A stretch of 55,842 nt of DNA from Gracilaria domingensis (Eukaryota > Rhodophyta > Florideophyceae > Gracilariales > Gracilariaceae): contig VCMS01000308.1 in the NCBI GenBank assembly GCA_022539475.1, forward strand, positions 76,889 through 132,730, written 5' to 3'. A model generated the notes under the pieces. The model was not told the DNA's origin. It ran no database searches and saw nothing but the letters and a program-made list of their open reading frames with translations. This document shows positions 1-55,842 of the stretch, piece after piece; positions within the stretch are counted from its first letter, which is position 1; every line of letters starts with the position of its first letter. The position numbers and the translations under genes are program-made.

Positions 1-548
1 TGGAGGCCCATTGGGAATGAAGGAGATTGTTATGTGTTGCTATACGTACCTCACATGAGTCGACGAGTACCATGCGAGGATGATGTGCAGACAAGATAAC
101 ACTCTAATATTTAGTGTGGTCGCCATTCTAATTGAAGAATGTTAGGGGGTGACGCCGGCAGACGTGGATCCTGCAGAGTGACAGAAGTGTTGAAGGAGAG
201 CCAACTGATGGGACTGTGGCAAGAGCGTCAGTACCTGAGATATGCCAATGTCGCCCTGCAACTCAATGTTCGTGAGGGAAATGGCTGGCCCCATTTCGAG
301 GAATATATTGTGAGACTGTGATGACATAGGTCTCACACCATCTGTCCCAATACTCCGCTATAGTTTTGGATGCCGAGGAGTTTTCCTTCATTCTTGATTG
401 TCTTCGAGATGTTCTATTGAAGGGCAAGTCGACGAAGACAAAGCAATGGAAAAGCTTGAGGAGGTTCGAGGTTTCTTTTATGTAGAGCTGTCTTGTTTCC
501 GCGCGGCTAAGCAGTGAGGATGAAACTGAACGGAGGAAGATCCATGGA
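1..548. other. Left margin, no recognisable gene
   Basis: No open frame here resembles a known family. The frames around 400-540 contain short plausible coding stretches on the plus strand, such as a run rich in Lys/Arg/Glu, and may belong to the upstream part of the gene that continues at 549. The partner of this stretch in the inverted repeat would lie beyond the right end of the window, so it cannot be tested by comparison. Confidence 0.4.
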
Positions 549-2728
549 AGTGTTTCCTGAAACGCGAAAGTCAGTCTTTCTGCTCCATCGAATGAAAGAC
601 GTTGCAAGACCCAGACAACAACGCAGCTGTGTATCAGTTGCCTTTTGGGACAGTTGTGACTTCAAATTTGCCAGCGTGTTCGGGATTTGGTGACAAGTTG
701 TGAACTTCAGATCCACTTGTGGCCCCGCGTGTTCGTGAGGCAGGAGAACTCAATTAGAAACTGCAGGGGGGGCGACTTCGTCAGAATCTGATTGCGGACG
801 ATGCTCAAGTGTATTCCGGCCCCCCCGCACCAGTGAGCTAGTCCGGAAAAAGAGAGGACTCCCGCTGCTGCTGATGCAAAACATCTGACAGTGGAAGGGG
901 AGCCGCGAAGAAAGTGACGAGAGAGGGGCAGGTGAGTTATAGGGAAATCGAACGGCCGAAGACTCGAGGTGCATAGAAGTTCTGATTTAGCTTGAAGAAG
1001 AACGCAGCGGGAATCGCCGAGCGAAGAAACGGAGAAAGATTTCACACACCCGATGAGATTCTATCTGAACCAGCATATGACAACGCGGGATCCCTGATGT
1101 CTCAACTAAATGAACATGTGCTGAGAGGAAGGTCGATGAAGGTTCAGTTCGTGGCATTGGGAGAGGGAGCGAATGCAGAGAACGCAGGCAGTTCTGCATT
1201 TGTGGATGACGAAGAGCTTCTTTCTGTGACAGTTCCACGGGTTGTCACCGTCGAGAAAGATGCTGCGCCAGACGATCAGCAAGAGACAGGTGGGGGTCAT
1301 TTGATGACGAGTTACCTACAGCTCTTCCGGAATCTGAGGAGCACGGACTTGTTCGAGGTGACCCATATGATGGCCCACTGAACCCATCATGGTGCGGGTA
1401 TGCCAGGCTGAGACCGCAGGAATGGCAAGGGAAGAACGTAATTGAGCACAAGGACCCCTGGCTCAGAGTCATTCACTTGCCGAAGGGACATAGGTCGGAG
1501 CTGCTAAGTGTCTCGAATCTCAGAGATGTACACCATCTTGTCTTTTGGCACGCTGCAAGGGCTGAACATCGCCTACGGGCGGAGACATTTGGTATGCAGT
1601 ATCCTCGTACTCGACCGACAGGTATGGATGATGAAGAGGTGCTGTGGGTTGCTGCGAAGGAGCATGACGAATTTGGGCAAATGTTCTTCGTCCGAATGCA
1701 AGCTGAGCTAAGGCAGAATGGATATTGCGTGCTTGATGGCTTTGCGACGGATAATGGTGTCCCTAAATGGGAGGAGTTGGAAGAAGTTCGGGAGTTCGGA
1801 GATGTGTCCGGGAAGTTGGTGGACTTCTTCGAGAATGAGTATGGAGCGATGCCGGATATACGGAAAGGAGAGGAACAGAAGTCGTTTGTTCAAATAATCA
1901 ACGATGATAAAGGATGGAAGGACGGTAGCGATGGACCATTTGAGGGGAGAGTGATGTCGACACGTTGGGGTACGGTGGAGAAGCCGGAGGATAATGAGGA
2001 GCTCAGGTGGGTTGTAAGGTCGCGTGCTTTACTTGATGTTCGAATGGGTACAATTGCTGCGGCTTTGGGACTATGGGACAATGAAAGGGAAGCTGTGAAG
2101 ATGTACACTCCGAAAACTGGTGGTCGATTTCTGGGGACGACGAGAAAGTGCAAGCGCCAGACGCTGCACACCGACTTCAGTGGTCTGGTTACGAAGGAAA
2201 CAATGAATACTGGCACCCCGGATACTTTGTAATGGCCTCTGGGAAAGAGGGCTTTCCTCTCTGGGTGAGCGCTGGAAGCCATCAACTGGTGGGGATGAAC
2301 AACCAACAGTTGCGAGTGATGTCGGAGGTGTATCCAGCGAAGAAGATAATCATCCCACCGTACTCTGTATTCGTGGCCGTGGTGATGTGACACATGCTGG
2401 AGCAAGTGGGAAGGACAAGGTGGATAGGCCCGAGTCTATGGATTTGCTGGTTAGATACCACATGTACATGGTACCAGAGGGCTACGCACTACCTGATGCT
2501 GTTCATCGGGTGCGGGATTTCCGACCCACGTTTGTCAATGGTGACGAGGAGGAGGAGGCGGAGGATGAACTGTTGTCCGATAAGGAGGGTGGGGCGGTTG
2601 ACATGGACGAAGACCAAGTGGTCGTGGAGATTGGTGTGGAAGCGGACGCCGGTAGAACCGAAGTGCTCGAGAGTAGTAGTGATGACGATTTGCCAATAAT
2701 GAGGCTGCGAGCGCCTCAAAGTGGATGA
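549..2728 (+). pseudogene. 2-oxoglutarate/Fe(II) oxygenase-like protein, left copy, frameshifted
   Basis: A gene of perhaps 600 codons is spread over all three frames. The order is an acidic N-terminal stretch, a segment starting SLMSQLNEHVL (about 1094), a segment at 1477-2232, and an acidic tail at 2387-2728 ending in RLRAPQSG. The core has LHTDFSG near 2166, then a GSHQLVG segment, then DVTHAGA in the right-arm copy, followed by RYHMYMVPEG. This H-x-D, distal H and downstream Arg layout is that of phytanoyl-CoA/2OG dioxygenases, so oxygenase is inferred, not proven. Compared with the right copy, the left lacks one G at 1292-1296, one A near 2215 and one G near 2375. The right copy is broken at other places. 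Substrate is unknown; a basic PRKKRRK stretch in the right copy suggests a nuclear location. Confidence 0.6.
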
Positions 2729-3027
2729 GAATGAGATGATTAGTAAATTATGTGTGTCTTGCGAGTATTAAGAGTAGTATACTATTACAAGGCTATACAT
2801 ATGAACATAGAAAAGGTGCGGCAGGCTGGTAATTGAACAAATGTCAACGTCTTTGGTCCAGTTGCGTCTAATTGCAACATGCCAAATGCTCGGTATCGTT
2901 AACATCATTGGTGGCACCATTCAATTCGCAATTGAACATGTAGCGTCCTAACACTTCTGAAACTGCACTTAAGGTTGCTTTTAAGAGAAGTATATGCAGT
3001 TCCTGTCTATGCGGTACTTGTGGCAGT

Positions 3028-3888
3028 ATGGTGACTGTATCAGGCAAAATGGCAGAGGAACAGAGAGACTTGGCGGAAATTTCACCAAATACCTTGTCTA
3101 AGTTCATATATGCCAATGGTTACGGTATATTAAGTTCCGTTGATGGAACGTTGAGAAGAGAAGGAGAGTCAATTCCAGAAGAAGTTGTGAAGTGTATGAA
3201 GTTCATTGACGAACGTGTTGGTTTCGGACTTGTCACAGGGGGTGATGTGGGCGACGTGGAGGGGAAAATGGAAGGACTCGGAGACTATAAGATTGGTGTC
3301 TCGGCGAATCATGGAGCTTTCATGCGTTTCTCTGACGAGAGGGAAATTAAGGGTGCATTCAATGATCACACCCTTGACCACACTGTTGACGGACTACTGT
3401 TCCTGGCAAGGGATTTGAATAGGAGGCATGGTATTGTGAATGATGATGACAAGGGGTTCGTGGAGACCAGAAGTGATAGTGGCCTTCCCAATTTCGTGTA
3501 CAACAAACTGTGGCAGTGGAAAGAAGAAGTGGATTCTGCTATTGGGGACCTGTTGCAGAAGATGGATGCGTTTGTTATCTATCCCGGCGATAAAAGTTGC
3601 GAAATTGTGGACAAGAGATACACAAAAGGAAGCGGAGGAGAAAATCTTGTGGATAATGAACCGAGATTTATTGATACGGATGACGTCGTGACGTTCGGAA
3701 GTGCTTTGAGCGACGGGCCTTTGCATGAGGTAGGCGTGTACGGCGTTCACGTCAAAGAAGATTGTATCCCGCGTGGAGTACACAACCTGTTCGAAAGCGT
3801 GGAGGATGTACATTCGACAATTATGTTGGTGGCTCTGTTGTACGGCTACGAGGAAAAGCAGCAGGATAAAAACCACCATGATTCATAA
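3028..3888 (+). CDS. HAD-superfamily phosphatase-like protein with degenerate active site, left copy
   Basis: An intact frame of 286 residues. It is a paralogue of the convergent neighbour at 3941-4813, sharing the NGY..SxVDGTL, RVGFG and SDGPL/NDGPL blocks. HAD hydrolases of the Cof/IIB type need an aspartate nucleophile in DxDGT. Here the position is Ser37 (SSVDGTL), the second motif reads TGGD instead of TGRD, and the last reads GSALSDG instead of GDxxND. It is therefore probably a pseudoenzyme, yet the frame is open in both arms. Alignment with the paralogue suggests that Met8 (base 3049) may be the true start. The stop lies about 50 bases from the stop of the convergent gene. Function is unknown; sugar-phosphate binding or regulation of the paralogue would be speculation. 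Confidence 0.75.
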   Translation: MVTVSGKMAEEQRDLAEISPNTLSKFIYANGYGILSSVDGTLRREGESIPEEVVKCMKFIDERVGFGLVTGGDVGDVEGKMEGLGDYKIGVSANHGAFMRFSDEREIKGAFNDHTLDHTVDGLLFLARDLNRRHGIVNDDDKGFVETRSDSGLPNFVYNKLWQWKEEVDSAIGDLLQKMDAFVIYPGDKSCEIVDKRYTKGSGGENLVDNEPRFIDTDDVVTFGSALSDGPLHEVGVYGVHVKEDCIPRGVHNLFESVEDVHSTIMLVALLYGYEEKQQDKNHHDS

Positions 3889-3940
3889 AAGGGTATTGAG
3901 ATATATACGACACTTTTATTACTGAGATCTCATATCATAG

Positions 3941-4813
3941 CTAAGTATTAAAGGCATCGTAGCACTTGAAACAAATTCCAAGAGCATTTCTAAACCATTG
4001 ACACTTGCATTTTCTGTACCCGTACAGTTCTGCCACCCTTCTGATGGTCTCATGCACGTCCTCCACGCCATCAACAAGATATGTTACCGCTGCTGGATGG
4101 TCTTCTCCCTTCACATGAACTGCCAGGGTTGCCATTTCATATAGAGGGCCATCATTGGAAGCATTCCCGAAAGCAACGATTAAATGTGTGTCGAACTGGG
4201 GGTCGTTTTCAACCAAGGCTAGCGCCCCACTATTTTTCGTGAAACGAATGTCCCCTATGTCACAGTTTTCATCTTGAGGGTACGCAACCAGGTTCGGAAA
4301 GGATGTCAACACTTTTGAAATACCGGAGTTAACTTCTGTTTTCCACTTCGACAGTCCATTGTACGTGAAGTTAGGGAGTTCACTGTCTTTTCTAGTGCTC
4401 ACCACTGCTTGTTGACGCTCTTCGTGAAGTCCGTGCGATTCATTTAAGGAGAGTGCAAGTCTCTCAAGTTCGGCTGCACATCTTTCGTAACCTTCCCTGT
4501 CAAGGTCCTGATCAATTTCGGTACCATTGGATAATCTCACCCGTGCGCCTTGGTTTCCAGAGATGCCAAAAGTGTAGCCACCCAGGTGCTCCATGAAACT
4601 CTCGGCATCCTCTATATCTCGCCCAGTAGCAATTCCGAAACCAACGCGTGCGTTGATGTACTTCATGCATTTGACTGTTTCGGCAGGAATGTTGTCCCCA
4701 GCTCTTTTCAGAGTACCGTCAACATCACTAATCACGGCGTAGCCATTTTCGAATATTTCGTTAGCCAGCTGCTGAGGAGTTACTTCTTGGGCTCTAACTT
4801 CCGAGTTATACAT
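3941..4813 (-). CDS. HAD-superfamily (Cof/IIB-like) phosphatase, left copy
   Basis: An intact frame of 290 residues counted from the first ATG (MYNSEVRAQ); the open frame extends upstream without an ATG. Motif I is ISDVDGTL with nucleophile Asp30 and Asp32. Motif II is IATGRD at residues 61-66. Motif IV reads VAFGNASNDG, so the usual first Asp is Asn. The C-terminus is rich in Cys (YRKCKCQWFRNALGICFKC). The family dephosphorylates small sugar phosphates such as sucrose-, mannosylglycerate- or trehalose-phosphate; the substrate cannot be named here. It is convergent with its paralogue at 3028-3888, which suggests an old inverted duplication of one gene. The right-arm copy has TRRD in motif II. 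Confidence 0.78.
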   Translation of the reverse strand: MYNSEVRAQEVTPQQLANEIFENGYAVISDVDGTLKRAGDNIPAETVKCMKYINARVGFGIATGRDIEDAESFMEHLGGYTFGISGNQGARVRLSNGTEIDQDLDREGYERCAAELERLALSLNESHGLHEERQQAVVSTRKDSELPNFTYNGLSKWKTEVNSGISKVLTSFPNLVAYPQDENCDIGDIRFTKNSGALALVENDPQFDTHLIVAFGNASNDGPLYEMATLAVHVKGEDHPAAVTYLVDGVEDVHETIRRVAELYGYRKCKCQWFRNALGICFKCYDAFNT

Positions 4814-5409
4814 GTTTTGAAAGCTTTCGAAAGGGTTCGTTTTGCAAATGGGTGTGGGTATAGGAATGAGAAGGATGTGATTGATGTTCACAAGGTGTTT
4901 CGTAGTATACAAAGAGTCTAAGAACGACCATATACGGGTATTGTAGTACTGTTTTAAAACGTTACTAGGAGGAGAAGTTTTTGCATCGATTTGAAGTAAA
5001 GAAAGGATGATTTAGTCATAAATTATATGTACGGTTTCAAGTGGGTAAAGAAAACTGTAAATATCTTTAACATGAGCTTAGAAATCAAGAAGAGTAAAAC
5101 AACCTCCATTATGGGTTGAAACCCATAAAAGATTTACCTTACTTTATACGGGTGCCCCAAGTAATGCAAACGCTTAGTTCTTCAGAAATATCACAATTTT
5201 TGTACTTGTTTCGTTACTAGTATCGTGCACTTTAATGATATGGAATGACCATTTTCTATCTAGCAAAGTCTTAACGAAGTATTAGTGATAACGGATGTAG
5301 GATTTAAAGGGGCATATTTGAACCACAGAAGGAAGAACAATATAAGTAATGTAATAGGAACAGGTCATTTCGATAAAGTAAATTTTATGTCTAACTATGT
5401 CTAAAAGGT
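4814..5409. other. AT-rich intergenic stretch
   Basis: No gene is seen. It lies 5' of the HAD gene and 3' of the reductase-like gene, both on the minus strand. At 5109-5128 there is a small hairpin with a nine-base stem (TTATGGGTT/AACCCATAA), kept in the right arm near 51337. The stretch is present in both arms with only scattered substitutions. Confidence 0.5.
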
Positions 5410-6330
5410 TCAGAACACCGAAAAGTCATGTGTTCTAACCTCAAAGCTGGGAGATAACTTTTCCTTAACAACGTTGACGTAGTTTGTATGAAAAGGAGCG
5501 GGGTCACCGCCTACAATGTTTCTTTCTTGGCGGGAAAAGTCGTAGAAGTACGCGTTCCTAAACTGAAAGTCGGAGAAAGAAGTAGGGAAGCCAACGAGAG
5601 TTTTCCCATATGCAAGAAGTCGCCCAACGGTCTCTCCCAGGTGGAAAGTAGTACCTGTCTTAAGCGAAACTATCTTCAACAGCTCTTTCATTATTGTGAG
5701 CACAACCGTACTGCACTCCGTAGCGACTACGTCCATAGGAATGAAACCTCTTGAGGCCCCGACGATGTTGAACGCTGATAGCCACACGAGCTTCTCATAA
5801 TAGCTTACGAGAAATGTGTCTTCGTCGACAACCCCGCAAGTGAGACCCATAGACCTAAACCTGTCTGCAACGTTGGAGGCCCACTTTCCTGTTGCGACAG
5901 TGAGACCATCTGGACTTTGAGGAGTGACACCATCCTGCGGAGCTGCGTTTCTTGAGGGGACACCAACGTATAGGACAACTTTTGAACATTTGTCCACACC
6001 GAGCTTCGAAAGCAATGGTATGATGTCTCCATTCTGGAAGAAATTGAGATTCTCTCTGAGCGAATAAGGGCAAGCCTGAATTACGGTCTCCAGGGTGTTC
6101 GTTCTTCCACAAACTAGTATCGGTACATCAGAAAGATGAGAGGTAGCAGCCATGCTGCAGAATTCGTGTGCGGAAATGATCGTATCTTCTTCGTTCGCCA
6201 GCATGGTACCTATACGCCCCCTTCCAACAATAACGGCCCGAGTCCTTCGGGCGGGAGATGAGGCCTGAGGGACGTCAGAGTATCTGGGACTCGGAGGCGG
6301 AGTCGGAGGCATGTCGGACTGGGAGTTCAT
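5410..6330 (-). CDS. Ketopantoate reductase-like (PanE/ApbA-type) protein, left copy
   Basis: 306 residues from ATG at 6330. The start is set by comparison of the arms: a one-base difference just upstream (at the position equivalent to right-arm 50034) changes the frame of everything 5' of this ATG. The N-terminus is Ser/Pro-rich, followed by a dinucleotide-binding strand AVIVGRGRIGTML. Later blocks are VPILVCGRTN, LRENLNFFQNGD, VVLYVGVPSR and YYEKLVWLSAFNIVGAS, the last matching the Lys-containing catalytic helix of 2-dehydropantoate 2-reductases. That family uses NADPH to make pantoate for coenzyme A, but the glycine loop (GRGRIG rather than GxGxxG) and the long N-terminus argue for caution. 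The left copy ends in a 13-residue tail (FEVRTHDFSV region) that the right copy has lost. Confidence 0.65.
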   Translation of the reverse strand: MNSQSDMPPTPPPSPRYSDVPQASSPARRTRAVIVGRGRIGTMLANEEDTIISAHEFCSMAATSHLSDVPILVCGRTNTLETVIQACPYSLRENLNFFQNGDIIPLLSKLGVDKCSKVVLYVGVPSRNAAPQDGVTPQSPDGLTVATGKWASNVADRFRSMGLTCGVVDEDTFLVSYYEKLVWLSAFNIVGASRGFIPMDVVATECSTVVLTIMKELLKIVSLKTGTTFHLGETVGRLLAYGKTLVGFPTSFSDFQFRNAYFYDFSRQERNIVGGDPAPFHTNYVNVVKEKLSPSFEVRTHDFSVF

Positions 6331-6729
6331 TGCAAGTGTTCGATTGTTTTTGTGTGACGATAAAAAGGGAAGATGGGGCGGAGAACTGCTGGGGTAAAGA
6401 GTGATAGGTAAGTAAAACGGTTGGGAAGCGCAGAACGGGAACATGGTTCACTTTGTGAAAGTGAGCGAAATGTATGATATGTGATTGTACTGAATGAATG
6501 ATAGGGCTTGTATGAGACGACAAGCGACAAAGTGTGATGATGTTTTATGAAAGGTAGGTGGAAGAGTAGAAAGTGTGCAATGAATGAAACTGATTTCGAA
6601 CCTGAGTTGTAAAGTAGTTGTAAAGTACGAGTTACGGGGAGCTTGAATACAGGATGAAAGGAGCCATTTTGGCTTCATAAATGAGGTGAACGGGTTTTAT
6701 AGCTTCAATCTGATTGCCATAATTAAAAG
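6331..6729. other. Region between divergent reductase-like gene and epimerase fragment
   Basis: No gene is seen. It holds the 5' side of the reductase-like gene, with short out-of-frame pieces that differ by one base between the arms and so are unlikely to be coding. The missing N-terminal half of the epimerase downstream is not here. No clear promoter element was identified. Confidence 0.4.
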
Positions 6730-7047
6730 GATGGAGTTGGATTGCGCCCGAATACGTCTATAAAGGTCGTAGAAGCACTTATGAAGGAAGGAGTTGTAGA
6801 CATGTTATTGTTGATGACGGTGGAGCCAGGGTTTGGAGGACAGGCGTTTATGGAGGGTGTTCTTGATAAGGTGCGACATGCAAGGGAGTTGTACCCAAGA
6901 ATAGGGATACAGGTGGATGGAGGTATTGGACTGAGTACTGTGAAAGCAGTAGTGAAGGCCGGTGCAAACATTTCAGTTGCAGGATCTGCCATCTTTGGCT
7001 CGAGTAACCCAGCTCATGTCATAGCTGGTTTTCGAAAGGTTGGTTAG
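6730..7047 (+). pseudogene. Ribulose-phosphate 3-epimerase, C-terminal fragment, left copy
   Basis: About 105 residues beginning GVGLRPNTS, preceded by an AG that would serve as a 3' splice site (ATTAAAAG then GAT). Family hallmarks are the VDMLLLMTVEPGFGGQ block with the catalytic-loop Gly/Pro motif, IQVDGGIG with the second metal-binding Asp, and a final AGANISVAGSAIFGS phosphate-binding block. The enzyme interconverts ribulose-5-P and xylulose-5-P in the Calvin and pentose-phosphate pathways. The first 120 or so residues, including the N-terminal metal ligands, are absent from the arm. The same truncation is present at 49400-49717. Unless an unseen distant exon exists, this is a gene fragment. 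Confidence 0.8.
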
Positions 7048-7089
7048 AGATAGTAGCATAAATTTATTGTTTATTACATTGTTACCTTT

Positions 7090-7400
7090 ACGTGTTATCA
7101 CAACTAAATTCTCCGTCTCCATTGGAGATGTATTTCTCTTGTATGACAACCGGGAAAGGATGTGAGAGAACATCAATATATCCCCAGTGGACGCTGAGAG
7201 GGAGGATGAACTACTCTACGTGCTATCATTGTTACCCATCCGGTGTCGAGTGGTGACATATTTTTTTTTGTCACAACCCACAAAGGATGTGACGGAAGAA
7301 GAACATGCCCCCAGTCGAGACAGAGGGTGAGCAACTCTAAGTACAATCACTAGTCCCTAGCTTGCCTCCACTGGCAATATCTTCCTGTTTTGCTATAACC
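7090..7400 (+). repeat. Two diverged tandem units (about 130-150 bases each)
   Basis: Two imperfect direct copies follow each other: both contain a CACAACC/GACAACC start, AAAGGATGTGA, an ACAT-CCCCAGT block, GAG-GGATGA/GGGTGAGCAACT and a TACAATCACT/TGCTATCATTG block. The units are non-coding and present in both arms (right copy about 49060-49370). A T-run inside differs in length between the arms. Confidence 0.55.
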
Positions 7401-7583
7401 ATCGAGTGGGGTTATGGTGGAAGAGAAAAATATCGCCGGTCGAGGCGAGGTGGGTGGGGACTATGTGAAGAGGGGACAGAGAGATGGCGCTTAAATAGTG
7501 GAAGGTGCGGAGGTGTACAGTGGATGTTTTGGCGGGAAATGGGATGAGGGAAACAGGGACAATCATGGTGCTGGATATAGCCC

Positions 7584-8684
7584 GTGTGGTTGGACAGTGG
7601 GGGTGGACAGCACAGTTTAGCTCGATTGCACTGTATCGCAGCGGAAACTTCGATCCAACTACTACTTCTTTTTCTGAAGATTTCGAACGGATACGTGAAG
7701 GATGAGGAGCTGTGGGTGCTGTTGGAGGGGAAGGAGGTACCGCAGACGCCGTCACCAAAGCGGGAAGAGGACGTGATTACGGCGGCTGGTCGGATGTCGC
7801 AGAAGAAGGAAGTGGCTGAGGAAGGAAAGAAGTGTGAGGCGAGGAGAGGGGATGGTGATGAGGTGGAGAAGGGGGTAGAATTGGAGGTGGAGGGGGTCGC
7901 AATGGAGAGAAGGGGTGCGGTGCATCTGAGTCAGTTAGAGGTTGGAGACCAGATAGGGAGTGGGGGCGGAGAGGGTGACAGGGAGATGCGGTTTGTGGGG
8001 GAGATGAAGGCGAGGGTGGGGATGTTGGGGTTGGTGATGAAGGAGCAACTGGACGATGGAATTGTGGAGATTGTAACGGAAATGGGCGGTGTGGTGCTGA
8101 GTGGGGGTGGTAGTGGTGTTTTGGTTGAGGCGATTTCGAGCCTGCGGAATTCGTTGTCGGTATTGGGAGTGGAGATGAGAAATCATGTGTATGGGATAGT
8201 GGAGTGTGCGGGAAGGGAGGTTGGAGAGTTGCGGGAGGAGAATAGGGTTCTGAACGAGAGGTTGGACGTGCTGGAGAAGGAGGTGAAGGAGCTGTGCAAG
8301 AGGCAAAGATTGGTGGAAGAGGAGACGGTGAAAGGAGGTGTGGAGGGAAAGACGGAGAAGGGAAGTGTGAGAAGGGTGGCGGTGCAGAAGGGGTCTCCTG
8401 TGACATCGAAGACAAAGGGTGGTGGGGTTGGGGATGGGAAGAGCCGTCTGAAGAAGAGGCGTAAGGAGATGAAGAAGGTGGTGGAGGAGGTGCCGCGGGA
8501 GGGAGTGGGAGCTCCGGTGGTGACTGGGTTTAGGAGTGCGGCGGAGGTAGCGCGGACTGCGAAGGGGATTCTGAGGGGACAGGAGGAGAGAAGGATGGGA
8601 GGGATTGGAAGCCGTTTTGGGGCGAGGCGGGTATACGAGAAGGGGGAGAGTTGTGCACCTGACTTCTACAAAATGAACGCGTGA
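7584..8684 (+). CDS. Lys/Glu-rich coiled-coil protein, unknown function, left copy
   Basis: An open frame of up to 366 codons; the first ATG in frame is at 7794 (MSQKKEVAEEG), and conserved-looking sequence just upstream (KDEELWVLLEGKEVPQTPSP) suggests an upstream exon or a longer product. The middle has heptad-like helices (VGELREENRVLNERLDVLEKE). The C-terminal third is very basic (SRLKKRRKEMKKVVEE). There are no catalytic motifs or membrane spans. Codon use is strongly purine-rich on the coding strand (GGAG/GAAG), so the antisense strand is also open, which is a composition effect. A filament, scaffold or chromatin role is possible but unsupported. The right copy is cut short by a single G-to-T change. 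Confidence 0.55.
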   Translation: MWLDSGGGQHSLARLHCIAAETSIQLLLLFLKISNGYVKDEELWVLLEGKEVPQTPSPKREEDVITAAGRMSQKKEVAEEGKKCEARRGDGDEVEKGVELEVEGVAMERRGAVHLSQLEVGDQIGSGGGEGDREMRFVGEMKARVGMLGLVMKEQLDDGIVEIVTEMGGVVLSGGGSGVLVEAISSLRNSLSVLGVEMRNHVYGIVECAGREVGELREENRVLNERLDVLEKEVKELCKRQRLVEEETVKGGVEGKTEKGSVRRVAVQKGSPVTSKTKGGGVGDGKSRLKKRRKEMKKVVEEVPREGVGAPVVTGFRSAAEVARTAKGILRGQEERRMGGIGSRFGARRVYEKGESCAPDFYKMNA

Positions 8685-9047
8685 TGGGCGAGAAATGGGT
8701 AAATAGCGGGGGTAGTGTGGACTGGGAAGAAGTGATGGGATGATTGAGGTGGGATGAGTTGCGATTGGCATTGCAACATGGGAGAAATTGGAAACGCAAA
8801 CTAGCACAAGTGCAGTTTTGAGAGAGGGTCGCGGAAAAGAGTGAATGGGGTGGTGCGGCGAAGTAGAACCTCTACAAAAACTAGGGGACCCAAGCACTAA
8901 ACTGCGCGAAATGGAATTTAATATTCCAAAATTTCTTAATTTTTTGAGTGCCAGCCTCTGCTACCCCCTCGCGCGCCTCAAATAGCCCCAAAACTAGCTT
9001 AGTTTCCAAAGCGAACAGACTATATTCCACTTTGCAGAACACAGACG
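8685..9047. other. Inner end of left arm, no gene seen
   Basis: Non-coding in all frames beyond short runs. It is nearly identical to 47399-47760 reversed. The final 40 bases (CTAGCTTAGTTTCC to ACAGACG) mark the arm edge. Confidence 0.5.
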
Positions 9048-9431
9048 TACCACCCAAATGATCACCAGGGAGTCTCTATGGCAGTCGTCCTCAAGAAAGG
9101 ACACTCTGACGCCACTTATGTCTTCTCATGCTTCCAAACTTGGTCTGCTCCTACGGAAATCTTACATCTTTCCTCTGGAAACTTAGCGCTCATGAACATT
9201 TCGTTTTCAGTTGCTGAAGTTCACCTCGCTTGGGAAGATCTTCTGATCGGAAGACCTGCATTGAAACACCTGGGGTAGACACATACAGTCTGCTCGAAAA
9301 TAACAGGTTCGCTCTGAACGGCTCCGATTGTTCTGAAGTCGGAAACCACACCTCTCAAGCGAACCATGGTTTTGTCAGGCGACTTATGATCGCATGTACC
9401 AAACATTCTCGCCCTGGCACCTCTCCGACAC
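9048..9431 (+). mobile_element. Ty3/gypsy pol fragment, 5' part (protease end/RT start)
   Basis: The plus strand encodes a run ending LIGRPALKHLGVDT and YSLLENNRFALNG, typical of the C-terminal side of a gypsy-type retropepsin and the linker to reverse transcriptase. The fragment begins exactly at the edge of the inverted repeat. It stops at 9431, where a copia element starts. Joining 9431 to 24952 keeps the frame (SPTLLVPDRPLVVYHT), so both pieces are one gypsy copy. There is one frame change between the first part (to 9278) and the second. Confidence 0.75.
9427..9431. repeat. Target-site duplication GACAC, left
   Basis: Five bases immediately outside the 3' LTR of copia element A; the same five bases follow the other LTR at 24947-24951. 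Confidence 0.85.
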
Positions 9432-9785
9432 TGCTGTGGTCGGTTGGGTTGGGTTGTATTTCGTTCTGGAAATTCCTATACCTTCTAAAGCAATTGTATT
9501 TGGGCAGAACCCTGCCAAAAACTAGGGTACGTAGGACTTGTGTGTCTAATGTTCTATCGCAAGCTGCAGGGGGCGGCACATGAAAGATATCATATCAAAA
9601 TGACTGTTTCGTACACGTCAGGTAAGATTTGTACACACATCATCTCTCGTATGTTCATAACGCTATGGCAGAAGACACTTCACTGCACACAGTTGTCTTC
9701 ATAATTCCATAATAGAATGCCCCTCACAGCATCTGGAGACGTCTCGCAACACATCTGAGTGCTCAATGGCATACTCATACCAACA
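9432..9785 (-). repeat. 3' LTR of copia A
   Basis: About 354 bases. On the minus strand it starts TGTTGGTATGAG and ends CCACAGCA, giving the usual TG...CA ends with a short inverted TGTTG/CAACA-type terminus. It aligns over its full length with 24596-24946 in the same orientation, with many substitutions, so the insertion is old. Confidence 0.9.
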
Positions 9786-9796
9786 TCCTCCCCATG
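9786..9796 (-). other. Polypurine tract of copia A
   Basis: Reads ATGGGGAGGA on the minus strand, immediately 5' of the 3' LTR, the position where plus-strand DNA synthesis is primed in LTR retrotransposons. Confidence 0.8.
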
Positions 9797-9809
9797 TCAT
9801 TTGAGACAC

Positions 9810-10061
9810 TCATGACTTGAAGTCACATAGCTGTATATGGCAGTTCTGCTTCATAGGCTTTGTGAAGATATCTGCGAGCTTCTCAACGGCACCAACGTGT
9901 TCGAGGACTATAACACATTCATCCACGCCTTCCTGGAAAAAGTGATATCGCAAGTCGATATGTTTGGCTTTTCGTCCCCCTTCTGCCCAATCCAGAACAT
10001 TCGTTTTATCTTCATAGATAGGTGTCGGGTTCTCCACTGTTACAAGCTCTGTTTCGAGCAA
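9810..10061 (-). pseudogene. Copia A RNase H, C-terminal end
   Basis: About 83 residues containing GGRKAKHIDLRYHF, EHVGAVEKLADIFTKPM, the hallmark end of Ty1/copia polyproteins. Upstream (10062-10541) the reading frame is lost; only scattered RNase H-like pieces are present there and no other gene is seen. It ends 25 bases before the LTR. Confidence 0.85.
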
Positions 10062-10541
10062 ATATTACTAACCTATTTCATTTGCTTAAAGCATTCCGAG
10101 AGCGAGAAGTATTCTGCTTCTACCGTAGAAGTCTCAATGCATGTCTGCTTCAATGCTTTTCACAAGATCATATTTCCGAACACTAAGACAAAAAATACGT
10201 TTGTTCACTTGCGATCGGTATCACCTCTGGCCAAGTCTGCATCAGCATCTGCACACAACGTGCGGTTTCTCAAGATACGTATGCCATAATCTCTTGTGCC
10301 ATTGTGGTAGCGCGGAATTCTCTTCAAGACTGCCCAGGGTACCACAGTTGGGTTCGCTCACGCCCTCAAGAGTATATTAACTGCAACATATATATCTGGC
10401 CTGGTACCGGTAGAAAGGTATAGGAGGGATTGACTTTTTTCTTGGCACAAGAACGTCAACGTAACGGCCCTGCGTTCGAAGCACAAGCAGGATTGTATCC
10501 AGTACTCATCTAAGTGGTAGCAGGCTTAGAATAGGTCATGT

Positions 10542-11047
10542 TTAAGAGTGCCAATAATCTTTCAACTGCCTATCGTTGATGCAATTGCATAGCTTCTGTT
10601 CCATGTTGGATGTATATAACGAAGAAATTGTCATTCTCAAACACTCTCTCATCTCAAGCTTTGCTGACAGCATTTTCTTCATGTCAATGATACTCGATAA
10701 CTCATACCCGAGTACCAGAAGTTCATCAACATACAGTAGAATCAATAGGTGAGGTCTCCCCCAGTTCTTGTAAAAGAAACAACTTTTCGCCAAGCACTTC
10801 TTGAGTCCAATGTTCACTAATCTTTGGTGAATATCTGGCTCCATATTAATTTGGATTGTTTTAGCCCATATATTGATGTGTCCAACTTCAGCACCTGCCC
10901 CTCTCTGAGACCAAGGTCTAGTCCTTGTAAACGTGACATGTACACATGTTTAGCCTTTCCGATTCTTCCATTGAAGAATGCGCAACTCACATCTAACAGG
11001 TGTACTTTGAAAAAAAACTGACATGCCGACATTAGTGCCAACCACAA
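10542..11047 (-). pseudogene. Copia A reverse transcriptase fragment
   Basis: Two overlapping frames. The first carries VHLLDVSCAFFNG and LDTSIYGLKQS, the copia RT blocks that normally read DVKTAFLNG and KSLYGLKQS. The second carries LLILLYVDELLVLG, where the catalytic YVDD box is YVDE. A frameshift separates them near 10820. The upstream RT part (11048-11366) is not recognisable. This copy cannot make a working enzyme. Confidence 0.85.
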
Positions 11048-11366
11048 AGTTCCAAGTTGAACAACAGGGGAGTAAAATTTTCAATCCTTCCTTGCGGGCA
11101 TCCCTTTGCTACAAGGTGCACTTTGTAACTTGCAATTGATCCATCATCATTGTTGTTTTGTGCAAACACAAATCCAGAGTCTCTGACAGGTTTTCTAACT
11201 CAGTTTGCATTACATCACTGGTCTCCATTGACTTTAGCCAATAGGGTTATTCATCAATACCTCTTTTCCACATTTTTCATTCAGATGTGTACCACGCCTC
11301 CTGTAGGTTTTCAGGGGCAGCACTTGTTCGAATCTCTCTCTTCATTATCCTGATGTGTTTCGTTTC

Positions 11367-12370
11367 TCAGAAATGATTCGGAGGCCGGGGCTGGCGGTCG
11401 GGATAACGGCGCTCAGGATAATTTGTTAAGTATTCTTGTATGTTGGAGGTCATCGAGAATTTTTCTGACTCTGCATCAGATGGTTGAGATACATCTTTAT
11501 CATTCTCGCCTCCATCTTCCTTGTTTCCGTCTACTTCATCATCATTTCCAGCATTTTCCAGGCCCACCCCGTCTTCATCGTCAGTGATATCCTCACTTGG
11601 GGTTCCAACCTCAAGATCTTGATCATCTTCTACTTTTGTTCTTATTGTCAGTGCGTTTGACGCATCTTCAGTAACACTCAGTGGCAATTTTCTTAAGGAC
11701 CTATACAGCGTCCTTCCAGGAACTGCATTCTCATTGATACTAAAGTGCATTGCAAACGTAATTTGTCCGCTCCTAATGTCGAGAACAGGATAGTTCTGGT
11801 GCAGCATTCAGCGTAGTAGGTAGGATCCCTCAGCGAGCTTTGCTATCTAATTTCTTTCATTCAGCGACATGGACCCATACTTCATAACCGAATGTACTCA
11901 GTGAACTGATGTTGGGAATCTTTCCTGTAAGGGCCTCATAGGGTTTCTTACCACCATTCGCCTCACAGCTAATGGTGTTCATTTTCCTCTTTGCTGTGAT
12001 GTCTGCTTCAGCTCAGAATCTGTGGGGAGGACCGGAATCCCGCAACATTGTACGAACCATTTCCATTGCCGATCTTTTGAGCCGTTTCGCAACTCCGTTT
12101 TGCTTCGGAATACAAGAAGCGCTATTCTCCCAACATATTCCTTCATTAGATAGGTACTTCCTGAATGCAACGAACTCAGGACCACTATCAGAGTAGACAC
12201 GTTTGACTTCCCTTTCCGTATGTCTCTCGAACTTCAACTGAGAACATCTAAACTCTAATTTCAGGTCCATCTGACGCTTCAAGAAGCGTACATCTTTGTA
12301 TATTGACTTCTTGTGAGTAAAGTACACGAGGTACAGGTAACTACTGTTATTATTGTGAGTTCCAAATTGA
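11367..12370 (-). pseudogene. Copia A integrase, core and C-terminal part
   Basis: The 5' piece (about 11979-12370) continues the integrase split by the nested element: THNNNSSYLYLVYF, then YSDSGPEFVAFRKYL (second catalytic Asp block) and CIPKQNGVAKRLKR (normally P-x-x-NG.AER, Glu region). The 3' piece (11367-11807) has YPVLDIRSGQITFAMHF, the beta-rich integrase tail, then a long Asp/Glu-rich linker and YPERRYPDRQPRPPNHF. A gap and frame change separate the pieces at 11808-11978. Confidence 0.8.
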
Positions 12371-12372
12371 TA
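12371..12372. repeat. TA target duplication, left side of nested element
   Basis: TA precedes TGGGAACAC; the matching TA is at 22811-22812. Keeping one TA joins the copia integrase in frame on the minus strand as SKRYQFGTHNNNSSYLYL, which has the length expected for the family. Confidence 0.75.
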
Positions 12373-12408
12373 TGGGAACACAATATAGTGTGGCCCACAC
12401 TAACGCAG
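12373..12408 (+). repeat. Left end of TNP2 element
   Basis: TGGGAACACAATA followed by the palindrome TAGTGTGG-C-CCACACTA at 12386-12402. Just outside, 12350-12383 also forms a hairpin (ATTGTGAGTTCC with GGGAACACAAT) across the junction. Confidence 0.65.
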
Positions 12409-14093
12409 GTACGGGAAGAAGAGACATGAAGTTATTGCAGAGGCAGCCCAGACCAGGCAGTCTCGGCAAACAGAGTAGACGCGAAGAAACAAATCTCATG
12501 ATTCGGCTTTGATGTGTGCGTTGTGGCGCATTCAAAAACGCGGAATGATGCGACAGAAGATCTACGGTTGCAGAAGAAAGCAGTTGGAATACGCAATGTT
12601 TGATCAGTACGAAGACAACAGGGTAGACCTACTTGTAGAAATGGACCGAACATTACCGGTACTGAACCCCGGGAGAAAGAAGACGAAAACCATGGTCATA
12701 TCGCAAGAAAACGGTACACGCAGGGCAATGTGAAACACTTTTGGACTCTACGACGTCAGTAACCCGGCAGTACAAGTATCGAAGTGTTCATGAACAACGA
12801 AGTAGTTAAAATACTGAGACTGATTGAGAGACTCGGAACTTCATTGACCTTTCATATGAGGGTAACCGCCGCAGATAGAAGCAGATAGGGTGTGTGAGAC
12901 GAACATGTTAAAGTACTGGGTACAGGCGGAAGTATAGGAAGTGAAAGTGAAATAGAGAGTGCACTTCAGCAACCTGCGAAAAAAAGAAGAACCAAAACCA
13001 TTTGTGGCGCATCTAGTCCACCGCTTTGCAATGCTCGAGAGCAATAAGAACGTTGGACAGTACCAAAGTTAGTAGTGTACACCGCAGCCAAGAGAAATTA
13101 CATCACTTGCGTTTTACCACGGATCGATTCCAATATTTGGAGAAACACTCCTGCCTTAAGAGAGAACAGAACGTGCATAGCGATGTTTTGAAGACAGCAA
13201 TCGCAGAGCAGAAGAAATACCTAAGAAACATACATGGTATTTCAATGCATGTAACATTCACAAGGATTGAAGTTGCTTTTCGAGCATGTCATGCTCAACG
13301 TAAACGACTGGACGGCAGAGAAGCGCTCTGAAACCGATCGAGTAGTGGCAATCGGGTTATCCAGAACTGAATATGCAGATGTAACTGTTTCAACAGCATA
13401 GCAGGCACAGCAGATCTAACGGTAACGTCCTTATGCATTACAGCTTTCCCGTTCTCCCTAAGTACATGCCAACAGTTCGACGAAGTCAGAGAGGAATTGG
13501 ATTGAAAGTCATTACGGTCGTGTGCGATCACTTGTGGTGAGAGATAGCTACGATTATGCCCGAAATGTTAACGCATACGGCGGAGCCACGTTTCTCGAGT
13601 CTGGATTATTAGTACGACCGCAGAACAGTTGAAACAGCGAAAATGCATCCAAAATGGTACTATTCGGAACATTACATCGTTCAGAGTTGCCGAAAAGAAG
13701 CGTAAAATCACTTGTTACGGTGCGGTACAGATATGAACGACATGGAAAGAAACCATTATCTGCCTCTAAAAACGTCTGATGCAAATGAATAAAGTCGGTG
13801 AGGGACGAAGATGACGCTCGTGTCTCCAGTGGTGCACTCCTCCAGCTCTGACATTGAAGACTAATTTCAAGTCTCTTTGCAAGCGAAGCAAAAAGCTGTA
13901 AAAAATGACCATAAATTACATTCAAATAGTTTTTTGAAACCGAGCATCACTCACCACCGTAAATCTACCATGCTTTTCACCAATTGTGAGCTGTATTTTC
14001 GTACTCATCACCATTGGAAGCCACTACGACAAAACGGGAAACCCTCGGTGTAGCGAGAAGTTGAGAACTGCGCAGTAGGCTTGGACTCCTCAT
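12409..14093. other. 3' side of TNP2 transposase, no identified gene
   Basis: Short frames on both strands, the longest at 13554-13925 (minus), with no family resemblance. CACTA-type elements often carry a second, fast-evolving DNA-binding gene beside the transposase; one could be here but cannot be shown. Confidence 0.4.
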
Positions 14094-15689
14094 TTAGCTA
14101 CGAAAGGCCCTGGAGACGATAATGTCAGCCCCCTCATCATGATTTCCACCTTTTCTTGACCAGAAATACGTATCTTGCAATGGATCGATAACATACGTTC
14201 TCTTCGCTGCTCTTCTTCCGATTCCTACACTTTGTTCAATCACTGAAATCTGGTTTGATAAGGCTGATATACTCTCTACAGAGAGTTCTCGAAATACCTT
14301 ACCCTCACTCTGAAACCCTTTCCCAAAAAGTTGTCCTTGTTCACCTCTTTTCAAATCTTTTGATGCCCAACGGATGAGGCAAAGCAGACTCCGATTACCT
14401 GAGACAGTGTGCTCAAAGAACAACAAGATCCTCCCGTAGTACACATGAAGTTCATGCTGATCAGATCCCTTAAACAGAGCGGCTGTGGAGCGAGAAGACC
14501 TGGTTCTCTCAGAAAACGTTTTCATCATGCTGCAATGGTACATCGTTACATATTCGTCTTCAGCTTTTTCATCGAGAAGGCGTGACCATCCTGTGACTCC
14601 ATTTTGATATTGTACATCTGGTCCAAGAAGTGGAGTTGGGGACAAGTCGGTTGCCTTCTTGTTTCGTTTGTAGTAATTCTGCAGCAATTTCTTTTTATCG
14701 CATCCTATCTTCTCCGAAAGATCCCGAAAGCTGAAGAACTTGCAGGGATGACAAAATTTAAATCCATCCTGCTCCGGCTGTGAACTCCGACACACAAGAC
14801 CATTTCTCTCAGGAGCGGACTCTTCATCGAGGAGAGGAATGCTAATGTCTTTAGCTAAGCAATAGAGCTTGACAGCTTCAGTGACTTTCACACTCTCAAT
14901 GATAGACTCGGAAAACCGATACGTCGAGTTGCATTTCCTGTTTAGAAATCCTACGTAGTTCTCAATGCTCCATTGAGAGACCAGAGAAAGTGGACCGCAA
15001 CTCCGAATAGAATCCTCAAGGTGCAGTAGTAGATGGTACACATACTTGCAAAGATAATGGTTCTCGTGTTGGTATTTGAAATAGGTTCTTGAGAAGTGGA
15101 TAAAGAACCTGCGAAAAATAAATCCGACCCGTTTCAAGTCGTCATCAGAAAGGCTCCAGCGACACACAGTCTCGCACAGATCTACGAAAAGTTTCCAACT
15201 GGCTAATAGATGCGCTGGGATCAGTCCATGAAGAACAACCAGACTGAGATGTATTACAAACGCTTTCCATTCCGTTGCTTTCCATCGCTTGCGCTCATCG
15301 AGGCCTCTGGGACATCTGATGCGATCGTTATACCACTTCCCTGCTCCTATTGGTCTTTGATTCAATTCGTCTTGCTTCATTTTTGGTTGTAGTACCGATA
15401 GAGTAGGCACACATCCTTTCTCCCCAAGCCATATGGAAACGATGTCTGGGGCGATATTCTCGAACAAGAGATGCATGGTGTCTATTGAAAAACTTTGAAA
15501 CGGTGTTATCAGCCATAAGTTTTCAATCAACGGACTGAGCGAGGTAGATTGTATCCCAAGGTCTTTGCATCTTTGATTTAGTTCTTGTTTCGTCAGCTTA
15601 TGCGAGTTTTCTCGAAGCTCGTGCACTGCACCCAAGAATGTGTCGTAGAGAACTAAAAGGAGCAGACTCTTTCACTCCTCGCGAAGTTG
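14094..15689 (-). pseudogene. TNP2-like (CACTA/EnSpm) transposase, C-terminal part
   Basis: An open frame of at least 513 residues, starting without an ATG at a TGA near 15690. The recognisable blocks are SIDTMHLLFENI, then RCPRGLDERKRWKATEWKAF, LVVLHGLIPAHLL, a helical core, YVYHLLLHLEDSIRSCGPLS and SIENYVGFLNRK. These follow the order of the TNP2 transposase C-terminus and its adjoining DUF4218-type region. The N-terminal TNP2 part with the first acidic residues is missing, because ABC1-kinase sequence begins on the other strand at 15638. The element is therefore non-autonomous. The long intact frame suggests that loss of the 5' end was not followed by heavy decay, or that the piece is recent. 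Confidence 0.75.
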
Positions 15690-16214
15690 TCCGTGTTAAT
15701 GACCGCCAGCGTGCTGTGGATTTTCTCTCACTCAGCGTGTGCTCAGTAAGACATCCTCGTGCCCACTCAGTTTCTCTCCCACTCTCTGCGATTTTGAGCT
15801 CTACCTTCGACCATTTGCATGTTTTCGCTCAACAATCTAGCCGGTCTTTGGAGTTTTGGAGACGTGCATTAGCAATATGGTTATCTTTCAAGATAACACA
15901 AGCGAACGTTGCTATACAGAGTCCATATAGGCCACTCTCTTGGCCTCGAAAGGCCTGGTCCCATCAACATGAGAAAGCCGGCAAAGTGCGTGTCAACAAA
16001 AGCACCGGACAGTGTCAGACCGTCCAAAGAGTTTCGGGAATTATAACCTAACTGTTTCTTTCGTTATACCCGTAGATGATGTTAACGTTGTGCACGGAGA
16101 TGAAATTATGTGTTCTAAACTATTCAGAAGAGGTCTTCTACGTTCACGGGTTTTCTAACGAGCGCGTATATTTCATTGACACTTTCTTCTATAAGGGGTT
16201 CTATGTTAAAGCAG

Positions 16215-16292
16215 GTAGGTGCATATTCGAACCATGCGACTCATTAGCATCATATTGAGCAGAATTCTTACTCGCTTACGCACTTTTATCAG
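16215..16292 (+). other. Intron in ABC1 kinase
   Basis: 78 bases, GTAGGT...TATCAG. Splicing joins YVKA-G-QIIALQ and recreates the KAGQ motif. Confidence 0.8.
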
Positions 16293-16954
16293 GTCAAATT
16301 ATTGCTCTTCAGGCGTTTGTTCCTAAGGTCATCAGGGATACAATACGCGTTCTTCAAGACAATATGCCACCTATGGATGCTCCGACAGCTCGCCAGGTAA
16401 TCGAAGAAGAACTTCATAAGCTAGGTCTTGCTATGGACGTCTTTGAATCTCTGGACGTCCAGACTGTGCTAGGAAGTGCAGCATAGCCCAAGTGCATCGC
16501 GGTCGTCTTCGGAACGGGAATGTTGACGTCGCTGTCAAAATTCAGTATCCCAACATTGAAAGTCTAATGATGGCAGACCTTGCCAATTTCCGCTTACTTG
16601 GCGAGATTTTGCAGCGTACAGAGCTTAAATTCGATCTTGTCCGACCGGTGCAAGAACTCTCACGTCAGCTTGCTTTTGAATTCGACTTCAAGAACGAAGC
16701 GAGAAACATGGCTGAGATTCGGTACGCACTGCGCAAAGTCAAACAAGTGTCTGTGCCTGAAGCTATTCCAGGGCTTGTGTCGAGAAGGTTGCTGGTCATG
16801 ACTTTTTTGGACGGTATCCCACTGACCAAGTTAGATGGGGCTTTAGAGAAAAGAGGGAGACGGACAGTTCGCCTTGTTGGACGTAGAATCATGAAGAACC
16901 TGACTGCTTGTTACGGAAAAATGATTCTCACCGATGGCTTTTTCCAAGCTGACT

Positions 16955-17050
16955 GTACGTGTCTGATTTCTTATCGTCATGCATATGTTATTCTTATTCC
17001 TTTCTTAACCTTTCGTATGTGTGCGTATCTTTTTCAGTATATGTTTGCAG
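16955..17050 (+). other. Intron in ABC1 kinase
   Basis: 96 bases, GTACGT...TTGCAG. Splicing joins GFFQAD-C-HPGN, the phosphate-binding segment. Confidence 0.8.
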
Positions 17051-17547
17051 GTCACCCAGGAAATATAATAGTACGGAACGACCGGGTTGATATTGGACTC
17101 CTGGATTTTGGTCAGACGAAACGCTTCTCCAATGAGGCAAGATTGGCTTTTGTGACACTCGTCGATGCAATGGCGAGAAAAGATACAACAGGGGTAGCTA
17201 CAGGCTTGGAGGAGCTTGGCATTCGCGTCGGTCACAAACCAGGGCGAGAAAAACGAAGAGGTCTTGCAAAGCATGCGCTTACATTAGAAGGAAAAATGGC
17301 GTATACGATGTTTGACACGGCAACGGTCCCTGGTGTTAGTGACAACCCTTTTGGTGAGGAAAGTACGATGAAGGAGGGCTCTATTGATGACCTTCCCAAG
17401 GATTTGTTCTTCTTACTGAGAACCATGCAAATTCTGAAGGGCTTATGTCATGCAACATTTAATTTTGACTTTTCCATGATCTCGTCTTGGGGACACACGG
17501 CTCGAGCGGAGTGGAACAGGTCGAATTGGTGGAGATTGTCGTTTTGA

Positions 17548-18467
17548 GCTGGATACTGTCTTTTTGTACCACAGCCGTTTAGTCTTCTTCTTTCTGCCTA
17601 CGAACAGCTCTTCAACCACTTCTAAAGCGCGAAGTTCACGGCTATGTGATCTCTACGAAGCGCTATCGGAGAGAGCCCTGTGGGCTTTAACACACGCAGT
17701 CTTGTTTCGGACTCAGATTCACTCTTTTTCCCGTTTTGAGTTCCCAAAATTGAACGGGCATTTCACATATTCATCTTACCGCTAACGACGTTTTTCACTG
17801 GTTTCTTTCTCAACTATTAAAAGTCAGTCAAGGAGAGAGGATTCCACTGCACTTCACTGCCTTCTTCGCAAGCCGCGCCAATGCTATCTATTGTTTCGGA
17901 GAAGCAAAAGGACCGTCGGTAAACGTTGACACACCCAAGGGGTGAATACCCTCGACACTTCGCGGTGCCTTGTTATCCGAAAACTATTTTTTACCGATGT
18001 CCACGTCAACTTAAGAGAGATGTGGACGTTTACAAACCACATTTACTTCAATTGTCGAACCAATCACATGATCCGCTGAAGTGAACGACTATCAGAAAGT
18101 TGACGGTCTTGGCAATTGCATTTGCCCATGTGGACGACCATCCGATGCAGACAAGAAGAATGTCCAGTTGTATAAGTGTATGTCGTAAGGAGCTCAACGT
18201 GACATCAACGGATCGTGCAAGTGCATGGGACATGAAAGACATCAAGTTTGGGTGCCCATCTTCTCTTCCGAGAATGTCCAGAGTGCCAGAGTATATAGTT
18301 AACAGGTTCGCAAGCTTGTCCGGTCTCTTTATTCCCTTGCACTAGTAGCGGAGTGCCCAGAAAGCGTGTCGAAAAAAATCTGTAAAGAACCCAGAAAGAT
18401 TCGAATGGTTACACGCGCATAACAGAGAAATAGTTCTCCGCGATTTTCAAGTTTCCGTTGCATCAAC
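17548..18467. other. Gap between ABC1 kinase and IspE
   Basis: No convincing gene. It may contain the 5' exon or transit-peptide part of the IspE gene, but no family match is visible. Confidence 0.4.
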
Positions 18468-19731
18468 ATGTATCCTTGCTTTATCTCTGCATTCAGAAAC
18501 AAATCCTTTCTACAGCGTAGAAACAATGGGCAATCGAAAATATGCCAATTATGGCCCGTGATGACCGCGTCAAGGTCACTTCCAGACGAAAAATCCGTGG
18601 TGTCGCCGGATGAATGGGACCTGAGGTTGGGCAGCCCATCAAAGATAAGCCTCTTTCTTCGCGTCGTTGGAAAACGCGCTGACGGTGAGTAGAGAAACGC
18701 AATAAGCAAGCGACCCTCGAAGAACTTCGATCGGTATCGCAAGTTTTCTAATTTGGTTTCACTGACATATGAATCTCCAGGTTTCCATGAACTTGCATCT
18801 CTGTTCCAGTCGATAAGTCTCCATGACACATTATACTTCTCAACTAAGACAGAGAGAGACGCCAATCCGGAGCGGAATTCTCTGGAATGTGAGAAATCAG
18901 AAATCCCTACCGATTCTTCAAACCTGGTGCTTCGAGCAATCAGCAAATTTCGTGAGAAGACCGGCATACAGAATTACTTTCGCTTCCGCCTCGAAAAGCG
19001 CGTCGCCCATGAAGCCGGCCTCGGAGATGGCTCTGCAAACGCCGCAACCGCTCTGTGGGTCGTCAATCAATTGTGCGGCAAGCCATGCACAACTGACGAA
19101 CTGGCGCAGTTTGGAGCGGAATTCGGATCTGACATCTCCTTCTTCCTGTCGGAGGGAACTGCTTACTGTACCGGTCGTGGTGAGAATATGGAACGATACC
19201 GCGATTACCCCCTCAGTCGTTGTATATTGTGAAACCGGAAGAGGGACTGTCCACCGCGGAAGTGTTCAAAAGCCTCGACATGTCCGAATATTCCGACAAG
19301 AACCCGCGTGAACTGCTGCGGAAAATGGAGAAAGGGGTGCTCTTTGCGGATTTTGTTAATGAATTAGAGATTCCTAGTTTCCGCCTGATGCCCAAGTTGA
19401 AAAAACTGAAAGAAGACCTGTACAAAGCAGGCTTTAACGTAAGTTTCACAACCATCTGAAGCTTTCCGGATGCTTCAACCAAAAGATACACCAAGAATGA
19501 AGAGTTTCTAACGGAATTTCCTTTAATGGTTCTGCTTTCCTCACAACACAGGTGGTTTTGATGAGCGGTAGTGGCACGTCATTCTTCTGCCTCGGGCAGC
19601 CTTGGAGTGACGACTTCATGAAAGTGTTCCCAGCCGAACAAAATGTGCAGGTGTTCAAGTGCTTCTTTCATGGTAGCCGATATGCCGATATGTGGTATTT
19701 CGAACAGCCGGCATTGACTCCAAAGAAATAG
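18468..19731 (+). pseudogene. IspE, 4-diphosphocytidyl-2-C-methyl-D-erythritol kinase
   Basis: Three exons with GT-AG introns at 18685-18780 and 19439-19551. Exon 1 ends SKISLFLRVVGKRADG, exon 2 starts FHELASLF and contains the GHMP ATP-binding loop HEAGLGDGSANAAT and FGSDISFFL, and exon 3 begins VVLMSGSGTSFFCLG. IspE phosphorylates CDP-ME in the plastid MEP pathway. The first ATG in the exon-1 frame that leaves a short leader is at 18561; the transit peptide is uncertain. One base is missing near 19213, so the exon-2 frame ends in LSRCIL while the family sequence resumes as SLYIVKPEEGL in the next frame. It is intron-bearing and sits inside the TNP2 element. Confidence 0.88.
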
Positions 19732-19816
19732 TAGGTGATATGAGTAGTATGTCGAAGAACAGCGACACGAATGGGGAGGTGATTGAGAATATATACTAGG
19801 GGCCTTGTACACGCAA

Positions 19817-20794
19817 TTACTTGACGAAATCGTTAATGGCGCCGCAAAATTGATCCGGCATCTGAGAATGTCTGAGATTGGAGCCAGTGGCCGGCATCCG
19901 ATGTGATGACCAGTTTTGTGTTTGGAAGCAAGGAGTTGAACGTACGCATAGCTTGAAATGGCACATACTTGCTGTTGCCGCCTCGAATGACACATGTAGG
20001 TCATTTGCAGCGAGGCCCGTCCTGTTGTGGAAAGGCCATAATACTGGGCATAGAAGGATAAATAGCGTTCAAATTAACTCTCCATCGATACTTTGTCGCA
20101 GCGTTTCGTTCGGAAGTGAGATTAGTCATGAGGAAGTTGCGCACCGCATCGGATGTGAGGCAATTTGCTGACAGTTGTCGATCGACGTCCTCTCGCGTCT
20201 CTACGCTAGAGAGATCGACGTTGAGCATGGCGCGACTGGCGGGAAGGGAGTCAGAAGGGTCGTTCGTCGGTCGGTACTGAATTGGCGCAATGTCCACATC
20301 GATAAGCTCAGAGACCAGATGGGGATGTGGAAGTGCGAGATGCATGGCCAGCTTGCCGCCCATGCTGTGCCCAGTTACGGTCGCTTGCTCTATTTGACGC
20401 TGGTCGAGAAAGTGAAGCAGGTCGGCAAGCATGGTATCGTACCTCATAACTTAAGGCAAAGATACGTGCGGCGATCGCCCATGGTTGCGAACATCGAGCG
20501 CAATCTTCTCGCGTTCAGGCACTGCACATGACATTGTTCATCAGTGAGCAGGATGATGCATGGGCGACGCTAGTGCCGGTCGAAATGGCACGTACCAAAG
20601 CCGGGGCGATTGAGCAGCGAACGGTAGGTGGACTCGGACGCCAGGTCTCCGTGTAGCACGACGACGGGCGGCGCATCGGACGCAGCTGCCGGAGTACGAT
20701 GTGGTACGGTGACGGAGTGGAGAGAGACGGGTGTAGGAGGAAGGGAGCAGAGACGACGGGCGGAGCAGAACAGCGGAGCAAGGCGTGGGTGCAT
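19817..20794 (-). pseudogene. ABHD11-like alpha/beta hydrolase, copy 1
   Basis: The start is ATG at 20794 with a Ser/Pro-rich leader. PPVVVLHGDLASESTYR gives the oxyanion HG motif. A 74-base GT-AG intron lies at 20522-20595. ALDVRNHGRSPH, MRYDTMLADLLHFLDQ and GHSMGGKLAMHLAL (nucleophile Ser) follow, with a terminal SDAGHWLQSQ (catalytic His). These match the ABHD11/YbfF esterase family. An in-frame TAA sits near 20449, where copy 2 has TAC, and the frame shifts near 20000 and again before the C-terminus. It ends in NDFVK. It is the tandem twin of the gene at 21259-22208. Confidence 0.8.
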
Positions 20795-21258
20795 GTTGCT
20801 GTGAGGTACTAGAGGTTATACTGTAATGGATGATGGATACTTGAGCGGGGTTGCTTGAAGTGCAGAGGAACCGCGGGCGAGGACAAAATCTTTTTGGTGT
20901 GGTCTTATGACACACTTACAAGTGATGTGTGGATTCCACACGTCCAAACTGTGGACTGCACATCTCGTGGACAAAAATCCATAAAGCAAACGCAACTCGG
21001 TTGACTTGGGCATGGGGTTGAACATCATGTTCTGGTTCTGCAGATTTTGCAGCCTTCGTGATCGAGTCTGAAAGCATCGTAGACTGCGACAAAAGTCGCA
21101 GGCTTTATGTGGGTGCTAATTAGCCACAGTACCAAGGATAGAACAACACATCCATGACACGCGCCTCCAAAGCAATGGCAGATACAGTAGGTGCTGCGAC
21201 GACCTACAACACGATCGCGGAGGTGACTGATAAATAGCGAGGGCGTATTCACACACAG
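20795..21258. other. Spacer between tandem hydrolase copies
   Basis: No gene is seen. It holds the upstream region of copy 1 and a block rich in TGTGGA/CCACA words (20930-20960). Confidence 0.4.
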
Positions 21259-22208
21259 TTACCTGACGAAATCGTTAACGGCGGCGCAAAATTGACCCGG
21301 TATCTGAGATTAGAGCCAGTAGACGGCATCAGATATGGTGACCAGTTTTGTGTTTAGAAACAGGGAGATGAACGTACTCATTGCTTGAAACAGAACATGC
21401 TTGCTGTTACCGCCTCGAATGAAACATGTAGGCCTTTTCTAGTGACGTCCATCCTGTTTTGAAAAGGCCATAGTACTGGGTAAAGAAGCATAAATAACAT
21501 CCACACTAACTCTCCATCGATACTTTGTAGCAGCGTTACGGTCGCCAGTTAGATTACTCATGAGGAACTTGCACGCATCGGATCTGACGCCGTTTCTCAG
21601 ACCACTGTCGATTGACGTCCTGGCGCTTCTGCACAGCGGAGAGATCAACGTACAGCATGGCGCAACTGTCGATGAGGGCGTCCGCAGGGTCGTTGGAGGC
21701 TTTGTACGGAATGGGCGTAATGTCCACAACGATGAGCTGAGACACCAGCTCGGGGTGTGAGAAAGCAAGATGTATGAATAACTTGCCCCCCATGCTGTGA
21801 CCATGTACGGTGACTCGCTCTATGTTACGCTGTTCAAGAAAGTGCAGCAAGTCAGCGAGCATGGTGTCATATTTCATGACGTACGCGAATGTAACGTGGG
21901 GTGATCGGCCATGATTACGTAGATCGAGCACAAACGTCTCGTGTTGAGGCACAGTACATGACACACTAAGTCAGTAGCAGGACGTTGCGTGCACGACGGC
22001 GCTGTGGGACTGGAAAATACGTACCAAAGTCGGGATAATGGAAAAGCGAACGGTAGGTGGACTCCGACGAGAAAACACCATGTAATACGACGACGCATGG
22101 GGCCCGGGTGGCGGGTGTCGGCGTGCGAGGAGGTATGGTGAGGAAGTGGAGGGCGATGGGGTAGAAAGGGACGGAGCAGAGCAGCTTGGCGAGACCGGCG
22201 CCCATCAT
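21259..22208 (-). pseudogene. ABHD11-like alpha/beta hydrolase, copy 2
   Basis: Same layout as copy 1: VVVLHGVFSSESTYR, LDLRNHGRSPHVTFAYVMKYD, GHSMGGKLFIHLAF, VVDITPI, and a C-terminal block matching copy 1. The intron donor GTACGT is kept, but the acceptor that reads GCAG in copy 1 reads ACTG here, so normal splicing would fail. A frameshift near 21600 ends the central frame. The two copies differ at roughly a fifth of positions by eye, so the tandem duplication is old. Confidence 0.78.
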
Positions 22209-22733
22209 GCCCACATGATACTGCGATCACAAACGATGCCGCAAGGCAGAGCGTTTTGCAGATGACGCGGATTTGGAGAGGGACCAGTACGTATGGAAGT
22301 CGGGCAGCGTGTAGGGCGCGTCCGATGATATGCAAGGGCATAAGGTGGCGCAATGCAGAGCGCTGGATGTGGGGGAGATAGACTCGTCCCGAAGGAGCAT
22401 AGAAAACGGGCGCAATAGGAAACTGGGGTGAGAGAAACGCGATTAAGGTGAGAACAAGAAACTCGAAACGCACGAAGATTGCCATTTCTCATTCGAGACC
22501 TCTTCATTTTCGTTAGCGCTTCATCGATTTGCATTGAGCATTCATTTATAATTACAACACTTCTTTGCTAGATCACTTGCGACAACAATTGCCACAGCCA
22601 ATTGAAAATCTGTTGGAACGTGTCCAAACCCTGTTACAGTGAGTAATGAACAAGCAATGAGCATTTAAAAAAAGGCCAACATAATTACAATTTTTTAAAC
22701 ATTAAACGACATAGAGTTTTGCCTGGGTATGTG
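22209..22733. other. Upstream of hydrolase copy 2
   Basis: An open minus-strand stretch starts MAIFVRFEFLVLTLIAFL (22485), a signal-peptide-like hydrophobic N-terminus, and runs into the hydrolase region. It could be a leader exon, but no family is recognised. The rest is AT-rich. Confidence 0.35.
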
Positions 22734-22810
22734 CCACAGTAGTTTACCCGTAACTAAATTACTGTGGGTTCAGAAATAGTGTGGCATACACTAATAACAG
22801 TAGTCCCCTG
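22734..22810 (-). repeat. Right end of TNP2 element with hairpins
   Basis: The terminus on the minus strand is CAGGGGACTACTGTTAT, then the near-palindrome TAGTGT-GGCAT-ACACTA at 22777-22793, mirroring the left end. A further hairpin CCACAGTA...TACTGTGG spans 22734-22767. Confidence 0.65.
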
Positions 22811-22812
22811 TA
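22811..22812. repeat. TA target duplication, right side of nested element
   Basis: Pairs with TA at 12371-12372; see the copia reading-frame argument there. Confidence 0.75.
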
Positions 22813-24595
22813 CCTTTTGGATCCGATGCTTGGCGTACGGAGAGGTCCGCACATATCAGTAAAGATCAAGCCGCCAATCTTGGCGTCCCGTCTACTTCTG
22901 TTACTAAGGTTTCTGCGTATCAGATTACTTTTAACACAAGGAGTATATTCTGATCCAACTGGTTTCTCCATGAGACCTTATCCATGAACTGTGCTTAGAT
23001 TAGACATAAGGAGTATCTTTCGTTTCCAAACGTGTCCAAGTCTTTCATGCGAGAGTGGTATTCCAATAGTCTCCCTTCGCGCAGCACAGGAAATAGGAGG
23101 AGCCGCTCTACCCCATACCCGGTACACTCCAGTTTTCTTCGGTACCCTGATAACGATAATTTCCTCCTGAATGAAGCAAAATGATCAATCGGAAGATATT
23201 CTGCACCCTTCGTCAGTCAGATCTGAACAAGAAATAATGTTACATTATACATCTGCGACAGAAGACACACCTCCTGGGAGTAATTGTAAAGAGTGTCGGC
23301 CTTGCTGTTTCGCACTAAGCGCAAGGTCTCCTTCTTTAGTTGCTACCACTCGCCTAGCATCAACCAAGACGATGTATTTCGGTTATAAAGCCGAGAACCG
23401 GTGTTCCATGTCCCCGTCTTCTACTATGTGTGCTTTAACTCTGGAGTATATTATGAACTGATAGTCTCCTTCATGTGAGATTGTGGAGCAAACAGGATCC
23501 GATATTCTGCGCTCGATGCATCTCATAATGAGCCCGGAACCCCTTACTATGAATGACACCCCTATTTTTGTTTACCTTTTAGACGAAGTTTCCAGGAACC
23601 TTTACAGGTGAGTATGGGAATTGGCTCAAAGAAAAGAGCAGATGCATAACTTCGTAGCCGACGTGTAGTGTAGATATTCGAGGTGTATCCGCCGGGGTTG
23701 TTCACTGGAACGCTGGCACTTGGTAATACACGTGTTCAGACCTCGAGAGGTGCACACCACGACTGCAGCTAGTGTTAGATTAATTCTCGGTAGATTCCTA
23801 TATAGGCTCGACCATCTGGCCCTAGAATCCACCAAGTAAACTGAACTGAGTAACGTCCTATCTCCCAGGACTGGGATATATATATTGTTGCCTACGTCTG
23901 TTCACTACTCCTTCGGGAGGGTGACCACTACTGGTCTCGACATATCTACCCCTCCGGGTACCTAAGAAGCCAACGCTTGCACCTACTATTTCATTTCTGA
24001 TGTTGTTCCGATATAGACCTGCGGCTCCAAAGCTTGAGACCAGGATTTTGATCTGCTCACTATTCGAAACTGGACACCCCATTGCTTCCAGTCTTGAAAA
24101 CAAGGATTCAAATCCATCAACATGATCCGAAATTTTCGTTCCTTCTGTGAAACGGGTTTGGTGCAGCTTAGACTATAACTGTACCCTCGTTGCCGTCTTT
24201 TCAGTCGCATACTTCTCCCGAAGTTTATAATACATCACAAACGGGTTTCTTTTTCAGAAGCAATGGCCCGGAGCGGTTTTTCTCCCCTAGATTGCACCAG
24301 ATACATGAGCGCTTTCGAAAGCCTCAGCTTTACATTCTCTGAAAGCGTTTCCATGCTTTTCTCACCAACCATGTCTTCTAGAACGACATTCAGTATTTTC
24401 TTCTATTCGAGAAGAGCTTCGATTATTATCATCCTGAGGGTAACTTCCTTATGTTTCTTTATATTGAAACAGGTGAACTTCTGAACCGTATCTTTTACAA
24501 TCGTGGACAGAGTAGCAGAAGCAGGTTAATAGGAGATAAGTAAACAAATGAGCTGAACTAGAAGTCCGAGCGCCAGTGAAGCGAGATGATACGAC
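22813..24595 (-). pseudogene. Copia A gag, protease and integrase start
   Basis: Reads right to left. A gag-like helical block SLFSRLEAMGCPVSNSEQI lies near 24100-24040 (UBN2/gag type: EGTKISDHVDGF, then a LEAMGCPV segment). The zinc-knuckle and retropepsin regions are degenerate at 23840-23050. The integrase zinc end and core start are at 22971-22813: CVKSNLIRRNLSNRSRRD, GLIFTDMCGPLRTPSIGSKRY (first catalytic Asp in FTD). The integrase stops at RY where the TNP2 element is inserted. Several frameshifts and stops are present. No clear primer-binding site was recognised beside the 5' LTR. Confidence 0.75.
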
Positions 24596-24946
24596 TGTTG
24601 TGGTCGGTTGGGTTGAGTTTTCTTTCGTTCTGAGAAGTCCTATCCCTCTTAAAAAAATTGTACTTACGCAAAACCCTGCCGAAAACTAAGGTACTTAAGA
24701 CTTTTGGTCAAAGCTCTATGGCAAGCTGCAGGAGGCCACACAAAAAGTTATTGTATCAGAGTGACTTTTTCGTACACTTCGCCTAAGATTTGTACATACA
24801 GCTTCTCTAGTTTGTTTATAACTCTACAGCGGAAGATACGTCGCAGCAAATATTAATCTTCATAGTGCCATACCAGAAGACACCTCACAACACCTGTAGA
24901 GCTCTCGAAGCACATCTGAGTGCTCAATAGTATACTCATACCAACA
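24596..24946 (-). repeat. 5' LTR of copia A
   Basis: About 351 bases, minus strand TGTTGGTATGAG...CCACAACA. Partner of 9432-9785. Confidence 0.9.
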
Positions 24947-24951
24947 GACAC
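24947..24951. repeat. Target-site duplication GACAC, right
   Basis: Matches 9427-9431 outside the other LTR. Confidence 0.85.
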
Positions 24952-25321
24952 TCCTGGTCCCAGATAGACCTCTAGTCGTCTATCACACTGCTCGCCACGA
25001 CGACGATCCATTTACTGACCCCGAATTGCTTGATCCAAATGACGCTGATCAACACGTGAAAATGCAAGGGGCCGTTGACAATATGGTTCAGACTGTGAAA
25101 GAAAATAGCTTGGCACCCGAAGCTTCAGAGGTGCTAAACGAGATCGTCGAAGAGAACATCGGCATTTTCCACATTTCACTTGCATGCACCCCCCTCCAAG
25201 TGGCACCTCTGAAAATAATACTGGCAATAGGCGCTCACCCCGTTTGTATTCTTCTCCTAAAATGCTTTCAAGGACATCGAGCCTTTTTGGTCAATTCAGT
25301 AATGGAAATAGTACGTGCGGG
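24952..25321 (+). mobile_element. Ty3/gypsy pol fragment, 3' part (start of RT)
   Basis: Continues the fragment ending at 9431. It encodes DPFTDPELLDPNDADQHV, EENIGIFHISLACTPLQ and VAPLKIILAIGAHPV, then a degraded RAGM end, which is the N-terminal edge of gypsy reverse transcriptase. It stops at about 25321, where an unrelated Harbinger relic begins, so most of RT, RNase H and integrase are missing. Confidence 0.8.
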
Positions 25322-25329
25322 CATGTCGA

Positions 25330-25833
25330 ATCGCAAAAAGTCTTCACTATTGACCTCTACAACTCTAATTGTGCCATGAGAGGTGGAAAAATACAAGATA
25401 ATATCATTCAAAATTTTTGATATCAGATAGCTTTGCCGGGCGATCCAATATTTCACTTTTTCCGTACAAAGCCACGAGGACAAGTTCAAAAGCCTTTTTT
25501 CTGAGATGTGTGCTGCGTTATAGAGAGGAGCCTTGCAAAATCTGCAATATAAATGAAGCTTCGCAATGATGTGAAACCGGGGGTATATTATATCATTAAT
25601 ATAGTATGACCAATTTATTTCTGTTCCTGCCACACAAATTGAGTTTCTTCGACAGAGCAATTTTCCGCTTCTTGCGTCATTAAGAGTCGAGCTTTGTGAC
25701 ATAATTGATATGTCATTCTTTGCCCTTGGAGATCCAAACATGACATGCTGGGTAGCCAGCTTGTCACCATAACCAACCTACTTTCGCAGCATCGATTGTC
25801 TTTCTTTGAGAATACATTGCTCTTACAATGCAA
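25330..25833 (-). pseudogene. Harbinger-type transposase relic (plant-transposon-protein family)
   Basis: The minus strand carries FGSPRAKNDISIMSQSSTLN, then GTEINWSYYINDIIYPRFHI, the DDE-domain blocks (FGSPGSxNDI..., YYLxDGIYP) of Harbinger-like transposases. A degraded C-terminal part (FCKA.., HISEKR) follows. Several frame changes; no TIRs were found. It abuts the truncated gypsy fragment. Confidence 0.6.
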
Positions 25834-27256
25834 CCGAGAAATTACTCTTTTTCAACCGAGAGCGATCAAGGGCACCAATAAAACCTGGGAAGACTAGATG
25901 AGCATAATCAGATTCAATTCTCTCAGTTGTGGAGTTGCTACTTAAGTTATGGATTCAATCCGAAGACAATGCATGATAGAACTACAAAAACTTTCTGAGA
26001 GTTTCTAAGATTGTTGATTCATGAATGCAGACGCATGTAACCAGATACTTTTCTGCTACTATATAGTTGAATTAAATGAGAAAAGTTCTGATTTTCTGAT
26101 CAATAATGGGGTGGCGGATGCAGGGAGGTTGGCGCACTCTCCCCTGGACGCCATCAAAAGCTTTTTCTGCGATCTCCTTTGGGGATAAACCCAATGGCTA
26201 CCGCCGCCACTCGCGAACTCAAGATTGCCGCGCGCTGCGGCACGCCTGCCCGCGCGATGGATCGTGAGGCCGCGCGCTGCGCGTTGCAGCGCGCCCTCCG
26301 AATAGATGAATAGGTTGCGCCCCGCGCCCTGCGGCACGCGTGATGACGAAGATGATGACACGGGGTTCGTGCTGGTGTTGCGCGTAGCTCGCTGCAGCTT
26401 CTGCGTACGGCTCGGTGCCATTGGTCGCTACTGCTGTTGACGAAGGAGAAGTGGATGAAGTCGCTCTGGACGGGCAAGGACGCTAAAGCTGGGGGCTGTC
26501 GGCGCCGTCGCCGCGCACATGCCCGCGTGCTCGAGCTCGGTCTGACAGCATCTCGCCATATCTAGTAGCGACGGTCTGTGACCGTACGAAACTGTCGCCA
26601 TATATGAGGATTCCTGTGCGGGCGGCGCCGGCAGCATATCTCTCGCGAACGCTGGGAAAAGTGACTGCCGTGTCTGTGCCGCTGCTACTGGCATTGCAAT
26701 CTACTGCATGCTGACATGGTACGACTGAGAGGGAGCGGCCCATTGCGCCGTAACACAATGAGCGCTAACTGGTGATGCTCTCGGGGATGATGGTAAACAT
26801 GCCGCCGTCGCGTCGCCGAAGCCAACACACCACTGCAACATAATATGCACCAATGCAAACGCAAATTTTTTTTGAGCATATGCAGGATGAGAAGCGTGGA
26901 AAGCAGGCTGAGATTAAAGTAAAAAAAGAGCTCATTGAGCGCACATGAGCAGCAATGTTGACTTTCAATATGCTCTATACCTTCAAAGCCAACTAATTGG
27001 GAGGAGAGTCGCTGGGCGCCGTCTCGCAGTAAATTTCTGAGCCGCTGACGAGTCTATGTACATAAAGTAAAGGCAAGTGAGGTACGGTGGCGTAGACTTT
27101 CAAAAGCCCGACATCCATACCAACCCTCAGCGTAATGATATCTACCAAAAGCTCTTCGAACTTCTCAATACGAAACTTCGGGGAAAGCGGCGTTGGAGAG
27201 ACATATCAGTCATCTCCATTCTCGTTCATCGAACTTCCTGTGTCGGTACCCGAACA
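25834..27256. other. Unassigned stretch with a GC-rich block
   Basis: 25834-26050 is AT-rich and empty. 26110-26880 is clearly more GC-rich, with minus-strand frames rich in Ala/Arg/Ser. One hydrophobic piece (GAYYVAVVCWLRRRDGG) near 26860-26830 could be a membrane segment. No family is recognised and the frames change repeatedly, so a decayed gene is likely. Confidence 0.35.
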
Positions 27257-27574
27257 CTACAATGCCTCATAGTCAATTACGGTGTACCACAGAGAAGGGA
27301 CATCCAAATTATCGGTTTCGTCATCCGTAAGGTCGCGAATGTATTCCGTTGCGTTGGTCATCTCAAATCTGTGGAGATAGTGAGAGGCGGGACGACTTGA
27401 GGACAAACAAACGAGAAGGTGACAGACATCTATAGCAAGTGGATGCCTTAAACTTATAGTCTGGTTACGAAGCACATTTTTCGCCGTTGGAAACAGACGT
27501 GAAGGGCCTACCCCTTTTTCATCCAGAGCGAAGCCCAAGGGATCATCAACAAAGTACCAGGGTTTTAGTTCCAT
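27257..27574 (-). CDS. Hypothetical protein fragment
   Basis: About 105 residues, MELKPWYFVDDPLGF to WYTVIDYEAL, with balanced composition and acidic patches (DLTDDETDNLDV). No family is recognised. It may be the end of a longer minus-strand gene: upstream (27580-28250) there are Lys/Glu-rich, coiled-coil-like pieces such as EIKNLAKENKALSKQVSK, broken by stops. Confidence 0.3.
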   Translation of the reverse strand: MELKPWYFVDDPLGFALDEKGVGPSRLFPTAKNVLRNQTISLRHPLAIDVCHLLVCLSSSRPASHYLHRFEMTNATEYIRDLTDDETDNLDVPSLWYTVIDYEAL

Positions 27575-28879
27575 AGGATTTAAAAGCTGCTCCTTTATAT
27601 ATATACTCCCAAGTTTTAATGTCTGTCGCTAACTCAACTCCGGGCAGACCACTTCCTCTCTCTCGACGACTTTATCCATCCATGCCTCTTTCGCCTCTCT
27701 TCCTCCCCTTCCGTCGTCGCTAACCGTATCTCCTGTTTCGTACTTCCAACACCGTTTGGCACAGTCAATGGCACCTTGACACGACCTTTTCTCCACAATC
27801 TCTCCTTCATCGGGGGCCCAGTCTTCCGTCTTCTTTGCTTTTCTTACGTTGTGCTATCTTCTATTGAGCTTTCTAGCACCTTGTAACAGTTCTCAATATC
27901 CCTACACAGCTACAATCCCTGAGTGAACGTAAACTGTCTTTGATACTTGTTTGCTAAGAGCCTTATTTTCTTTCGCAAGGTTTTTAATTTCGGTGGACCT
28001 TGGATACAGGCTATTTGACAGGTTTCTGTGATTCTACGCTGTGTTTTTCACCGAGCCGCACTATCATCTTTACCCTTTTAGTCTGATACTCCCCAGCTTC
28101 TGGTGTTCTTTTCTGGCGTTGGTCAGCACCCGCGTCATTTTGCTGAGAAATGATGTTTACAAGTAACTGTACTTTCACCATAATTTTGAGGTGCATATTG
28201 TGTCTGCATAAAGAATGATTGATTCGCACAAGCTCTAATTTCTGATACACAACTTTTACTACACTGAGTCTGATTTCAAACTTGGAAGTTCTAAAGAGAA
28301 CTCTTTCAATACGCTTGCGGAAAAGTAATCTTTTTCCATTTGTTGCGCTTCAATACGACGATGGATATCTCTGTTTTTTGTTGGCTTTGAATAGGTCTTT
28401 TATGATTTTGTTGGGCTATCACGCTTTGAAGAGTGGAAAACATTAGCAAAATAGCGTAGTCAGTATTTTGGCTTTCACTGGAAGAGGACAACGATAAAAA
28501 CTACCTCGAAATTGAGTGCTTCAAATTAGATTGGCCTGGGAAAAGGCTCGGAGGCCCGCGCAGGTCATGGCATATGGCGATGTATGTGTTTGGGACCGTC
28601 TCCCATACGGGATGATTGGAGTGGGTTATCGAGCCTTTCTTGGTGGCATTAGCCGACCAATCCCCTTCATACCAATTGCAAGAAATTATTGGTAATTAGG
28701 CGTGGGTAGGGAGGCCCTAAGACCACTTTTGCTTCGTAGCTTGAACCCATGAATTTTACTTTGTGATTTGAAGTACGTTTGTAGTAGTGGTCACTATACG
28801 GTTGCTTGTCTTTCAGGAACTTCGAGAGCAGCTTCCTTTGAAAGCTTGTCAGAGTCATTGAGTCACGCGCTTCCGACCA
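27575..28879. other. Decayed coding or intergenic stretch
   Basis: Holds the broken Lys/Glu-rich minus-strand pieces mentioned above (27580-28250), a Gln/Ser-rich piece at 28306-28491, and a TATA-like run at 27594-27606. No gene can be called. Confidence 0.3.
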
Positions 28880-29840
28880 AAAAACCATGCTTGGTCTCAA
28901 ATTCGTGATAGGTATGGATCTTACCGCGGTTCCTACGAAGAACGTTCCACATGTCATGGTCCCTGACGCCGCAAGTATCTCGCAATCTTTTCAACGCAGC
29001 CACTACATTACCCTCCACTTTCTTCGATCCATCAGGATCACCGCACGAAGTCTCACCAGCCTAGAATTCGGCCCAGCCCTCATTGAAGGCAAAGCCAAGA
29101 TTGGTCTTCTTTCTGCAATGATGGTTCCTGGTGTAACCATAATTCAACACGTCGTTCGGAAGGTGTGCGAATGTCCGGTCGTAGCGAGGCCGAACAGCGT
29201 GAGCCAGCCCACGTTTTGCGGTTGTGTTCGAAACAAACTCTCCTTTCGGAATACGAATGGTATCATACATTGCGTGAGGGGTGCCTCCGTAAAGGATCGC
29301 TTGTGCCGTAATCTCAAGCTTGAAAGGAATTCTGTAACCAACTCTCTCACAAAAGTCAAGAGTGGCATCGTAAAAACGCTGGTAGATGCGACACATCTCA
29401 GTATTTAAATGCAGAGGGCCAAAGTTTAAGTTCCCACGCCTGTTCTTCTTCGTTCCTGACTCTTCCTTCCCTCCACGAAGAGCAGACCTGTCGACCTCGA
29501 AATTGGCTTTGGCTGAAGAATGAAGGTAATCGATTCGTATGTAAACATCTGGCTGGCGCTTCTTCCTCCTGATAGCTACATCATTAAATGATGTAGCTAT
29601 CAGGAGGCTAATCTTGCCGAGCCAGAAACCGAGAAGTACCCTTGTGCATCAGTCGTCCTGAAACCCATAAAGTCGTCAAAAACAAGATCTTCGTCCATAA
29701 GAGAGATTGTGGAGTGTCTCAGAGGGTGCCTATAACACAATATTCGCCCCGTTGCATGAACTCTATAGCCCTTGGCAGGAAAGATAAGCGAAAGGGTCAC
29801 CGAAAGAATCAACTGAAAGAGGAGAAGGACGTTCTTGATA
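28880..29840 (-). pseudogene. Secreted transthyretin-like domain plus peptidase-like domain
   Basis: A hydrophobic leader (VLLLFQLILSVTLSLIF) is followed by a transthyretin-like fold: HATGRILCYRHPL, DEDLVFDDFMGFRTTDAQG, and later QPDVYIRIDYLHSS. A second domain follows: RFYDATLDFCERVGYRIPF, AILYGGTPHAMYDTIRIP, GFAFNEGWAEFWAG, the last resembling the third-ligand Glu motif of zinc metallopeptidases, although no HExxH is visible. No ATG heads the leader. A palindrome interrupts the transthyretin domain at 29565-29607, and a frameshift follows the NEGWAEF motif near 29061. Secretion is inferred from the leader. The copia B LTR starts about 130 bases upstream. Confidence 0.55.
29565..29607. repeat. 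Perfect 43-base palindrome inside coding sequence
   Basis: Two 21-base arms, starting CCTCCTGATAGCTACATC, around a single central base. It falls between two halves of a transthyretin-like domain and adds stop codons. If one arm and the centre (about 29 bases) are ignored, the flanking frames join as SARLAIRRKKRQPDV. Confidence 0.9.
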
Positions 29841-29963
29841 TTCAGTTAGTTGATTTCACGTTTTCATGACGAGTATGGAAGAAAGAGCAACTGAGAAGGA
29901 CGGGTCTTTTGTAAGAAAATCTGGGAGGGGGGGATGGGTTTCTGAAGGAGACCGGCACGCACG

Positions 29964-29970
29964 ACGGATG
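29964..29970. repeat. Target-site duplication ACGGATG, left
   Basis: Immediately before the 5' LTR of copia B. The same seven bases follow the 3' LTR at 34825-34831; the true duplication may be five of these. Confidence 0.75.
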
Positions 29971-30245
29971 CTCAGTAAATCAACTGAGTGGATGACGTGC
30001 TGCGGTACTGAATTTTATTTGAATGTTTGTACTTGGTTTGTATTTGACGGTTTGTGCTTATGTATGCGTGGCGCCCATTTAAGTTTGTATCTTTGTTTAC
30101 ATGGCGTCCGCTCTAGTTTGCATCATGTTGCAACACTTGGTTTACATAGAGTCTGTACGCTTGGACGTGTGTCTATATAAGACCCAGGGTGCTCTTGGTT
30201 GCATGGCGATCTCCAAGCCGATTCAATTAAGCTTTTCTCTCTAAG
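29971..30245 (+). repeat. 5' LTR of copia B
   Basis: Starts CTCAGTAAAT and ends TCTCTCTAAG, without the usual TG/CA ends in this alignment. It contains TATATAAGACCCAGGGTGCTC, a probable TATA box and transcription start region. It aligns with 34549-34824 with clear divergence (roughly one in eight bases by eye). Confidence 0.88.
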
Positions 30246-30329
30246 AGGTTATGGAAACCTCATCGTAACCTGTGCTACGTTTCGCAATATCAATCAATCA
30301 CTGCTTGTGTTATTATTGAGACCGAGAGA

Positions 30330-33300
30330 GTCAAGATAAAACCTTTCGAAGAGGCGCACGACTACAATTTGTGGCGCGTGCGCATTGAGGCGGCTTGTGA
30401 TTCAAAAGGAATTGGTTCTGTTCTTAAGCATGGCCGTATTCCGTTTAGCACTGATGATGAGAAGAAGAAAGAATTCGGGTTCAATCAGAAGAAGGCTAAT
30501 GGCCTTATCGTCTTGCCTTGGTCAGATGAAGCATTACGAGTTGTCCAATTGGAAATCTGAACAGAATGCTTAAGCGTTTAGATGATCGATATGCATCTAA
30601 ATCAACGGCTTCTCGCATTTCAAAAATGTGCGAGCTTGTGACTTTGCGATATTCTGATATTAATCAGAACCTGGGTCCTCATGTAGATAAGATGGCGGGC
30701 ATTGTGCAGCAGCTAGCTGCAATGAATACGGACCTTCCAGAAGAACTTACCGTTGCTTTGTTGGTCTCATCGATTACTGCACAGGAGTTAAATCCTGTTT
30801 GTGCAGCAATCAAGACCTTGTGTTCCGAGAATACGACGTAAGAAGTCGTCACCGCTCGCTTGCTCGATGAGCAGAAGTCCGTCGGCAAGGTACGAACAGA
30901 GAGTGTGAATGCGAACGCACCTCGCCGAAAGTGTGCTATATTTAAGAAAGACAATCACACTACAGAAACATGCTTTCTCAACCCGTTGTACTCTAAGAAC
31001 AAACTGGGTATTCAAGTTTCTAATTCTGAGAGAGATAGTATCTCTCGTGACAAGAAGGTCATCAACAACGGGAAGGTAAAGGAGAACAGAAGCCGTGCTG
31101 CAGTTGCTCGTGGTATGACAGCCAATGTTTCACCTAGACTATCGATTATGATGGATTCAGGAACGAACACTCACATGACATCGTCTGCGGATGACCTCAA
31201 CGATCGAAGCGCATGCCATATCCCGATTTCATTAGGAGATGACTCGGAAATTGTGGCTGCCGAAAGAGGATCTCGTTCATTTACTTGGAATTTTGAAGGT
31301 ATCAGCAATTCAGTTTCTCTGAGTAATACCCTAGCATCACCTGAACTTGCAATTAGCTTGTTGTCAATTCCAGCTCTCACATCCAAACGTCTCGGCGTAC
31401 TTTTTATGCCGACAATGGCTTTTATCATCGACCTTAAAGAGAACCTTAGGATACTTGGGGTTGCTCCTAGGCAGTCTGATGGACTTTATTACATTTCTGT
31501 GGACTGTTCATTTTCTGAGCGTAGGACATCGCCACACCCGAACGTCAACATAGTCGCCATGATGGCGAAGGTACGCGAAATTGCACAGCAATCTCAAGAT
31601 GAAGATGATGAGTGTCAATCTTTGGATGCTACTCAAGGTTCAGAGGTTTTCTCTATGAACGAATTGGCGGATTTTGAGGATCTTTTCGATGTTGCTAATG
31701 CACCGGTAAGTAATCCTGACCATTGTGCCGAGATCAATGTTTTGGCAACACCGAAAGATGCAGTGCAACTTTGGCATCGTTGGTTGGCACATGCAGTCTC
31801 TGCCTCACAGGTGAAGAGACTGATGATGGATCAGATTATTTCAACTTCATCAACATCCAACTTGGAGTGCATCCCCTGTGTATCTGGTAAGTTCAAGAAG
31901 TCATTTCGCGGATCTCTGAGTACTGCCTCACATCCTAGTCATCTTCATACAGATATCACTACTGCAGGGACAGATTCTCATGATGGATTCCAGTACTACA
32001 TCGTTATTGTTGATGAATACACCAGGTTCCTCTTCACAAGGCCTCTTCGTCTCTAAAGTGAAGCTTCTGAAGTTATTGTCGAGTATGCCAAGTGGTTTGA
32101 ACGTCATTCAGGAGCTGTGGTTCTGTCCTTGCACTCTGATGGCGGTTCGGAGTTTTTCAGAGCTCAGAAGAGGTTAAGAAAGGAAGGAGTTAACATATCA
32201 TATTCTCCTTATACTCCGTCTTCTAACGGACTGGCTGAACGCCATATATATTTACCGATGGGACCAGTCCGAGCGTGCCTCCAGCAAGCTAACCTGCCAA
32301 TCTCATTCTGGACTGATCCTCTTGCACAGTACACAATGGCAAAGAATGCTGTGGTACACACAACAACCACAAAGATTCCGTATGTATCTCTTCTCAAGGA
32401 AAGGCCCAGTTACATTAAGCATTTACGTGTATTTGGCTGCCGTGTATTGGTTATGATTCAAGAAGATCAATTGAAGAAGTTTGACTCACGTCTCGTTGAA
32501 GGAATCAATCTAGGACATACACAAGGTGGACTATACAAGGAACTTCGCAATGCTGGAGTAACGGTTACGAAGCACGTGAGACTCAATGAGAACGAATTTC
32601 CAGGCTTGTCTAATCTTAGTGCAAATGATTCCATTCCAACCGCCCTTCCTTCAGCATCTCCGTGCTCTGTACAAGATTTTGCCGAAGACGAGGAGTCCAT
32701 TTCATCAAGTGATATTCCAGATCTTGTTTTTGATTCAGACTCTGAGGTATCAGAGATTAATGATACAAGTTCTGCAGCTCCGAATGATATTCATTCATCT
32801 TACTCTTCTGATGCTGGAATGTACACTCATTTTCCTCCCAGACATTCTACATACAACCTAGAAACTGGAGAATATGATTCCCATGATGATTTTGAGGATG
32901 CAGTTGACGAAGAAATCTCAATTGTGCCATTCGAACAAAGTAATGCTGCTCTACCGCAGACGATTAGCACCTCGGATGCCCCTTCATTGAAGGAAGCTCT
33001 TCGTTCACTGGAGACTGAATTTTGGAAGGCTGCAATTGAAACTGAGTTCGAAACTATCAGCAAGCTAGGCATTTATGAAGAAGTTGAGGGACAACACGGA
33101 CGCCCGATTCCATCTGGTGTAATCTTGCTATTGAAGCGCGACCATACCGGTGCCTCTGCACGTTTCAAAGCCCGTCTGGTTGCCAGAGGCAATTTTCAGA
33201 ACAGTGCAAAAGCAGATAATCTCTATTCTCCAGTTCTCAACTTTGAAGTTTTTCGTTTGATGCTCGTAGTTGCTGCATCTCGGGGTTGGGAGAGGCAGTA

Positions 33301-34482
33301 AATTGAATTCAAAGGTGCATTCCTCTATGCGTACATGTCCGAAGACAATCCCGTGTGGATTAAACTTCCAAACATTCCTGGAATTGCGGCTGCTGATGGA
33401 AGGATTGCCAAGCTGCTCAAATCTATGTATGGTAGTAGAGAAGCTCCCCGACTTTGGTACGAATGAGTGTCGTAGTTTTTAACTTATATTCGCTGGGATA
33501 TCAGAAGTTTGAATCCACACCATGCATCTTTGTGTATCGTATTTCGAACGATATGGTTGTCATTTTGGCTTATGTTGATGATCTCGTTTTCTTCGGACCA
33601 CCTCATATCATCAAATGGGCTAAAGAAAAAATCTGCCAAGAATTTGAAATTTCAGATCTTGGGCGTACAGACCTGTACCTTGGAGTTTCTATTGAAGATG
33701 GAAGAGATCGTATTGTTCTTCACCAGCGTCTTCTCATTGAAGGCCATGTTCAACAAACCAGACTTGGAGATGCAACTACTGTTTCGACACCTCTTCCAAG
33801 TGAAAACTGTCTGTATCACGCCCGACGCATCCCAACTGACTCAGAGGATCTTAGTATGAGCTCTGTACCATATCCTGAAATCTTGGGGACTCTGCTTTTT
33901 CTAAGTACTCGAACCCGACCGGACATTTCTACAGCAGTATCAAGGCTTGGAAAGTTCTCTGCATCTCCTCTTCCGTGTCATTGGCGTAACATGAAAAACG
34001 TTGTCGGATACTTGAAGGGCACAATGAATCATGGGTTGGTCATTGAAAGATCAACCTGTAATCTTGCGGTTGAAGCGAGGTGCGATGCCGACTTGGGACG
34101 CGACTTGGACAAACGACGATCTCCTGGAGGATTCTATATCACTGATGGGTCTGTGCCTATTGTATGGAGTTCAAAACTTCAGCGATGTACCGCACTTTCG
34201 ACCGCTGAGGCCGAGTTCTATGCTCTGTCAGAATGTATGAAAGAGCTTACTTGGATGAGAAATTTATTTGTCGAAGTTGGAGCAGAAGTCTAGGAGCCAA
34301 TCATCATTAGAAAGGATAACTTGGGTTCTTTTTCATGGTCGAAGGGTGTTCTTGGATTACGCCGTGTGAAACACATTGATTTGCGTTATTACCATGTGTT
34401 AGATATTGTTCGTAAAAACCTTGTTTCAGTACAGAATGTTTCTTCTGACGAAAATCATGCTGTTTTCTTCATTAAGGGTTAA
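30330..34482 (+). pseudogene. Copia B gag-pol polyprotein, broken by stops
   Basis: Gag: KPFEEAHDYNLWRVRIE then LGPHVDKMAGIVQQL. The zinc knuckle reads KCAIFKKDNHTTETC, with one Cys changed to Phe. Protease: MMDSGTNTHMTSS. Integrase: LWHRWLAHAV, HLHTDITTAG, HSDGGSEFF, SSNGLAERH. RT: LVARGNFQN, FKGAFLYAYM, LAYVDDLVFFG with the catalytic pair intact. RNase H: CDADLGRD, STAEAEFYALSECMKELTW, ending KHIDLRYYHVLD. In-frame stops lie at 30839, 32054, 33299, 33464 and 34291, and frameshifts occur in gag. It would be inactive unless supplied with proteins in trans. Confidence 0.9.
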
Positions 34483-34538
34483 TGTCATGATTTATTTATC
34501 AAGCATCATGTGGCCTTGAAGGTGACTCCTTTTTAGTT

Positions 34539-34548
34539 CGAGGGGGAT
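34539..34548 (+). other. Polypurine tract of copia B
   Basis: CGAGGGGGAT immediately 5' of the 3' LTR. Confidence 0.75.
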
Positions 34549-34824
34549 CTCAGTAAGTGATCTGAAGAGCTGACGTGCTGCGGTCGTGAATTGTATTTGA
34601 ATGTTTGTACTTGGTTTGTATTTGACGATTTGTGCCTATATATGCGTGGGGCAAAAATAAGCTTGTATATTTTTTTACTTGGCGTCCGCTCTAGTTTGAA
34701 TTATGTTGCAACACTTGGGTCACATAGGGTCTCCAGGCTTGGACGTATGTCTATATAAGATCCAGGGTTCTCTTGGTTGCATGGCGATCTCCAAGCCAAC
34801 TCAATTAAAATTTTTCTCTCTAAG
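34549..34824 (+). repeat. 3' LTR of copia B
   Basis: Partner of 29971-30245; TATATAAGATCC corresponds to the TATA region of the 5' LTR. Confidence 0.88.
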
Positions 34825-34831
34825 ACGGATG
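34825..34831. repeat. Target-site duplication ACGGATG, right
   Basis: Matches 29964-29970. Confidence 0.75.
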
Positions 34832-35428
34832 CCGGGAGCAATGAATGCCGCATGATCATTGTGATCGTGGGATGGAGAGCGGGGGTCGTCCGCCAGTGAA
34901 AGCGTCGCGACCAATTCGACGGCGGTGTGCCACAGACACCGTCGTCGATCCAAAGATCATCTTTCGCTCTCGCGCGGCAGATTCGCTCAAATACATCCAC
35001 TTCTTCGTTCCTCGAAAATCCAGAGCATTTCGTGGGGGCCGGTTGTTAGTGTTCCAAGTTCGTCCTCGGGTGGAAGCCCAACAAAAAGGGGTTCGACAAG
35101 CAGTGTTGCCAACGGCGCTGTTGCCTGACAACAAAAGTCATTGCAGCTCACAGAATTGACTCGAACCCAGTGACATGTTGAAACGAGTCATGATTTGATC
35201 AGCCTGAGAGACCCTCATTTTGTTCTAGGTGGGTTAAAAGGCCCGTACGTCTAATCGAAGAGTGAGATCTTCCAGAAATTGGACAACCGGCTCGCAGCTT
35301 TCCGGACATGGACACTCCAGCTGCAGCCACTGACGAAGTAGGAAACAGACAGTTTCTGTATCTGTCAGACAGGTACAAAAGAGCAATGCTCAACGAAAAG
35401 CAAACTGTCCCTTTGCTTTCTCGGTGGC
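34832..35428. other. No gene assigned
   Basis: Short frames on both strands, none with a family resemblance. It would include the left end of the Harbinger-like unit, but no TIR was found. Confidence 0.4.
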
Positions 35429-36671
35429 ATGGAGTTTCGCCTGCGTCGCGCTCTCGCCTTCGGTAACACGCACGGTCACAGATTTTACGTTTACTTCCCT
35501 TCGTTTCGCCGACTTGGCCTATACCGACAACGAATGAATTCGCTCCAGTACATACTCGCGAGTGCTAGCCAGAGTGATAGCAGGAGTGATTTCGAAGGTA
35601 CCGGTCGCACAGAACCTCCTAGTCTTCAATCACTGCCAACAAACACCGAAATCCAGCCGTCCTCTTCTGCAAACCACCGTGCCAGCGTTCACAATGTCCC
35701 GTCACCAACAACTTCTGTCCTTCCCAAGCATGCGAAAAAGAAAAACTCCACTCCCAAAAACAGAGAATCAGCACAAGCGATATCGACAATGAAGAAAAGG
35801 TCCAAATGCGCAAAGACAGACGAACCTCACTCACGCCAGGGAAGCACCAACTACACTGTTAACGACGTAGACCTTCTTCTAGAGATCGTTGCTGAGTCAG
35901 AACCTACAGGGGCCAATGAATGGGCCAGAGTAGCGCAGCAGTTCAACGATGATATTACCGATGCCGATAAAGCGTTTCGGACCGCGGGGAGCCTAAAGGA
36001 AATGTTTGACCGCCTTATTCACGTCCGTAATCCAACTGGGGACATGTTCGCCATTTGTGCGCCGTGCGAAGCAGATCAACAGAGATATTCAGGCCAAGGT
36101 CGTCTCGGCCGTTCTTGGCAAACATGATGACCATATCAAACCCTCACTTGAGGAGCTACAGAAGGCGCGCGACGTAGGCGGCGTGGTTGGGGAGCGTCGA
36201 ACAAAAAGAAACATTGCGCCTACTGGGCTGCCTGTAGCGAAGCAGTTTCAACAAGAAATTGTGAAGCACATGGAACTTACTAGCGAAGGTGTATCGCAAA
36301 TGGCTAAATGGGTTACAGAGATGAAAATTCCAACGAAAATCTGTCCGATAGTTACTGTTGATGACATCCGCACCATTATCAGGGAGGAGCTGAGTAGTAC
36401 GAGAGCACAAAATGAAACAGCGCTGCAACAAACCGCAATGCATTTACGCAACGAAGTCGTCGCAACCGTGGAGAAGTCGCTACAGCGCCAAAGAAACATT
36501 GCATCCGAGTATGAATCACCTATTGTGCAACCCGTACACGCTCCGGATCTGGTTGTGGCCCATAATTCTCGTGCGGATATTCATCAAGTGACAGGCAACA
36601 CAGAATGTATCGAAACGCTTCGCGGTGTCCGCCTGCAGTACGGACTGAAGTCTCCGAAAAGGCGCTTTTAA
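35429..36671 (+). pseudogene. SANT/Myb-like protein of DUF6818 type (Harbinger partner)
   Basis: After a Ser/Pro/Lys-rich N-terminus comes a SANT-like domain: YTVNDVDLLLEIVAESEPTG, NEWARVAQQFND, AFRTAGSLKEMFDRLI, NPTGD, and, one frame over, CVRRAKQINRDIQAKV. A helical C-terminus follows (RTIIREELSSTRAQNETALQ). The frame changes once near 36040-36060 within the PTGD...RRAK link, so one indel separates two long open halves. Harbinger elements encode such a Myb/SANT protein next to their DDE transposase to bind the ends and import it into the nucleus. The DDE gene lies just downstream on the other strand, which fits that arrangement. Confidence 0.75.
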
Positions 36672-36697
36672 CGCGTTCACACCCATTCGGCGGTCTG

Positions 36698-38161
36698 TCA
36701 GCGGGACAGGTAGACGCTTTGCAGCAGCATATAGACCACATCGGTAACGAACTTGTCCTTGTATGGTGGCTTCTCGTTGGCTCTTCTACATCGTAGTACT
36801 TTTCCGTTAGTCACATTCATATTATTGCAGAATGCCGTGTCGCCCAGTATACCAAAGCCGGGTGGTGTAGAATTATCTGACAATCGTGGCCAATACAGTC
36901 CGGTTACACCAGCCAGTCAGCTATCGTGCCATGACCCCGGATAATTAATCCCCGCATGAATGATCTCTCCAAAGAAGTTCCAAACGAAGATATTCGTCAC
37001 CTGCACAAGTTGGGTATAGCCGTCGAAATACGCATTTTGCAGGTCTGGGTCTTTGTATTCTGCACATTGGAAGCGCTAACCATCACTAACAGCGAAAACG
37101 CCTTTGAGCAAAGGCGCCGTTTCTGGCTTTGCAGCTGCTAAATGCTGTGCGCTTAACGTGGTCTCACCCTACAAGAACGTTTTGGAAAAAGAGGAGTGCA
37201 ATTTGAGGTTGCCCGGCACTCATGGACGGTACTTGGATGCCAGAGGGACCTCATTTGGAGCGCACGCGATGTCTGTTTGCAGCTCAATTTCGAAGTGTCC
37301 AAATGGAGGACATGCGCCATGCCGATGGAGGGCATTATGAGTGCAAGCGACACACTTTGCACTCCATCTGCACCCACATTGCTCTCATGTTGCACCCTGC
37401 GCTGTCGAGTTGCACTCCAAGCGCACTCCGAATAATGAAATAAACTATTAAAAAAATTGATTTGCCGTTGCAGGGGTGTCCAAATGGAATGTGGGTGGCG
37501 TACAAAAAGAGTGCACTCGGAGGTTTAGCAGAGCGAAATTTGCACTCCAAATGCGCTCACAAAAAGGAAAAAAAAATTTTCTAGGGTCAGTTACAGTGGG
37601 CCACCTATTTTCAGCCTCTGGAATGGGGTCTGAGGTAAGCAACATGCGAAGGAGCTGAATTCCATACGAAAGCCAGTCACTAAACGACGACGGAACTATT
37701 CCAAAGATTGGACACAGGAGGTAGCCCACATCACTCGTTCTGATGTACCATAGTACCAGGCCAAGAAGATCTACGGTGTTCAAGAATATTTTGCGTCCTC
37801 TTCTGGTTCGTTTTCTCGCGTATGGAGATGAGCGCGGTACTTCGCTGCGAAGTTTGATGAAAAGGGGTAGTAGAACATCGAAAAAGATGTGGCAGTTGAC
37901 ACTGAGCGCGGTTGCAAAATCGTCGCCGGTTCCACAGGCGACGATAATGGTCCATGGGGTTACCTGTTTTAGAGGTCTTGGTAATGCTGTGCGCCGGGAT
38001 TTGAGCGTCCGTGAGAGTCGGCGTTGTAATCCTTGGGGAGTGAGAAGTGCGATGCAAAGCTGCATTTGGTTTACCATAACAAAGATGAGAAAGATGGTAA
38101 GGAGTAGTGGAATACGCGTGTCGGAATTCATGTTTGATGGAGGTCGTGGGACAGAAGGCAA
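36698..38161 (-). pseudogene. Harbinger-type DDE transposase, split
   Basis: N-terminal half at 37570-38161: LLGLVLWYIRTSDVGYLLCP, FGIVPSSFSDWLSYG, NRWPTVTDP. C-terminal half at 36698-37150: LLKGVFAVSDG (first catalytic Asp), DLQNAYFDGYTQL, IIHAGINYPGSWHDS (second Asp block), PPGFGILGDTAF (third acidic block). The halves are separated by about 410 bases of unrelated repeat-rich DNA. There are in-frame stops at VSDG and HDS. The order and spacing match DDE_Tnp_4-type Harbinger transposases. It is convergent with the SANT gene, with their ends near 36671-36698. Confidence 0.78.
37165..37580. mobile_element. MITE-like insert inside Harbinger transposase
   Basis: About 410 non-coding bases between the two transposase halves. 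It contains many copies of GAGTGC/GCACTC in both orientations, and its ends show an imperfect inverted GGAGTGCAATTTG/CAAATTTGCACTCC-like pair next to A/T runs. Exact ends and target duplication were not determined. Confidence 0.6.
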
Positions 38162-38242
38162 CGGAGTTAGTGTGCGCGTAATGTTAGCATCTGATTATGA
38201 AGTTAAGGAGAATGGTTGCGAATAAGTTACATAAGAACATCG

Positions 38243-38289
38243 AGTGCCGGGCTGCAGCGGGGTCGGCTGACCCGCTGCAGGCCGGCACT
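38243..38289. repeat. Long GC-rich hairpin
   Basis: AGTGCCGGGCTGCAGCGGGG pairs with CCCGCTGCAGGCCGGCACT around a short GGCT-type loop, with one mismatch and one bulge. It lies 80 bases upstream of the Harbinger transposase start and might belong to that element's end. Confidence 0.8.
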
Positions 38290-39386
38290 TTCAAGACATG
38301 TCCATCCAGCAAACGCTTAAAATGCGGCCATGGGGTTGGTTAGATTTTGCTAGATTGTCGCGGTACCCAATTCTTGGAAGATGTCAGTGTGTATATGTTG
38401 AGACATCGCGTCGCGCATGTGCAAAACCCGGTTATGTCTTTGTCGATGTGGATGGATATGTATGTCGTTATTAAACTCCACGTCTAGTTATCAGACCAAA
38501 GTCCTACATATGAGCTGCAGACTGTTCACATACTTTGCTGGAATTTGAAATTCAGTACTTTGTCCCATGTTCGCTGTGGAACAGAAGAAACAAGGCGGCT
38601 TGAGCTAACCTCAAAATTTGACCCCGGACACTCTCGTAAATCTAGAGCGAGATTAGCCCGAGTCAACAGGACATGATCCGTAGCTCGCTGTACTTCTTAC
38701 GATTCCACGCTCACACTCGCAATAGATGAAAAAGATCCATACTTGAATTTGCTCTGCAGCGTGAGGTTAGGAGGGTTTGCCCTCCGAGCTGCAGGCTTCT
38801 TAGCAAAAGCCCACCTGTTCCCTCCACCAGCGGTACACCCACCAAACATGCATCGTTTTTCAGTAGGTAAGGATAACCGTTAGTTATAAGTCTCACTTTT
38901 CCGAGCTCTGAAGCTTCCCTCGTGAGTGTTTCTTTTGGACGATAGCGAGAACTAAGTACTTGATCTAATCAGAGCTTTCTGTTCTCCAAATTGTTCTCCC
39001 TCCGTTTCACCTTCCACAACCAAAGAGTCCCATTTGGCTTTTTAAATCAATGTTACATTACACTCAACACAAGAGAGGAGACAAAACTACATAGCCGTTC
39101 GAACTTTAAATAGACAAGGTAGCAAATTTTTGAAAGAGCCGTTCATTGCAACGGTCATATGGTTGGATGTCGCGCACGTTGGTGACTGATCTCAGGCTCG
39201 TAAAGTTCGGAGCTTAGCTGCCACGCCATAGAAGAGCTCCCCATAACTTTACGGCGACACAAACTAACAATACCTCGAGCAAACCACACCGTCTCTGCGA
39301 CCTCAGAATCTAAAGTGACAAAGGACATATGCGTTCTACACTAATTAGAACCTCAGAAAGTGGACAACGCCACCCCTTTCACTAAC
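38290..39386. other. No gene assigned
   Basis: A 1.1 kb stretch without a convincing frame. It separates the Harbinger-like unit from the pogo-type gene. No terminal repeats for either were recognised. Confidence 0.45.
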
Positions 39387-41067
39387 TCAGGCCTCACTCG
39401 GAACCTGGATAGCTCTTGCAAAAGTCGTACGAGCTTTGCGAAAATCACACCGCAGGCGTCTTGTTGCCATTAGACGGCACCGCTTGACCTCCCGAGCGGG
39501 ACCAAGCTTGATTAGCCTTCGAATATTTTCCGCTGGCTCTTTATATGTCGCTTTATCGTAATCATTGTCCTTCGAACCGTGAGACCTTTTCCCGCTCTGT
39601 TTGTTTTCCTTTCGCTTTTGAAGCGCCTCCAAAACACTCTCAGACGTGACACGAGAACCGGCAGTCGCATTGATTCGAATGTGACCGGTGTGGTCCCCGC
39701 AAGAATCTCTAAGCATAGTGCGTCATTGCTTCGAAAACCTATCCAACAACTCTGCAACACTAACCGCATCAACGTTTGCTCCCAATCTGCGCTCCATATA
39801 GAGCCTAAGTGGCTCGAAGTTTGTACCCATCACTTCAGGATCCCATATTTCACTTTTCTGGAAACCAGAGCGGATATTTGGTGCAGTTTGGGACCGAGCA
39901 TATGCGTCATGGATACACCGTCCAACATCAAAGGCATTCAGCTTGCTCTTCTGCCTTGCAGCTCTATGCAGCTCCGGCTGCAAAAATGACTTCTAAGAGT
40001 TGAAAACACTCACATCAAGTGGCTGTGTAACGTGAGAGGTATGCGCGGGCAAAGAAAGAACAATGACATTGTTACCTCGGAATAGCTTAAGCGTTCGATA
40101 CTGGATATGCGCACTATATCCATCTAGGATCATCAGAATACGCTGTACATTTGCGCGAAGTGATTGTGTGTCATCCAAGAAACATTTGGCCCATTCAAAC
40201 ACAATCTGTGAGTCCGTACCGGGGCGAATACGTTCGAAAAGATAGCATTCTGGTAGCACAGAATATAATAATTGCGTAACGTTTCGAACTCTTGTGTAGT
40301 GCGCAAGTTTCTCTGGAAAGATGCCCACCGGTTTGTACGCTCGTCTATTAGCCGAAACGACGACAATTAGAGTGAAGCGATCAAGCTTGCATTTGGCAGT
40401 TAATGCCTTCTGCCCAAAACTCATTTCTTTTGTGCCGGTTCCTCTCTGCAAGCCTGGCGCCTTCATTTTCTCGAACAAAGCTCCAGACTGACCCGTTTTA
40501 AAGATATGCGCCGGATTCTTAATATTATAGCGCTTCATTGCCACGTCTACTCTTGCAATATGTCTCGGCAGGTTCTTTAGAGTGACAGCCTGCACTCGCT
40601 CGTTTTCTATCATCTGGAAGTGTTGTATGTGAAGACAATTACGCCACAAGAAGTTCGTCACCCAACGAATAGACGGCCGGTTGTCATGTAAGTGGATTTG
40701 TTCCTGTCGTTCTGTGGAAAGAAAAGAAAAGTACTCTTGCACAAGGTCCCGTAGACCGTTTCTGGAAAGTGCGGTATCGTTTTCAGCAGCGTCGTACACC
40801 ACTACGTGTGCAATAGTTTGTTCGTCAATAACTCTCAGCTTTGGTGGCCTACCGCAGCGATTGAATTCGAACTTAACATCTTTTGGTCATTGCGGTTGTG
40901 CTTCGGGTATTTTTGTAGACCCCCATGCGCGGCGTATGGTCATTACAGGGATGCCATAGTGCTGAGAGAGAACGCTCTAAGGCGTTGTCAAGGGGAAGTG
41001 TTGGAAAACGGCTTTTCGAAGAGACTCGATACTGAACGACATTACGGGCATTGTCGGTCGTAATCAT
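39387..41067 (-). pseudogene. Pogo/Tigger-type DDE transposase
   Basis: Reads right to left. A degraded HTH region near 41000 (LSxHYGIPVMTIRRAWG in mixed frames) is followed by a linker and the DDE domain: TLIVVVSANRRAYKPVG, FLDDTQSLRANVQRILMILD, GYSAHIQYRTLKLFRGNN, LPAHTSHVTQPLDVSVF. The C-terminal part continues in another frame (RSGFQKSEIWDPEVMG) and a third (39387-39716) with a Lys/Arg-rich tail. Frameshifts lie near 39990, 39720 and 40860. Pogo elements move by cut-and-paste into TA. TIRs were not found. Confidence 0.8.
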
Positions 41068-41147
41068 GGCGCAGTTGTGTTGGTAGACGGTTAAAAGCGT
41101 TCAAGTCTGAATCGGTGCGTCGTAGAAAGCACGGGCTTTTTCAAACT

Positions 41148-41196
41148 GCTCCCTTGAGGGAGCGAGCTCGCTTTACATCTCTCTTAAGAGAGATGT
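41148..41196. repeat. Three abutting palindromes
   Basis: GCTCCCTTGAGGGAGC (41148-41163), AGCGAGCTCGCT (41161-41172) and ACATCTCTCT/AGAGAGATGT (41175-41196) follow each other directly. They lie just upstream of the pogo-type gene. Confidence 0.85.
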
Positions 41197-41520
41197 GAAG
41201 GCAGCAAGAGTGTGGTTTCTTTGGAAGGGGAGCGGAAGTGGCAGATATTGTAGTGTTTTGGCATTGTCAATTTATTGCCATCTTGTCAATTTAGGGATCG
41301 GACAGTTACGTATAACGTCGTCGCCAATGCTGGCAGGAAATTGAACTAATAGAATTCAGTGGTTTACAGTAAACCAGTACGCATTGATTCATGATGCGAG
41401 CTTGTCGAGCCGACATCTTCACAACTTCCTTCACTCTCGATGGGGAGACAGAAGTATCAGCAACTTCATACTCTGTGAGGTACATTGGTACACAAGCCCC
41501 ATTTGGCATGTACCTACTCA

Positions 41521-41973
41521 TTACCGACCTCCCATACGCGCAACACCCGATCCTCGACCACCAGGGATGTTGACAATGCTAAACAGCGGTCCCGGAACTG
41601 TCTTGAAATCGCATGGAGTATCCCAGTGACGTCCATTCACTTCAGCCTCACAATGGAATACATCACGGAGTGTATCCGTAGACTTGACATATCTGATAGT
41701 TGTTTGGTAATCGTTGTTCTTCTTCACTATCTTCGGAGTGAAAGCGCCTCAAACATAGCCATTCAAGGTGTAATTGCCAGTACCCCACTGCACATGATCG
41801 TAGACCGCTACAACCCCCTCGAGAGCAAAGTCGCAAAGACCATAGTCGCCTCTAACTTCACACCACTCAAAGGATAAGTATTGGTTTGTGGCCCACGATG
41901 GTATGACACTAGCCAAGTTTGGGCTCGCCAATGTGAAAAGAAGAAAGGGAAATAGAGAGAATACGGGCTTCAT
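41521..41973 (-). pseudogene. Predicted secreted protein with internal stop
   Basis: ATG at 41973 begins MKPVFSLFPFLLFTLASPNL, a clear signal peptide. The mature part has Trp, Cys and Tyr residues (FEWCEVRGDYGLCDFALEG, FHCEAEVNGRHWDTPCDF), suggesting disulfides. One in-frame TGA lies at 41749-41751, after which the same frame continues for 75 codons to GVARMGGR. Another frame (41306-41521) continues with TEYEVADTSVSPSRV, so the C-terminus may be frameshifted too. No family recognised. Confidence 0.5.
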
Positions 41974-42600
41974 GATGGAAACTATATTTGGAGAGATGAT
42001 TGACGCTGGCTGAAGAGATACAGAGAACGGGAAACGGTATTTCTTCTTATACTCATCTCGTTTAACGATCAATTGCGGTTTTCTGTCTGGCAGCCTGCTG
42101 CCACTGCCAGAGCTGCTGCGGCACTGCCGCAGCAGCTCTCACAAAAAACAAGTTACACAAGCAACCAAATATCTCTCCTGCTGTTTGTGGAAGAGGCTCT
42201 GAACTCAAAGTCAAACCAGTTTTCTGGTTGCTTGTGGCGCAAGCAAATTGTTAAGCTCTCTTTGCGATATAACCGGTGAAAGATGCAGCGTCTCCACATC
42301 GATGAGTAACTTAACGTCTCCTCTCTCGCATGATGTCGAATGCACTAGTCAATCAGAGCTTCTCTTCTACCGCTTTCATTGCTGGCCTCAACTTCTTAGA
42401 ATTTGTTCCCTTGCTTTTGTTTCGGACTTGCGGCTAAACCACATGCATGTAGTGGCCGACGATAGTGGTCACCACGTAAGAGATCAGCGAACAGACAGGG
42501 CTGGGGGCGGCATGTCCGCTGGGGAGTTGCCCAAGAGCAGGCGCCAGGAAGTGGAGACTATGCGGGAGCCGTTGAGAGACGAGATATCAGCGCTTTGAGA
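41974..42600. other. No gene assigned
   Basis: Upstream of the secreted-protein gene. A plus-strand frame at 42248-42598 has no family resemblance. It holds the hairpin at 42110-42138. Confidence 0.35.
42110..42138. repeat. Perfect GC-rich hairpin
   Basis: GAGCTGCTGCGGCA and TGCCGCAGCAGCTC around a single base; a 14-base perfect stem. Confidence 0.9.
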
Positions 42601-43540
42601 AGAAATCTTCCCGAACAAAAAGGGCGCAAAGCTCCTTGGCTCAAACGCTTGGAATTTCTTTTTTTGTTGAAAAAAGAAAACAAGAATCGAACTTTTTATA
42701 TTTTAAAAATAGGTTTTTTTACGTAAGATAAATAAACTGCGAATGGTCTGTTACAGAATATTCACACTTTATTTAGCAGCATAGCTGCTGCATTTGCATG
42801 GTACTGTAGCTATCTCCACAAAGGAACTGTTGCATTATTCTCCAAAAGTATGGGAGCTTTGGAGAGAAATTTAAAACTTTTTGAGGTTCTAACTCTGAAA
42901 AATAAAGCCTTTGTAGTAAAAAGATCTACATTACAAAAAAGCGGAAGAGAATGTTAAAAGAATTGTCTTGGTTTACTTTTGTAAGGTCTCAGGCACTTTT
43001 GCAAAGATACTGTAGAAAGAATAAAATGTCAAAAATATTAAACTTTCTGCCAGATAATAGAGCTAAACTTATAATAGAGCTAAACTTCTGAAAACTTCAT
43101 GGTTTTTTAAAGGAAAAGTAGATTTTAGAAACCATGGATCAATGATGTTTAATATTAAGAGCAAGCTTTGTGTACTTCCAAAACATTGGCAGTTATGGAT
43201 ACGTAATCTGTTTATAGATGGCCGTTAGTGGAATATAGAGGAGGCATACTGCCAGAATCAAGGGTTAGCAGATGTTTTTTTACTTGAATTTTAATTTGTT
43301 GGAAAAAGTTGATCCTTTCTAAAGGGTGTCTCCGAAAACCATGCATAATGCGCCGTGTGACACGGCGCATTTTTTTAATTAAAATTTCCTTGTATCGTTG
43401 CTTGTTTGAGAGCTTTTGGAATAATCTATATATAAGCGAGAGGTTCTGAAGAAAACCGAACATTGCCAATAGAGAGCAAAGAATGCAGTAGATGCTAGTA
43501 TATTATTTGATTTTGATGAATTGGCTCGGCATTTTGATCC
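42600..43540. other. AT-rich stretch without genes
   Basis: Composition drops sharply compared with both sides, with long A and T runs. A weak minus-strand frame at 43212-43469 is Lys/Arg-rich and unlikely to be coding. Organelle-derived or plasmid-like DNA is possible but no known gene is visible. Confidence 0.45.
43348..43376 (+). repeat. Hairpin followed by T-run
   Basis: ATGCGCCGTG-TGA-CACGGCGCAT then seven T. The shape is that of a bacterial intrinsic terminator, set in the AT-rich stretch. In nuclear DNA it has no assigned role. Confidence 0.7.
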
Positions 43541-43747
43541 GATTTGTCATTTTGCCGGGGTAGTAGGAGTTTTGCTACCATCAAGCTGATCCGTAGCGGT
43601 TTCTCGAACGAACTGATCCGTAGCGGATCGAACAAGAACACTTCGTGTTTACACTTCGTTGACTCCTTTTCTGTCCTTGTTGCATATATGCATGGTTACG
43701 CTGTACCAATGGTACTGACGGTACAGGTGGTCACTGGGTTCATCCGA

Positions 43748-43934
43748 GAATGTCCACTACAGCTACTTTCCCAAAGGACATTCCCTGGGCAACGTCCGTA
43801 GCTTTCGCATAGCTTGCACGAAAGTGCAAGCTTTGCGAAAGCTACGGAAGATGTCAGTATGACCGAAGTAAAACAACCGCTGTTGTGGCCATCCCACAAC
43901 GCGGATGCACCAACCGTTACGGTTGCTACATCCG
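43748..43934. repeat. Cluster of four hairpins
   Basis: GAATGTCC/GGACATTC (43748-43783); a 24-base stem starting CCGTAGCTTTCGCA with a GAAA loop and one mismatch (43796-43847); CCGCTGTTGTGG/CCCACAACGCGG (43877-43904); and CGGATG-AACCGT/ACGGTT-CATCCG (43902-43934). They lie upstream of the second SANT gene. A direct repeat GATCCGTAGCGG at about 43587 and 43616 precedes them. Confidence 0.85.
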
Positions 43935-44118
43935 ATGAACTTGTTCACCGCGCCGCGTAGTTTCCCACAGTTTTTATCAATACAAAGCAATATCAAGCGC
44001 ACACGAACAGCCGTAGACAAGATATAAAGATTTCCGAAGAAGAAGATAAGAGAAAACGGTGAATCAGACACTTGTGAAGACGACGATATCCCGATTATTC
44101 AACGTAGTATATCTACAC

Positions 44119-44883
44119 ATGCGACAAAAAAGTCTCCAATCTGTACAAAGTCAAATCTGCCCGCAACTAAAAGCAGCAACCAGCCTCCCAACCTTGCAAA
44201 TCAACGGACAAACACGGCTTTTCAGAAGTCTCAGAAGAAAGGAAACCGACTTGGTGCAGCAAACTACAGCAAGCAGGATATTGATGAGCTGCTGAACATT
44301 GTAGCGGAGCTTGAACCAATTGGGCATAACCATTGGGCTAGAGTAGCAGCGGAATTTAACAAGTAGCATCAATGAACATCCTCGCCGCAAGCAAAAAAGC
44401 CTCCATCACAAGTTTGACAAATTATTATACTTCCCGAAGAAAACAGGGGATCCTTCATGCCCTGAAGAAGTAGTGCGTGCAAAACGAATTCACCAGGAAA
44501 TCCTTCATCACTATCACTCCGATATTTTTAACAGCAACCTGGGAAACGAGAAAGATTTATGGAGAGATCATTATCCCGCTGATTCTGATAGAGAAGAAGG
44601 AAAGAATGATGAGGTCGACAACGAAGAACCGAGTGCAAGGAAGATAAGAAAAACAGTCGGACGGGTAGAGTTTGCGTCACGTCATTTCAAGCTGGACTTG
44701 TGCGACAGCATTGAGAAGATGTCCACGAGCTTGCGCCAGCTGGCCGAACAGCAGTTGCGCAATAGCCAGGAAATGCATGCTGCTCAGCTCAAACAATTGG
44801 AGCAAAGCCAGGTACAGAAAGAGGACATAGAAAGGATTGTGGCTGCCACAGTTGAAAATGTTCTGAGGAAGTTTCAGAAGTAA
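44119..44883 (+). pseudogene. Second SANT/Myb-like (DUF6818-type) protein
   Basis: Domain: NYSKQDIDELLNIVAELEPIG, HNHWARVAAEFNK, then one frame over KSLHHKFDKLLYFPKKTGD and CPEEVVRAKRIHQEIL, and a coiled-coil C-terminus (LRQLAEQQLRNSQEMHAAQLKQLEQ). It has the same layout as 35429-36671. A one-base frameshift lies right after EFNK (44365). No transposase gene is adjacent, so either its partner is lost or this is a stand-alone relic. The start is uncertain. Confidence 0.65.
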
Positions 44884-45118
44884 GTCCTTGACTGAATCTA
44901 TCTGAATATGGTTCAGTGTGCGGGCAGCTCAACCGAGTAGCTCTCCGGTTTGTCTGTCATCAGTAAGCTCACAAATTTCGGATCGAATCATTTCGCCCGC
45001 AACAGCGACCGCTCCCGGTAGATCGAGTGCTTTGGAGGCACCTAAAGACACGATTGAGAAAGCTCTTCAACGCGCTGTGCTGATACTTGTTTCAGTCGCT
45101 TATCACCAATCAATTCTC
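44884..45118. other. Short gap
   Basis: No gene seen; composition begins to rise toward the GC-rich pair to the right. Confidence 0.4.
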
Positions 45119-46161
45119 TCAGTTGATGGCGAAACCCTCCGTCAGTATGATTCGTGTACGCACCATTCGCCCTTGCCACCTCATTCTTGGCACTCGATCA
45201 TTTCCTAGACTTGCGCGTTCATACTGCAATCCATACCGTGCGTCTCCCACACGACCCTTTGTGAGTAAGGACGGTTTCGTGGCCCCGCGCGAATGCGAAC
45301 CGCCAATCCTTCTCCACGCAAGCGGATTATGTGAGAAACTGTCCCTCATGCGCTGATTGTACAGCAGCGGGAACTTGCGTACAAACGAAGCACCGTACTG
45401 CGCTGGGGACGCATCCTGAAGCTCATTATTGAGACCGTTGAAAATGGGCTCTTCCGTGGAAGTCGGCGCGTCCGGCAAGCCCGCGAGTTGCGCAGCCTTC
45501 CATGCTTGATGAATGGCCACGATAGATGCGGTGACGGGGGCATCACGCGCGCTCGTCTCAAGTGCACGTGGCGCAAGGAAGCATGCGCAGCGGAAGCGCT
45601 CGCCGAAGCGGACTGAATGTCGCCGTCGGCGTGAACCGAAAGCAGCTCGAAGTGCTGCAGCGACGGCCATTGCAGCCGCGGCATGAAGTCGAACGAGCGC
45701 GGACGCGGCGGTCCTCGCGGCGGCAGGCGGGCTAAAGAAGACGCGCCGCCGCGAGAAAGACCAAGCGCGGAGGCGACGCCGTCCTTGACGAGCGCGTGGA
45801 ACAAGTCGTCGTAGTAGCGCGCGCCCAGAGCGCGCAGGCAGATGGCGTCCTTAAATTAGATGGATTCATCGGAGTTGAAGGTGCAGCAGTTGCACCAGAT
45901 GAGGTCTAGTTCGGCACGAAGCTCCATTGGCGTGTGGTTCACGCTCATAGCGAGGTCGTTCTGGCAGGTGGACAGGTCCATGGGGTGCGCGGAGAGCTGT
46001 GCATAGCCGTCGATGACGTCGACGTCCACGGGCTGCAGAAAGATGCCATAGCGGTCGCAGTCGGAGATGTTGCGCAGCACGGAGACGCCGCCCTTGTTGA
46101 GCAGCTCCTTAGAGTCGCGCAGCGCGCGCGCGGGCGCGCTGGGCGGAGGCGACGACGCCAT
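45119..46161 (-). pseudogene. Bromodomain protein (BRD7/9-like) fragment
   Basis: From ATG at 46161 (MASSPPPSAPARALRDSKEL). The bromodomain is recognisable: YGIFLQPVDVDVIDGYAQL, HPMDLSTCQNDL, LDLIWCNCCTFNSDES, the last being the WxNCxxFN acetyl-lysine pocket end. An in-frame TAA sits right after DESI (45856), and the frame continues past it (FKDAICLRALGARYYDDLF). A frameshift near 45660 leads into a 45119-45670 piece with ASIVAIHQAWKAAQLAGLPD. The N-terminal part of the domain before NKGGVSVLRN is missing or short. The region is much more GC-rich than its surroundings. It is divergent from the membrane-protein gene. Confidence 0.65.
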
Positions 46162-46534
46162 GTGGACAGAGACAGCGCGCCCGCGCTCGCGTCGGGCGCG
46201 GGGCGCATCGCCCGCTGCAGCTTGCACTCGCGCGTGCCGCCACCACGCCACGACGCGCAGCCGGCGCGGGCTCTTTGCGCGCCAATTGTGCGCGCGCCGC
46301 CACGCCGCTCGCCGCGCGCGAATATGGCGTTGACATCAGCTGGCGCGCGGCTCCAGGCACGCGTTGAACCACCCAGGCGCACACGGCGTGCGCCCGTGAC
46401 AGATACCTGCTCCCCCTCTCCTCCCCGCTTGTCGGTGAAGAGGACGAGAACATCCTGGTCTTCGGTCTTCTCTATGCTGCACCAACACATTGCTCCCTCC
46501 TTCGTCTCTCTCCGCACTTCCCGCGTGTACTGCA

Positions 46535-47398
46535 ATGGCAGGCGGTGGCGGTGAGGGCTCGGTCAACGAGAGGCTGTCTGACTGGCTGGTCGTCGCTCTC
46601 ATTGCCTTCTCGCTCATCTTCCAACTCGCACTGCACGGCATTGCTTCGTGGGTACGGCAGCTGCATCCACACCTCTAGCCAGTTCTGAACATCGTCTACC
46701 AAGAGCTCATGATGCTGGTGCTCGTTTCTATCCTCTTCCTCATGTACACGCAGCTGGCGCACCCGAAGGCGACTGCCGTCCACTCCTTCGAGTTCGCGCA
46801 CGTCTTTATCTTCGCCTTCGCCTTCTTCTTTCTCGGTGCCGTCATGTGCACGCTCGCGGGGATCCTTCGCTTGTCAATTCATCGGAATTCCATCCAGCAC
46901 TTCCCGCTGCTTCATCAAAATGCTCTCAAAGTTGAGTATGCCTCCTCGCGCCTACGCATGCACTGCCGTCCGGGACGTTTGTGGCGTTCCCTCCGCTGGT
47001 GACTGTCGGATCCGCGCCGTTTAAAGCGCTCCCGCTCTGTTCATGAGACACTTGCTTTCCACGACCTTCGCTTTCAGAACATCTGCTTCCGCCGTCTTTG
47101 GAATGATCTCCGCTTCTCGGAGTTTTTACGGGGCGTCAAGGCATCTTCTCCGTAAATCTTGTTCAGAGGCATTATTTGCTTTGGATACTCTTTCTAGCCG
47201 CCATGCTCAGCGACCTCGTACGACGTTACGCGTCCGGAGTCGCCAACATCGAGCTGCGCACGATCTACAGCACCACTTGGGCCCACGCCGCACAACCAAG
47301 TTCCGTCTGCAGTCCCTTCAAATGCCCTTGGAAGACCTTCGGCCGCATTTACGGCTGCTGGGTTATCAATTGATGCGAAGCTCACTTGCTCCAACTGT
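46535..47398 (+). pseudogene. Multi-pass membrane protein (MLO-like layout), truncated
   Basis: ATG at 46535. WLVVALIAFSLIFQLALHG is the first span. After an in-frame TAG near 46676 comes VYQELMMLVLVSILFLMYTQ, the EELMLLG-like second span of MLO-type proteins, then FEFAHVFIFAFAFFFLGAVM. Later parts (47043-47398) are in mixed frames, with pieces like WNDLRFSEFLRG. The gene runs into the edge of the right arm at 47399 and no clear C-terminus is seen, so the duplication probably cut it. The family call is tentative; any algal multi-span protein with this layout would fit. Confidence 0.45.
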
Positions 47399-47836
47399 CG
47401 TCTGTGTTCTGCAAAGTGGAATATAGTCTGTTCGCTTTGGAAACTAAGCTAGTTTTGGGGCTATTTGGGGCGCGCGAGGGGGTAGCAGAGGCTGGCACTC
47501 AAAAAATTAAGAAATTTTGGAATATTAAATTCCATTTCGCGCAGTTTAGTGCTTGGGTCCCCTAGTTTTTGTAGAGGTTCTACTTCGCCGCACCACCCCA
47601 TTCACTCTTTTCCGCGACCCTCTCTCAAAACTGCACTCGTGCTAGTTTGCGTTTCCATTTTCTCCCATGTTGCAATGCCAATCGCAACTCATCCCACCTC
47701 AATCATCCCATCACTTCTTCCCAGTCCACACCACCCCCGCTATTTACCCATTTCTCGCCCATCACGCGTTCATTTTGTAGAAGTCAGGTGCACAACTCTC
47801 CCCCTTCTCGTATACCCGCCTCGCCCCAAAACGGCT

Positions 47837-48862
47837 TCAAATCCCTCCCATCCTTCTCTCCTCCTGTCCCCTCAGAATCCCCTTCGCAGTCCGCGCTACC
47901 TCCGCCGCACTCCTAAACCCAGTCACCACCGGAGCTCCCACTCCCTCCCGCGGCACCTCCTCCACCACCTTCTTCATCTCCTTACGCCTCTTCTTCAGAC
48001 GGCTCTTCCCATCCCCAACCCCACCACCCTTTGTCTTCGGTGTCACAGGAGACCCCTTCTGCACCGCCACCCTTCCCACACTTCCCTTCTCCGTCTTTCC
48101 CTCCACACCTCCTTTCACCCTCTCCTCTTCCACCAATCTTTGCCTCTTGCACAGCTCCTTCACCTCCTTCTCCAGCACGTCCAACCTCTCGTTCAGAACC
48201 CTATTCTCCTCCCGCAACTCTCCAACCTCCCTTCCCGCACACTCCACTATCCCATACACATGATTTCTCATCTCCACTCCCAATACCGACAACGAATTCC
48301 GCAAGCTCGAAATCGCCTCAACCGAAACACCACTACCACCCCCACTCAGCACCACACCGCCCATTTCCGTTACAATCTCCACAATTCCATCGTCCAGTTG
48401 CTCCTTCATCACCAACCCCAACATCCCCACCCTCGCCTTCATCTCCCCCACAAACCGCATCTCCCTGTCACCCTCTCCGCCCCCACTCTCTATCTGGTCT
48501 CCAACCTCTAACTGACTCAGATGCACCGCACCCCTTCTCTCCATTGCGACCCCCTCCACCTCCAATTCTACCCCCTTCTCCACCTCATCACCATCCCCTC
48601 TCCTCGCCTCACACTTCTTTCCTTCCTCAGCCACTTCCTTCTTCTGCGACATCCGACCAGCCGCCGTAATCACGTCCTCTTCCCGCTTTGGTGACGGCGT
48701 CTGCGGTACCTCCTTCCCCTCCAACAGCACCCACAGCTCCTCATCCTTCACGTATCCGTTCGACATATTCAGAAGAAGAAGTAGTAGTTGGATCGAAGTT
48801 TCCGCTGCGATACAGTGCAATCGAGCTAAACTGTGCTGTCCACCCCCACTGTCCAACCACAC
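47837..48862 (-). pseudogene. Lys/Glu-rich coiled-coil protein, right copy, early stop
   Basis: Same protein as 7584-8684, with first ATG at 48652. A G-to-T change turns GGA (left) into TGA after RMGGI, removing the last 24 codons (GSRFGARRV...). Other differences are few. The opposite strand has long open Ser/Pro-rich frames that are composition shadows. Confidence 0.55.
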
Positions 48863-49059
48863 GGGCTATATCCAGCACCATGATTGTCCCTGTTTCCCTC
48901 ATCCCATTTCCCGCCAAAACATCCACTGTACACCTCCGCACCTTCCACTATTTAAGCGCCATCTCTCTGTCCCCTCTTCACATAGTCCCCACCCACCTCG
49001 CCTCGACCGGCGATATTTTTCTCTTCCACCATAACCCCACTCGATGGTTATAGCAAAAC

Positions 49060-49370
49060 AGGAAGATATTGCCAGTGGAGGCAAGCTAGGGACTAGTGAT
49101 TGTACTTAGAGTTGCTCACCCTCTGTCTCGACTGGGGGCATGTTCTTCTTCCGTCACATCCTTTGTGGGTTGTGACAAAAAAAGAATATGTCACCACTCG
49201 ACACCGGATGGGTAACAATGATAGCACGTAGAGTAGTTCATCCTCCCTCTCAGCGTCCACTGGGGATATATTTATGTTCTCTCACATCCTTTCCCGGTTG
49301 TCATACAAGAGAAATACATCTCCAATGGAGACGGAGAATATAGTCGTGATAACACGTAAAGGTAACAATG
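49060..49370 (-). repeat. Tandem units, right copy
   Basis: Counterpart of 7090-7400; the A-run here is shorter than the T-run of the left arm. Confidence 0.5.
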
Positions 49371-49399
49371 TAATAAACAATAAATTTATGCTACTATCT

Positions 49400-49717
49400 C
49401 TAACCAACCTTTCGAAAACCAGCTATGACATGAGCTGGGTTACTCGAGCCAAAGATGGCAGATCCTGCAACTGAAATGTTTGCACCGGCCTTCACTACTG
49501 CTTTCACAGTACTCAGTCCAATACCTCCATCCACCTGTATCCCTATTCTTGGGTACAACTCCCTTGCATGTCGCACCTTATCAAGAACACCCTCCATAAA
49601 CGCCTGTCCTCCAAACCCTGGCTCCACCGTCATCAACAATAACATGTCTACAACTCCTTCCTTCATAAGTGCTTTTACGACCTTTATAGACGTATTCGGG
49701 CGCAATCCAACTCCATC
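49400..49717 (-). pseudogene. Ribulose-phosphate 3-epimerase, C-terminal fragment, right copy
   Basis: Identical in layout to 6730-7047, with one residue change seen (KVVKALM here, KVVEALM at left). The N-terminal half is missing here too, so the truncation predates the duplication. Confidence 0.8.
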
Positions 49718-50117
49718 CTTTTAATTATAGCAATCCGAGTGAAGCTATAAAACCCGTTCACCTCATTTATGAAGCCAAAATGGCTCCTTTCATCCTGTAT
49801 TCAAGCTCCCCGTAACTCGTACTTTACAACTACTTTACAACTCAGGTTCGAAATCAGTTTCATTCATTGCACACTTTCTACTCTTCCACCTACCTTTCAT
49901 AAAACATCATCACACTTTGTCGCTTGTCGTCTCATACAAGCCCTATCATTCATTCAGTACAATCACATATCATACATTTCGCTCACTTTCACAAAGTGAA
50001 CCATGTTCCCGTTCTGCGCTTCCCAACCGTTTGTACTTACCTATCACTCTTTACCCCAGCAGTTCTCCGCCCCATCTTCCCTTTTTATCGTCACACAAAA
50101 ACAATCGAACACTTGCA

Positions 50118-51020
50118 ATGAACTCCCAGTCCGACATGCCTCCGACTCCGCCTCCGAGTCCCAGATACTCTGACGTCCCTCAGGCCTCATCTCCCGCCCG
50201 AAGGACTCGGGCCGTTATTGTTGGAAGGGGGCGTATAGGTACCATGCTGGCGAACGAAGAAGATACGGTCATTTCCGCACACGAATTCTGCAGCATGGCT
50301 GCTACCTCTCATCTTTCTGATGTACCGATACTAGTTTGTGGAAGAACGAACACCCTGGAGACCGTAATTCAGGCTTGCCCTTATTCGCTCAGAGAGAATC
50401 TCGTTTTCTTCCAGAATGGAGACATCATACCATTGCTTTCGAAGCTCGGTGTGGACAAATGTTCAAAAGTTGTCCTATACGTTGGTGTCCCCTCAAGAAA
50501 CGCAGCTCCGCAGGATGGTGTCACTCCTCAAAGTCCGGATGGTCTCACTGTCGCAACAGGAAAGTGGGCCTCCAACGTTGCAGACAGGTTTAGGTCTATG
50601 GGTCTCACTTGCGGGGTTGTCGACGAAGACACATTTCTCGTAAGCTATTATGAGAAGCTCGTGTGGCTATCAGCGTTCAACATCGTCGGGGCCTCAAGAG
50701 GTCTCATTCCTATGGACGTAGTCGCTACGGAGTGCAGTACGGTTGTGCTCACAATAATGAAAGAGCTGTTGAAGATAGTTTCGCTTAAGACAGGTACTAC
50801 TTTCAACCTGGAAGAGACCGTTGGGCGACTTCTTGCATATGGGAAAACTCTCATTGGCTTCCCTACTTCTTTCTCCGACTTTCAGTTTAGGAACGCGTAC
50901 TTCTACGACTTTTCCCGCCAAGAAAGAAACATTGTAGGCGGTGACCCCGCTCCTTTTCATACAAACTACGTCAACGTTGTTAAGGAAAAGTTATCCCCCT
51001 CCCCATTCCCCCAGCTTTGA
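50118..51020 (+). CDS. Ketopantoate reductase-like protein, right copy
   Basis: 300 residues from ATG at 50118. Same protein as 5410-6330 with several changes (ENLVFFQNG for ENLNFFQNG, LEETVG for LGETVG, LIPMD for FIPMD). A short insertion of C/T-rich sequence near 50995 replaces the last 14 residues by PFPQL. The Asn-to-Val change lies in the loop near the cofactor. The open frame over 900 bases despite the indels elsewhere in the arm suggests constraint. Confidence 0.65.
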   Translation: MNSQSDMPPTPPPSPRYSDVPQASSPARRTRAVIVGRGRIGTMLANEEDTVISAHEFCSMAATSHLSDVPILVCGRTNTLETVIQACPYSLRENLVFFQNGDIIPLLSKLGVDKCSKVVLYVGVPSRNAAPQDGVTPQSPDGLTVATGKWASNVADRFRSMGLTCGVVDEDTFLVSYYEKLVWLSAFNIVGASRGLIPMDVVATECSTVVLTIMKELLKIVSLKTGTTFNLEETVGRLLAYGKTLIGFPTSFSDFQFRNAYFYDFSRQERNIVGGDPAPFHTNYVNVVKEKLSPSPFPQL

Positions 51021-51646
51021 GGTTAGAACACATGACTTTTCGGTGTTGTAAACCTTTTAGAGATAGTTAAACATAAAAGTTACTTTATCGAAATGACCTG
51101 TTTCTATTACATTACTTATATTGTTCGTCCTTCTGTGGTTCAAATATGCCCCTTTAAATCCTACATCCCTTATCACTAATACTTCGCTAAGACTTTGCTA
51201 GATAGAAAATGGTCATTCCATATCATTAAAGTGCACGATACTAGTAACGAAACAAGTACAAAAATTGTGATATTTCTGAAGAACTAAGCCTTTGCAATAC
51301 TTGGGGCACCCGTATAAAGTAAGGTAAACCTTTTATGGGTTTCAACCCATAATGGAGGTTGTTTTACTATTCTTGATTTCTAAGCTCATGTTAAAGATAT
51401 TTACATTTTTCTTTACCCACTTGAACCCGTACATATAATTTATGACTAAATCATCCTTTCTTTACTTCAAATCGATGCAAAACTTCTCTTCCTAGTAACG
51501 TTTTAAAACAGTACTACAATACCCGTATATGGTCGTTCTTAGACTCTTTGTATACTACGAAACACCTTGTGAACATCAATCACATCCTTCTCATTCGTAT
51601 ACCCATACCCATTTGCAAAACGAACCCGTTCGAAAGCTTTCAAAAC
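51021..51646. other. AT-rich intergenic stretch, right copy
   Basis: Counterpart of 4814-5409; no gene seen. Confidence 0.5.
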
Positions 51647-52519
51647 ATGTATAACTCAGAAGTTAGAGCCCAAGAAGTAACTCCTCAGCAGCTGGCTAAC
51701 GAAATATTCGAAAATGGCTACGCCGTGATTAGTGATGTTGACGGTACTCTGAAAAGAGCTGGGGAGAACATTCCTGCCGAAACAGTCAAATGCATGAAGT
51801 ACATCAACGCACGCGTTGGTTTCGGAATTGCTACTAGGCGAGATATAGAGGATGCCGAGAGTTTCATGGAGCACCTGGGTGGCTACACTTTTGGCATCTC
51901 TGGAAACCAAGGCGCACGGGTGAGATTATCCAATGGTACCGAAATTGATCAGGACCTTGACAGGGAAGGTTACGAAAGATGTGCAGCCGAACTTGAGAGA
52001 CTTGCACTCTCCTTAAATGAATCGCACGGACTTCACGAAGAGCGTCAACAAGCAGTGGTGAGCACTAGAAAAGACAGTGGACTCCCTAACTTCACGTACA
52101 ATGGACTGTCGAAGTGGAAAACAGAAGTTAACTCCGGTATTTCAAAAGTGTTGACATCCTTTCCGAACCTGGTTGCGTACCCTCAAGATGAAAACTGTGA
52201 CATAGGGGACATTCGTTTCACGAAAAATAGTGGGGCGCTAGCCTTGGTTGAAAACGACCCCCAGTTCGACACACATTTAATCGTTGCTTTCGGGAATGCT
52301 TCCAATGATGGCCCTCTATATGAAATGGCAACCCTGGCAGTTCATGTGAAGGGAGAAGACCATCCAGCAGCGGTAACATATCTTGTTGATGGAGTGGAGG
52401 ACGTGCATGAGACCATCAGAAGGGTGGCAGAACTGTACGGGTACAGAAAATGCAAGTGTCAATGGTTTAGAAATGCTCTTGGAATTTGTTTCCAGTGCTA
52501 CGATGCCTGTAATACTTAG
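51647..52519 (+). CDS. HAD-superfamily (Cof/IIB-like) phosphatase, right copy
   Basis: 290 residues from ATG at 51647, the same start as in the left copy. Motif I (SDVDGTL) is intact. Motif II reads IATRRD, where the left copy has IATGRD; the Gly-to-Arg change next to the conserved Thr may weaken phosphate binding. Other changes: RAGEN/RAGDN, KDSGLP/KDSELP and two near the C-terminus. Confidence 0.75.
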   Translation: MYNSEVRAQEVTPQQLANEIFENGYAVISDVDGTLKRAGENIPAETVKCMKYINARVGFGIATRRDIEDAESFMEHLGGYTFGISGNQGARVRLSNGTEIDQDLDREGYERCAAELERLALSLNESHGLHEERQQAVVSTRKDSGLPNFTYNGLSKWKTEVNSGISKVLTSFPNLVAYPQDENCDIGDIRFTKNSGALALVENDPQFDTHLIVAFGNASNDGPLYEMATLAVHVKGEDHPAAVTYLVDGVEDVHETIRRVAELYGYRKCKCQWFRNALGICFQCYDACNT

Positions 52520-52571
52520 CTATGATATGAGATCTCAGTAATAAAAGTGTCGTATATATCTCAATACCCTT

Positions 52572-53432
52572 CTATGATTCATGGTGGTTTTTATCGTGCT
52601 GCTTTTCCTCGTAGCCGTACAACAGAGCCACCAACATAATTGTCGAATGTACATCCTCCACGCTTTCGAACAGGTTGTGTACTCCACGCGGGATACAATC
52701 TTCTTTGACGTGAACGCCGTACACGCCTACCTCATGCAAAGGCCCGTCGCTCAAAGCACTTCCGAACGTCACGACGTCATCCGTATCAATAAATCTCGGT
52801 TCATTATCCACAAGATTTTCTCCTCCGCTTCCTTTTGTGTATCGCTTGTCCACAATTTCGCAACTTTTATCGCCGGGATAGATAACAAACGCATCCATCT
52901 TCTGCAACAGGTCCCCAATAGCAGAATCCACTTCTTCTTTCCACTGCCACAGTTTGTTGTACACGAAATTGGGAAGGCCACTATCACTTCTGGTCTCCAC
53001 GAACCCCTTGTCATCATCATTCACAATACCATGCCTCCTATTCAAATCCCTTGCCAGGAACAGTAGTCCGTCAACAGTGTGGTCAAGGGTGTGATCATTG
53101 AATGCACCCTTAATTTCCCTCTCGTCAGAGAAACGCATGAAAGCTCCATGATTCGCCGAGACACCAAACTTATAGTCTCCGAGTCCTTCCATTTTCCCCT
53201 CCACGTCGCCCACATCACCCCCTGTGACAAGTCCGAAACCAACACGTTCGTCAATGAACTTCATACACTTCACAACTTCTTCTGGAATTGACTCTCCTTC
53301 TCTTCTCAACGTTCCATCAACGGAACTTAATATACCGTAACCATTGGCATATATGAACTTAGACAAGGTATTTGGTGAAATTTCCGCCAAGTCTCTCTGT
53401 TCCTCTGCCATTTTTCCTGATACAGTCACCAT
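52572..53432 (-). CDS. HAD-like protein with degenerate active site, right copy
   Basis: 286 residues, open throughout. It keeps the same Ser in place of the nucleophile Asp and the same TGGD motif as the left copy. Changes are few (KFGV for KIGV, and two near the C-terminus). Retention of an open frame in both copies argues for a non-catalytic role or a recent duplication. Confidence 0.75.
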   Translation of the reverse strand: MVTVSGKMAEEQRDLAEISPNTLSKFIYANGYGILSSVDGTLRREGESIPEEVVKCMKFIDERVGFGLVTGGDVGDVEGKMEGLGDYKFGVSANHGAFMRFSDEREIKGAFNDHTLDHTVDGLLFLARDLNRRHGIVNDDDKGFVETRSDSGLPNFVYNKLWQWKEEVDSAIGDLLQKMDAFVIYPGDKSCEIVDKRYTKGSGGENLVDNEPRFIDTDDVVTFGSALSDGPLHEVGVYGVHVKEDCIPRGVHNLFESVEDVHSTIMLVALLYGYEEKQHDKNHHES

Positions 53433-53732
53433 ACTGCCACAAGTACCGCATAGACAGGAACTGCATATACTTCTCTTAAAAGCAACCTTAAGTGCAGTTT
53501 CAGAAGTGTTAGGACGCTACATGTTCAATTGCGAATTGAATGGTGCCACCAATGATGTTAACGATACCGAGCATTTGGCATGTTGCAATTAGACGCAACT
53601 GGACCAAAGACGTATGACATTTGTTCAATTACCAGCCTGCCGCACCTTTTCTATGTTCATATGTATAGCCTTGTAATAGTATACTACTCTTAATACTCGC
53701 AAGACACACATAATTTGCTAATCATCTCATTC
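53433..53732. other. Short intergenic stretch
   Basis: No gene seen; counterpart of 2729-3027. Confidence 0.45.
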
Positions 53733-55842
53733 TCATCCACTTCGAGGCGCTCGCAGCCTCATTATTGGCAAATCGTCATCACTACTACTCTCGAGCACTT
53801 CGGTTCTACCGGCGTCCGCTTCCACACCAATCTCCACGACCACTTGGTCTTCGTCCATGTCAACCGCCCCAACCTCCTTATCGGACAACAGTTCATCCTC
53901 CGCCTCCTCCTCCTCGTCACCATTGACAAACGTGGGTCGGAAATCCCGCACCCGATGAACAGCATCAGGTAGTGCGTAGCCCTCTGGTACCATGTACATG
54001 TGGTATCTAACCAGCAAATCCATAGACTCGGGCCTATCCACCTTGTCCTTCCACTTGCTCCAGCATGTGTCACATCACCACGGCCCACGAATACAGAGTA
54101 CGGTGGGATGATTATCTTCTTCGCTGGATACACCTCCGACATCACTCGCAACTGTTGGTTGTTCATCCCCACCAGTTGATGGCTTCCAGCGCTCACCCAG
54201 AGAGGAAAGCCCTCTTTCCCAGAGGCCATTACAAAGTATCCGGGGTTGCCAGTATTCATTGTTTCCTTCGTAACCAGACCACTGAAGTCGGTGTGCAGCG
54301 TCTGGCGCTTGCACTTTCTCGTCGTCCCCAGAAATCGACCACCAGTTTTCGGAGTGTACATCTTCACAGCTTCCCTTTCATTGTCCCTAGTCCCAAAGCC
54401 GCAGCAATTGTACCCATTCGAACACCAAGTAAAGCACGCGACCTTACAACCCACCTGAGCTCCTCATTATCCTCCGGCTTCTCCACCGTACCCCAACGTG
54501 TCGACATCACTCTCCCTCAAATGGTCCATCGCTACCGTCCTTCCATCCTTTATCATCGTTGATTATTTGAACAAACGACTTCTGTTCCTCTCCTTTCCGT
54601 ATATCCGGCATCGCTCCATACTCATTCTCGAAGAAGTCCACCAACTTCCCGACACATCTCCGAACTCCCGAACTTCTTCCAACTCCTCCCATTTAGGGAC
54701 ACCATTATCCGTCGCAAAGCCATCAAGCACGCAATATCCATTCTGCTTAGCTCAGCTTGCATTCGGGCGAAGAACATTTGCCCAAATTCGTCATGCTCCT
54801 TCGCAGCAACCCACAGCACCTCTTCATCATCCATACCTGTCGGTCGAGTACGAGGATACTGCATACCAAATGTCTCCGCCCGTAGGCGATGTTCAGCCCT
54901 TGCAGCGTGCCAAAAGACAAGATGGTGTACATCTCTAAGATTCGAGACACTTAGCAGCTCCGACCTATGTCCCTTCGGCAAGTGAATGACTCTGAGCCAG
55001 GGGTCCTTGTGCTCAATTACGTTCTTCCCTTGCCATTCCTGCGGTCTCAGCCTGGCATACCCGCACCATGATGGGTTCAGTGGGCCATCATATGGGTCAC
55101 CTCGAACAAGTCCGTGCTCCTCAGATTCCGGAAGAGCTGTAGGTAACTCGTCATCAAATGACCCCCCACCTGTCTCTTGCTGATCGTCTGGCGCAGCATC
55201 TTTCTCGACGGTGACAACCCGTGGAACTGTCACAGAAAGAAGCTCTTCGTCATCCACAAATGCAGAACTGCCTGCGTTCTCTGCATTCGCTCCCTCTCCC
55301 AATGCCACGAACTGAACCTTCATCGACCTTCCTCTCAGCACATGTTCATTTAGTTGAGACATCAGGTCATCCGGTGTCATGCTGTTCAGAGTAGATCTCA
55401 TCTGTTGTGTGAAAGTCTTTCTCCGTTTCTTCCTCGGCGGAGCCCGCTGTTCTTCTTCAGAGCTATCCAGAACTTCTATGGCACCTCGATTTCGGCCGTG
55501 TTCGATTTCCTATAACTCACCTGCGCCCGTTCTCGTGCACTTCTTCGCGGCTCCCCTTCTTCACTGTCAGATGTTGCAGCAGCAGCAGCGGGAGTCCTCC
55601 TCTTTGTCACGGACTGCTTCACTGGTGCAGGGGGCGGAATTACCTTGAGCATCGTCCGCAATCGATTCTGAACGGAAGTCGTGCAGTTCTAATTGAGTTC
55701 GTCCTGCTCCGAACACGCGCAAAGTGTTGAAGTTCACAACTTGTCCCAAAAGAACTGATACACAGCTGCGTTGTTGTCTGGGTCTTCAACGTCATCTTCA
55801 TTCGATGGAGTAGAAAGACTGACTTCGCGTTTCAGGAACACT
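53733..55842 (-). pseudogene. 2-oxoglutarate/Fe(II) oxygenase-like protein, right copy, frameshifted
   Basis: Reads right to left. The N-terminal part is clearer than at left: an acidic EDDVEDPDNNAAVYQFFWD, a PPPAPVKQSVTKRR stretch, SDSEEGEPRRSARER, then SSEEEQRAPPRKKRRKTF (a nuclear-localisation-type cluster) and the long segment 54622-55401. The core keeps GYFVMASGKEGFPLWVSAG and FVGRGDVTHAGASG, with the distal His, which the left copy has frameshifted. One-base losses relative to the left copy occur near 54053, 54515, 54650 and 54746. The gene continues beyond the window. Confidence 0.6.

Follow-up and report, generated by a model that had tools for sequence, protein, structure and literature searches.

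Genes of host type, coding for an ABC1 kinase, IspE and ABHD11-like hydrolases, lie inside a mobile element of the red alga Gracilaria domingensis, which raises the question of how they came to be there. We analysed a 55,842 nt stretch of contig VCMS01000308.1 (positions 76,889 to 132,730 of the forward strand), hereafter the window; coordinates without a contig name are positions in the window, and contigs are given as C numbers, the window lying on C308.

Nested architecture of the window

Three mobile elements are nested in the window. A copia-like LTR element (9432–24946) contains element X (12334–22810), a DDE_1 transposon of the TA type, which in turn contains a truncated copy of element Y (12413–22727), a TNP2-type transposon. 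The features of the two outer elements are as follows.

9427–9431: GACAC, 5-bp target duplication left of the copia-like element, identical to 24947–24951
9432–9785, minus strand: copia-like LTR, 79.2% identity (278/351 aligned) to 24596–24946, TG...CA in both
10817–12331, minus strand: copia pol part with RVT_2 reverse transcriptase and distal integrase (Pfam matches)
12332–12333: TA target duplication of X, left (copia relatives stop at 12301–12335)
12334–12412: X left end, terminal repeat CAGGTAACTACTGTTATTA..., with similar ends at C26, C408, C552, C343 and C7
22728–22810: X right end, by alignment with the X family elsewhere
22811–22812: TA target duplication of X, right, by sequence reading
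22813–24172, minus strand: proximal copia-like coding region with ORFs 22759–22977 and 23858–24172, by ORF reading alone
24596–24946, minus strand: second copia-like LTR, TG...CA, pairing with 9432–9785
24947–24951: GACAC, 5-bp target duplication right of the copia-like element, the same as 9427–9431

The outermost element has the LTRs, the 5-bp duplication and the order of integrase before reverse transcriptase that characterize Ty1/copia, the integrase piece (12013–12333) being a weak match to PF00665 (E 0.0029) that falls below the Pfam cut-off. The reverse transcriptase match (PF07727, 10817–11080, E 4.6e-14) exceeds the cut-off, and a Pfam scan of ORF 22759–22977 in the proximal region gave no match. 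The contig stops at the end of the window, and 8.5-kb inverted arms are present in the window.

The left junction of X was compared across 15 rows, comprising the window itself, five copia rows from four contigs and nine X-type rows. The copia rows reaching the junction (C183, C233, C140 and C239) end at 12301–12335, and all nine X-type rows start at 12326–12332. Because the copia rows stop and the X rows begin there, the start of X is placed at 12334, and the open frame across 'SKRYQFGTHNNNSSYLYL' is accidental; its supposed copia residues QFGTHNNNSS are the translation of the X terminal repeat. The first-pass annotation, which took this reading as uninterrupted copia, had set the left limit at 12373, about 40 bp too far to the right. 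It was correct that a large insertion interrupts the copia-like element and that the right limit lies at 22810 with TA on both sides, and its placement of the insertion inside a copia integrase holds for the copia-like element, the integrase itself resting on the sub-threshold match.

At other loci the X family begins GGTACAGGTGACTACTGTTATTAG... X combines a TA duplication with terminal inverted repeats (21/26 terminal bases alike between both ends) and a DDE_1 transposase, detected in the C26 copy (PF03184, E 5.7e-17). We take X to be pogo/Tc1-mariner-like, which it resembles in TA duplication and DDE_1 transposase, the two features compared. X ends occur elsewhere without cargo in ~2-kb copies and the cargo-bearing part occurs elsewhere without X, so that what had been annotated as one element is two elements fused.

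Element Y is a TNP2-type transposon

12413–15643: Y left arm, lacking ~2.07 kb at left, with the C-terminal part of a TNP2-type transposase (96.5% to C274:1354–4590)
15643–15645: deletion junction, 9.4 kb of the Y interior being absent by comparison with the C274 copy (C274 4590 joined to 14036)
22182–22727: Y right end, last bases AGTTTTGCCTGGG; C274, C209 and C114 stop at the same place, with differing surroundings

Elsewhere Y measures ~19–22 kb where most complete, and the window copy is a deleted remnant with its left side lost. True left ends lie at C205:86456, C157:126329, C209:19880 and C383:46878; the end was placed by alignment in C205, C157 and C209, and C383 and C175 begin at the same base. 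The right end falls at an identical base in four different surroundings. Both ends read CCCAGG(T/C)AAAACT; some copies show single changes.

The window ORF at 14094–15671 (minus strand) encodes part of the TNP2-type transposase. It had no Pfam match of its own, and its region is 96.5% identical to the longer C274 copy, where PF02992 (TNP2; E 3.2e-11, 43.3 bits, cut-off 28.6) was matched by an ORF that overlaps it on the upstream side. With the TNP2 ORF as protein query, none of the 7987 candidates scored matched at E ≤ 0.001. The C274 copy keeps the TNP2 ORF and a zinc-finger ORF; among other Y ORFs, one contains PF23663 and a 426-aa charged ORF was without a Pfam match.

EnSpm/CACTA elements have ends that begin CACTA or CACTG, a 3-bp target duplication, and subterminal repeats bound by a TNPA-like protein. 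Y shares the TNP2 transposase and the 3-bp duplication, the latter (GCA on both sides) being a single case because both ends were read in C209 only (1/1 copies). However, its ends are not CACTA or CACTG, and we therefore describe Y as TNP2-type and EnSpm/CACTA-like, not as a canonical CACTA element. Nor is Y a Pack-TYPE element, a non-autonomous class without transposase, given the TNP2 ORF of the C274 copy.

Host-type genes and the donor-like locus

The cargo of Y matches C330:19238 to ~27769 (right edge of the alignments 27752–27769) as one contiguous 8.5-kb host segment. Five genes make up this block, namely a 473-aa ORF and genes for a DUF5522 protein, an ABC1 kinase, IspE and an ABHD11-like hydrolase, and the gene order at C330 is Octopine_DH-A-B-ABC1-IspE-ABHD11-kinase, where A is the 473-aa ORF and B the DUF5522 gene. 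No alignment of C274, C209 or the window extends into the flanks, where the Octopine_DH-domain and protein kinase genes lie, and C330 showed no match to the ends or left backbone of Y. Two of the five block genes and most of the left part of Y are deleted in the window copy, which retains the following.

15645–21135: remaining captured host block, equivalent to C330:22245–27763 (93.8% over 5542 aligned positions)
16307–17544, plus strand: ABC1-kinase pseudogene with intron and 1-nt deletion (97.7% to C330; PF03109 in C330)
18633–18689, plus strand: IspE exon with SPSK motif (98.2% to C330)
18777–19438, plus strand: IspE main exon with 1-nt deletion (frameshift) and GLGGGS changed to GLGDGS (97.0% to C330)
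19552–19731, plus strand: IspE last exon, read against C330
19817–20531, minus strand: main exon of ABHD11-like hydrolase copy 1, in the captured block, with 10-nt insertion and two stops (91.9% to C330)
21259–21961, minus strand: main exon of ABHD11-like hydrolase copy 2, an older piece, with frameshift and two stops (82.4% to C330, dS 0.44)

The four window genes are pseudogenes: each carries a frameshift (4/4), and both hydrolases additionally contain stops. Abhydrolase_1 was detected above cut-off in both ABHD11-like copies. Against TIGR00154 (cut-off 138.7), the C330 IspE protein scored 187.9 bits and the window piece 97.4 bits, below the cut-off. An origin as retro-copies was rejected because introns are kept in IspE and ABC1, the two genes checked for introns.

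These results bear out the TNP2-like transposase piece, the intron-bearing ABC1 and IspE copies and the two ABHD11-like hydrolases reported by the first-pass annotation. The four genes of its proposed load are present, but not as separate acquisitions; they belong to one contiguous five-gene block, with ABHD11-2 apparently a separate older piece. The search of the rest of the genome that it had recommended for the genes and element ends found those ends elsewhere and recovered the uncaptured parental locus C330, in agreement with its suggestion of gene capture by a TNP2-type transposon.

The five C330 genes are open as far as read, and stay open while the Y-borne copies decay. IspE matches at E ≤ 10 occurred only in C274, C330, C114, C308 (the window) and C18 (10/10 rows), C330 being the only one found outside Y; none of the other GHMP-domain matches (C293, C34 and two on C14) was recovered by the IspE protein search. 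Codon identity of IspE to A. chilense was 212/238 for C330, 202 for C274, 199/237 for the window and 195/236 for C114. Positions conserved in both relatives and C330 were changed 8 times in C274, 11 in the window and 16 in C114.

For the C274, C114 and window copies, pooled dS to the host was 0.059–0.068 with dN/dS of 0.47–0.54, after skipping codons with gaps or stops and leaving out C209 and C18 (many alignment gaps). Between these copies dN/dS was 0.62–0.75, and values below 1 leave some constraint possible. The dS of ABHD11-2 was 0.43–0.44 in C274, the window and C114 (0.55 for the C209 piece), versus 0.08–0.10 for copy 1, so that ABHD11-2 is far older than copy 1.

A shared junction among copies of Y

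A query spanning the Y/host junction of C209 matched through in six of eight rows (C209 itself, C157, C274, C205, C114 and C18), partially in C246, and on the host side only in C330. In five of the six contigs, identity to the C209 query was 75–82%. The junction sequence itself was read in C209 and C274, and the other contigs were judged by match coordinates. No cargo-free Y was seen in a search with 800 bases of Y backbone ending 29 bases before the junction: eight contigs matched. Seven of these were also recovered by the junction query and continue into host DNA, and the C383 match ends ~155 bp short of the junction.

The C209 copy has lost IspE and holds a second host segment of 3.7 kb from C26, the only other match to this insert (92% over 3401/3401 bases). 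Both edges of the insert fall inside open host ORFs of C26, so that two ORFs are cut.

Despite the common left junction, the C18 copy is far more diverged from the host (84.2%) than is C274, which would need unequal rates, gene conversion or repeated capture. C18 has one ABHD11, in which the resemblance switches from copy 1 to copy 2 near the 5' end of the main exon (C330 position about 27111). CpG decay was considered as the cause of the divergence, and CpG transitions (31/247) showed no clear excess over those at other C/G sites (60/563). C18 was rejected as a separate donor or paralogue, since the Y/gene-A junction and the Y right end are both present.

Origin of the cargo

We consider it highly probable that Y took in the contiguous, five-gene block of 8.5 kb from the C330 locus, and that the element has since spread this block to several sites, where it decays. 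Donor loci exist elsewhere (C330 and C26) with the copy lying between transposon ends, and the block travels with the element, as seen from the common left junction in six contigs and the distinct surroundings of the right ends. Such capture is transduplication, atypical in that a whole multi-gene block was taken by a transposase-coding element.

In the sequence of events that we propose, Y, a cut-and-paste family with its own transposase gene, would have acquired the host piece with five whole genes, introns included, most likely when a double-strand gap in an element that was excising or had broken was faultily repaired with a copy of host DNA as filler. Transposition of Y, presumably by its own transposase, would then have distributed the block to several sites, where its genes decayed, and the C209 copy would have acquired its 3.7-kb piece from C26. 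In the window, Y would have jumped into X, itself in the copia-like element, probably before deletions removed the left 2.07 kb of Y, most of X and 9.4 kb inside Y.

It is conceivable, though unlikely, that Y acquired or renewed the block from the C330 locus on more than one occasion. An older ABHD11 piece in Y would have provided homology to the host locus, through which a later repair brought in the larger block. The much greater dS of ABHD11-2 points in this direction, as do the switch within the C18 hydrolase and a divergence of C18 that exceeds what its shared junction suggests. However, the C18 chimera could also result from simple recombination between the two tandem copies, and a tandem ABHD11 pair may have existed in the host when capture occurred. 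Also rather improbable is a self-feeding capture, in which an old hydrolase piece near the right end of Y gave homology to the donor, repair imported the whole 8.5-kb neighbourhood, and single copies then swapped cargo, as C209 did; an element that had once stolen a gene would thereby become prone to stealing neighbouring genes.

That every other IspE copy found lies in Y would fit the opposite direction, with the block assembled in Y and C330 a later deposit from it. This is very unlikely, given that C330 lacks matches to the Y ends and left backbone, its flanks show no alignment with Y, its five genes are open as far as read, its IspE is the nearest to A. chilense among four copies compared, and the C209 insert has its edges inside open ORFs of C26. 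We give even less credence to ordinary segmental duplication or misassembly with a transposon adjoining by chance: the contig end and the inverted arms might suggest it, but the same Y/host junction runs through six contigs, five of them at 75–82% to the C209 query, and the right ends of Y have different surroundings. The reading of the whole insertion as one TNP2-type transposon of 10.4 kb, bounded at 12373 and 22810 and loaded with four genes, can be practically dismissed. Although removal of 12374–22810 leaves an open frame with TA on both sides, the outer ends are those of another family, which has ~2-kb copies and a DDE_1 transposase; the cargo family has ends of its own, and the copia relatives break off near 12334 instead of 12373.

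Comparison with known capture systems

Capture of a host block by Y can be set beside published systems. In the accounts considered here, gene capture by such elements is described in land plants and mostly concerns fragments (PMC13317346, PMC1947982). The soybean CACTA element Tgm-Express1 (5.7 kb) carries fragments of five unrelated genes, introns included; Y is likewise a CACTA-superfamily element with intron-containing host gene sequence, but differs in that its genes are whole, adjoin one another and form one contiguous block, and in having a transposase ORF (PMC1947982). Like Pack-CACTA and Pack-TYPE elements (PMC13317346, PMC8903248), Y has host DNA that was copied and moved between TIR transposon ends, whereas Pack-TYPE elements are non-autonomous and the C274 copy of Y keeps TNP2 and zinc-finger ORFs.

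Among the literature matches listed, titles and abstract openings showed no comparable case, which is no proof of absence, most subscription papers lying outside the search. The nearest system among those considered is that of Chondrus crispus, with enlarged En/Spm (CACTA) families of 16–20 kb and 4–5 ORFs (Kojima et al. 2013, cited in PMC6431247). Y is similar in its red-algal host, transposase superfamily, size and extra ORFs, a likeness by description only, but the extra ORFs of C. crispus are not described there as host genes with a donor (PMC6431247).

Y therefore represents a red-algal family in which whole neighbouring genes, including the plastid-isoprenoid gene IspE, were probably acquired together in one block, a further capture being seen in a sister copy. 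Because the donor locus is readable, both edges are mapped and a sister copy made a second capture, the capture route is open to direct testing. Transposon-borne copies of this kind can also inflate gene counts in such genomes.

Position and limits of the nested elements

Three elements are nested around the captured genes, the outer two being:

9432-24946, minus strand: copia-like element, outermost of the nest; LTRs 79.2% identical, GACAC at both flanks
12334-22810: X, a TA-type DDE_1 transposon inside the copia-like element, with TA flanking both sides

The left edge of X had been placed at 12373 by the first-pass annotation, and matches to window 11700-12400 moved it to 12334. This junction query returned 15 matches: itself, five copia sequences (C183, C233, C140 and two on C239) and nine X-type sequences (C26, C552, C343, C7, C408, C117, C9, C226 and C154). 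The four copia matches reaching the junction ended at query 602-636 (window 12301-12335), and the X-type matches started at query 627-633 (window 12326-12332). What had been taken for copia protein, QFGTHNNNSS, is the translated terminal repeat of X. Elements of ~2 kb with the ends of X were found on C26, C408, C7 and C552, the C26 copy containing a 405-aa ORF with a DDE_1 transposase domain. On C343 (8030-21966), left and right X-type ends lie 13.9 kb apart, compared with the usual 2 kb, representing either a longer X or an X holding an insert. A DDE_1 transposase ORF at window 39993-40886 is perhaps related to X.

Within X lies Y, a TNP2-type transposon. A left-part query gave 14 matches, in which part 40-327 or 41-327 was found in C157, C274, C205, C383, C195, C209 and the window; five covered only part 1-39, belonging to X, and two more were short (C195 and C18). 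The right-part query gave 25 matches, with part 1-228 present in C274, C209, C114, C18 and the window; all others were the right end of X, except for three confined to roughly the final 150 bp of Y (C224:105222-105369, C607:2117-2257 and C586:12772-12921). These three are perhaps other transposons with Y-like ends; C224 and C607 are similar over 3.3 kb, and C224 has a weak DUF659 match below the cut-off.

The right end of Y falls on the identical base in the window, C274, C209 and C114, and the left end was located at C205:86456, C157:126329 and C209:19880. All five matches to a query starting at the left-end base began at base 1 (C205 itself, C383, C157, C209 and C175). The termini read CCCAGG(T/C)AAAACT, from which some copies deviate by single changes; GCA flanks both sides of the 18.9 kb copy in C209. 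The C274 copy reaches 21.1 kb even with its contig beginning about 710 bp inside the element, as judged against C205. Compared with these copies, Y in the window lacks the left 2.07 kb, such that 12413 abuts X, and a further 9.4 kb internally. C205 and C274 are 100% identical over 800 bases, and 3.2 kb of their left sides agree at 97.6%, a near-identity that points to recent copying.

The transposase of Y was identified in the C274 copy:

C274 4633-6366, minus strand: Transposase_21/tnp2 ORF

Another ORF of this copy has a Znf_SCAND3 domain. Domain scans gave no match for its charged 426-aa ORF or for the 525-aa ORF of the window, which was assigned by alignment to C274. Y is without the CACTA terminal motif, and is classed as TNP2-type, EnSpm/CACTA-like.

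Origin of the captured genes

The host genes in Y align to C330 from 19238 through 27752-27769 (92.7% over 8563 positions for C274). This putative donor block contains:

gene A: 473 aa, Pfam scan without a match
gene B: DUF5522
ABC1
IspE: TIGR00154, 187.9 bits, cut-off 138.7
ABHD11-like hydrolase: alpha/beta hydrolase in Pfam, the ABHD11 name being that of the first-pass annotation

It is flanked by an Octopine_DH-domain gene on the left and a protein kinase gene on the right, neither of which aligns to Y. The IspE protein search (E <= 10) gave 10 matches, all within C274, C330, C114, C308 (the contig of the window, which spans its positions 76889-132730) and C18, so that outside Y only C330 yielded IspE; a further four GHMP matches (C293, C34 and two on C14) were absent from this search. 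Hydrolase matches (12 at E <= 0.001) were confined to Y copies and C330, and the ABC1 search found seven matches in Y copies and C330 plus 12 distant relatives at 26-39% identity. The nearest named IspE relative, from Agarophyton chilense, is 90% identical across the whole query (database clustered at 90%).

A query joining 119 bases of Y to 301 bases of the host block gave eight matches, six of which span the junction (C209 itself, C157, C274, C205, C114 and C18). C246 is matched over query positions 1-253, and C330 over positions 120-419 alone. Eight matches were likewise obtained with the Y sequence on the left side of this junction; seven of those contigs recur with the junction query and C383 stops short, with no cargo-free copy of Y seen among the eight.

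Decay of the captured copies

In the window, IspE exon 2 and ABC1 each have a 1-nt deletion, ABHD11-1 has a 10-nt insertion and two stops, and ABHD11-2, a separate hydrolase copy, has a frameshift and two stops. Two IspE exons were compared by codon with A. chilense (Table).

Table. Two-exon IspE comparison: codons shared with A. chilense; residues changed versus C330; changes at positions where C330 and both relatives agree
C330: 212/238
C274: 202/238; 12; 8; both exons open
Window: 199/237; 14; 11
C114: 195/236; 18; 16; two stops

At one position, serine is present in all three captured copies and both relatives, and proline in C330, as expected if the copies have one common origin. Pooled dN/dS was 0.47-0.54 against the host and 0.62-0.75 among copies, consistent with mostly relaxed evolution and possibly some constraint.

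ABHD11-2 is much older than the block (dS 0.43-0.44 versus 0.08-0.10). The single ABHD11 of C18 resembles copy 1 through the main exon and copy 2 from about the 5' end of that exon onward, and C18 diverges from the host more than its shared junction would lead us to expect. Recombination between tandem copies, combined with unequal rates, would explain this pattern, as would repeated capture. C18:129703-153766 is an old Y copy carrying the chimeric ABHD11, in which about 20.8 kb, mostly unread, separates the IspE remnant from the gene A junction.

A second capture and comparison with known elements

In C209, positions 34014-37713 stand in place of the ABC1 end, IspE, ABHD11-1 and part of ABHD11-2. 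This insert had one other match, C26:298537-301971 (92% over the full query), and the edges on C26 (302157 and 298424) both lie within ORFs that are open and encode LtrA and WD40 domains. The insert joints share no more than a few bases, and may reflect repair with filler DNA. The Y block, flanked by the left arm and right end, would also be compatible with the tandem-insertion model described for Pack-CACTA elements (PMC13317346), a possible alternative to filler-DNA repair as the capture route. Two further sources describe soybean Tgm-Express1 as 5.7 kb with pieces of five unrelated genes (PMC1947982) and, in a review, Chondrus crispus En/Spm families of 16-20 kb with 4-5 ORFs (PMC6431247).

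Other features of the window

A second copia-like element was recognized by ORF reading at 29971-34814, with long pol-like ORFs and direct repeats that resemble LTRs and are 86% alike. Two arms of about 8.5 kb in inverted orientation (568-9047 and 47399-55825), 38 kb apart, contain HAD-like hydrolase ORFs and long pieces 97-100% identical. The right arm terminates close to the contig end, and the arms represent either a genuine palindromic duplication or an assembly artefact.
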